From contig NZ_LMSC01000001.1 in NCBI RefSeq assembly GCF_001428025.1, positions 243,995 to 278,598 on the forward strand: a DNA stretch of 34,604 nt, written 5' to 3'. The notes under the pieces are model-generated. The model was not told the DNA's origin. It worked only from the letters and a program-made list of their open reading frames with translations, and made no database searches. Shown here in pieces: positions 1 through 34,604 of this stretch. The stretch comes from Phycicoccus sp. Soil748. Lineage in GTDB: Bacteria > Actinomycetota > Actinomycetes > Actinomycetales > Dermatophilaceae. The translations under genes and the position numbers were made by a program. The number at the start of each line of letters is the position of its first letter. Within the stretch, counting starts at the first letter, position 1.

Positions 1-147
1 GGCGCGCTGCTCCCGGCTCAGCCGGCGGTTGCCGCGCTCGGCCTCGTGGGGGAAGAACTCGTCGGGATCCGTCGTGCGGCACGCGCCGTCGGTCTGCCAC
101 TCGTAGGAGCTCAACAGCGGCTTGGGAAGTCTCTTGATGCTGCTCAT
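1..147 (-). CDS. WhiB-family transcriptional regulator, N-terminal part (cut by left window edge)
   Basis: The minus strand starts with ATG at 147 and stays open to the window edge, giving 49 residues. The segment W17-Q-T-D-G-A-C23, followed by D-P-D-E-F-F-P and then E-R-G-N, is the N-terminal signature of WhiB-like [4Fe-4S] proteins; C23 would be the first of the four cluster cysteines. The other cysteines and the C-terminal DNA-contacting region lie outside the window. WhiB-like proteins usually act through the primary sigma factor and sense redox state or NO. A purine-rich stretch (GGAGAG) lies about 10 bases before the ATG. The gene is divergent from a CarH-like MerR gene. The subtype (WhiB1-7) cannot be assigned from this fragment. 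Confidence 0.85.
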   Translation of the reverse strand, partial: MSSIKRLPKPLLSSYEWQTDGACRTTDPDEFFPHEAERGNRRLSREQRA

Positions 148-189
148 GTGGGGGTCTCTCTCCTCGAGGCGCGAACCGAAGTGATTCAC

Positions 190-218
190 AACCTATGCAG
201 AACTTGTTCGCAGTGCAA
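190..218 (-). promoter_or_regulatory. Predicted promoter of the whiB-like gene
   Basis: Read on the minus strand there is a TTGCAC -35 (213-218) and a TAGGTT -10 (190-195) separated by exactly 17 bases. This would give a leader of roughly 35 bases to the ATG at 147. The spacer contains the small inverted repeat GAAC-TT-GTTC (200-209), centred between the two boxes. This is pattern matching only. Confidence 0.5.
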
Positions 219-391
219 CACCCTTGAAGAAGTTATAGGGTTCGGAGTGCCCGAGCAGGGGTCGTCGGTGGTGCACCACCCGCCGACGGGTCACCGGGCA
301 CCAAACGTCAGATCGGATGTCGTGGTCACCGAGTTCAGGCCGGGCCCACTGTCGACCGTGCCCACGGGGCTCGCCCGATGGGGGCATCCGC

Positions 392-1333
392 ATGCCGGAT
401 GACCTCGTGGGCGCCGTCGAGTGGTCGGTGGGCACCGTCGCGGATCGGCTCGGTATCTCCGCGGCCACGCTGCGCACGTGGGACCGGCGCTACGGCGTCG
501 GCCCGTCGCAGCGCACCGAGGGTGGCCACCGGCGCTACGGCGAGGAGGACATCCACCGGGTCCGGGTGATGGCCCGCTTCACCGCCCGGGGGGTCCCGGC
601 CCAGAGCGCGGCCCGGGTCGCCCTCTCGATGGACAGCGAGCGCCTCACGATCGAGACCGACAGCGACCGGCCACAGGCGGGATCTCCCGTCAGGCACGGC
701 ACGGTGGAGGCCATCTGCTCGGCGGCCCTGTCGCTCGACGCCGAGAGCCTGTCGCGGATCTACCAGCGGTGCCTGCGCGAGCACGACCTGGTGACGGCCT
801 GGACCGAGGTCTTCGCGCCGGCCCTGCGGTCGATGGGCGACCAGTGGGGCGGGGGCTCGCTCGGGGTGGAGTGCGAGCACCTCGCCAGCGAGGTCCTGGC
901 GACCGAGCTGCGCACCGTCATCCGCCTCAACCGGCCCCGCACGACCGACACCTTCGTGGTGCTGGCCTGCGCCGACGAGGAGCAGCACCACCTGCCACTC
1001 CTGGCCGTCGAGGCCGAGCTCGCCCGCCACGGGGTCGCCGCCCTCGGGCTCGGCGCCCGGGTGCCTACCGAGGCGCTGGAGCACCTGCTCATGGCGCGCC
1101 GCCCCTCGAGGATCTTCCTCTGGGCGTCGATCGCGCGCCAGGTCGACGAGCGGCTCTGGCAGGTCCTGGCGGCCGTCGGCTGGCCCCTCGACGTGGTGCT
1201 CGGCGGGCCGGGCTGGCCGGTCGACCTCCCTGCCCCCGCGCGCACGGTCACGGTGACCCGGGTGCACACCCTCGAAGGAGCCACCGAAACGCTCCTGGCA
1301 GCCCCCACACCCGGTGCTACCGTGCGGACATGA
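392..1333 (+). CDS. MerR-family regulator with CarH/LitR-like B12-binding C-terminal half
   Basis: Predicted 313-residue regulator. Residues about 10-80 form a MerR winged-helix domain with the typical ATLRTWDRRYG helix and GGHRRY wing. Residues about 100-305 resemble the helical-bundle plus Rossmann cobalamin-binding module of CarH/LitR photoreceptors: W152-x9-E162-H163 matches the W-x9-EH motif over the B12 upper face, and E197-x-H199 matches the lower axial histidine motif, although the usual following Gly is Pro. A V-V-L-G-G strand-loop occurs near the C terminus. In the known family, adenosylcobalamin makes a DNA-bound tetramer that light breaks. ATG 392 was chosen because the conserved domain starts just after it; an upstream in-frame ATG at 317 adds 25 unconserved residues. 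The stop overlaps the AraC start (ATGA). Confidence 0.8.
   Translation: MPDDLVGAVEWSVGTVADRLGISAATLRTWDRRYGVGPSQRTEGGHRRYGEEDIHRVRVMARFTARGVPAQSAARVALSMDSERLTIETDSDRPQAGSPVRHGTVEAICSAALSLDAESLSRIYQRCLREHDLVTAWTEVFAPALRSMGDQWGGGSLGVECEHLASEVLATELRTVIRLNRPRTTDTFVVLACADEEQHHLPLLAVEAELARHGVAALGLGARVPTEALEHLLMARRPSRIFLWASIARQVDERLWQVLAAVGWPLDVVLGGPGWPVDLPAPARTVTVTRVHTLEGATETLLAAPTPGATVRT
1318..1332 (+). promoter_or_regulatory. Candidate leaderless promoter of the AraC-like gene
   Basis: TACCGT (1318-1323) fits the actinobacterial -10 TANNNT and ends 6 bases before the ATG at 1330, the spacing expected if transcription starts at or next to the A of the start codon. It lies inside the end of the MerR gene, so the AraC gene could be read both from the operon and from its own promoter. 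No clear -35 was found. Confidence 0.35.
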
Positions 1334-1770
1334 CCCCGCAGGAGCTGGAGAACCTGGCTCACCTGCGCCGTGCGCGCGACCTGATCGACCGCGACTACGC
1401 CAAGCCGCTGGACGTCCCGACCATGGCGCAGCGGGCACTCATGTCCCCGGCGCACTTCTCGCGCCGCTTCCGCGCCGCGTACGGCGAGACCCCCTACAGC
1501 TACCTGATGATGCGCCGCATCGAGCGGGCCATGGCCCTGCTGCGCGAGGGCGTCAGCGTCACCGACGCGTGCATGCAGGTCGGGTGCACCTCGCTCGGCT
1601 CGTTCAGCTCACGGTTCTCGGAGATCGTCGGCGAGAGCCCCACGGCCTACCGGCGGCGAGAGCACCACGCGGTCAACGCCATGCCCTCCTGCGTCGCGAA
1701 GGCGCACACCCGACCGGTCCGTCGCGGATCGAGCAGGATCGGAGAAGCGCAGCGCCACCCCGCTGCCTAG
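1330..1770 (+). CDS. AraC-family helix-turn-helix transcriptional regulator (single-domain)
   Basis: The 146-residue protein is little more than an AraC DNA-binding domain: the first helix-turn-helix covers about residues 25-55 (TMAQRALMSPAHFSRRFRA) and the second about 70-110, ending with the family signature around F-S-E-I-V-G-E-S-P-T-A-Y-R-R. There is no ligand-binding N-terminal domain. The last 35 residues are basic and low in conservation. The start overlaps the MerR stop by four bases (ATGA). A VOC-fold gene follows after 10 bases; short AraC proteins paired with a VOC protein recur in actinobacteria, and the regulator probably controls that neighbour or itself (inference). The effector is unknown. 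Confidence 0.85.
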   Translation: MTPQELENLAHLRRARDLIDRDYAKPLDVPTMAQRALMSPAHFSRRFRAAYGETPYSYLMMRRIERAMALLREGVSVTDACMQVGCTSLGSFSSRFSEIVGESPTAYRRREHHAVNAMPSCVAKAHTRPVRRGSSRIGEAQRHPAA

Positions 1771-1783
1771 GGTCGCTGCCATG
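1768..1783 (+). promoter_or_regulatory. Candidate leaderless promoter of the VOC gene
   Basis: TAGGGT (1768-1773) overlaps the AraC stop codon and ends 7 bases before the ATG at 1781. There is no Shine-Dalgarno sequence in the 10-base gap between the two genes, so a leaderless transcript is a reasonable reading. Confidence 0.4.
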
Positions 1784-2191
1784 AGCATCGCGCTGCAGTA
1801 CTGCCACATCACCGTCAACGACGTCGACGAGTCGATCGCCTTCTACGGCGGAGCCCTGGGACTGGCGGTCCGCAACGACGTGGCCTCGGGCGGGTACCGC
1901 TGGGTCACCCTCGGCAGCGACGCCCAGCCCGGTCTGGAGATCGTCCTGTCCGAGCCCCATGCCGGACGCTCGCAGTCCGACGGCGACGCGCTCCAGGAGC
2001 TGCTGACCAAGGGCGTCCTGCCCAACTACGTCTTCCGCTCCGACGACGTCGATGCGACGTTCGAGACGGTCCGCGCGTCGGGCGCCGAGGTCCTCCAGGA
2101 GCCGATCGACCAGCCGTGGGGCCCACGCGACTGCGCGTTCCGCGACCCCTCGGGCAACACGGTCCGCATCGCCCAGGCGCCCACCGCCTAG
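1781..2191 (+). CDS. VOC-superfamily (glyoxalase/bleomycin-resistance-fold) protein
   Basis: This 136-residue protein has the paired beta-alpha-beta-beta-beta layout of the vicinal oxygen chelate fold. It opens with QYCHITVNDVDESIAFYGGALG (H near residue 8 is the usual first metal ligand position), has E46 in LEIVLSEP, and a second half with YVFRSDDVDATFETVRASGAEV and WGPRDCAFRDPSGN, where the family usually has its last ligand glutamate or a catalytic residue. Members are dioxygenases, lyases, isomerases or antibiotic-binding proteins; substrate cannot be read from sequence. Its stop shares the palindrome CTAG with the stop of the convergent PAS-ANTAR gene. Confidence 0.85.
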   Translation: MSIALQYCHITVNDVDESIAFYGGALGLAVRNDVASGGYRWVTLGSDAQPGLEIVLSEPHAGRSQSDGDALQELLTKGVLPNYVFRSDDVDATFETVRASGAEVLQEPIDQPWGPRDCAFRDPSGNTVRIAQAPTA

Positions 2192-2862
2192 CCCGCCGAG
2201 CCGCCAGCTGGCTCCACGACCTGCCGGGCACCGTGGCCGGCGCCGCTTGGTGCGCCGCCGGAGAGGCTGATCACGATGTCGAGCAGGCTCCGCACGGGTT
2301 CGTCCCTGCTGAAGGCGGGGTCCGAGAGCCCGGCGACGATGCGTTCGGCCACCACCGCCAGCTTGATGTTGTGCCGGCTCGAGTAGGCCCTCAGCAGGTC
2401 GAACGCGATGTCCTCCTCGACACCGAAGCTCAGCATCAGGGCACCCTTGGCCTGTTCGATCGCGGCCCGGTGCTCAACCGAGGCCGCGACCGCCGCCCGT
2501 GCCGTCTCGCGCATCGGTTCGGTGAGGTCGACGACGAAGCCGCTGAGCCGCTTCACCTTCCCGTCGACCGCCTCGCTCTGCCCCACGAACAGGAGCCTGC
2601 ACTGCCGGTTGCCGGCATCGGTCATGTGGTAGGCACAGGAGTACGGTCCGGGCTGCTCGAGATGGCTCTTGAACCGCGACAGCATGACTGCCCGGTCCTC
2701 CTCGGCCATCCTCTCGAGCATCAGCTCGGTGGTCGGCTCCTCACCAGCGGACAGGGCGTGGAGGGCTCGCAGCCCGGCCGACCAGGTCCAGCGAGCGCTC
2801 TCGGCCTCGTACTCGAAGTACATGGTCTGACCGTCACTGTGCGCAGCTTCCAGGCGTGCCAC
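2188..2862 (-). CDS. PAS-ANTAR RNA-binding antitermination regulator
   Basis: The 224-residue protein has a PAS-like sensory domain (about residues 15-120; W-T-W-S-A-G-L and a closing G-F-V-V-D-L-T-E-P-M) followed by an ANTAR domain (about 125-185) with the typical IEQAKGALM start and a three-helix pattern through SSRHNIKLAVVAERIV. ANTAR domains bind paired small hairpins in mRNA leaders and prevent termination. The GTG start at 2862 is supported by an AGGAGG five bases upstream. It is divergent from a GAF-ANTAR gene at 3072. The last 35 residues are low-complexity. The PAS ligand and RNA targets are unknown. Confidence 0.85.
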   Translation of the reverse strand: MARLEAAHSDGQTMYFEYEAESARWTWSAGLRALHALSAGEEPTTELMLERMAEEDRAVMLSRFKSHLEQPGPYSCAYHMTDAGNRQCRLLFVGQSEAVDGKVKRLSGFVVDLTEPMRETARAAVAASVEHRAAIEQAKGALMLSFGVEEDIAFDLLRAYSSRHNIKLAVVAERIVAGLSDPAFSRDEPVRSLLDIVISLSGGAPSGAGHGARQVVEPAGGSAG

Positions 2863-3004
2863 GGCTTCCTCCTACATGGACGACCCTGCCCCGGGGATGT
2901 CTCAAGCGAGAAGGCCACTTCTTGACCGGGGCCCACGATACGACGGGCTGACGGGACCCGACAAGGGTTCAGACCGAGGGTCACGCGGCCGTCTCAGAGG
3001 TGGT

Positions 3005-3030
3005 GCATACCGGACGGCAGTCGCGGGTAC
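3005..3030 (+). promoter_or_regulatory. Weak sigma-B-type promoter candidate for the GAF-ANTAR gene
   Basis: GGGTAC (3025-3030) is preceded by GCAT (3005-3008) with a 16-base spacer. This fits the loose Streptomyces sigma-B consensus GNNT-N14-16-GGGTA, but lacks the GTTT seen at the stronger sites in this window. The implied leader to ATG 3072 is about 35 bases. Confidence 0.25.
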
Positions 3031-3071
3031 AGGGGCATCGACAGACACTCGCACGAAGGACTCCGACGACG

Positions 3072-3767
3072 ATGGAACCGATCCGGGAGACCCGCTTCGC
3101 CCTGACCGAGATGTCCCGTTTCCAGGACGAGGACATGACTGCCCAGTTCAACGCCATGGCCTCACGGGTGGCCACGATCGCCCCGGACTGCATGGGCCTG
3201 ACGTTGTCCTACCTCCGGGAGGGACTGTCCTTCACCTGGGCCGCAAGCAGCCTCGACGTGGCAGCGCTCGACGCAGTGCAGTACGTCGACGACGGACCGT
3301 GCGTCCGCGCCATGGAGCAGGCAAGCACCATAGCCGCAGGCGTCTCCGACCCCCTGGACGAGGACAGCTGGCTCCTGTTCGCGAGGGCGGAGAACACCGT
3401 CGGCGTCGAGAGCAGCCTGTCGATCCCCCTGATGGGGGAAGGCACCGTCGTGGGCGGCGTCAACTTCTACGGCAGCACGCCCACCGCCTTCGAGGGCCTG
3501 CACGACCAGCTTGCCGCGCAGTGCGGCGGCTGGGCCGATGGCGCGGTGACCAACGCCGAGCTGTCGCTGTCCGCCGTGCGTCGGGCGAAGCAAGCGCCGC
3601 AGCGGCTCATGGACCAGTACGTGACAGAGCAAGCGATCGGCATGCTCATGGCGGCTCACCGCATCAGCGCCGAAGTGGCCGCTCGACGGCTGCACGAGGG
3701 TGCCGAGCGTGCCGGCATCCACGACGCCGAACTCGCCAGGATCCTGGTCAAGAGCCGAGTGCTGTGA
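3072..3767 (+). CDS. GAF-ANTAR RNA-binding antitermination regulator
   Basis: Predicted 231 residues: a GAF sensory domain (about residues 25-155; includes YVDDGPCVRAMEQ and the strand pair LSIPLMGEGTVVGGVNFYG) and an ANTAR domain (about 170-228) beginning TEQAIGMLMAAHRIS and ending ELARILV. The GAF plus ANTAR order is common in actinobacteria. The ATG at 3072 was chosen because GAAGGA lies about 11 bases upstream and residues before it are not conserved in type; an in-frame start at 3000 would add 24 residues. It is divergent from the PAS-ANTAR gene with a 209-base shared intergenic region, so the two may be co-regulated (inference). Confidence 0.85.
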   Translation: MEPIRETRFALTEMSRFQDEDMTAQFNAMASRVATIAPDCMGLTLSYLREGLSFTWAASSLDVAALDAVQYVDDGPCVRAMEQASTIAAGVSDPLDEDSWLLFARAENTVGVESSLSIPLMGEGTVVGGVNFYGSTPTAFEGLHDQLAAQCGGWADGAVTNAELSLSAVRRAKQAPQRLMDQYVTEQAIGMLMAAHRISAEVAARRLHEGAERAGIHDAELARILVKSRVL

Positions 3768-3819
3768 CTGGGCCCTGTCCGCCAGCCTCGCCAGTCCCGA
3801 CGGACGCGCCTCCTTCGCC

Positions 3820-4518
3820 TCAGGCGGGCCAAGCCTCCCGGCCCGGTCCGGCCACCTCCACCAGCTCCTGGCAAAGGCTCTCGGGGTCCCTGAAGACCCA
3901 GGTCGCCCCCGCTGCCCGGAGCTCCGCCTCGCTGGTGCCGCCGCACTCGAGGCCTACCGACCGCGCGCCGACCGCCCTGGCGGCCTCGACGTCCCAGACG
4001 GTGTCGCCGACCACGAGCACCTCCTTGGGCCGCAGGCCCATCCGCTCGATCGCCAGCTGGACGAGGTCCGGGCTCGGCCTGGACTGCTCGACGTCCTCGG
4101 ACGTCACCACCACGTCCAGGTCGGGGTGCTCAAGCACGCCGAGCATGGCCTCCAGGTCGCGCCCGCCCGTGGACGAGGCGAGCGCGAGGGTCACGCCCTG
4201 GTGGTGGCACCACGACAGCAGGTGGCAGGCGCCCGGCAGCTCCTCGACCCGCTCGTGCCACGTCGCGAAGAGGACGTCGTGCGCCTTGACGAGGTCCTCG
4301 TCGCGCCGTTCGTCACGCCCGTCCCCCAAGACGTGCGGCATCAGCTGGTCGGGGCCCATCCCGACGGACCGGTGGAGGCTGGCCATCGGGACGACGTGGC
4401 CGGCGAGCTGGAAGGCCTGCCACCACGCGAGCGTGTGGATGTAGGTCGTGTCCACCAGGGTGCCGTCGAGGTCGAAGACGATGCCGAGGGGCACCCGCAA
4501 GGCTGGCTGTCCCGGCAT
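3820..4518 (-). CDS. HAD-superfamily hydrolase (phosphoglycolate-phosphatase / beta-phosphoglucomutase-like)
   Basis: The protein shows all HAD landmarks: motif I DLDGTLVD (nucleophile and acid/base Asp) near the N terminus, motif II S-S-T in LALASSTGG, motif III in SRPSPD where Arg replaces or shifts the usual Lys of GKPAPD, and motif IV GDTVWDVEAA. A helical cap sits between motif I and II, as in subfamily I phosphatases and sugar-phosphate mutases. The substrate is unknown. The ATG at 4518 has a GGTGAG seven bases upstream; an in-frame GTG at 4527 is the alternative. It lies 139 bases downstream of the PRC-barrel gene on the same strand and may have its own promoter. Confidence 0.85.
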   Translation of the reverse strand: MPGQPALRVPLGIVFDLDGTLVDTTYIHTLAWWQAFQLAGHVVPMASLHRSVGMGPDQLMPHVLGDGRDERRDEDLVKAHDVLFATWHERVEELPGACHLLSWCHHQGVTLALASSTGGRDLEAMLGVLEHPDLDVVVTSEDVEQSRPSPDLVQLAIERMGLRPKEVLVVGDTVWDVEAARAVGARSVGLECGGTSEAELRAAGATWVFRDPESLCQELVEVAGPGREAWPA

Positions 4519-4615
4519 CTGGCTCACCGGCGGTCACGCACGAGGGGCGGGGAGTGGATCATCAGGCACCTTCGGGTCCAGCGGCCTTCGCCGCAGCGGT
4601 ATCGTCGCGGGCACT

Positions 4616-4641
4616 CTGCCCCACGCGTGCCGCGCTCAAAC
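4616..4641 (-). promoter_or_regulatory. Weak sigma-B/F-type promoter candidate for the HAD gene
   Basis: On the minus strand GTTT (4638-4641) is followed after 16 bases by GGGCAG (4616-4621). It has one mismatch from GGGTAG and a spacer one base longer than the better sites near 9.5, 10.4 and 15.7 kb. It would give a leader of about 90 bases to ATG 4518. Confidence 0.25.
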
Positions 4642-4657
4642 GTGCACGCAGGTGGGG

Positions 4658-5476
4658 TCACCCGCCGGCACCGCTGACACCGAGGGGGTGCCGCCACCCC
4701 CCGTGGCCCCGGAGGACGAGGCGGCGTCCCTCCCAGTCGACCGCGTCGACCTGGCCCCAGGGCACCTCGTGGTCGTCACGGTGCCACCACCTGAATCCCC
4801 GGGCAAGGGGCCAAGAACCCTGGTCGGTGAGGGTGCGGTAGCCGAGCTCGCCCCCGAGGGTGCGCGGACCGAACACGACCCCGGTCACCCGCAGGCGCCC
4901 CACCTCCGGGCCGCTCTGCTCGAACGCCTCGGCCCGCACCTCGCAGACGGTGCCCATCGAGGTGCGACCCGGGTCGACGACGCCGGCGCCCACCAGCGTG
5001 CTCAGCAGCCGCGTCCCCTCGGGCCGGTCGAGCTCCTCGTGCGCGTCCGGGGCGTAGGTCGCGGTGCCCGCCAGCCGGTCGTCACCGGCCTTGGCGCCGG
5101 GGATCCTGCCGATGACGTGCTGCCGCAGCCACTGCTCCAGCCCGGCCGCCTCGTGCAGGACGCGTTCGGCATGGTCGCTGACCGTCACGGCCGATCCGAT
5201 GTCCCGGACGTGGGACATCGGGACCATGAGCGGTCGAGGCCGCTCGCGAGGGTCGAGCCGCCGCCACGCGGCCACGATCGAGCGCCCGAGCAGGCCCGGC
5301 TGTCGAGGGCCGAGCGCACCAGGCCCCGTCACCAGCCCGACGACCAGCAGCCCGCTGCGGTCCTCGCGCAGGACCACATCGTCGACGTTGCCGAGCAGGG
5401 CTCCGCTGGGGCCGACGAGCTGGTGGTCCATCAGCCGCAGCACCAGGTCGACGGCGCGGCCCCGGCCCGGAGTCAC
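4658..5476 (-). CDS. PRC-barrel-like protein coupled to the Nramp-like transporter
   Basis: This 272-residue soluble protein has no signal peptide or membrane segment. Two regions look like PRC-barrel beta folds: about residues 12-98 (LVLRLMDHQLVGPSG, then LLGNVDDVVL) and about 155-260 (LLSTLVGAGVVDPG, then SMGTVCEVRAEAF and VPWGQVDAVDWEGRRLVLR). PRC barrels often serve as cytoplasmic regulatory or docking modules. It starts with GTG and overlaps the transporter stop by four bases (GTGA), which suggests translational coupling and a partnership with the transporter. This reading is by fold pattern; I do not recognise a named family with certainty. Confidence 0.65.
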   Translation of the reverse strand: MTPGRGRAVDLVLRLMDHQLVGPSGALLGNVDDVVLREDRSGLLVVGLVTGPGALGPRQPGLLGRSIVAAWRRLDPRERPRPLMVPMSHVRDIGSAVTVSDHAERVLHEAAGLEQWLRQHVIGRIPGAKAGDDRLAGTATYAPDAHEELDRPEGTRLLSTLVGAGVVDPGRTSMGTVCEVRAEAFEQSGPEVGRLRVTGVVFGPRTLGGELGYRTLTDQGSWPLARGFRWWHRDDHEVPWGQVDAVDWEGRRLVLRGHGGWRHPLGVSGAGG

Positions 5477-6702
5477 TGCCCCGCCTTCGTCACGAGCATC
5501 AAGGGGATCGCCGCCACCGACGCGAGCACCACCAGCACGAGATAGACCACGCCCAGGCCGTTGGCCAGCCGCCCGTTCGCGTGCTCACCCATGTAGGTCC
5601 GGTCGTTGGCGACCACGAGGATCGGGAAGTACGTCAGGGGAAGCGCGACGGCACTGAACACCACGGAGTACTCGGTGAGCATGACGGGGTCGACGGTGGT
5701 CAGGAGCAGGGCCACGCCACCGATGCATGACATGAGCAGGACGGTGTGGAAGCGGGAAGCGCGCAACGGCTCGACGTACTTGCCCCACTGCCAGCCGAGG
5801 TACTGGGCGATGCTGTAGCCGACGGAGAGCCCTGTCTCGCAGGCAGCGCCGAAGGTGGCCGCGAAGAAGCCCAGGAGCAGGAAGGCGAGCCCGATCTTCC
5901 CCAGGGCCAGCACCACCGGCAGGCCCGTCTGCCCGAGGGTGTCGACCGTGATGCCTCGTGGCAGGAAGACGAGTGTCGTGCACGCGGCGATCGCGAGGGA
6001 CAGCAGGCCGCCGAGGGGGAAGCCGATGAAGACGTTGGCCCGCATGGTGCCCAGGTCCTTCGGTGACCACTTCTCCTCGACACCGCCGGAGCTGAAGAAG
6101 AACACCTCGTACGGCGTCATGGCCGCCCCGAAGAGCGCGATGGCGTAGTAGAGGTAGACGGGGTGCGACTCGTTCGCCGGCACCGTCGGATCGAGCGCAC
6201 CCTGTGCCAGGCTTCCCCAGTCGGGGCCGAGCGCCCACACGGCGACGGCGAAGGCCACGAGGGACAGTCCGGCGAGCCCGAACGCGTTCTCCAGCACCGC
6301 GAACTTCACGCGCCACAGCACCACCCACACCGCGGCCCCGGCCACCGGCATCCATAGGAACCGGTTGACGCTGGTGGCCAGCTCCAGGGCGAGCGCGACC
6401 CCGCCGATCTCCGCGGCCAGGGTCAGGAACGTCACGAGCATCGAGGCCACGAGGTTGGTGAGGCCGACCCGGGGCCCCAGCCGCTCGCGGATGAGGTCGA
6501 ACGTCGCCCTGCCGCTGACAGCGGCGACCCGTCCGCACATCTCCGCGAAGACGCAGATGCCGAGCACCCCCACCACGACGACCCAGGCGAGCGACATGCC
6601 GAACCGTGAGCCCACCAGGGCGTTGGTGATGAGGTCACCGATGTCGACGAACCCGCCGATCGCCGTGAGGATGCCGAGCGCGATGGCGAAGACCCGCTTC
6701 AC
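5473..6702 (-). CDS. Nramp-family-like divalent metal transporter with a non-canonical substrate site
   Basis: The 409-residue protein has about 11 hydrophobic segments and the overall Nramp pattern. Canonical Nramp Mn/Fe transporters have DPGN in helix 1 and (A/C)-M-P-H in helix 6. Here helix 1 reads D20-I-G-D23 and helix 6 reads A-A-M195-T-P-Y-E, so the Asn, the metal-coordinating Met position and the His are all changed. Family knowledge: Nramp-related members lacking the Met include Mg2+ carriers, so Mn2+ should not be assumed. The GTG start at 6702 has GGAGGTGA upstream. It lies 46 bases after the lipoprotein gene and overlaps the PRC-barrel gene. Confidence 0.8.
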   Translation of the reverse strand: MKRVFAIALGILTAIGGFVDIGDLITNALVGSRFGMSLAWVVVVGVLGICVFAEMCGRVAAVSGRATFDLIRERLGPRVGLTNLVASMLVTFLTLAAEIGGVALALELATSVNRFLWMPVAGAAVWVVLWRVKFAVLENAFGLAGLSLVAFAVAVWALGPDWGSLAQGALDPTVPANESHPVYLYYAIALFGAAMTPYEVFFFSSGGVEEKWSPKDLGTMRANVFIGFPLGGLLSLAIAACTTLVFLPRGITVDTLGQTGLPVVLALGKIGLAFLLLGFFAATFGAACETGLSVGYSIAQYLGWQWGKYVEPLRASRFHTVLLMSCIGGVALLLTTVDPVMLTEYSVVFSAVALPLTYFPILVVANDRTYMGEHANGRLANGLGVVYLVLVVLASVAAIPLMLVTKAGQ

Positions 6703-6748
6703 CGGTCCTCACCTCCCTCGTCCGCAGGCAGCGGTGGGTGCACCGCAG

Positions 6749-7192
6749 TCATCCCAGCGCCTTCCGGGCCCGCGCGAGCTCTGAGGTGCTCGCGTCCAGC
6801 TCGCCGAGCGCGGCCTTGAGCCCGCTCCGGTCGTTGCGCCGCAACGCGATACGCGTGTGCGCCAGTGCGTCGTCGGCGTTGCCGAGGAGGGTCAGCACCT
6901 GGTCGCGCAGCTGGTCCTGGCGGCGACTCGGCGGGTCGACCACGCCGAAGCTGGTCTCCACGCCTCCCATGGCGTTCTCGCTGTCCGTCACCACCGTGTC
7001 GGCGTAGGCGCTGGTCGACTTCCCCGCGAGCAGGCCGTCGACGGCCAGCCGGGCCGTCGAGGTCTCGCTGGATGCGGACTCGAGGGCGCTCTTGGCGTTC
7101 TGCTCGAAGGCGCCCGAGTCCAGGGCGGGGGCGATGCACCCGCTCAGCAGGACCACGGCGCAGCCCACAACGTACGTCGCTCGTCTGCGCAT
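6749..7192 (-). CDS. Small predicted lipoprotein, mostly helical
   Basis: About 147 residues. The N terminus RRRATYVVGCAVVLLSGC is a type II signal peptide with lipobox L-L-S-G-C; the mature chain would be anchored by a lipidated Cys on the outside of the membrane. The rest is polar and helical, rich in Ala, Ser, Arg and Asp, with no family I can name. Start choice is between ATG 7192 (TGATG overlap with the 30-residue ORF) and GTG 7195 (GTGA overlap); both imply coupling to that ORF. It lies between the membrane peptide and the Nramp-like transporter. Confidence 0.7.
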   Translation of the reverse strand: MRRRATYVVGCAVVLLSGCIAPALDSGAFEQNAKSALESASSETSTARLAVDGLLAGKSTSAYADTVVTDSENAMGGVETSFGVVDPPSRRQDQLRDQVLTLLGNADDALAHTRIALRRNDRSGLKAALGELDASTSELARARKALG

Positions 7193-7284
7193 CACGGCCG
7201 CCGCCTCAACAGGACGGTGGCCAGCGCGACCAGCATCGCCAGGAAGACCAGCCAGGCGAGCCCGAGGGCGAACCCGTCGCTCAT
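7192..7284 (-). CDS. 30-residue single-pass membrane peptide
   Basis: ATG 7284 to TGA 7192-7194 encodes 30 residues: a short polar N terminus (MSDGF), one hydrophobic helix (ALGLAWLVFLAMLVALATVLL) and a basic end (RRRP), which predicts N-out, C-in topology. Its stop overlaps the start of the lipoprotein gene, and it lies 30 bases after the NAD(P)HX dehydratase stop in the same operon. No strong Shine-Dalgarno is seen. Small size makes this tentative, but overlap with the next gene and the clean transmembrane pattern support it. Confidence 0.5.
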   Translation of the reverse strand: MSDGFALGLAWLVFLAMLVALATVLLRRRP

Positions 7285-7314
7285 GGGGTTGTCGCGCTCA
7301 TCACCCGGCTCCCT

Positions 7315-8211
7315 TCACGACCCTGTGGCCGCCGCGAGGCGCGCCATCTCCCGGGGCACCGCCGCCAGGACCTCCCGAGCGAGGAACCCCAGTGGGGCGA
7401 CCTCGTCGGAGACGGCTCGGCCGGCAGCCTGGTGCAGGGCGACCGCCCAGGCCGCCGCGCCCTCGGGCGGCAGGCCGCGACCGAGCAGCCCCACCAGCAC
7501 TCCGGCCTTCACGTCGCCCGACCCGGCCACGCCGAGGCCCGGGACACCACCGGCCAGGCTCCAGGCGGTCCGCGAGTCCGGCGCCGCGACGACGGTCTGC
7601 TCGCCACCGGTGACGACGGTCGCCCCGGTGCGTTCGACGAGCTCGACGCACGACTCGACCAGGCGATGGTGCACCTCGTCGGCATCGCGCCCCAGCGTCT
7701 CGGCGAGCTCCGACTCGTTGGGGGTGAGGACGGCTCGTCCTTCGAGGTGCGCCAGGCCGTCGGGGTGCGCGGTCACATAGGCCATGCCCAGGGCGTCCAC
7801 CACGACGGGGCAGCGCAGGTGGGGCACGACCTGCTCAAGGAAGGCGCACGCGCGCTCCGGCGACAGGAGCCCCGGCCCGAGCAGCACCGCGTCGCAGTCC
7901 GCCGCCAGCTCGAGGACGTGCTCCGCCGCCTCGGGGGCGATCTCGCCCTCATCGGTCTCCGGCAGGGCCGTCACGAAGGCCTCCGGCAGGGCGACGCTGG
8001 CCGCCACCGCCACGCTGCCGACCGTGGCGACCTGCGGCTTGCCGGCGCCTGCGCGGACCGCCGCCTCGGCCGCGAGCAGGACCGCACCGGGCGTGTGCCG
8101 GCTCCCGCCCACGACGACGACCCGGCCCCGCTGCTCCTTGCCCCCGGAGGCGTCGGGCAACGGCCACCGCGCCAGCGCGGCGGGGTCGAGGTCCCGGACG
8201 TCGCGGCTCAC
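7315..8211 (-). CDS. nnrD: ADP-dependent NAD(P)H-hydrate dehydratase
   Basis: This 298-residue protein belongs to the YjeF C-terminal/ribokinase-like family. It repairs NAD(P)HX, the hydrated, dead-end form of NAD(P)H, using ADP (ATP in eukaryotes). Visible landmarks: GRVVVVGGSRHTPGAVLLAAEAAVRAGAG-type N-terminal nucleotide fold, VVDALGM, the TPNESELAETLG segment, and the catalytic anion-hole loop AGSGDVKAG, where Asp is the general base. The partner epimerase domain (NnrE) is absent here. Start GTG 8211 overlaps the stop of the histidine phosphatase by four bases (GTGA). Longer in-frame openings upstream lie inside that gene. Confidence 0.9.
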   Translation of the reverse strand: MSRDVRDLDPAALARWPLPDASGGKEQRGRVVVVGGSRHTPGAVLLAAEAAVRAGAGKPQVATVGSVAVAASVALPEAFVTALPETDEGEIAPEAAEHVLELAADCDAVLLGPGLLSPERACAFLEQVVPHLRCPVVVDALGMAYVTAHPDGLAHLEGRAVLTPNESELAETLGRDADEVHHRLVESCVELVERTGATVVTGGEQTVVAAPDSRTAWSLAGGVPGLGVAGSGDVKAGVLVGLLGRGLPPEGAAAWAVALHQAAGRAVSDEVAPLGFLAREVLAAVPREMARLAAATGS

Positions 8212-8966
8212 GGGACCGGTCCCCTGCCCGCGTGCTCGCGCTCCTGCGTGGGCTCCTCGCCCTCGGCCCGCACCGCGGCAGCCGAGGCGTAGTCCACGAG
8301 CGCGGGCACACCGCCGGGTCCGCGGTGGTAGGTGGTGGTCGACCCGTTCGGCATCGGCACCCTCGCATCGAGCGCCAGGACTGCCTCCTCGTCCATCCCG
8401 TCGAGGACGTAGCGGAAGCACGTGATGACCGCCTGGTGGGTGAAGATCCACAACCGGTCCGTCGCCGGCCGGGCGCCGACGTCGCGCAGGAAGGACCGCA
8501 CGCGCAGGGCGACATCACACCAGCTCTCCCCTCCCGGGGGCCGGTAGTAGAACTTCCCCACGTGCTCGCGGCGGGCCGCCTCGGCGGGGTACTCGGCCCG
8601 GATACCGGTGCCGGTGAGCCCGTCGAAGACCCCGAGCTCGCGCTCGCGCAGGCGCTCGTCGTGGTGGACGGGCAGCCGCAGGCCCGCCGTCTCCATCGCC
8701 GTCCGCGCCGTGTCGGCGCTGCGGCGGTACGGCGAGCTCGCCACCGCGGTCGGGACCGCCGTCTCGGGGAGGTCGGCGAGGTGCCGGCCGAGCGCCCGGG
8801 CCTGGTTCACACCGGTGTCCGACAGCGGGACGTCCGCGTCCCTCGCGTCGAGCTCGAGGCGGGCGGCGCCGGCGCCGCGAGCCGCGCGGTCGGCGAGGTT
8901 GCCGATGCTCTCTCCGTGGCGCACGAGGACGAGTCGTGCAGGCCCCAGTCGTTGCATGTCGAGCAT
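8208..8966 (-). CDS. Histidine phosphatase superfamily (phosphoglycerate-mutase-like) protein
   Basis: 252 residues. The catalytic motif LVLVRHGES lies near residue 15 (phospho-accepting His in RHG), followed by SDTGVNQARALGRHLADL, the Arg-containing SSPYRRSADTA, the acid region RERELGVFDGL, and the second histidine in IFTHQAVI. The PPGGESWCDVALRVRSFL segment is typical of PhoE/CobC-like phosphatases. Substrate unknown. ATG 8966 is preceded by GGGAGGG at a suitable distance. It lies five bases after the SRPBCC stop and overlaps nnrD. The C-terminal 30 residues are acidic and non-conserved in type. Confidence 0.9.
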   Translation of the reverse strand: MLDMQRLGPARLVLVRHGESIGNLADRAARGAGAARLELDARDADVPLSDTGVNQARALGRHLADLPETAVPTAVASSPYRRSADTARTAMETAGLRLPVHHDERLRERELGVFDGLTGTGIRAEYPAEAARREHVGKFYYRPPGGESWCDVALRVRSFLRDVGARPATDRLWIFTHQAVITCFRYVLDGMDEEAVLALDARVPMPNGSTTTYHRGPGGVPALVDYASAAAVRAEGEEPTQEREHAGRGPVP

Positions 8967-8971
8967 CGTGA

Positions 8972-9430
8972 TCAGCCCTCCCGCGGCACCTCGCCGCGCC
9001 AGCTGCCGGTGGCCTCCTGGTTGCTCTCCACGAGGAGGCGGAACCTCTTGAGGTCGCCCTTGGCGCGTCGCTCGATGACGCCCAGGGCGTCGCCCACGTG
9101 CTCCACGAGGCCGTGCGGGTCCAGGTCGAGCTGGAGCGACACGTTGGTCCTGCGGTCCTCCACGCGGTGGAAGTCGACGACTCCCGCGTGCTGCACCTCG
9201 CCGTCGGCCTTCCACGCGACCCGGACCTCGGGGATCTGCTCGGTGATCGTGGCGTCGAACTCGCGGTGCACCCCCGCGATGCTGACCCTCCAGTGCAGGT
9301 GGCGGTCGTCGAGCTGGGTGACCTCGTCCACCCCCTCCATGAACAGGGGGAAGTCCTCGAACTGCGTCCACTGGTTGTAGACGGTGGTGATGTCGCTCGC
9401 GACGTCGATGTGCGCTTCGGCGGTGGTCAC
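8972..9430 (-). CDS. SRPBCC-fold protein (polyketide cyclase/START-like)
   Basis: 152 residues. The N terminus has the pattern of COG5637-type SRPBCC proteins: I-D-V-A-S-D-I-T-T-V-Y-N-Q-W-T-Q-F-E-D-F-P-L-F-M (split by me for length), then V-T-Q-L-D-D-R-H-L-H-W and a final long helix near residues 110-135. The fold makes a hydrophobic pocket; a specific ligand cannot be assigned. GTG 9430 was chosen because GAGAGGAGA lies just upstream; longer openings to 9607 run into the promoter region. It is the first gene of the minus-strand run that continues through nnrD to the Nramp-like transporter. Confidence 0.85.
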   Translation of the reverse strand: MTTAEAHIDVASDITTVYNQWTQFEDFPLFMEGVDEVTQLDDRHLHWRVSIAGVHREFDATITEQIPEVRVAWKADGEVQHAGVVDFHRVEDRRTNVSLQLDLDPHGLVEHVGDALGVIERRAKGDLKRFRLLVESNQEATGSWRGEVPREG

Positions 9431-9479
9431 GGGTCTCCTCTCGTCAGGCGGCAGCGGGATGTCAAGCTCTTCCCTGTCG

Positions 9480-9504
9480 CTACCCGGTCCCCGTGCCGAC
9501 AAAC
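9480..9504 (-). promoter_or_regulatory. Sigma-B/sigma-F-type stress promoter of the SRPBCC-to-Nramp operon
   Basis: On the minus strand GTTT (9501-9504) and GGGTAG (9480-9485) are separated by exactly 15 bases, matching the actinobacterial sigma-F/sigma-B consensus GTTT-N15-17-GGGTA. Transcription would start near 9470, giving a leader of about 40 bases to GTG 9430. Confidence 0.6.
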
Positions 9505-9524
9505 GCCCGTGCGGCGGTGCGCCG

Positions 9525-9549
9525 GTTTGGCACCGGGGCGGTGGGGCAC
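9525..9549 (+). promoter_or_regulatory. Sigma-B/sigma-F-like promoter of the DUF72 gene
   Basis: GTTT (9525-9528), 15 bases, then GGGCAC (9544-9549), one mismatch from GGGTAC. It is back-to-back with the minus-strand site 20 bases away and lies about 40 bases before ATG 9591. Confidence 0.4.
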
Positions 9550-9590
9550 CACAGGAGCGGCACGACAGCTGGAGGCGAGAGGAGGCAGGG

Positions 9591-10469
9591 ATGATCCGCA
9601 TCGGCACTTCCGGATGGCGCTACCCCTCGTGGCGTGGCGACTTCTACCCGACGGGGCTGCGCCAGCGTGACGAGCTCGCCTACCTCAGCCGCCTGCTCAC
9701 CGCGGTGGAGGTGAACGGCTCCTTCTACTCCCTGCAGCGCCCCAGCAGCTACGCCGCGTGGGCTGCCCAGGCGCCCGAGGGCTTTCCCTTCGCCGTGAAG
9801 GGCGGCCGGTTCATCACGCACCTGCGCCAGCTGATGGAGGTGGAGACGCCCCTGGCCAACTTCTTCGCCTCCGGCGTCCTGGCGCTCGGCGACCGGCTGG
9901 GCCCGGTCCTGTGGCAGCTGCCGGCGCGCACGGCGTTCGACGAGGAACGGCTCGCCGCGTTCTTCGAGCTGCTGCCGCGCACCACGGACGCCGCGGCGTC
10001 GCTCGCCGCCCGCCACGGCCCCAACCTCACCGGTGACCGTGTCCTGACGACCGCCCCGGTGAGCACGCCGATCCACCACGTGCTCGAGCCACGCCACGAG
10101 AGCTTCCGGTCGTCCCAGGCAGTGGACCTGCTGCGCGCGCACGGGATCGGGACCGTGGTGTCCGACAGTGCGGGCACCTGGCCGATGTTCGACGCGGTCA
10201 CCTCGGACGTCGTCTACGTGCGGCTGCACGGAGACACCGAGCTGTACACGAGCGGGTACTCGCCCGCGGCCCTGGCGACGTGGGCGGACCGGGTAAGCGG
10301 CTGGGCCGACGAGGGCCTCGAGGTCCACGTCTACTTCGACAACGACGCGCGGGGCCATGCCCCGCACGACGCACGGGCCCTGCTCGAGGCGCTCGGCCTG
10401 GCACCGGAGCCGGTGGACCTGCCTCCCCTCCGTCAGGTTTCGGCGCGTCGTCGGCGGGTAGGTCCGTGA
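9591..10469 (+). CDS. DUF72 family protein (TIM-barrel-like, YecE type)
   Basis: 292 residues. The start IRIGTSGWRYPSWRGDFYP and the segments TAVEVNGSFYSLQRPSSYAAW and FPFAVKGGRFITH define the DUF72/YecE family, a TIM-barrel fold of unsettled function. Later conserved stretches are EPRHESF, VVSDSAGTWP, VVYVRLHG and VHVYFDNDARGHAPHDA. ATG 9591 has AGGAGG eight bases upstream. It shares a 160-base divergent promoter region with the SRPBCC gene. The C-terminal basic tail (SARRRR) overlaps the promoter of the next gene. Confidence 0.9.
   Translation: MIRIGTSGWRYPSWRGDFYPTGLRQRDELAYLSRLLTAVEVNGSFYSLQRPSSYAAWAAQAPEGFPFAVKGGRFITHLRQLMEVETPLANFFASGVLALGDRLGPVLWQLPARTAFDEERLAAFFELLPRTTDAAASLAARHGPNLTGDRVLTTAPVSTPIHHVLEPRHESFRSSQAVDLLRAHGIGTVVSDSAGTWPMFDAVTSDVVYVRLHGDTELYTSGYSPAALATWADRVSGWADEGLEVHVYFDNDARGHAPHDARALLEALGLAPEPVDLPPLRQVSARRRRVGP
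10437..10461 (+). promoter_or_regulatory. Sigma-B/sigma-F-type promoter of the LEA/holin/DUF3618 cassette
   Basis: GTTT (10437-10440), exactly 15 bases, then GGGTAG (10456-10461). It is embedded in the last codons of the DUF72 gene and lies about 60 bases before the start of the cassette. It is the same motif and spacing as the site at 9480-9504. Confidence 0.6.
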
Positions 10470-10524
10470 CAGCCGCGGTCGAGGAGACCGCGCGTCCAGC
10501 ACTCGTTGAAAGAACAGGATGGAC

Positions 10525-11256
10525 ATGAGCGAGACATACGGAACCACCGGCACCACCACATCCACCGACGTCGCCAAGGACGAGGCACGCGCCACCGGCC
10601 AGCAGGCCAAGGAGGGCGCACGGCACGTCGCCGAGGTGGGCAAGGACGAGGCGAAGAACGTCGCCCAGGAGACGGGTCAGCAGGCGAAGGAGCTGTGGCA
10701 GCAGACCCGCAGCCAGCTGATGGAGCAGAGCGCCCAGCAGCAGACCCGGGTGGCCGACGGCCTCCGCTCCCTCAGCGAGGAGCTGTCGGGCATGGCCCGC
10801 GGCTCCGAGCAGCAGGGCGTCGCCAGCGACCTGGCGCACCAGGCGTCGCAGCGCATGGGCGACGTCGCGAGCTGGCTCGACCAGCGCGACCCCGGCTCCC
10901 TGGTGTCGGAGGTCAAGCAGTTCGCTCGACAGCGGCCCGGCACCTTCCTCGCCGCCGCTGCGGTGGTCGGCCTTGTCGGCGGCCGGCTGAGCCGGGGCCT
11001 CGTGGCCGAGCACCAGGACCAGCAGGGCGGCAGCTCGTCCACCGGCGGCCCGGCCGGTGAGGGCTACACCGCCACCGCCCCGGTCCCGGTCGACCACAGC
11101 ACCGCCGGGTACTCCGCCTACGGCTCCCCCACCGGCACGGTCACCCCGGCCGCGCCGCACCCCGTCACCGACCCGGTGGTCGAGGCGGGTGGCATCACGG
11201 GGGTCGACGGTCCCGTCGGCGGGACCGCTCCCGAGGCGGGCGAGCTCCCCCGATGA
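10525..11256 (+). CDS. LEA-like coiled-coil membrane-associated protein
   Basis: 243 residues. Residues about 15-70 carry two related amphipathic repeats (KDEARATGQQAKEGARHVAEVG-like, again as KDEAKNVAQETGQQAKELWQQT), the kind of 11-residue periodicity seen in LEA proteins (group 3). A hydrophobic, Ala/Gly-rich helix (PGTFLAAAAVVGLVGG) at about 138-155 could enter the membrane. The C terminus is Pro/Gly/Thr-rich and disordered. No enzymatic motif. ATG 10525 has AGG spaced 6 bases upstream; ATG 10519 sits too close. The stop overlaps the holin-like gene (ATGA). Confidence 0.7.
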   Translation: MSETYGTTGTTTSTDVAKDEARATGQQAKEGARHVAEVGKDEAKNVAQETGQQAKELWQQTRSQLMEQSAQQQTRVADGLRSLSEELSGMARGSEQQGVASDLAHQASQRMGDVASWLDQRDPGSLVSEVKQFARQRPGTFLAAAAVVGLVGGRLSRGLVAEHQDQQGGSSSTGGPAGEGYTATAPVPVDHSTAGYSAYGSPTGTVTPAAPHPVTDPVVEAGGITGVDGPVGGTAPEAGELPR

Positions 11257-11675
11257 GCCACCAGGACCCCCGGCTGGACGACCCGTCCAACCGGTCGTTG
11301 AGCAACGTCGGCGACATCTTCGCCGACATCAGCCGAGACCTCTCCACCTTGATCCGGCAGGAGACGGAGCTGGCCAAGGCCGAGCTGCGTGAGTCGGCCA
11401 CCCGGGCCGGCACGGGCGCAGGGATGCTCGGAGGTGCCGGCGTCGCCGGACACTTCGTGCTGCTCTTCCTGTCGATCGCCCTCTGGTGGAGCCTCGGCAG
11501 CGCCATCGGGCGCGGCTGGTCCGCCGTCGTGGTCGCGGTCATCTGGGCCGTCATCGCCGCGGTCCTGGCCGCCATGGGACGCAGCAAGCTCAAGCAGGTC
11601 AAGGGAATTCCACAGACGCAAGCCACCGCGCGCGAGATCCCCGACGCGCTGAAAGGGAACGAGGACAAGCGATGA
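11253..11675 (+). CDS. Phage holin-like small membrane protein (actinobacterial Phage_holin_3_6 / DUF1469 type)
   Basis: 140 residues. A soluble N-terminal helix with ISRDLSTLIRQETELAKAEL, the hallmark of this family, is followed by two transmembrane helices (about residues 55-80 and 88-110) and a charged C terminus. Despite the Pfam label, chromosomal copies next to DUF3618 genes are not phage lysis genes; they are thought to act in envelope or stress physiology (established context, function unproven). Four-base overlaps (ATGA) with both neighbours show a translationally coupled cassette. Confidence 0.85.
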   Translation: MSHQDPRLDDPSNRSLSNVGDIFADISRDLSTLIRQETELAKAELRESATRAGTGAGMLGGAGVAGHFVLLFLSIALWWSLGSAIGRGWSAVVVAVIWAVIAAVLAAMGRSKLKQVKGIPQTQATAREIPDALKGNEDKR

Positions 11676-12271
11676 CCAACAACCCTGATGAGATCCGTCG
11701 TGAGATCGAGGACACCCGCGGCCGGCTGAGCAGCGACGTCAACGCGCTCACCGAGACCGTGAGCCCGTCCAACGTCGCCCGTCGCCAGGCCGACAAGGTC
11801 GCCGGAGCGGCGACATCGGTCAAGGAGCGCGTGATGGGCGTTGCCGGCGACGTGGGCAGCACCGGCTCCGGCGCCGCCTCCAGCGTCTCGGGCGCCGCCT
11901 CCACCGTGGGTCACGCACCCATGGCCGCGGCCAGCGGTGCGAAGCGCCGCACCGAGGGCAACCCCCTCGCCGCTGGCCTGATCGCCCTCGGCGCCGGTTG
12001 GCTCATCGGTTCGATGCTGCCTGCCTCCGAGAAGGAGAAGCAGGCGGCCAGCGCCGTCAAGGAGAAGGCTCAGCCGCTCGTGGAGGAGGCCAAGAGCGTC
12101 GCCCAGGACACGGCGCAGCAGCTCAAGGAGCCGGCCATGGACGCGGCCCAGAGCGTCAAGGAGACGGCCATGGAGGCCAAGGAGAACGTCACCGAGGAGG
12201 GCAGGTCGACCGCCGACGACGTGAAGTCGCAGGCGCAGTCCTCCGCCGAGACGGTGCGCTCCACGCAGTAG
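11672..12271 (+). CDS. DUF3618 domain protein with membrane helix and LEA-like tail
   Basis: 199 residues. The first 40 (DEIRREIEDTRGRLSSDVNAL, then E-T-V-S-P) match the DUF3618 N-terminal signature. A Ser/Gly/Ala-rich region follows, then one hydrophobic helix (PLAAGLIALGAGWLIGSMLP, about residues 97-116) and a long amphipathic, Lys/Glu/Ala-rich C-terminal helix (about 120-195) with repeated A-K-S-V-A-Q-D-T-A / A-Q-S-V-K-E-T-A units. It likely lies on the membrane surface. It starts inside the stop of the holin-like gene, and a strong hairpin follows 29 bases after its stop. Confidence 0.85.
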   Translation: MTNNPDEIRREIEDTRGRLSSDVNALTETVSPSNVARRQADKVAGAATSVKERVMGVAGDVGSTGSGAASSVSGAASTVGHAPMAAASGAKRRTEGNPLAAGLIALGAGWLIGSMLPASEKEKQAASAVKEKAQPLVEEAKSVAQDTAQQLKEPAMDAAQSVKETAMEAKENVTEEGRSTADDVKSQAQSSAETVRSTQ

Positions 12272-12299
12272 GTGGATGGAGCGGTACGCCGCTCACGAA

Positions 12300-12335
12300 G
12301 GGGAAGGGCGGGAGCTGGTGCTCCCGCCCTTCCTC
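12300..12335. terminator. Intrinsic-type hairpin between convergent operons
   Basis: GAAGGGCGGGAG (12303-12314) pairs perfectly with CTCCCGCCCTTC (12321-12332) around a 6-base loop; outer pairs extend the stem to 12300-12335 with one G-T pair. There is no T-run on either strand. It lies between the stop of the DUF3618 gene (12271) and the stop of the minus-strand permease gene (12400), so it may serve both strands. Confidence 0.75.
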
Positions 12336-12399
12336 GTGTCCGGCGCCGCTCGGTGGGGCGGCGCTCGGTGAGGCTGCGCTCGGTATGGCGCTGCGGCGC

Positions 12400-13350
12400 T
12401 CAGCCCTGCTTGGCGCTGGTGGCGATGCCGTCAAGGATGTGCCGCTGGGCGAACGCGAACATCATGATCATCGGCAGCGTCGCCAGCAGGGTGGCCGCCA
12501 TCGCGATCTCCCAGTGGTACTCGCCCGAGAGGGCGAAGCTGTCGACGATGAGCTTCAGGCCACGCGGCATCGTGAAGTAGCTCTCGGTCTGCAGGTAGAT
12601 GAGCGGCTTCATCAGGTCCGACCAGCTCGCCTGCAGCTCGAAGACGAACACGATGATGAGCGCAGGCCGGGCCAGGGGCAGCGCGATCCGTCGGAACATG
12701 CCGAAGTAGCTGCAGCCGTCGACGCGGGCTGCCTCGAAGAGCTCACGCGGTATGCCGAGGAAGAACTGGCGCAGCAGGAAGATGTAGAAGGCCGAGCCGA
12801 ACAGGTTCTGGGCCCACAGCGGGACCTGGGTGTCGACCATGCCCAGGTGGTTCCAGATCAGGTAGACCGGGATCATCGTGACCGCCCCGGGCAGCATCAT
12901 CGTCGACAGCACGAGGCCGAAGACCAGCCCGCGGCCGCGGAAGCGGAAGTAGGCGAACCCGAACGCCACGAGCGCGCTCGAGAGCGTCACCGTCGTCGCG
13001 GCCATGAGGCCGACGACCACCGAGTTGACGAGCCACTGCAGGACCGGGCCGGCCCGCCACACCTCGACGAAGTTGTGCCACTGCACGTCGGACGGGATGA
13101 GCCTGTTGTCGAACACCTGGGACTTGGGCTTCAGCGCCGCACTGACCAGCCAGACCAGCGGGTAGACGAAGGCGGCCGTGGCCAGCCACAGCAGGGCCAG
13201 CCGCAGCGGCGACCACCACGACCACGAACGGGGACCCGGGCGCGAGGGGGCCGACGGAGCACCCTCACCCCACCCGGTGCCCGGTCCCACGTCCTTGCCG
13301 GCAGAGGCCGCCGCGGCTGCAGGTGGGGTGGACTCGTCCAGGGCGCTCAT
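12400..13350 (-). CDS. Carbohydrate ABC transporter permease (MalG-like)
   Basis: 316 residues with a Pro/Ala-rich N-terminal tail of about 40 residues and six predicted transmembrane helices. The EAA loop, E-L-F-E-A-A-R-V-D-G-C-S-Y-F-G-M-F-R-R-I-A-L-P, which contacts the ATPase, is present near residue 215. Family: inner-membrane subunit of CUT1-type sugar importers. The ATG start overlaps the stop of the first permease (ATGA), and the gene is the last of the three-gene operon. No ATP-binding subunit is found next to it. Confidence 0.92.
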   Translation of the reverse strand: MSALDESTPPAAAAASAGKDVGPGTGWGEGAPSAPSRPGPRSWSWWSPLRLALLWLATAAFVYPLVWLVSAALKPKSQVFDNRLIPSDVQWHNFVEVWRAGPVLQWLVNSVVVGLMAATTVTLSSALVAFGFAYFRFRGRGLVFGLVLSTMMLPGAVTMIPVYLIWNHLGMVDTQVPLWAQNLFGSAFYIFLLRQFFLGIPRELFEAARVDGCSYFGMFRRIALPLARPALIIVFVFELQASWSDLMKPLIYLQTESYFTMPRGLKLIVDSFALSGEYHWEIAMAATLLATLPMIMMFAFAQRHILDGIATSAKQG

Positions 13351-14267
13351 CGGCTCTCCCCCTCGTAGTAGACGAACCGGTTGCCGATCCGGAACTGCAG
13401 GGCGGTGATGAGCAGGATGATGACGAACAGCAGCCAGGCCATGGACGACGCGAAGCCCATCTTGAAGAACTGGAACGCGTTCTGGAACAGGTAGACCATG
13501 TAGACGAGCGACTCGTCGGAGGCGGTCGCCTTCTGCTGTGGCCCGTAGAACATCGTGTAGGCCTGGTCGAACATCTGCATCGCCGCGATGGTGTGCGTGA
13601 TGACGGTGAAGAACAGGGCGCCGGAGATCATCGGGAGCGTGATGTGCCAGAAGCGGCGCACGGGTCCGGCGCCGTCGAGCATGGCCGCCTCGTGCAGCTG
13701 CCGCGGCACGTTGTGCAACGCCGCGAGGTAGATGACGATGCTGCCGCCGACGGTCCACAGGCTCACCACGGCCAGCGACGGCTTCAGCCACGCCGGGTCG
13801 GTGGTCCAGTTGGGCCCGTCGATGCCGACCCACCCGAGCACCTCGTTGACCAGGCCACGCTGTCCGTTGAGCAGCAGCAGGAACATCGCGCCCGCCGCCA
13901 CGGCCGGAGTCATCACCGGCAGGTAGAAGGCCGTGCGGAAGAAGCCCGCCATCCGCCCGACCCGCTGCAGCAGCATGGCCAGCCCGAGGGCCACGGCCGT
14001 GCCGAGCGGCACGAACATCGCGGCATACGTGAAGGTGTTGGCCAGGGACGTCCTGACCCGGGGGTCGGACCAGAGGTCGCGGTAGTTCTCGAGCCCGACA
14101 GCGTGCGACTGCCCGACGAGCGAGTAGTCCGTGAACGACAGCACCAGGCTCACGACCATCGGCCCCGCCGTGAACACGAGGAACCCGACGATCCACGGCG
14201 CGATGAACCACCAGCCTCCCCGGCTCTCGTGCCGGCTCACCGCGCTGCGGGAGGCTCTTCTACCCAC
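13347..14267 (-). CDS. Carbohydrate ABC transporter permease (MalF-like)
   Basis: 306 residues, six transmembrane helices, first at about W-W-F-I-A-P-W-I-V-G-F-L-V-F. The EAA loop reads H-E-A-A-M-L-D-G-A-G-P-V-R-R-F-W-H-I-T-L-P. GTG 14267 overlaps the solute-binding protein stop by eight bases and has GAAGG about 10 bases upstream; GTG 14240 is an alternative. Longer in-frame openings give an implausible Arg-rich N terminus. It forms the heterodimeric channel with the MalG-like protein. Confidence 0.9.
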   Translation of the reverse strand: MGRRASRSAVSRHESRGGWWFIAPWIVGFLVFTAGPMVVSLVLSFTDYSLVGQSHAVGLENYRDLWSDPRVRTSLANTFTYAAMFVPLGTAVALGLAMLLQRVGRMAGFFRTAFYLPVMTPAVAAGAMFLLLLNGQRGLVNEVLGWVGIDGPNWTTDPAWLKPSLAVVSLWTVGGSIVIYLAALHNVPRQLHEAAMLDGAGPVRRFWHITLPMISGALFFTVITHTIAAMQMFDQAYTMFYGPQQKATASDESLVYMVYLFQNAFQFFKMGFASSMAWLLFVIILLITALQFRIGNRFVYYEGESR

Positions 14268-15636
14268 CGGAGACCTTCGAGTACGCCGCCTGGGCCTCCT
14301 TCTGCGCCTGGTCCAGTGCTGCCTTCGCGGACTGGCCACCGAGGGCCCGGGCCACGCCGCTCTTCCACGCCGCGTCGATCTCCGCGCCCGCCGGGGAGGG
14401 GTTGAGCGCCTTGGCCGAGTCGAGGGTGGCGTAGAACGCCTGGATGGCCTGCTCGAAGCCGGCGTCGGGGGCCTTGGTGAGGTACTTCTCGCGGATCTGG
14501 TCGTCGGCCTGCTTGTTGGCGGTGAACAGACCGGTGAAGAAGCTGCCGTCCTTCTTCACCGTCGCCATCCGCGCCTCGGCGGCCTTCATCCAGGTGTCCG
14601 TCGTGGTCATCGTCTTGGCCCAGGCGCACGCGGCCTTGGGGTTCTTGGCGCCCTTCGGGATCGCCCAGGCCTGGCCGCCGAGGGTGCTCACCGGCTTGCC
14701 GTCGCGACCCAGGATGGGGGCGGCGCCGAGCTGCAGGCCGGCCTTGCGCGAGTCGCGCAGGACGTTGACGTACCAGTTCTCCATGGGGAAGGCCGCGATC
14801 GAGCCAACCGTGAGCGGGTTCTTCTCGCCGAAGATGTCGTAGGAGTCGCGGAACGCCTTGAAGTTGCCCCAGCCGCCCTGGTCCTTCACGAGACCGAGGG
14901 CGAAGTCGAGGGCCTCGACGGCCTTGGGGTCGTTGAGGTTCGGAGACCCGTCGGCCTTGACGATCTCGGCGCCGTTGATGGCAGCCCACAGCGGGAAGGA
15001 GTCGGGCAGCTTGGGGTCGTAGCCGATCCGCTTGATCTTGCTGCCCGAGCCCTCGTAGAGCTTGGCGGAGGTCGCCTTCAGCGCGGCCCAGTCCTTGGTC
15101 TGGATGTCGTCGACGGTGAGGCCGGCCGCCTTGACCGTCTTGGCGTCGACGAGGTCGACGGACACGATGTAGAACTCCGGGATGCCATACGGCTTGTCCT
15201 TGTAGGTGACCGACCGCATGGCCGCCGGCCGGTACTGCCCGGTGTCGACCTGCTGGCCCGAGACGCAGTCGGACAACGGCTGGAGGGCGCCCTTCGCGGC
15301 GTAGGTGCCGATGAGGTTGCGGTCGATGTAGACGAGGTCCGGCGGGTTGCCGCTGGCGAGCGCGGTGAGGAACTGCTGGGCGTCGAAGTCACCCTTGTTG
15401 TGGGTGACGCTGACGTCCGGGTAGGCCTTCTGGAAGGCGCTGATGCGGGCTTGGGCCACCTCGTCCTCGCCCCCGAAGCCCATGATGTTGAGCTTGCCGG
15501 ACGGGGTCCCGGACCACGTGCTGCCGGACTTCCCCGAGCTGTCGCCCCCGCCGGAGCTCTTGCTCCCCACGCCGGCACAGCCGGTGGCGAGCAGGATCGG
15601 CACCAGGCTGAGGACGGCGAGTCGTCTGCGGGTCAT
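14260..15636 (-). CDS. Extracellular solute-binding lipoprotein, family 1 (sugar-type ABC importer)
   Basis: 458 residues. A type II signal peptide ends in lipobox L-A-T-G-C about residue 20; a Gly/Ser linker follows, then the family 1 pattern: KLNIMGFGGEDEVAQARI, QKAYPDVSVTH, QQFLTALASGNPPDLVYID and, later, GGQAWAIPKGAKNPKAACA. It would capture a carbohydrate outside the membrane and deliver it to the two permeases. The ATG at 15636 has GGAGG eight bases upstream; GTG 15645 overlaps that site and is less likely. Substrate unknown; no glycosidase or LacI regulator is adjacent. Confidence 0.92.
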   Translation of the reverse strand: MTRRRLAVLSLVPILLATGCAGVGSKSSGGGDSSGKSGSTWSGTPSGKLNIMGFGGEDEVAQARISAFQKAYPDVSVTHNKGDFDAQQFLTALASGNPPDLVYIDRNLIGTYAAKGALQPLSDCVSGQQVDTGQYRPAAMRSVTYKDKPYGIPEFYIVSVDLVDAKTVKAAGLTVDDIQTKDWAALKATSAKLYEGSGSKIKRIGYDPKLPDSFPLWAAINGAEIVKADGSPNLNDPKAVEALDFALGLVKDQGGWGNFKAFRDSYDIFGEKNPLTVGSIAAFPMENWYVNVLRDSRKAGLQLGAAPILGRDGKPVSTLGGQAWAIPKGAKNPKAACAWAKTMTTTDTWMKAAEARMATVKKDGSFFTGLFTANKQADDQIREKYLTKAPDAGFEQAIQAFYATLDSAKALNPSPAGAEIDAAWKSGVARALGGQSAKAALDQAQKEAQAAYSKVSGG

Positions 15637-15690
15637 CGAGGGCACCTCCGTCGCAGGGCCACCCTGGTTGACGACCCCTTCCCGCGGCTC

Positions 15691-15715
15691 TTACCCCGCC
15701 CTCCGGTGGAGAAAC
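15691..15715 (-). promoter_or_regulatory. Sigma-B/sigma-F-type promoter of the ABC importer operon
   Basis: On the minus strand GTTT (15712-15715), exactly 15 bases, then GGGTAA (15691-15696). A start near 15683 would give a leader of about 47 bases to ATG 15636. Same motif and spacing as at 9480-9504 and 10437-10461. Confidence 0.5.
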
Positions 15716-15761
15716 GCCTCTCGCCCTGCGCCCCGCAGCGGCCCCGTGCAGACCGCCACGC

Positions 15762-15796
15762 GAAGGGCGCCCACCGGCAGCCGGCGGGCGCCCTTC
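15762..15796 (-). terminator. Intrinsic-type hairpin downstream of hsp20
   Basis: GAAGGGCGCCC (15762-15772) pairs with GGGCGCCCTTC (15786-15796), 11 perfect pairs. The 13-base centre can add a CCGG/CCGG inner stem after a mismatch. It lies 20 bases after the hsp20 stop at 15817 and upstream of the ABC promoter, insulating the two transcription units. There is no T-run. Confidence 0.75.
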
Positions 15797-15816
15797 CCGG
15801 CACCTCCCTGTTCACC

Positions 15817-16248
15817 TCAGGCGTGGATCTCCCGACGCCCCTGGGCGGTGCCGGTGATCGCGATCTTGCGCGGCTTCGCCTTCTCCGCCACCGGGACCTG
15901 CAGGCTCAGCACCCCGCCCTCGTACTGCGCCGAGATGTGCTCGGTGTCGAGGTTGTCCCCCAGCACCAGCTGCCGGCTGAAGACCCCCCGGGGCCGCTCC
16001 GCTGCGATGGCCTCCGCGTCGCTGGCACGCGAGGGACGCTCCGCCCTCACCGTGACGACGTTGCGCTCGACGTCCAGGTCGATCGAGTCCGGGTCGACGC
16101 CCGGCAGGTCGAACTCGACGTGGAACACGTCGCCGTCGCGCCACGCATCCATCGGCATCACCGAAGGGCGGGCCATCGTCCCCTGGGTGCCGAACACCTG
16201 CTGGGTGAGCCGGTCCAGCTCTCGGAACGGGTCGGTCTGCATCAGCAT
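15817..16248 (-). CDS. Hsp20/alpha-crystallin small heat-shock protein
   Basis: 143 residues. A short N-terminal region ([15 protein letters not shown]) typical of actinobacterial Hsp18/Acr2-type proteins precedes the alpha-crystallin domain (about residues 35-130), with [18 protein letters not shown], a [10 protein letters not shown] strand and the closing [12 protein letters not shown] motif. It is an ATP-independent chaperone holdase forming oligomers in the cytoplasm. ATG 16248 has GGAGG eight bases upstream; ATG 16242 and an upstream ATG at 16266 are alternatives. A decayed hspR-like gene and a HAIR-like inverted repeat lie upstream. Confidence 0.93.
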
Positions 16249-16327
16249 CGTCTCCACCTCCGTCATTTCTGGTCCTGATGCTTTCCACTGCCACGGATCG
16301 GGCCGCGATCTGTGGCATCTGGTATAG

Positions 16328-16513
16328 ATTTCTTCTAGCACTTGGCAGAGCTGGACGCAAGTACCAGCCGACGAGCTCGATCGCATGCGGCGCATCCGTG
16401 ACCTGCTCCAGGCCGGGCTGAACCTTGCCGGCATCGGCATGGTTCGGGACCTCGGGGCCCAGAACCGGGAGCTGCGTGCGGCACAGAGGGCCCGCCGCCC
16501 ACGGGTGCGCTGA
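16328..16513 (+). pseudogene. HspR-like MerR-family regulator fragment (DNA-binding half lost)
   Basis: The frame is open from just after a TAG at 16325 to TGA at 16511-16513. From about 16370 it reads [22 protein letters not shown] and M-V-R-D-L, the dimerisation-helix region typical of HspR-type MerR regulators of heat-shock genes. The N-terminal winged-helix domain that should precede it is missing; only about 14 unrelated codons lie upstream. The sole ATG (16385) would make a 42-residue peptide. It is divergent from hsp20, the usual position for its regulator. Best read as a truncated remnant; a functional micro-protein is a less likely alternative. Confidence 0.6.
16341..16361. promoter_or_regulatory. 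HAIR-like inverted repeat upstream of hsp20
   Basis: CTTG (16341-16344) and CAAG (16358-16361) are separated by 13 bases, the same outer spacing as in the HspR operator HAIR (CTTGAGT-N7-ACTCAAG). The inner AGT/ACT positions are mostly changed (GCA and ACG). It lies about 95 bases before the hsp20 ATG and inside the hspR-like remnant. It may be a decayed operator. Confidence 0.35.
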
Positions 16514-16696
16514 CCAGCCGGCCGAACGGGCCGTCCCGGGGCGCAACGAAGTCGGGCCCTTGGTCCCGCGTACCGGCCCCGCGCTGCCGCGAGGCTCTGG
16601 GCGGAGGTCGTGGAAGGCCTCCCTATTCGAGCGATTTTGGGCTAGAAAGGGGCCGAAGGTGAGAGCAGCGCGGCACTCCGGCAGGGAGGACGAGCG
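16514..16696 (+). promoter_or_regulatory. Leader and probable promoter region of the nar operon
   Basis: This 183-base gap separates the hspR remnant from narK. It holds a locally AT-rich patch at about 16619-16648 (containing TATTC, ATTTT and TAGAAA) in otherwise very GC-rich DNA, and GGGAGGA before the narK ATG. I found no convincing Fnr/Crp palindrome and no clear -35/-10 pair. Confidence 0.3.
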
Positions 16697-17917
16697 ATGA
16701 GGGAGCACGCCGCCGCCACTTCGGCGGGCACGCCCACGCGTGCGCTGGTCCTCGCCACGACCGGCTTCGCCATCAACTTCTGGGCGTGGGCCCTCCTCAG
16801 CCCGCTCGGGCCGCGGTTCAAGGACCTGCTCGCGCTGTCCTCGGGGCAGCAGGCCCTCGTGGTGGCCGTCCCGGTCATCGTCGGCTCGGTCGGTCGCATC
16901 CCCGTCGGCGCCCTGACCGACCGGTTCGGCGGCCGGGTGATGTTCCCCATCGTGTCTCTGGCGACCGTCGTGCCGGTGCTCTTCATCGGCCTGCTGGGCC
17001 AGGACTCTCTCGCGGGGCTGCTCGTCGGCGGCTTCTTCCTCGGCATCGGCGGCACCGCGTTCGCCATCGGGGTGCCGCTCGTCAACGCGTGGTTCCCGCC
17101 CGAGCGGCGCGGGTTCGCGATCGGCGTCTTCGGCGCCGGCATGGGCGGCACCGCGGTCAGCGCCCTGACCACCGTGCGCCTGGTCACCGGGGTGGGCGAC
17201 AAGGCACCCTTCCTCATCACCGCGCTCGCGCTCGTGGCGTATGCAGCGCTGGCCTGGCTCTTCCTTCGCGACGCACCGGGGCGCGTGGTCCCGACCACCT
17301 CGGTGCTGAGCCGCCTCGGGGCTGCCGCGCGGCTGCCCATCGCGTGGCAGGCGTGCGTCCTCTACGCCATCGCTTTCGGCGGCTACGTCGCCTTCTCCGT
17401 CTACCTGCCGGCCTACCTCAAGACCGCCTACGGCCTCGAGCAGGCCGACGCCGCCAACCGGATGGCGGGCTTCGTGGTCCTGGCCGTGGTGATGCGCCCG
17501 GTGGGCGGCTGGCTCGCCGACCGGGTCGGCGCGGTCACCGTGCTGGCCTGGGTGTTCGCGGTTGTCGCCGCCGGTGCGGCGCTGCAGGCCACGACCCCCG
17601 ACCTCATGCCGGTCGGCACCATCGCGTTCCTCGCGATGGCCGCCGCCCTCGGAGCCGGCAGCGGTGCGACGTTCGCGCTCGTGGCGAGGAGCGCGCCGCC
17701 CGCACAGGTCGGATCCGTCACCGGGCTCGTCGGGGCGGCCGGTGGCCTCGGCGGCTTCGTGCCTCCGCTGATCATGAGCAGCGTCTACGCCAGCCGCGGC
17801 TCCTACGGCCTCGGGCTGGTCCTGCTCGCGCTGGTGGCCCTCGGGTGCCTGGCCCTGTCGCTGACGATCGTCCGCTCGACAGCCAGGGCCCGCGAGGTCG
17901 GTGTCGCCCGTGTGTGA
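16697..17917 (+). CDS. narK: Nitrate/nitrite transporter, MFS superfamily
   Basis: 406 residues, about 12 transmembrane helices. It has the nitrate/nitrite-porter features: an N-terminal FAINFWAWALLSPLGPRFKD helix, GRIPVGALTDRFGGR (helix 2 Arg and the MFS loop motif), and two Gly-rich nitrate-signature helices (GIGGTAFAIGVPLVNAWFP and GAGSGATFALVARSAP). The role is nitrate uptake and/or nitrate-nitrite exchange for the cytoplasmic-facing NarG. GGGAGGA lies before ATG 16697. It is the first gene of a six-gene overlapping operon; its stop lies 8 bases inside the hemerythrin gene. Confidence 0.93.
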   Translation: MREHAAATSAGTPTRALVLATTGFAINFWAWALLSPLGPRFKDLLALSSGQQALVVAVPVIVGSVGRIPVGALTDRFGGRVMFPIVSLATVVPVLFIGLLGQDSLAGLLVGGFFLGIGGTAFAIGVPLVNAWFPPERRGFAIGVFGAGMGGTAVSALTTVRLVTGVGDKAPFLITALALVAYAALAWLFLRDAPGRVVPTTSVLSRLGAAARLPIAWQACVLYAIAFGGYVAFSVYLPAYLKTAYGLEQADAANRMAGFVVLAVVMRPVGGWLADRVGAVTVLAWVFAVVAAGAALQATTPDLMPVGTIAFLAMAAALGAGSGATFALVARSAPPAQVGSVTGLVGAAGGLGGFVPPLIMSSVYASRGSYGLGLVLLALVALGCLALSLTIVRSTARAREVGVARV

Positions 17918-18500
17918 GTACTGCGGCTGCCAGGACATCGCTGCCATCGCCGAGCTCACCCGCGAGCACGACGCCGTCGTCGCCGAGATCGCCCACGTCC
18001 GGGTGGCCGTCCGTGAGGGTGACGTCGACGGGGCAGCGGTGGTGGCGCGGCGGATCAGCGCCATCCTGCGACCCCACACCGCGGTCGAGGAGCACGGCCT
18101 GTTCCCCCACCTGGCCCACGACTTCCCCGGCCACATCGCTGTCCTCCAGCGAGAGCACAGTGAGATCGAGACGGTCCTGGCCGAAGCCGCGTCCCCGACC
18201 TCCCCCGGCCCTGGCTGGCTTCCCCGGTTGCTGGAGGCCATGGAGCGCCTGCGCGACCACATCCTCAAGGAGCAGGACGGGCTCTTCCCCGCCTCACTGT
18301 CGGTCCTCGACGAGTCGGGGTGGGCCTCGGTGGAGGCCGCCCGCGCGCTGGCCGGCTCAGGCCTCTCCGCTGCCCGGACCGAGGCGTCCGACCGCCACGG
18401 CCACGCGCACGACCGGCCGCACGACCAGCCGCACGACCACCCGCACGACCACCCGCACGACCCTGTCCTGACCCGCCGAGCAGGAGGCGCCGTCCTTTGA
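17910..18500 (+). CDS. Hemerythrin-domain protein with Cys-rich start and His-rich tail
   Basis: 196 residues from GTG 17910 (GTG 17901 would add three). It opens with M-C-E-Y-C-G-C, three cysteines in the first seven residues. The hemerythrin bundle (about 10-130) has the expected diiron ligand spacing H20, H56-x3-E60, H83 and H117-x3-E121. Residues about 163-184 are a His/Asp/Pro-rich tail built from 12-base DNA repeats and may bind metal. Hemerythrins bind O2 or NO, or repair Fe-S centres. Sitting between narK and narG with overlaps on both sides, it probably serves nitrate respiration, for example NO handling, O2 sensing or iron supply (inference). Confidence 0.85.
   Translation: MCEYCGCQDIAAIAELTREHDAVVAEIAHVRVAVREGDVDGAAVVARRISAILRPHTAVEEHGLFPHLAHDFPGHIAVLQREHSEIETVLAEAASPTSPGPGWLPRLLEAMERLRDHILKEQDGLFPASLSVLDESGWASVEAARALAGSGLSAARTEASDRHGHAHDRPHDQPHDHPHDHPHDPVLTRRAGGAVL
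18405..18464 (+). repeat. 12-base tandem repeat encoding the His-rich tail
   Basis: Five consecutive 12-base units follow the pattern CCGCACGACCAC (units at 18405, 18417, 18429, 18441, 18453), the two central copies almost identical. Each encodes a P-H-D-H/Q-like tetrapeptide. Such an array can gain or lose copies in frame, so tail length may vary among strains. Confidence 0.85.
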
Positions 18501-21500
18501 CCACCACGAGCAGGTCGACGTCCAGCGGGCCCGGGATCGACGGGCCCCTCACCGAGGCCCTCGTGGGCACGCGCCGCTTCTTCACCCGGGCGGAGGTGTC
18601 CGCCGACGGGCGCACGATGACGGCCAAGGGTGGCCGCGCCGGCGACGCCTTCTACCGCGACCGCTGGAGCCACGACAAGGTCGTGCGCTCCACCCACGGC
18701 GTCAACTGCACCGGCTCCTGCTCGTGGAAGGTCTACGTCAAGGACGGGATCATCACCTGGGAGTCCCAGCAGACCGACTACCCCACCACCGGTCCCGATC
18801 GACCGGAGTACGAGCCGCGCGGCTGTCCGCGCGGCGCTGCCTTCTCCTGGTACACCTACTCCCCCACCAGGATCCGCTACCCCTATGTGCGCGGGGTGCT
18901 CCTGGAGATGTACCGGGAGGCGAAGGCCCGGCTGGGCGACCCGGTGCTGGCGTGGGCCGACGTCGTCGGCGACCCCGAGAAGGCCAGTCGCTACAAGGCC
19001 GCCCGTGGCAAGGGCGGCCTCGTCCGTGCCACCTGGACCGAGGCGGCCGAGATGGTCGCCGCCGCCAACGTCCACACCATCAAGGCCTGGGGGCCTGACC
19101 GGATCGCCGGCTTCTCGCCGATCCCGGCGATGTCCATGGTCAGCCACGCCTCCGGCGCCCGCTTCACCTCCCTCATCGGCGGCTCGATGCTGTCCTTCTA
19201 CGACTGGTACGCCGACCTGCCGGTGGCCTCGCCGCAGATCTGGGGAGACCAGACCGACGTCCCGGAGTCCGGTGACTGGTGGGACGCCGGCTACCTCGTG
19301 ATGTGGGGCTCGAACGTCCCGGTGACCCGCACGCCCGACGCCCACTGGATGGCCGAGGCGCGGTACCGCGGCCAGAAGGTCGTCGTCGTCGCGCCGGACT
19401 ATGCCGACAACGTCAAGTTCGCCGACGAGTGGCTGCCCGCCGCCCCCGGCACCGACGGGGCCCTCGCCATGGCCATGGGCCACGTGGTGCTCAAGGAGTT
19501 CTTCGTCGACCGGCAGGTCGACTACTTCGAGGACTACACCCGCCGCTTCACCGACCTGCCCTTCCTCGTCTGCCTGGAGGAGTACGGCGCGCCTGCGGCC
19601 GACGACGGGCGCGCCACCGACGGCGCGCGGCCGCTGCGGCCGGGCAAGTTCCTCACTGCCGCGGACCTCGGCGGCGAGCGGGCACGCACGGAGAACGCGG
19701 CCTTCCGCACCGTCCTCGTCGACTCTGTCACCGGCGAGCCGGTCGTGCCGAACGGCACCCTCGGCGACCGCTTCGGCGACGAGGGCGAGGGCCTCTGGAA
19801 CCTCGACCTCGGCGACGTGGTGCCGGCCCTGAGCCTGCTGCAGAGCCGGGACGACACCGCAGTGGTCGACCTCCCACGCTTCGACCTGCCGCGGGGAGCC
19901 TCGGAGGTGGTCCGACGCGGCGTACCGGTGCGCCGGGTCGGCGGCCAGCTGGTCACCACCGTCTTCGACCTGCTGCTCGCGCAGTACGGCGTTGCGAGAG
20001 AAGGACTTCCGGGCACCTGGCCCTCGGGGTACGACGACGCCGACGGGCTCTACACGCCGGCCTGGCAGGAACCGGTCACGGGCGTGCCCGGCGCTGCCGT
20101 GGCGAGGATCGCCCGCGAGTTCGCGCAGAACGCCGCCGACACCGGCGGCCGGTCGATGATCATCGTGGGCGCCGGGACCAACCACTGGTTCCACTCCGAC
20201 GAGACCTACCGGTGCATGCTGCTGCTGACCACGATCACCGGGTGCCAGGGGCGCAACGGCGGTGGCTGGGCGCACTACGTGGGGCAGGAGAAGGCGCGGC
20301 CGATCACCGGGTGGGCGCAGATGGCGTTCGGCCTGGACTGGGTGCGCCCGCCGCGGCAGATGATCCAGACGGCGTACTGGTACCTGCACACCGACCAGTT
20401 CCACTACGACCACTACACGGCCGACTCGCTGGCGGGTGCCACGGGTACGGGGATCTTCGAGGGGATGAGCACCCACGACCAGCTGGCGCTGTCGGCTCGT
20501 CTCGGGTGGATGCCGTCCTACCCCACGTTCGACCGCAACCCCCTCGACCTCGCCGACGAGGCGGAGGCCGCGGGGAAGCCCGTCGGTGACCACGTCGTCG
20601 AGCAGCTGAGGTCGGGCGCGCTCCGCTTCGCCTGCGAGGACCCGGACGCCCCGGAGAACTGGCCGCGGGTGCTGATGATGTGGCGTGCCAACCTGTTCGG
20701 CTCCTCGGCCAAGGGCAACGAGTACTTCCTGAAGCACCTGCTGGGCACCGACAGCTCGGTCTCGGCGGTGCCCGACGAGGACGGCCTGCCCAAGGGCAAG
20801 CTCGACCTGCTGTGCACCGTCGACTTCCGGATGACCAGCTCGACGATCTTCAGCGACGTCGTCCTGCCGGCCGCCACCTGGTACGAGAAGCACGACATCA
20901 ACACCACCGACATGCACCCGTTCATCCACTCGTTCAACCCGGCCATCAGCCCGCCGTGGCAGACCCGCACGGACTGGGACGCCTTCCAGAGCATCGCGGA
21001 GGCGTTCGCACCGCTCGGGGCCAAGCACCTCGGCGTGCGCAAGGACGTCGTGTCCGTGCCCCTGTTGCACGACACCGCCGATGCCATGGCCACCCCCCAC
21101 GGGCGGGTGCTCGACTGGGCCAAGGGCGAGTGCGAGCCGATCCCGGGGCGGACCATGCCCAAGCTCGTCGTGGTCGAGCGCGACTATGGCGCGGTCTTCG
21201 ACCAGATGGGGGCCTTGGGCCCGCTCATGGAGAAGCTGGGCACGACGCAGAAGGGCGTGACCTACGACGTACGGCGCGAGGTGGAGCACCTGCTCCACAA
21301 GAACGGTCCCGTCCGCGGCGGCACGGCCGCAGGACGCCCGTCCCTCAAGGACGCCCGCCACGTCGCCGAGACGATCATGGCGCTGTCCGGCACCACGAAC
21401 GGGCACCTCGCCACCCAGGGCTTCAAGACCCTCGAGCGGCGCACCGGGCAGCTGATGCACGACCTCGCTGCCGAGCACGAGGGCAAGATGATCAGCTTCG

Positions 21501-22213
21501 CCGACACCCAGGCGGCACCCGTACCCGTCATCACGAGCCCGGAGTGGTCGGGCTCGGAGTCGGGCGGGCGCCGCTACTCCCCCTTCACGATCAACGTCGA
21601 ACGCCTCAAGCCCTGGCACACCCTCACGGGCCGCCAGCACTTCTACCTCGACCACGACTGGATGCAGGAGCTCGGCGAGGGGCTGCCCGTCTACAAGCCA
21701 CCGCTCGACATGACGCAGATCTTCGGAGAGGCCGAGATCGGCACCCAGAACGAGCTCGGGGTGTCGGTGCGCTACCTCACCCCGCACAACAAGTGGTCCA
21801 TCCACAGCGAGTACCAGGACAACCTGTTCATGCTCTCGCTGTCACGCGGCGGACAGGCGATCTGGATCTCCGACAAGGACGCGGCCAAGGTCGGCATCAG
21901 GGACAACGACTGGGTCGAGGCGGTCAACCGCAACGGCGTCGTCAACGCCCGGGCCATCGTCAGCCACCGCATGCCCGAGGGGACCGTCTACATGCACCAC
22001 GCGCAGGACCGGCTCATCGACGTGCCGCTCACCGAGAAGACGGGGCGCCGCGGCGGCATCCACAACTCGCTCACCCGGATCCTCATGAAACCCAGCCACC
22101 TCATCGGCGGCTACGCCCAGCTGTCGTTCGCCTTCAACTACCTCGGGCCCACGGGCAACCAGCGTGACGAGGTCACCATGATCCGCCGCCGCAGCCAGGA
22201 GGTGCAGTACTGA
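18497..22213 (+). CDS. narG: Respiratory nitrate reductase alpha subunit
   Basis: 1238 residues, the usual NarG length. The catalytic subunit holds Mo-bis-MGD and reduces nitrate to nitrite with electrons from NarH. The FS0 [4Fe-4S] site is H67-x3-C71-x3-C75 with C110 (histidine ligation is typical of NarG). SFYDWYADLP contains the Asp expected to bind Mo, followed by WGDQTDVPES and WGSNVPVTRTPDAHW. No Tat signal is obvious, so it faces the cytoplasm. The start TTG 18497 overlaps the hemerythrin stop and has AGGAGG nine bases upstream. TGATG couples it to narH. Confidence 0.97.
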   Translation: MTTTSRSTSSGPGIDGPLTEALVGTRRFFTRAEVSADGRTMTAKGGRAGDAFYRDRWSHDKVVRSTHGVNCTGSCSWKVYVKDGIITWESQQTDYPTTGPDRPEYEPRGCPRGAAFSWYTYSPTRIRYPYVRGVLLEMYREAKARLGDPVLAWADVVGDPEKASRYKAARGKGGLVRATWTEAAEMVAAANVHTIKAWGPDRIAGFSPIPAMSMVSHASGARFTSLIGGSMLSFYDWYADLPVASPQIWGDQTDVPESGDWWDAGYLVMWGSNVPVTRTPDAHWMAEARYRGQKVVVVAPDYADNVKFADEWLPAAPGTDGALAMAMGHVVLKEFFVDRQVDYFEDYTRRFTDLPFLVCLEEYGAPAADDGRATDGARPLRPGKFLTAADLGGERARTENAAFRTVLVDSVTGEPVVPNGTLGDRFGDEGEGLWNLDLGDVVPALSLLQSRDDTAVVDLPRFDLPRGASEVVRRGVPVRRVGGQLVTTVFDLLLAQYGVAREGLPGTWPSGYDDADGLYTPAWQEPVTGVPGAAVARIAREFAQNAADTGGRSMIIVGAGTNHWFHSDETYRCMLLLTTITGCQGRNGGGWAHYVGQEKARPITGWAQMAFGLDWVRPPRQMIQTAYWYLHTDQFHYDHYTADSLAGATGTGIFEGMSTHDQLALSARLGWMPSYPTFDRNPLDLADEAEAAGKPVGDHVVEQLRSGALRFACEDPDAPENWPRVLMMWRANLFGSSAKGNEYFLKHLLGTDSSVSAVPDEDGLPKGKLDLLCTVDFRMTSSTIFSDVVLPAATWYEKHDINTTDMHPFIHSFNPAISPPWQTRTDWDAFQSIAEAFAPLGAKHLGVRKDVVSVPLLHDTADAMATPHGRVLDWAKGECEPIPGRTMPKLVVVERDYGAVFDQMGALGPLMEKLGTTQKGVTYDVRREVEHLLHKNGPVRGGTAAGRPSLKDARHVAETIMALSGTTNGHLATQGFKTLERRTGQLMHDLAAEHEGKMISFADTQAAPVPVITSPEWSGSESGGRRYSPFTINVERLKPWHTLTGRQHFYLDHDWMQELGEGLPVYKPPLDMTQIFGEAEIGTQNELGVSVRYLTPHNKWSIHSEYQDNLFMLSLSRGGQAIWISDKDAAKVGIRDNDWVEAVNRNGVVNARAIVSHRMPEGTVYMHHAQDRLIDVPLTEKTGRRGGIHNSLTRILMKPSHLIGGYAQLSFAFNYLGPTGNQRDEVTMIRRRSQEVQY

Positions 22214-23895
22214 TGAGGGTGATGGCGCAGATGGCCATGGTCATGAACCTCGACAAGTGCATCGGGTGCCACACCTGCTCGGTGACGTGCAAGCAGGCGT
22301 GGACCAACCGCTCGGGCGTGGAGTACGTCTGGTTCAACAACGTGGAGACCCGCCCCGGCCTGGGCTACCCGCGCACCTACGAGGACCAGGAGACCTGGCA
22401 GGGAGGCTGGGTGCTGGGCCGCAACGGCCGGCTCGCGCTGCGGGCCGGCGGGCGGTGGAAGAAGCTCGCCAACATCTTCTCCAACCCCAAGCTCCCGTCG
22501 ATCGAGGACTACTACGAGCCCTGGACCTACGACTACGAGACGCTGCTGAACGCCCCTGCGCAGCAACACTTCCCGGTCGCGCGCCCAATCTCGCTCATCA
22601 CAGGCAAGCCGATGAACGTCAGCTGGTCGGCCAACTGGGACGACAACCTCGGCGGTAGCCACGACAACGCCCAGCGCGACGTGATGCTCAAGGGCATCAC
22701 CGACAAGGTCGTCATGGAGTTCGAGAAGACCTTCATGTTCTACCTGCCGCGAATCTGCGAGCACTGCCTCAACCCGTCGTGCGCCGCCTCGTGCCCGAGC
22801 GGCGCGATCTACAAGCGCTCCGAGGACGGCATCGTCCTCGTCGACCAGGACAAGTGCCGCGGCTGGCGGATGTGCGTGTCCGGCTGCCCCTACAAGAAGG
22901 TCTACTTCAACCACCGCACCGGCAAGGCCGAGAAGTGCACGTTCTGCTACCCCCGCGTCGAGGTCGGGATCCCGACCGTCTGCTCGGAGACGTGCGTCGG
23001 CCGGCTGCGCTACCTCGGCCTGGTGCTGTACGACGCCGACCGTGTCCTCGAGGCAGCGTCCGTCGAGGACGAGCACGCCCTGTACGAGGCGCAGCGCTCC
23101 GTGCTGCTCGACCCCGACGACCCGGAGGTGCAGCGGGAGGCGACTCGCGCCGGCATACCCGAGGACTGGGTGAGGGCCGCCCAACGGTCACCGGTGCACG
23201 CGCTCATCAACCGGTTCAAGGTCGCCCTGCCCCTGCACCCGGAGTACCGCACCATGCCGATGGTCTGGTACATCCCGCCGCTGTCGCCGGTGGTCGACGT
23301 GGTCCGGGACACCGGCCACGACGCAGAGGACCGTGGCAACCTCTTCGCCGCCATCGAGACGCTGCGGATCCCGGTGGAGTACCTCGCAAACCTGTTCACC
23401 GCAGGCGACCCGGCCCCGGTCGAGGCGGTCCTGCGCAAGCTCGCCGCCATGCGCTCCTACATGCGCGACATCAACCTCGGCCGCGACCCCGACGACTCGA
23501 TCCCCGAGGCGGTCGGCATGGACGGGGAGTCGATGTACGACATGTTCCGGTTGCTGGCGCTGGCCAAGTACGACGAGCGCTACGTCATCCCCACCGCCCA
23601 CGCGGAGCAGGCCCACGCGCTCGAGGAGCTCGCCACCGAGTGCTCCCTCGACTACGAGGGCGGGCCCGGGATGATGGGCGAGTCCGGCCCGTTCGGTGAG
23701 GGGTCGGGCGAGCTGACACCCGTGGCCGTCGAGAACTTCCAGATGCTCAAGCAGCGCCAGACCGCCGACGACCTCAGCGGCGACGACGCCCCGGGGCGGG
23801 ATCGGACGCGGGGCCGGGTCAACCTCCTCAACTGGGACGGCAAGGGCTCCCCGCGGGGCCTGTTCCCCAAGAAGCCGCCGGAGGACCAGCAGTGA
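22213..23895 (+). CDS. narH: Respiratory nitrate reductase beta subunit (iron-sulfur)
   Basis: 560 residues. Four cysteine groups carry the electron wire between NarI hemes and NarG: C-I-G-C-H-T-C-S-V-T-C near the start, C-E-H-C-x4-C-x3-C, C-R-G-W-R-M-C-x3-C (the Trp in place of Cys makes the [3Fe-4S] cluster) and C-T-F-C-x11-C-x3-C. A C-terminal region of about 60 residues (from the acidic E-G-S-G-E-L segment) is less conserved. ATG 22213 overlaps the narG stop by one base, with AGGAGG about ten bases upstream. Its own stop overlaps narJ by four bases. Confidence 0.97.
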   Translation: MRVMAQMAMVMNLDKCIGCHTCSVTCKQAWTNRSGVEYVWFNNVETRPGLGYPRTYEDQETWQGGWVLGRNGRLALRAGGRWKKLANIFSNPKLPSIEDYYEPWTYDYETLLNAPAQQHFPVARPISLITGKPMNVSWSANWDDNLGGSHDNAQRDVMLKGITDKVVMEFEKTFMFYLPRICEHCLNPSCAASCPSGAIYKRSEDGIVLVDQDKCRGWRMCVSGCPYKKVYFNHRTGKAEKCTFCYPRVEVGIPTVCSETCVGRLRYLGLVLYDADRVLEAASVEDEHALYEAQRSVLLDPDDPEVQREATRAGIPEDWVRAAQRSPVHALINRFKVALPLHPEYRTMPMVWYIPPLSPVVDVVRDTGHDAEDRGNLFAAIETLRIPVEYLANLFTAGDPAPVEAVLRKLAAMRSYMRDINLGRDPDDSIPEAVGMDGESMYDMFRLLALAKYDERYVIPTAHAEQAHALEELATECSLDYEGGPGMMGESGPFGEGSGELTPVAVENFQMLKQRQTADDLSGDDAPGRDRTRGRVNLLNWDGKGSPRGLFPKKPPEDQQ

Positions 23896-24602
23896 GCCCG
23901 CGCCGCAACCGCCACCCGGGCCCGCGCCTGCGCGACCGCGACCTCGCAGCCACGTGGCAGGTCGTCTCGGTCCTGCTCGACTACCCCACCGAGCAGTGGC
24001 ACGAGCGACTGCCGGTGCTGGGCGAGGCCGTCGCCTCGCTGCCGGCGCCGGTGCGCGACCCGATCCGGGCGTTCCTGCGCACCGCCTCGGCCACGCCCGT
24101 GGGTGAGCTGCAGCGCGACTACGTCGAGACCTTCGACGTCACCCGCCGCGGCTGCCTCTACCTGACGTACTTCGCGCACGGCGACACCCGCAAGCGCGGC
24201 CTGGCCCTGGTCCAGTTCAAGCAGGCCTACCACCGCGCGGGCGTCGAGCTCGAGGCCGACGAGCTGCCCGACCACCTGGCCGTGGTGCTGGAGTTCGGGG
24301 CGTCGTACGACAAGGACGTCGCCTGGCAGCTGCTCAACGACCACCGCGCGGGCATCGAGGTGCTGCGGATGGCGTTGGCGGACAAGGACTCCCCCTGGCA
24401 CGACGTCGTCACGGCCCTGGTGGCCACCCTGCCCGAGCTACGCGGCGAGGACGCGGACAAGCTCGCCGCCCTCGTCGCGCAGGGGCCGCCGGCCGAGGAG
24501 GTCGGGCTCGACCTCGCGCCGTACGCGCTGGACCCCCGCCTCAACCCCCGACCGAGCGAGTCCGTCGAGCTCGGCCCGACCATCCCCGTGGGAGCACCCT
24601 GA
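23892..24602 (+). CDS. narJ: Nitrate reductase molybdenum cofactor assembly chaperone
   Basis: 236 residues, all-helical TorD/DmsD-like chaperone. It binds apo-NarG, aids Mo-cofactor and FS0 insertion, and is not part of the final enzyme. Recognisable pieces are SVLLDYPTEQWHERLPVL, ELQRDYVETFDVTRRGCLYLTYF and ELPDHLAVVLEF, typical of NarJ. GTG 23892 overlaps narH (GTGA). The gene is one base short of abutting narI; the stop and the next ATG form TGATG. Confidence 0.95.
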   Translation: MSPRRNRHPGPRLRDRDLAATWQVVSVLLDYPTEQWHERLPVLGEAVASLPAPVRDPIRAFLRTASATPVGELQRDYVETFDVTRRGCLYLTYFAHGDTRKRGLALVQFKQAYHRAGVELEADELPDHLAVVLEFGASYDKDVAWQLLNDHRAGIEVLRMALADKDSPWHDVVTALVATLPELRGEDADKLAALVAQGPPAEEVGLDLAPYALDPRLNPRPSESVELGPTIPVGAP

Positions 24603-25315
24603 TGGACACGTTGGCCTGGGTGATCTTCCCCTACATCTGCCTGGCCGTCTTCGTCGTCGGCCACTACTGGCGCTGGACCTACGACAAGTTCGGCTGGACC
24701 ACCCGGTCGAGCCAGCTCTACGAGAACCGCCTGCTGCGCTGGGGCAGTCCCTTGTTCCACTTCGGGCTGCTCGGTGTCGTCGGCGGCCACGTCGTAGGGC
24801 TCATCGTGCCGAAGAGCTGGACCGAGGCGGTCGGCGTCAGCGAGGGCGTCTACCACTTCCTGGCCGTGAGCCTGGGCGGCATCGCCGGCGTCGCGACCAT
24901 CGCCGGGCTCGCGATCCTGGTGTACCGGCGCCGCACGGTCGGGCCGGTGTTCATGGCGACGACCCGCATGGACAAGCTGATGTACGTCTTCCTCGCCGCG
25001 GTGATCCTCCTCGGCATGTGGAACACCGTGGCCAGCAGCATCTTCGGCGACTACGACTACCGCGACGGCGTGTCCCTGTGGTTCCGCAGCATCTTCACCT
25101 TCCAGCCGCGCTCGGAGCTGATCTCCTCGGCACCGTTCGGGTTCCAGCTTCACGCGCTGGTCGCGTTCAGCCTCTTCGCCCTCTGGCCGTTCACCCGCCT
25201 CGTGCACGTGTTCAGCGCCCCGGTCGGCTACCTCACCAGGCCCTACATCGTCTACCGCAGCCGTGACGAGGCCTCCCGCGGCACCCGGGCGCCCGCGCGG
25301 GGCTGGGAGCGCTGA
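24602..25315 (+). CDS. narI: Respiratory nitrate reductase gamma subunit (cytochrome b)
   Basis: 237 residues, five predicted transmembrane helices. It oxidises menaquinol at the membrane and passes electrons through two b hemes to NarH. H53 and H63 (LFHFGLLGVVGGHVVGL) in one helix and H184 and H202 (FQLHALVAF, RLVHVFSAP) in another fit the four axial heme ligands. The C-terminal tail is short and basic. It is the last gene of the operon, followed by an 11-base repeat array and hairpin. Confidence 0.96.
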   Translation: MDTLAWVIFPYICLAVFVVGHYWRWTYDKFGWTTRSSQLYENRLLRWGSPLFHFGLLGVVGGHVVGLIVPKSWTEAVGVSEGVYHFLAVSLGGIAGVATIAGLAILVYRRRTVGPVFMATTRMDKLMYVFLAAVILLGMWNTVASSIFGDYDYRDGVSLWFRSIFTFQPRSELISSAPFGFQLHALVAFSLFALWPFTRLVHVFSAPVGYLTRPYIVYRSRDEASRGTRAPARGWER

Positions 25316-25330
25316 GCCGTACCCGGTTCT

Positions 25331-25385
25331 GAGCCGGCTCGGAGCCGGCTCGGAGCCGGGTCGGGTTCGGGTCGGGTTCGGGGCG
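25331..25385 (+). repeat. 11-base tandem repeat after narI
   Basis: Five contiguous 11-base units: GAGCCGGCTCG twice, GAGCCGGGTCG, GGTTCGGGTCG and GGTTCGGGGCG. The first unit contains the perfect palindrome GAGCCGGCTC, so adjacent copies can form hairpins. The array lies between the narI stop and the phosphatase gene. Confidence 0.85.
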
Positions 25386-25390
25386 AACCC
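25374..25390 (+). terminator. Candidate terminator hairpin of the nar operon
   Basis: GGGTTCG (25374-25380), loop GGG, CGAACCC (25384-25390): seven perfect pairs at the end of the repeat array, 60 bases after the narI stop. There is no T-run. Confidence 0.45.
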
Positions 25391-25426
25391 CTGCTCCGGT
25401 CGGCCCGGGCCTGCCATCATGGCGAC

Positions 25427-27235
25427 ATGGCAGTCGGGTCGCGCGAGGAGCCGACCGCCGACGACCGCGCGGACGCGTCCCTCGACGGCCGCCTGACCGG
25501 GCTCGCGCGGGTGACCGCCGAGCTGATCCGTGCCTCGACCGCCGAAGCTGTCACCCGGATCGTCGTCGAGCACATCGCCGAGGCGGTCGGTGCCACCATC
25601 GCCTCGCTCAACCTCCTGGTCGGCCCCGACGTCGTGCGCCTCCTGGGGCTGCGCGGGGGTGACGAGGGCGACGCAGAGGCCTACGCCACCTACCCCATGT
25701 CCATGGCCAACCCGGCCACGCAGGTCATCCGGTCGGGGAGGCGCCTGATGCTCGTCGGTCGCGACGCCATCGTGGATGCCTTCCCGGACACCCCGCGCAT
25801 CGACCGGGGCGACCGGTCGTTGCTCGTCCTGCCGCTCGGCACCGCGACGGGCACCATCGGGGCCGTCAGCCTGTCCTTTCCCGGGCGCCGCGACTTCCAG
25901 CCGGCAGAGCTGGACTTCCTCGACATCCTGGCCGACAGCTGCGCCCAGGCGCTGCTGCGGATCCGGGCCGAGGCGGACGCCGCCGCCCGGCAGGCCCAGC
26001 TGTCGTTCCTGGCCGAGGCGTCGGCCGAGCTCGCCAGCAGCCTCGACTACGAGGCGACCCTGACGCGGGTGGCGGAGCTCGCGGTGCCCACCTTCGCGGA
26101 CTGGTGCGCGATCGACCTGGTCAAGGACGACCGGCTGAGGCGCCTGGCAGTGGCCCACGTCGACCCGGCGAAGGTCGAGTACGCCCACGAGCTCGCGGAG
26201 CGCTACCCCACCGACCCCGCCGCCACCAACGGTCCCTGGCAGGTCATGCGCACCGGCGCCAGCGAGCTCATCCCCGAGATCACCGACGAGCTGCTGGTCG
26301 CCGCCGCCCGTGACGAGGAGCACCTGCGCATCGCCCGCGAGCTCGGGCTGTACAGCGCGATCACCGTGCCGCTCGTCGCGCGCAGCCGCACCCTGGGCGT
26401 CATCACCTGGGTGCGGGCGGAGTCGAAGCAGGCCTACGTGCAGGACGACCTCGAGTTCGCCGAGGAGCTCGCCCGTCGTGCCGCGGTGTCCATCGACAAC
26501 TCCGAGCTGCACAGCGAGACCCTGGCCGTGGCCGTCCGCCTGCAGCACGCCGTGCTGCCGGCCGGACTGCCCGCCGTCGCCGGGTGCGACGTCGCCGCGT
26601 GCTACACCGCGTCGGGACGCACGGAGGTCGGCGGTGACTTCTACGACGTGATCGCGCTCAGCGGTGGCCGCGTCGCCCTCTTCGTCGGGGACGTCATGGG
26701 CCGGGGTGTCCAAGCCGCAGCGTCGATGGCGCAGATGCGGGCGTCCGTGCGGGCCTACATCGCCAACGACCCGCTGCCCGACGTGGTGCTGGCCAAGCTC
26801 GACCACATGCTGGCGGAGTACGGCAACGAGCAGCTGGTCACGCTCGCCTACGTCCTGGTCGACCCGGCGCGCGACGAGCTACTCATCGCCAACGCGGGCC
26901 ACCCGGCGCCGATCCTGCTGCGGGCCGACTCCTCGGTCGAGCAGCTGCCCAGCGCCGACGGTCCGCCGCTCGCGGTCCTCGAGGGCGGGCGGCGTCGGCA
27001 CGTCGTGAGGTTCTGCTCCGGCGACACCGTCGTGCTGTTCACGGACGGGCTCATCGAGCGGCGTACCGAGGACATCGACGAGGGCAGGGAGAGGCTCACG
27101 GCGGCCCTGGCCTCGCTGACGGGCGACGACCTGGGGAGCGGCTTGCGACTGGCCGTGGCCACCATGGGCGCTGACGCGCACGAGGACGACGTGGCCGCGG
27201 TGGCCCTGCGCCGACACCCCGGGCGTCCGCTCTAG
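25427..27235 (+). CDS. GAF-GAF-SpoIIE (PP2C) serine phosphatase
   Basis: 602 residues. Two GAF-like sensory domains (about residues 20-180 and 195-370) are followed by an RsbU/SpoIIE-type PP2C phosphatase (about 385-600). Metal-binding motifs of the phosphatase are visible: VGGDFYDV, FVGDVMGRGVQAAA, NAGHPAPILLR and VVLFTDGLIERR. In this family such enzymes dephosphorylate anti-anti-sigma factors and release sigma-B/F-type factors. No anti-sigma or sigma gene is in the window. There is no Shine-Dalgarno; CATCAT lies six bases before the ATG, so the mRNA may be leaderless. Its stop shares CTAG with the convergent DUF2200 gene. Confidence 0.88.
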   Translation: MAVGSREEPTADDRADASLDGRLTGLARVTAELIRASTAEAVTRIVVEHIAEAVGATIASLNLLVGPDVVRLLGLRGGDEGDAEAYATYPMSMANPATQVIRSGRRLMLVGRDAIVDAFPDTPRIDRGDRSLLVLPLGTATGTIGAVSLSFPGRRDFQPAELDFLDILADSCAQALLRIRAEADAAARQAQLSFLAEASAELASSLDYEATLTRVAELAVPTFADWCAIDLVKDDRLRRLAVAHVDPAKVEYAHELAERYPTDPAATNGPWQVMRTGASELIPEITDELLVAAARDEEHLRIARELGLYSAITVPLVARSRTLGVITWVRAESKQAYVQDDLEFAEELARRAAVSIDNSELHSETLAVAVRLQHAVLPAGLPAVAGCDVAACYTASGRTEVGGDFYDVIALSGGRVALFVGDVMGRGVQAAASMAQMRASVRAYIANDPLPDVVLAKLDHMLAEYGNEQLVTLAYVLVDPARDELLIANAGHPAPILLRADSSVEQLPSADGPPLAVLEGGRRRHVVRFCSGDTVVLFTDGLIERRTEDIDEGRERLTAALASLTGDDLGSGLRLAVATMGADAHEDDVAAVALRRHPGRPL

Positions 27236-27603
27236 GCGCGCAGGACCTTCTCGAGCGGTCGGCCCTTGGCCAGCTCGTCGACCAGCTTGTCCAGGTAGCG
27301 GATCTTCTGCATGAGCGGGTCGTCGACCTCCTCCACCCGCACCCCGCAGACCGTGCCGGTGATCGCCGAGGCGCGCGGGTTGAGCTCGACCTGGTCGAAG
27401 AACGCCTCGAACGTCGTGCCCGACTCGAGGTGGCGGTGCAGCGCCGGCTCGTCGAGCCCGGTGAGCCAGGCGATGACCTCGTCGAGCTCCGACTGCGTGC
27501 GGCCCTTCTTCTCCACCTTGGCCAGGTAGAGGGGGTAGACCGAGGCGAGGCTCATGGCGAAGACCCTGTTCGCCCGGCGGTTCTCAGACTGCTGCGTCGC
27601 CAT
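27232..27603 (-). CDS. DUF2200 family protein
   Basis: 123 residues. The sequence pattern RVFAMSLASVYPLYLAKVEK, followed by ELDEVIAWLTG and ITGTVCGVRVEEVDDPLMQ with IRYLDKLVDELAKGRPLEKVLR, is the conserved body of DUF2200, a small soluble family of unknown function found widely in bacteria. It is helical with no catalytic motif. ATG 27603 has AGAGGGGGA upstream. It is convergent with the phosphatase gene and overlaps it by four bases. Confidence 0.9.
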   Translation of the reverse strand: MATQQSENRRANRVFAMSLASVYPLYLAKVEKKGRTQSELDEVIAWLTGLDEPALHRHLESGTTFEAFFDQVELNPRASAITGTVCGVRVEEVDDPLMQKIRYLDKLVDELAKGRPLEKVLRA

Positions 27604-27705
27604 CGCTCGTCCCCCTCTGGTGCGTTCCCGCGCTGCCCGGCCAGTGCTTCGCGGACGTTGGCGATGCTACTCCGGGAGCCGGCGTCGGCGACCCGCCCAG
27701 AGGCG

Positions 27706-27735
27706 CTGACCCGCGACCGCGCCTGCCACTACGGT
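27706..27735 (+). promoter_or_regulatory. Candidate leaderless promoter of the two-helix membrane protein
   Basis: CTGACC (27706-27711) and TACGGT (27730-27735) are 18 bases apart, and TACGGT ends six bases before ATG 27742. No Shine-Dalgarno is present. Confidence 0.45.
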
Positions 27736-27741
27736 CCTCGT

Positions 27742-28020
27742 ATGGGGAGACGTCGAAGCCGCCTGGCGGCCGTGGCCGCGGTGGGGCTCGTCGTCCTCGT
27801 GACGTGCACGGTGCTGGCCGTGCACGCGCACACCACGGCCTTCGGCTGGTTCGCGTACGCCCCGCTGTCGGAGCAGTCACGGCTCCCACGCGTGGTCAGC
27901 GACCGTGAGCTCGTCGCGTGGGCCGGCGCGGTGCTCGGGCTGGTGCTGCTGGCCGGGTGCCTCGGCTACGCCCTGGGGAGCCGGCCCGCCGACGGTCGCG
28001 CGAGGCGCGCGGACCGGTAG
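27742..28020 (+). CDS. Small two-helix membrane protein of unknown function
   Basis: 92 residues: an Arg-rich start, a first hydrophobic helix (about 8-27, AAVAAVGLVVLVTCTVLAV), an outer loop of about 30 residues including TTAFGWFAYAPLSEQ, a second helix (about 57-79) and a basic C terminus. The topology predicts both ends inside. I do not recognise a named family, though short two-helix proteins with a W-F-A-Y-A-P loop occur in actinobacteria. ATG 27742 was chosen for the -10-like box six bases upstream. The last 55 bases overlap, antisense, the 3' end of the catalase-fold-like gene. Confidence 0.65.
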   Translation: MGRRRSRLAAVAAVGLVVLVTCTVLAVHAHTTAFGWFAYAPLSEQSRLPRVVSDRELVAWAGAVLGLVLLAGCLGYALGSRPADGRARRADR

Positions 28021-28685
28021 GCCGGCTCGCGCAGCCTGGCCACGGCTGCGTACTGCGTCGTGCCTGGCAGCGGGTTCGCGACGGGGTCGAAGCGGTTGGG
28101 GGCGTCATCGACGCCGTCCCATGCCACGGCCAGCGTGGCGAACCGGTGCCAGGTGCCCTGACCGTGCGACCACGACAGCACGTACCGCGCCGGCCACGGC
28201 TGGGTGAGGCGGTCGACGGGGTCGAGGCGCACGACCAAGGGGCGCCCTGCCGCACGAACGGGGAGCAGGGTCGTCTGCGCACCGTGGCGGCCCGGTCGCC
28301 GCGGGACGAGCAGGTGGCGGGTCCACCGACCGACGCCGGTGCTGGCGAAGAGCAGGTCACTGCGGGCGTCGTCGGCGTCGACGGGCAGCACGCGGAGGGC
28401 GAACCCCTCGATGTCGGTGTGCTCGGGGCCGGTGCCGACGGCGTAGGAGGCCCGCACCAGGCAGCGTCGCCCGCCTGGCCGGTCGAGCAGCGGGGAGCCG
28501 CTGGCGACGGGTGCGGGGTCGACCGTGAGGACCGCGCCGGCCACCACGCCGACGGGGTGCAGCGGCTTGCTGCGCCGAAGGAGTGCCGCCGCCCAGGACA
28601 GGAGCCCGAGGCCTCGCCCGGCGATGGCGACCGCGGCGGCGGCGGCGGGAAGGGTAGGTCGAGGACGTCCGGGGCGAACACGCAT
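27966..28685 (-). CDS. Catalase-fold-like protein of unknown function
   Basis: 239 residues. The region about 40-115 resembles the heme-catalase N-terminal core: L-H43-P-V-G-V where catalases have the distal His in VHARG, then L-V-R-A-S-Y, D-I-E-G-F-A-L-R-V and D-L-L-F-A-S, matching the R-F-S / D-V-R-G-F-A-L-K / D-L-V-G-N-N series. The distal Asn is replaced and the chain is far too short for the proximal Tyr helix, so catalase activity is unlikely. An Arg/Pro/Ala-rich N terminus may be a membrane helix. ATG 28685 has TACGGT five bases upstream; a GTG at 28730 is possible. Assignment is by pattern only. Confidence 0.55.
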   Translation of the reverse strand: MRVRPGRPRPTLPAAAAAVAIAGRGLGLLSWAAALLRRSKPLHPVGVVAGAVLTVDPAPVASGSPLLDRPGGRRCLVRASYAVGTGPEHTDIEGFALRVLPVDADDARSDLLFASTGVGRWTRHLLVPRRPGRHGAQTTLLPVRAAGRPLVVRLDPVDRLTQPWPARYVLSWSHGQGTWHRFATLAVAWDGVDDAPNRFDPVANPLPGTTQYAAVARLREPAYRSARLARPSAGRLPRA

Positions 28686-28690
28686 CCGCC

Positions 28691-28696
28691 ACCGTA
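28691..28696 (-). promoter_or_regulatory. Candidate leaderless -10 of the catalase-fold-like gene
   Basis: On the minus strand TACGGT ends five bases before ATG 28685. No Shine-Dalgarno and no clear -35 were seen. Confidence 0.35.
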
Positions 28697-28829
28697 ACCC
28701 CGGGCGAGCACGTCTGCAGGACTCCACCACGTGCCCTACCGATGCCGTAGCGCCGGTCGTCGTCGCGGCCGAGGCGCAGACGCCCGCGCATTGGCACAGT
28801 GCTCACAAAGCGGCTGAAAGGTGTGGGCG

Positions 28830-29828
28830 ATGGCGCGGATCAGGGTAGTGGTGGCAGTGGCGCTGAGCTTCGCGACGAGCACCGCCGTCGGCGTGGGCGC
28901 CGGTTTGCCTGCGACAGCGGACGCGGCCACGACCTCGACGTCGGTGACGCAGACCGCCGCGGCCGCCGCGACGGGGGACCCCGTCGTCATGGCGGCCGGC
29001 GACATCGCCTGCGAGCCGGGGAGCAAGCGCACGACCAAGTGCCGTGACGACCTGACTGCCGGGCTGCTCGGACCGGCGGACTACGTGCTCACCGCGGGTG
29101 ACAACCAGTACAACTGCGGGCGGCTCGCCTCCTACCAGGGTGGCTACGACAAGACGTGGGGCCAGTACCTGGACAAGACCTACCCCATCGTGGGCGAGGA
29201 CGAGTACTCCGGCTCCGGGTGCTCCACCCCCGGCGCCGAGGGCTACTTCACCTACTTCTCCAGCCGCGCCCAGCAGGGTTCGTGCACCAAGGCGTGCCCT
29301 GGCTGGTACAGCTACGACATCGGGACCAGCTGGCACGTCGTGGCCCTCAACACCGCGTGCACCGAGGCGAGCATCGGTGGCTGCAAGTCCACGAGCCCGC
29401 AGCTGCAGTGGCTCAGGCAGGACCTGGCCGCCACCAGCAAGCCGTGCATCCTGGCCGTCATGCACCGTCCCTACTGGTCCAACGGGAACACCGTTGCCAA
29501 GTTCAAGCCGTTCATCGACGCCCTGTACGCGGGCGGGGCCGACGTCGTCCTGACGGGCAACTCCCACCTGTACGCGCGCTACGCCCAGCAGAACCCGAGC
29601 AGCCAGCTCGACACCGCTCGAGGGCTCCGCGCGTTCATCGTCGGCATGGGCGGCAAGAGCCACTCGACCTTCAAGTCACCCCGACTGCCCAACTTCGAGG
29701 CCGGCAGCGACCGGACGTTCGGGGTGCTGCAGCTGACCCTGCACCCTGCGAGCTACGACTGGGAGTACCTGCAGGCCTACCCCGCCTCCCCGGTCTTCAC
29801 CGACACCGGCTCCACGGCCTGCCACTGA
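28830..29828 (+). CDS. Secreted metallophosphoesterase-like protein with altered active site
   Basis: 332 residues with a Sec signal peptide (cleavage about residue 32). The fold is calcineurin-like/purple-acid-phosphatase-like: A-G-D58-I-A-C, T-A-G-D91-N-Q-Y, then V-G-E-D-E-Y at 121-126 where active enzymes have G-N-H-E, M-H212-R-P, and G-N-S-H246 at 243-246 where they have G-H-x-H. The Asn-His catalytic pair and the first His of the last motif are therefore lost, so it may be a pseudoenzyme or bind a different ligand. Eight or so cysteines suggest disulfides. ATG 28830 has GAAAGG upstream; GTG 28821 is an alternative. Confidence 0.8.
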   Translation: MARIRVVVAVALSFATSTAVGVGAGLPATADAATTSTSVTQTAAAAATGDPVVMAAGDIACEPGSKRTTKCRDDLTAGLLGPADYVLTAGDNQYNCGRLASYQGGYDKTWGQYLDKTYPIVGEDEYSGSGCSTPGAEGYFTYFSSRAQQGSCTKACPGWYSYDIGTSWHVVALNTACTEASIGGCKSTSPQLQWLRQDLAATSKPCILAVMHRPYWSNGNTVAKFKPFIDALYAGGADVVLTGNSHLYARYAQQNPSSQLDTARGLRAFIVGMGGKSHSTFKSPRLPNFEAGSDRTFGVLQLTLHPASYDWEYLQAYPASPVFTDTGSTACH

Positions 29829-30103
29829 CACCTCGCCTGGCCCGTCCGGGTGGTCCGACGGCGTCCGGCGTCGCGCGGCGACCGCGGCGCCCCCGGGGTG
29901 ACTAGTCACCGTGTCGTCCACAGGTGGGCCTGTGCACAACGACCTCCGCGGTCGCAGCTTGTGGGTAACCACCGCCGTCGACGGCACGTCCCGAGCCGTC
30001 ACGGGCGGCCCACGGCGCCACGGGCCATGAGCCGCCCTGACGAGATGTGACCAGAGGACTAGCCACTCCGAGCGGCCGCCCGGGCCAGGGGCCGGGCACC
30101 GCG
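29829..30103. other. Palindrome-rich gap between convergent genes, with DnaA-box-like sites
   Basis: This stretch has no supported gene once the frameshift in the winged-helix gene is allowed for. It contains a perfect 14-base palindrome (29897-29910, GGTGACTAGTCACC), a CACAGG-TGGG-CCTGTG hairpin (29919-29934), and three sites near the DnaA box TTGTCCACA: TCGTCCACA (29914-29922, plus), TTGTGCACA (29931-29939, minus) and the weaker TTGTGGGTA (29959-29967, plus). The role is unknown; it could be a terminator, an operator or a DnaA-binding cluster. Confidence 0.45.
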
Positions 30104-31281
30104 TCAGCGCAGCTGGACCACCGCGGCAGAGGTGCCGCGCAGCAGCGCGAGCCGGTTGGTCTCGCGTTCAGCTCACCGAGGAGCGCGGGCGACAGCGACT
30201 CGAACAGGTCGACCGTGAAGGTCACGGTCCGACCGGTCCGGCGCGAACGCCACGTGCCCGCGACGGCACCGTCCACGAGGACGACGCCGGGCGAGCCGAC
30301 GGCCTTCCAGACCTCTCGGTGGTGCCGTGGGTCCGCAAGCACGTCCCGGTCGCGCGTCTGCGTGTACGGGTCGGACGGCGGCAGGAGCCGGACCCCTCGC
30401 GGCGGCGCCGCCGACCGCATCGCCTCGACGTCGCGCGTGAGCATCCACGAGCCACCCCCGTACCGGGTGTGCGTCAGCTCGTCCTGCACCGGTGCCCACC
30501 ACGGGCCGACGTCCCCGACACGCAACCCCAGCCACGCTGCGAAGTGCGCGGGGGTCGAGGGCCCGTGGCAGTGCAGGTAGTGGCGCAGCAGCTCCGCCCG
30601 TGCCGCCACCGGGTCCAACGGCGGGACGGGGTGACCGAGCCACTCGTCGAGGAGCACGAACGGCGCCTTGGCGCCGTCCCGCGGGCCGAAGCACACGACC
30701 TGCCGCAGCGCGAGGACACGGAGGCAGAAGTGGACGATTCCCTCACCGAGCGGCTGGCCCGCGGCATACGGTCCCTCCGACTCCCACACCCCCCGCTGCC
30801 GCGGCGCCAGGCTGCGGGCCACCCGCGTCGCGACCTCCACTCCGAGCTCGTCGACGGCGAGCCGGCGCCCGGACAGGACCACACTCACTTCGACGCTCGT
30901 GAGGTGCGCCGCCTCGGTGAGACCCATGCCGAGACGGTCCACCGAGGGCGCCGCTCCCGGAAGGAAGTGGCGCAAGGCCTGTTCGTCCGGCGGCAGGACG
31001 CCGGTCGTGAACACCGACGCCAGCTCGGTCGGCACGACGTAGGGGGCACCGCGCAGGGACCACGTCCGCAGCAGCGTCTTGTCGCGGGTGAGCGCGTCGT
31101 CGAGCGTTGCAGGCGTGAGGTCACGCACCCTTGCGCCCAGGGCGGTCAGCGCCGAACCCGGCGGGCTGTCCTGGACCCCGCACGCGCCCGCCACCTCGAG
31201 CAGGGCCTCCACGGGACGGCGCTCGGTGAGGCGGTGGGCCGCCATCCGGAAGGCGACGACCTCGGCCCGTGACGGGTGCAT
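29902..31281 (-). CDS. Winged-helix DNA-binding protein (HTH_42, AlkX/AlkZ-like) with a frameshifted C terminus
   Basis: The conserved part is a winged-helix protein of the HTH_42 family (LLRTWSLRGAPYVVP, LLRHYLHCHGPSTPAHFAAWLG, LLPPSDPYTQTRDRD and the final W-R-S-R-R-T-G-R-T-V-T-F-T-V-D-L-F-E). Some relatives are DNA glycosylases. As read, the frame goes on after L-S-P-A-L-L-G-E-L-N for about 85 Pro/Arg-rich residues with no family resemblance, to 29902. In the next frame the codons E-T-N-R-L-A-L-L-R-G-T then V-V-Q-L-R and a stop at 30104 complete the domain. So one base is probably missing near 30168-30174, either in the cell or in the data. Start is ATG 31281 or GTG 31287. It lies about 25 bases after the CYTH-CHAD gene. 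Confidence 0.8.
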   Translation of the reverse strand: MHPSRAEVVAFRMAAHRLTERRPVEALLEVAGACGVQDSPPGSALTALGARVRDLTPATLDDALTRDKTLLRTWSLRGAPYVVPTELASVFTTGVLPPDEQALRHFLPGAAPSVDRLGMGLTEAAHLTSVEVSVVLSGRRLAVDELGVEVATRVARSLAPRQRGVWESEGPYAAGQPLGEGIVHFCLRVLALRQVVCFGPRDGAKAPFVLLDEWLGHPVPPLDPVAARAELLRHYLHCHGPSTPAHFAAWLGLRVGDVGPWWAPVQDELTHTRYGGGSWMLTRDVEAMRSAAPPRGVRLLPPSDPYTQTRDRDVLADPRHHREVWKAVGSPGVVLVDGAVAGTWRSRRTGRTVTFTVDLFESLSPALLGELNARPTGSRCCAAPLPRWSSCADAVPGPWPGRPLGVASPLVTSRQGGSWPVAPWAARDGSGRAVDGGGYPQAATAEVVVHRPTCGRHGD

Positions 31282-31307
31282 GGACACGGCGGCAGCCTGG
31301 CGACGGT

Positions 31308-32885
31308 CTACTGGCGGAGCTCTCGGCGCACGGGTTTCTTCCCCAGGCGTGACAAGGCCACGTCGAAGGACTCCTCCGCGGCCTGGCCGCGCGCCTGCTC
31401 GAGCCCGTGCAGGAGCCCGAACGTGAACGCGTTTTCACCATCGAGGTGCGCCTCGATCCCCCACTGCCGCAATGCTGCTCGCGCGACCACCGAGTCGTGG
31501 TGGTCGCCCAGGGCTGACTGCACCTGCTTCGCGTGCTTTGCCAGCTTCGCGGTCCCGGGGCCGAGCACCACCTGAGCACTCTCGGCTGCATACCGCAGGC
31601 GTTTGGCCTTCTTGCGCACCGTGTGCAGGGCCAGGTCACGGTCGGGTCCGTGCACCTCGCGGGCACGGCGCGCGGCCCTGCGCACGGCGCGCGCGTCCTT
31701 GGCCAGCAGGCGGGGCAGCACCTCACCAGCGCGTCGCCCGGCCGAACCCGACCACCGGGGCGAACGCACCGCGTCGTCGAGCAGGTCGAGCAGTCGGTAG
31801 TAGCGCTCGCTGGACATCGCCTCGCCGGCAGCCTCGACACCCGCGGCGCGCGCCTTCGCCAGGTCCCGGTCGATGCGCGAGGAGACGGGGCCGAGGACCA
31901 GCTCGGCAGGCTGGTCGGCGACGAGGCGGTCCATCCCCTGCCGCAGGACCTCGGCGTCCCGGGCGGCCGCCAGCGCCTGACCCACCCACCGGAGCTCCGC
32001 GCGCAGCAGGTCGGTCGAGCCGGGCACCATCAAGGGCCCGAAGGTGTCCAACGTCGACCTGAGGCGGCGGGCAGCGATCCGCAGCTGGTGGACCGAGCCG
32101 CGCTCTCCTTCGCGGACGCCACGGTCGTGGCGGTAGAGGTCTCTGACGTGGTGCTCGGCCTGTGTCAGGAACACGGTTGCAGCCTTGGCCTTGCGCCCAC
32201 GACGCGGGCGGCGGGCCTGGCGCCGACCCCGTACGCCGTCGCCGTCGCAGTCCTTGTCGCCGTCGAGGTCGCCGGGCTCCCCGAGCACCCGGCGCACCTT
32301 GCTCGTGGACTGCGAGCGCGACGCGCCGCCCTCGAGCAGCGGGGCCTCCAGGCGCGCCAGCAGCCCGTCGGGTTGCCCGTCGCCGAGCTCGAGCTCCACC
32401 TCGCGCCAGTACAACCGTCGGTCGGGGTCGAGGGTGCTCTGCCCCTCGACCCGGTCGTCGCACACCGTCGCGAGCACGTGGCCCTCGTCGTCCAGGGCGG
32501 TCTGCTGCAGGCGGTGCGTCGTCAGCGTCGCGACCGCTAGCAGCGGACGGTCACGCACGATCGCCCGCACCGGCTCGAGCAGCTTCGCCGGCACCGTACG
32601 CACGGCCCGGCCCAACGGGAGGTGGACCTCGGTCCGCCGATCCCCCTCGCGGGGCAGCTTGAGGTGCCAGCCGTCATCCACGCCGCCCGTGCGCCTGCGC
32701 AGGCTGATCCCGTGCCGGTGGAGGTCGAGTCCGGCCGTGTCGTAGTAGACCGCCTGGAGGTCGAGCACCTCCTGCTGGCCCATCGACGCGACCTCGTCGA
32801 CGACCGTCAGGACTGGGAGCGCCAGGTCCGGGCCGACGTCGTACTTGCGCTCGACCTCGTCCTGACGAGTGGCCTGCGTGCCCAT
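31308..32885 (-). CDS. CYTH-CHAD domain protein (inorganic polyphosphate-associated)
   Basis: 525 residues. The CYTH triphosphate-tunnel domain (about 1-202) has E10-x-E12-x-K14, the metal/phosphate signature, and D-G-W-H-L-K-L-P-R. The CHAD domain (about 237-525) is helical and rich in basic residues (VHQLRIAARRLRSTLDTF and VRKKAKRLRYAAE), fitting its known binding of polyphosphate. Between them, residues 203-236 hold an Asp-rich run (D206 to D217, DGDKDCDGDG) directly followed by an Arg/Lys-rich run. The CYTH domain may act as an inorganic triphosphatase. The gene lies 27 bases after the antiporter gene on the same strand. Confidence 0.9.
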   Translation of the reverse strand: MGTQATRQDEVERKYDVGPDLALPVLTVVDEVASMGQQEVLDLQAVYYDTAGLDLHRHGISLRRRTGGVDDGWHLKLPREGDRRTEVHLPLGRAVRTVPAKLLEPVRAIVRDRPLLAVATLTTHRLQQTALDDEGHVLATVCDDRVEGQSTLDPDRRLYWREVELELGDGQPDGLLARLEAPLLEGGASRSQSTSKVRRVLGEPGDLDGDKDCDGDGVRGRRQARRPRRGRKAKAATVFLTQAEHHVRDLYRHDRGVREGERGSVHQLRIAARRLRSTLDTFGPLMVPGSTDLLRAELRWVGQALAAARDAEVLRQGMDRLVADQPAELVLGPVSSRIDRDLAKARAAGVEAAGEAMSSERYYRLLDLLDDAVRSPRWSGSAGRRAGEVLPRLLAKDARAVRRAARRAREVHGPDRDLALHTVRKKAKRLRYAAESAQVVLGPGTAKLAKHAKQVQSALGDHHDSVVARAALRQWGIEAHLDGENAFTFGLLHGLEQARGQAAEESFDVALSRLGKKPVRRELRQ

Positions 32886-32912
32886 GGTCCATCTTCGCGC
32901 GGATCGCCACCG

Positions 32913-34241
32913 CTAACGAGCGGGGAGCACGTCGCTCGGCTGTGCGGCAGGCGCGCCGAGCAGCCGGTCCCGCGGAACACGTTCGAGCCAGGTCCCGGCG
33001 AGCAGCGAGGTCACGATGGCCAGCAGGACCAGCACGGAGTAGAAGGACTGGTTGATGATGCCCGCGCCGAACGCCACCGAGGCCAGCACGATGCCGGGGC
33101 CACCGCGGGCGTTCATCGCCACGGCGAGGTTGACCGAGGCGAAGTGCGGCTGCCCGCCGACGCGCGCCCCGGCATAGACGCTGACGGCCTTCACCAGGCA
33201 GGCCAGCACCAGGTAGCCGACGAAGAACAACGGGTTGAAGCCGTGCAGGAGGTCGAGCTGCAGACCCACGATCGCGAAGTAGATGGGGACGAAGAAAGCG
33301 AAGGCGAAGTCCTTGATGGCCACGGTGGCGCCCTCGTGGATCGGGTTGGGCTCGGCGGTCGCAGACCCGACGACGATCCCGGCGACGAAGGCACCGAAGA
33401 ACGGCTGGATACCCAGGTAGACGCAGGCCAGGCACGAGGCGAGCACGAACATCAGCTGGAACGCGGCGGGGCTGTGGCGGTGGATCACGTTGACCGGGGT
33501 GTTCGCCGCCCTCTGGTAGAGCGGCCGGCCCAGCAGCAGCCCGAGTCCGAGCACGAGAACGGTGGCCCCGGCGTGGTAGCCGAAGTCGGCCGCCGACCCC
33601 GGCTCGAACCCCAACAGCGTCGGCAGCCCGAACACCGAGGTGGAGCTCTGGGCGGCCGCGCCGAGGGCGACGGCGAGGACGACGTAGAGGAGCACGTCCT
33701 CGATCACCGCGGTGCCGATGACGATGCGGGAGAACGGGGTGCCGAGGATGCCCAGGTCGAACATGATGCGGGAGATGACCGGGATGCTGGTCACCGCCAT
33801 GGCCACGGCGAACACGAGCAGGAACGAGGTGTGGTTGCCGGCCGGGCCGTAGAGGTCGCGCTCGGCGATGAGGGGCAGCACCGCCATACCGGCCAGGAAG
33901 GGCAGCACGGTCCCGAAGGCGAGCACCATCGAGACGGTCCGTGCCTCCCGGCGGCTGATCACCGAACGCACCTCGATGCCGCTGCAGTACATGAGCAGCA
34001 GCAGGCCGAGCTGGTAGCTCCAGCCCAGCACGGTCGACGTGGTCGTGCCGGACGGGAACAGCCACTTCTCCGCGGAGGGTGCGAGCGCGCCGAGCACCGT
34101 CGGGCCGAGCAGCAGGCCGCCGCAGATCTCACCGATCACTCGCGGCTGCCGGAACCGCGCGAACAGGCCACCGATGCCGTGCGCCGTCACGAGGATGACG
34201 AGCAGCGCGACCAGGACGTGCGCCAGATCGGAGGCGGGCAT
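32913..34241 (-). CDS. Monovalent cation:proton antiporter-2 (CPA2/Kef-type)
   Basis: 442 residues with about 12-13 transmembrane helices and no C-terminal TrkA-N domain. The N terminus LARFRQPRVIGEICGGLLLGPTVLG is the family's helix 1-2 pattern (split across RQPRVIGE and LLLGP), and helix 5-6 has T-A-V-I-E-D-V-L-L-Y, placing the transport Asp after Glu. AMNARGGPGIVLA near the end is also typical. It exchanges H+ with Na+ or K+ across the membrane. ATG 34241 has AGGGGGAA six bases upstream. It is the first gene of a three-gene minus-strand group. Confidence 0.92.
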   Translation of the reverse strand: MPASDLAHVLVALLVILVTAHGIGGLFARFRQPRVIGEICGGLLLGPTVLGALAPSAEKWLFPSGTTTSTVLGWSYQLGLLLLMYCSGIEVRSVISRREARTVSMVLAFGTVLPFLAGMAVLPLIAERDLYGPAGNHTSFLLVFAVAMAVTSIPVISRIMFDLGILGTPFSRIVIGTAVIEDVLLYVVLAVALGAAAQSSTSVFGLPTLLGFEPGSAADFGYHAGATVLVLGLGLLLGRPLYQRAANTPVNVIHRHSPAAFQLMFVLASCLACVYLGIQPFFGAFVAGIVVGSATAEPNPIHEGATVAIKDFAFAFFVPIYFAIVGLQLDLLHGFNPLFFVGYLVLACLVKAVSVYAGARVGGQPHFASVNLAVAMNARGGPGIVLASVAFGAGIINQSFYSVLVLLAIVTSLLAGTWLERVPRDRLLGAPAAQPSDVLPAR

Positions 34242-34604
34242 GGGTTCCCCCTAGGGCATTCGGAGTGCTCCTTGGATTGAACCCGGCGGGTGCCGCACCC
34301 GGGCCGTCCCAGCGTCGTAGCCCGTCGTAGACGCCGGCTGAACCACGGCTCATCCCTTTGGTGGAAGTCCCGGGGTCGCGCATCGAGGCCCCGGTCCGTC
34401 GGAGCGGCTGCGACGGGCGATCGTCCCGAACGCGATCCGCGCGCTCGTGCCCGTGTGCGTCAAGTGGCCGCAGGCGGGATCGGTGAAGCCGATCGACGAA
34501 CCAGGAGGCAAGGTCCTCGGGCTCTTCGTCCCGGCTCATTCCCGGCATGGAGAGCAGAGCGTGGCGTGCCGCGTCTACTGATGGAATGCTGGTCCGCGCC
34601 CGAA
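34242..34604. other. Unassigned right-edge region
   Basis: Upstream of the antiporter gene, 363 bases to the window end. It has the direct repeat CGTCGTAG (twice, around 34314-34331) and a small hairpin CGGGTG-CCG-CACCCG near 34288-34302. Weak open frames exist on both strands: a minus-strand frame from ATG 34548 running into the antiporter, and a plus-strand frame of about 60 codons ending at a TGA near 34580 with G/C-rich third positions but no convincing start. I recognise no protein family in either, so no gene is called. Confidence 0.3.

Follow-up and report, generated by a model that had tools for sequence, protein, structure and literature searches.

A 34,604-nucleotide stretch of the Phycicoccus sp. 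Soil748 genome (the window) carries near-identical elements of the form GTTT-N15-GGGTA ahead of unrelated operons, and we consider it probable, at roughly 0.87, that these sites are promoters read by the genome's single SigB/SigF/SigG-like sigma factor, which stress would set free. The matching signals most likely let this one stress-activated factor, encoded elsewhere in the genome, co-activate neighbouring protective genes. A general stress role is suggested by gene content and by characterised relatives of the system, which is of a well-known kind and is encountered here in another genus. The sites and the genes they precede, or follow, are these:

4616..4641, minus strand: weak candidate, from sequence, GTTT-N16-GGGCAG before a HAD hydrolase gene
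7315-8211, minus strand: NAD(P)HX dehydratase (Pfam)
8208-8966, minus strand: histidine phosphatase (Pfam)
8972-9430, minus strand: SRPBCC (Pfam)
9480..9504, minus strand: putative SigB/F-type promoter GTTT-N15-GGGTAG before SRPBCC - histidine phosphatase - NAD(P)HX dehydratase (exact match)
9525..9549, plus strand: weaker variant GTTT-N15-GGGCAC before DUF72 (one mismatch)
9591-10469, plus strand: DUF72 protein (Pfam PF01904, 233 bits)
10437..10461, plus strand: putative SigB/F-type promoter GTTT-N15-GGGTAG before the LEA-like/Holin-X/DUF3618 cassette (exact match)
10519-11256, plus strand: LEA-like protein (an earlier reader's label; a Pfam scan found no family)
11253-11675, plus strand: Holin-X (Pfam PF07332)
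11672-12271, plus strand: DUF3618 (Pfam PF12277)
12400-13350, minus strand: permease, as read from the sequence only
13347-14240, minus strand: permease, likewise
14260-15636, minus strand: solute-binding protein (Pfam PF01547)
15691..15715, minus strand: GTTT-N15-GGGTAA before the ABC importer (exact match to GGGTA)

A pattern scan of the whole window returned three exact matches to GTTT-N15-GGGTA (9481-9504, minus; 10437-10460, plus; 15692-15715, minus), compared to a mean of 0.01 and a largest count of 1 in 100 dinucleotide-preserving shuffles. Allowing one mismatch gave five matches, among them the GGGCAC site (9525-9548, plus) and one at 1267-1290 on the minus strand, where 0.86 were expected and none of the 100 shuffles reached five. 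The repeated element described in the initial annotation is thus confirmed, as is the sixth base of the -10 that it gave for each site (G at 9480 and 10437, A at 15691, C at 9525). By our own gene calls, made with a codon-model script whose training set was 38 ORFs from the genome and which was also applied to relatives, the three exact matches lie on the correct strand 49 bases from the SRPBCC start, 57 from gene 10519 and 54 from the solute-binding protein start, the 10437 site falling within the final codons of DUF72; the 9525 site lies 41 bases before DUF72. The distance of 30-95 bases proposed earlier holds at the four main sites (41-57); site 4616-4641 is 121 bases from the called HAD start, or 88 if a longer listed ORF with its start at 4527 holds. 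This last site is a weak variant as had been suggested, on the minus strand and with a spacer of 16, whereas the other proposed weak variant, at 3005-3030, contains GGGTAC with no GTTT in front and, lacking a -35, was rejected as a promoter and left out of the set. Two further elements of the initial description found no support: the single run from SRPBCC to Nramp is interrupted by a gap of 146 bases at 7169-7314 in our gene calls, and Hsp20 (15817) and the phosphatase at 25427-27235 (Pfam domains GAF-GAF-SpoIIE), regarded as part of the stress locus, were dropped from the set, as neither has the motif within 120 bases upstream and nothing links either to the sigma factor.

The sites are also retained in relatives. 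At the 10437-type site, GTTT, GGG.A and the 15-base spacer are unchanged across eight genomes, and sites stand ahead of orthologs of the LEA-like gene in four relatives (G003, G004, G006 and G009) whose loci were located by protein search rather than by motif; the gene order of the cassette is identical in G004. On the other side of DUF72, the phosphatase orthologs of G004 and G009 have a divergent promoter element ahead of them, and one precedes a phosphatase homologue in G008. Moreover, in G003, G004 and G009 a GTTT-N15-GGGTAG site is followed by a short gene, a DUF2795 homologue in G004, and then by DUF72.

In the genus, represented by 11 genomes, GTTT-N9..22-GGGTAG matches 129 times, and 69 of these matches carry a spacer of 15 or 16, against 18.4 expected. 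By contrast, 12 family members that lack a SigB/F-like sigma gene show a flat spectrum with matches at every spacer (17 of 124 at 15 or 16, 17.7 expected), a count that excludes G024, in which 6 of 52 had these spacers among the matches listed (52 of 127), and a pattern search that left out G018. Sigma-positive members of the family from beyond the genus, whose SigB/F-like gene is more distant, gave 22 of 105 (15.0 expected). This result could not be told apart from that of the genomes lacking the gene (p 0.16, our p-values counting related genomes as independent), and the enrichment was too weak for these members to be kept as support. In ten relatives, a start codon follows within 150 bases at 47 of 62 spacer-15/16 sites and at 8 of 38 sites with other spacers, the comparison covering all sites of the former class and 38 of 56 of the latter, with 18 left out. 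In the genome of Soil748 itself, the enrichment lies in the spacer and hardly in the bare pattern, which at spacers 12-18 has 15 matches against 11 for its reversal, and the GGGCA variant is only marginal as a stand-alone genome-wide signal (13 of 57 at spacer 15/16, 8.1 expected, p 0.056). A genome scan, the check put forward in the initial annotation, thus bears out a motif of the right spacing concentrated upstream of starts genus-wide and bears out much less for the bare pattern in this genome; similarly, the fixed 15-base spacer is a property of the window's main sites, while genome-wide the spacer is 15 or 16. Overall, the sites combine a GTTT -35 and a GGGTA or GGGCA -10 at a fixed spacing of about 14-17 bases with a position shortly before same-strand start codons, and the genus-wide tests together with the sigma gene support sigma-B/F-type promoters common to unrelated operons.

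Some matches elsewhere in the genome behave differently. Sites on contigs C9 (99502, 102600) and C11 (4552) have no clear target gene by our gene caller, and one at C12:104936 lies about 155 bases ahead of a molybdopterin oxidoreductase gene. The match at C7:983407 has no evident target, and similar sites in G007 and G008 (L158, L189) sit where a coding sequence ends, at its 3' side, and are followed by no called gene on the same strand; the match is therefore probably conserved coding sequence and was rejected as a promoter. The names catalase, CsbD-like and WhiB-like for genes of single relatives were read by eye, and no conclusion rests on them.

The genome encodes a single SigB/F/G-like sigma gene (C7:564163-565008), and a check for such a gene is hence answered positively. 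Its 282-residue product contains Sigma70_r2, r3 and r4, as expected of a short three-region sigma factor, and scores 222.9 against the NCBIfam SigBFG model (TIGR02980), under the cut-off of 234.35, for which reason we call it SigB/F/G-like and not a member by TIGR02980. It likewise falls under the cut-offs of the SigF model NF005514 (200 against 372) and the Sigma_B model (149 bits against 315), while the best scores for other subfamilies are 105 (FliA/WhiG) and 91 (RpoD). Among solved structures it is matched best by 8x6g_H and 1l0o_C, both chains of short sigma factors, which rank above the SigA chains. The partners sought alongside it are also present in the genome: an RsbA-family anti-sigma gene (contig C12, near 177 kb; 341.5 bits, cut-off 210), an RsbW-type gene for a 128-residue HATPase_c_2 protein (contig C6, near 142 kb), and five STAS matches, of which one belongs to a SpoIIE-HATPase-STAS fusion. 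None of the 24 HATPase_c_2 matches falls in the 19.5 kb around the sigma gene (C7:552000-571500), and no motif occurs in the flanking DNA retrieved for four anti-sigma candidates and for an additional HATPase gene. The same 19.5 kb holds four spacer-15/16 sites, with no clear site of the GTTT/GGGTA kind upstream of the sigma gene itself.

Could these elements be accidents of a GC-rich genome, three of them happening to fall together? The slight excess over the reversed pattern and the matches at every spacer in sigma-less relatives would fit chance, but for the set as a whole the sharp spacer peak, the position before starts, the orthologous conservation and the shuffles all speak against it, and we regard chance as very improbable. 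Somewhat more credible, if still improbable, is that the elements are real promoters of another sigma factor, or sites of a different regulator, with the SigB/F/G-like protein a bystander. The score under the curated cut-off, the weakness of the spacer enrichment among sigma-positive family members from elsewhere than the genus and several weaker sigma-type matches in the genome favour this idea; against it, there is only one SigB/F/G-like gene, the next match (133 bits) being RpoD/SigA-type, four sites lie near that gene, and the spacer spectrum is flat where the gene is missing.

A more serious challenge, which covers the importer site 15691 alone, is that its GTTT forms part of a LacI-type operator, with the importer under sugar/repressor control from another promoter. 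The palindrome GAGANNCGNNTCTC at 15709-15722 overlaps this GTTT, leaving the -35 ambiguous, and it does so in all three importer orthologs (our genome, G001 and G002, the latter two located by protein search rather than motif), with two copies in G001; beyond these, the pattern occurs at only two unrelated loci (L080, L031) among the loci examined. On the other hand, all three keep GGGTAA at a distance of exactly 15 bases even where the intervening sequence varies, a spacing that a bare operator would not need, and in G002 the importer homologues adjoin the sigma gene. We give operator control somewhat less than even odds.

If the sites are indeed SigB/F-type promoters, the SigB/F/G-like factor, once released by stress from an anti-sigma protein, would let RNA polymerase start at GTTTG-N14/15-CGGGTAG-like elements, and the SRPBCC - phosphatase - NAD(P)HX-repair genes, DUF72 and the LEA-like/Holin-X/DUF3618 cassette would be expressed; the ABC importer may be expressed from the same factor, less certainly. 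In two relatives a distance of about 10 kb or less separates the sigma gene from DUF72 and the LEA-like gene, whereas in our genome they are on different contigs, and the gene order of this island is kept in G004 and G006. The local cluster in the window is most readily understood as one portion of a sigma-factor island that became divided, a direction of rearrangement that we infer; the sites would lie close together because they belong to an island whose other relatives have kept it around the sigma gene. The genes around the sigma gene include one for a hemerythrin, transcribed away from it, and others for YqcI/YcgG, DUF1989 and GAF-ANTAR proteins. A sigma gene without an adjacent anti-sigma might be governed by these surrounding genes as a self-contained oxidative-stress island, in which hemerythrin would sense oxygen or peroxide and feed back on the sigma factor, as excerpts of PMC4295536 report for MsmHr (MSMEG_2415) and SigF of M. 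smegmatis, and the effector arm, consisting of DUF72, the LEA-like/Holin-X cassette and NAD(P)HX repair, would here have moved to a different part of the chromosome with its promoters intact; we consider this unlikely. The SigB/F-type reading itself yields a testable regulon for the genus and ties the poorly characterised DUF72, DUF2795, DUF3618, Holin-X, YqcI/YcgG and DUF1989 to one likely regulator, and setting the spacer spectrum of genomes that have the sigma gene against that of genomes lacking it sorts real sites from chance in GC-rich DNA.

The B. subtilis sigB gene is located in the rsb operon, unlike the sigma gene described here with its lack of a nearby HATPase_c_2 match. Among the matches listed, literature parallels were mycobacterial, Streptomyces and Actinoplanes. 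As excerpted, PMC8346170 quotes a B. subtilis SigB consensus of GTTTAA-N12-14-GGGA/TAA/T and describes, for the SigB homologues of S. coelicolor, a GTTT-type -35 with a GGGTAG, GGGCAC, GGGCAT or GGGCAA -10; that species has nine homologues with overlapping promoters, whereas our genome has one. In Actinoplanes sp. SE50/110, the SigB-type Sigma-H has a GTTT / GGGTA motif at a mean distance of 14.6 and raises Holin-X and DUF3618 genes among others, while DUF72 and NAD(P)HX repair, which belong to our set, do not appear in the excerpts of that study (PMC11205660). According to excerpts on M. smegmatis (PMC4694148, PMC7693655), hemerythrin and catalase genes are down in the sigF mutant, and control is by partner switching with several RsbW homologues, some distant from sigF; rsbW1 adjoins sigF there, as no HATPase_c_2 gene does here. 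The SigF sites of that species, GTTT-N(14-19)-GGGTA with GGGCA variants and some positions within preceding ORFs, resemble those of the window in consensus, in variants and in the site inside a preceding ORF.

The 34.6-kb window holds three exact GTTT-N15-GGGTA sites where shuffled sequence gives 0.01 on average, bearing out the initial annotation's claim that near-identical sites precede unrelated operons, and five matches are found against 0.86 expected when one mismatch is allowed. The three exact sites and a GGGCAC variant lie 41-57 bases upstream of starts called by our codon-model gene caller, on the correct strand:

9480-9504, minus: SRPBCC - histidine phosphatase - NAD(P)HX dehydratase
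9525-9549, plus, GGGCAC variant: DUF72
10437-10461, plus: LEA-like protein (an earlier label; no family assigned) - Holin-X - DUF3618
15691-15715, minus: ABC solute-binding protein

Across the whole genome (3.97 Mb, 12 contigs, completeness 99.94%), GTTT-N12..18-GGGTA has 15 matches vs 11 with the reversed pattern, and the bare pattern is therefore barely enriched. The proposed genome-wide scan did yield a spacer preference, 12 of the 15 matches having spacer 15 or 16 (p 5e-5), such that a fixed 15-base spacer describes the window's exact sites but not the genome, where both lengths are favoured. In the 11 genus genomes, GTTT-N9..22-GGGTAG was matched 129 times; the spacer is 15 in 42 cases and 16 in 27, where chance predicts 18.4 for the two lengths combined, and 62/118 have either spacer when the window's genome is left out; the p-values are very small, but were computed as if related genomes were independent. 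Spacer-15 matches also more often carry G directly 3' of GTTT (28/42 vs 19/60 with other spacers) and C directly 5' of GGG (29/42 vs 20/60). In the ten relatives, 47 of all 62 spacer-15/16 sites lie no more than 150 bases upstream of a called same-strand start, compared to 8 of 38 (from 56) other-spacer sites (Fisher p 1e-7).

All 11 genus genomes encode a match of >200 bits to the SigB/F/G-like protein of Soil748. By contrast, in 12 family members whose sole match to it is at the SigA level (~80 bits), spacer 15/16 accounts for 17/124 matches (17.7 expected); a thirteenth such member, G024, kept apart from this count, has 6/52 among the matches listed. Eleven extra-genus family members with a more distant SigB/F-like gene (22/105 against 15.0 expected) cannot be told apart from the sigma-less set (p 0.16). 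Spacer enrichment is thus clear within the genus and weak outside it.

As for the SigB/F gene that had been sought, the genome has a single SigB/F/G-like gene (contig C7, 564163-565008). Of the NCBIfam models SigBFG scores highest, its 222.9 bits falling slightly short of the cut-off of 234.35 (FliA/WhiG 105, RpoD 91); the closest solved chains are the short sigma factors 8x6g_H and 1l0o_C, and all SigA chains rank lower. The 19.5 kb examined round it contain GTTT-N15/16-GGGTA four times:

one upstream of an NADPH-dependent FMN reductase, with just 10 bases to the called start
two upstream of a DUF2795 gene
one before hemerythrin - YqcI/YcgG - DUF1989 genes, transcribed away from the sigma gene

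No clear site was seen in the stretch directly upstream of the sigma gene itself. Together, window and sigma locus hold 7/12 own-genome spacer-15/16 sites (p 1e-4 and 3e-7 under uniform scatter), the window having been chosen for its sites and the sigma locus independently of them. The 165-aa hemerythrin gene has a SigB/F-type site upstream in 7/11 genus genomes (found by motif; loci L261, L262, L128, L215) and is near the sigma gene in four of those seven. The sigma locus also holds two GTTTGG...GGGGCA variants with spacer 16 (C7, 560699-560723, minus; 565013-565037, plus), which precede an alcohol-dehydrogenase gene and a 77-aa ORF and resemble the DUF72 site at 9525.

Partner-switching genes in the genome comprise one for an RsbA-family anti-sigma protein (341.5 bits against a cut-off of 210), a 128-aa RsbW-like gene, a SpoIIE-HATPase-STAS fusion and five STAS matches. 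HATPase_c_2 has no match in the stretch round the sigma gene, and the motif is absent from the examined surroundings of the anti-sigma candidates. The window's GAF-GAF-SpoIIE phosphatase (25427) is without the motif and near a molybdopterin-oxidoreductase gene; its putative link to the sigma pathway is possible. The segment at 16697-27235 runs from an MFS transporter through this oxidoreductase gene (nitrate-reductase-like by reading) and more genes to the phosphatase.

DUF72 orthologs in G003, G004, G006 and G009 were located by protein search, not selected by motif. All four keep a site upstream of the LEA-like gene, at or just past the DUF72 end (GTTT at spacer 15 from GGGCAG, GGGCAT, GGGCAA and GGGCAT), and an additional GGGTAG site on the DUF72 strand at the other flank, where G004 and G009 also have a divergent site before histidine phosphatase. 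Among 20 long DUF72 matches, such sites occur in five (these and our own), one locus (L110) has the GGGCAC site only, and 14 have none. The LEA-like-gene site also occurs in G005, G007 and G008, at loci chosen by motif.

Gene order in some relatives suggests why the sites are clustered. In G004 (L261), a 9-kb run with four sites reads sigma / hemerythrin - YqcI - DUF1989 - GAF-ANTAR / NAD(P)HX dehydratase - histidine phosphatase / DUF2795 - DUF72 / LEA-like - Holin-X - DUF3618. G006 (L262) has sigma / hemerythrin - YqcI - DUF1989 - GAF-ANTAR / DUF72 / LEA-like and then the contig end, with histidine phosphatase and NAD(P)HX dehydratase not called between GAF-ANTAR and DUF72. In G002 (L263) importer genes adjoin the sigma gene, with HAD, Nramp and FMN-reductase homologues next, within 10 kb; in G008 (L264) a second, shorter sigma match adjoins DUF72. 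Sigma and DUF72 are widely separated in other genus genomes (e.g. G003, G010), and in Soil748 sigma, hemerythrin and DUF2795 lie on C7, the other part of the set being on C1, the window's contig. The likeliest reading of the window cluster is thus that it is a piece of the region round the sigma gene, its promoters staying with their genes; the set may have been split in Soil748 or joined in the relatives. The window also has two divergent ANTAR-domain genes (2188-2862, minus; 3072-3767, plus); near sigma, too, a GAF-ANTAR gene comes after the hemerythrin genes.

The importer site is open to two readings. Orthologs of its solute-binding protein occur in two of the ten relatives (G001, G002). 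In each of these, GTTTCTCC is present and GGGTAA stands at spacer 15, and this kept -10 makes a SigB/F-type promoter with an overlapping operator somewhat probable. In all three orthologs compared, GTTT lies within the palindrome GAGANNCGNNTCTC (window 15709-15722; L259, 2953; L260, 1394 and 1412), which we take to resemble a LacI-type operator, and it is rather less probable, if quite conceivable, that this GTTT is no -35 at all.

Known systems offer parallels. The M. smegmatis SigF consensus is GTTT-N(14-19)-GGGTA with GGGCA variants, its sites also lie within preceding ORFs, and a sigF mutant has hemerythrins and catalases down (PMC4694148); the hemerythrin MsmHr represses sigF there (PMC4295536). 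Mapped -10s of S. coelicolor SigB homologues include GGGTAG, GGGCAC, GGGCAT and GGGCAA (PMC8346170). In Actinoplanes, Holin-X and DUF3618 genes, which stand in the window's cassette here, are among those raised by sigma-H, with a GTTT / GGGTA motif (PMC11205660). By analogy with these systems, the LEA-like/Holin-X/DUF3618 cassette would thus be typical of the genes such a factor controls. New here are the genus, the company of DUF72 and NAD(P)HX genes, and the island; that the window's sites are real and belong to a known kind of system is, as judged from sequence, well supported.
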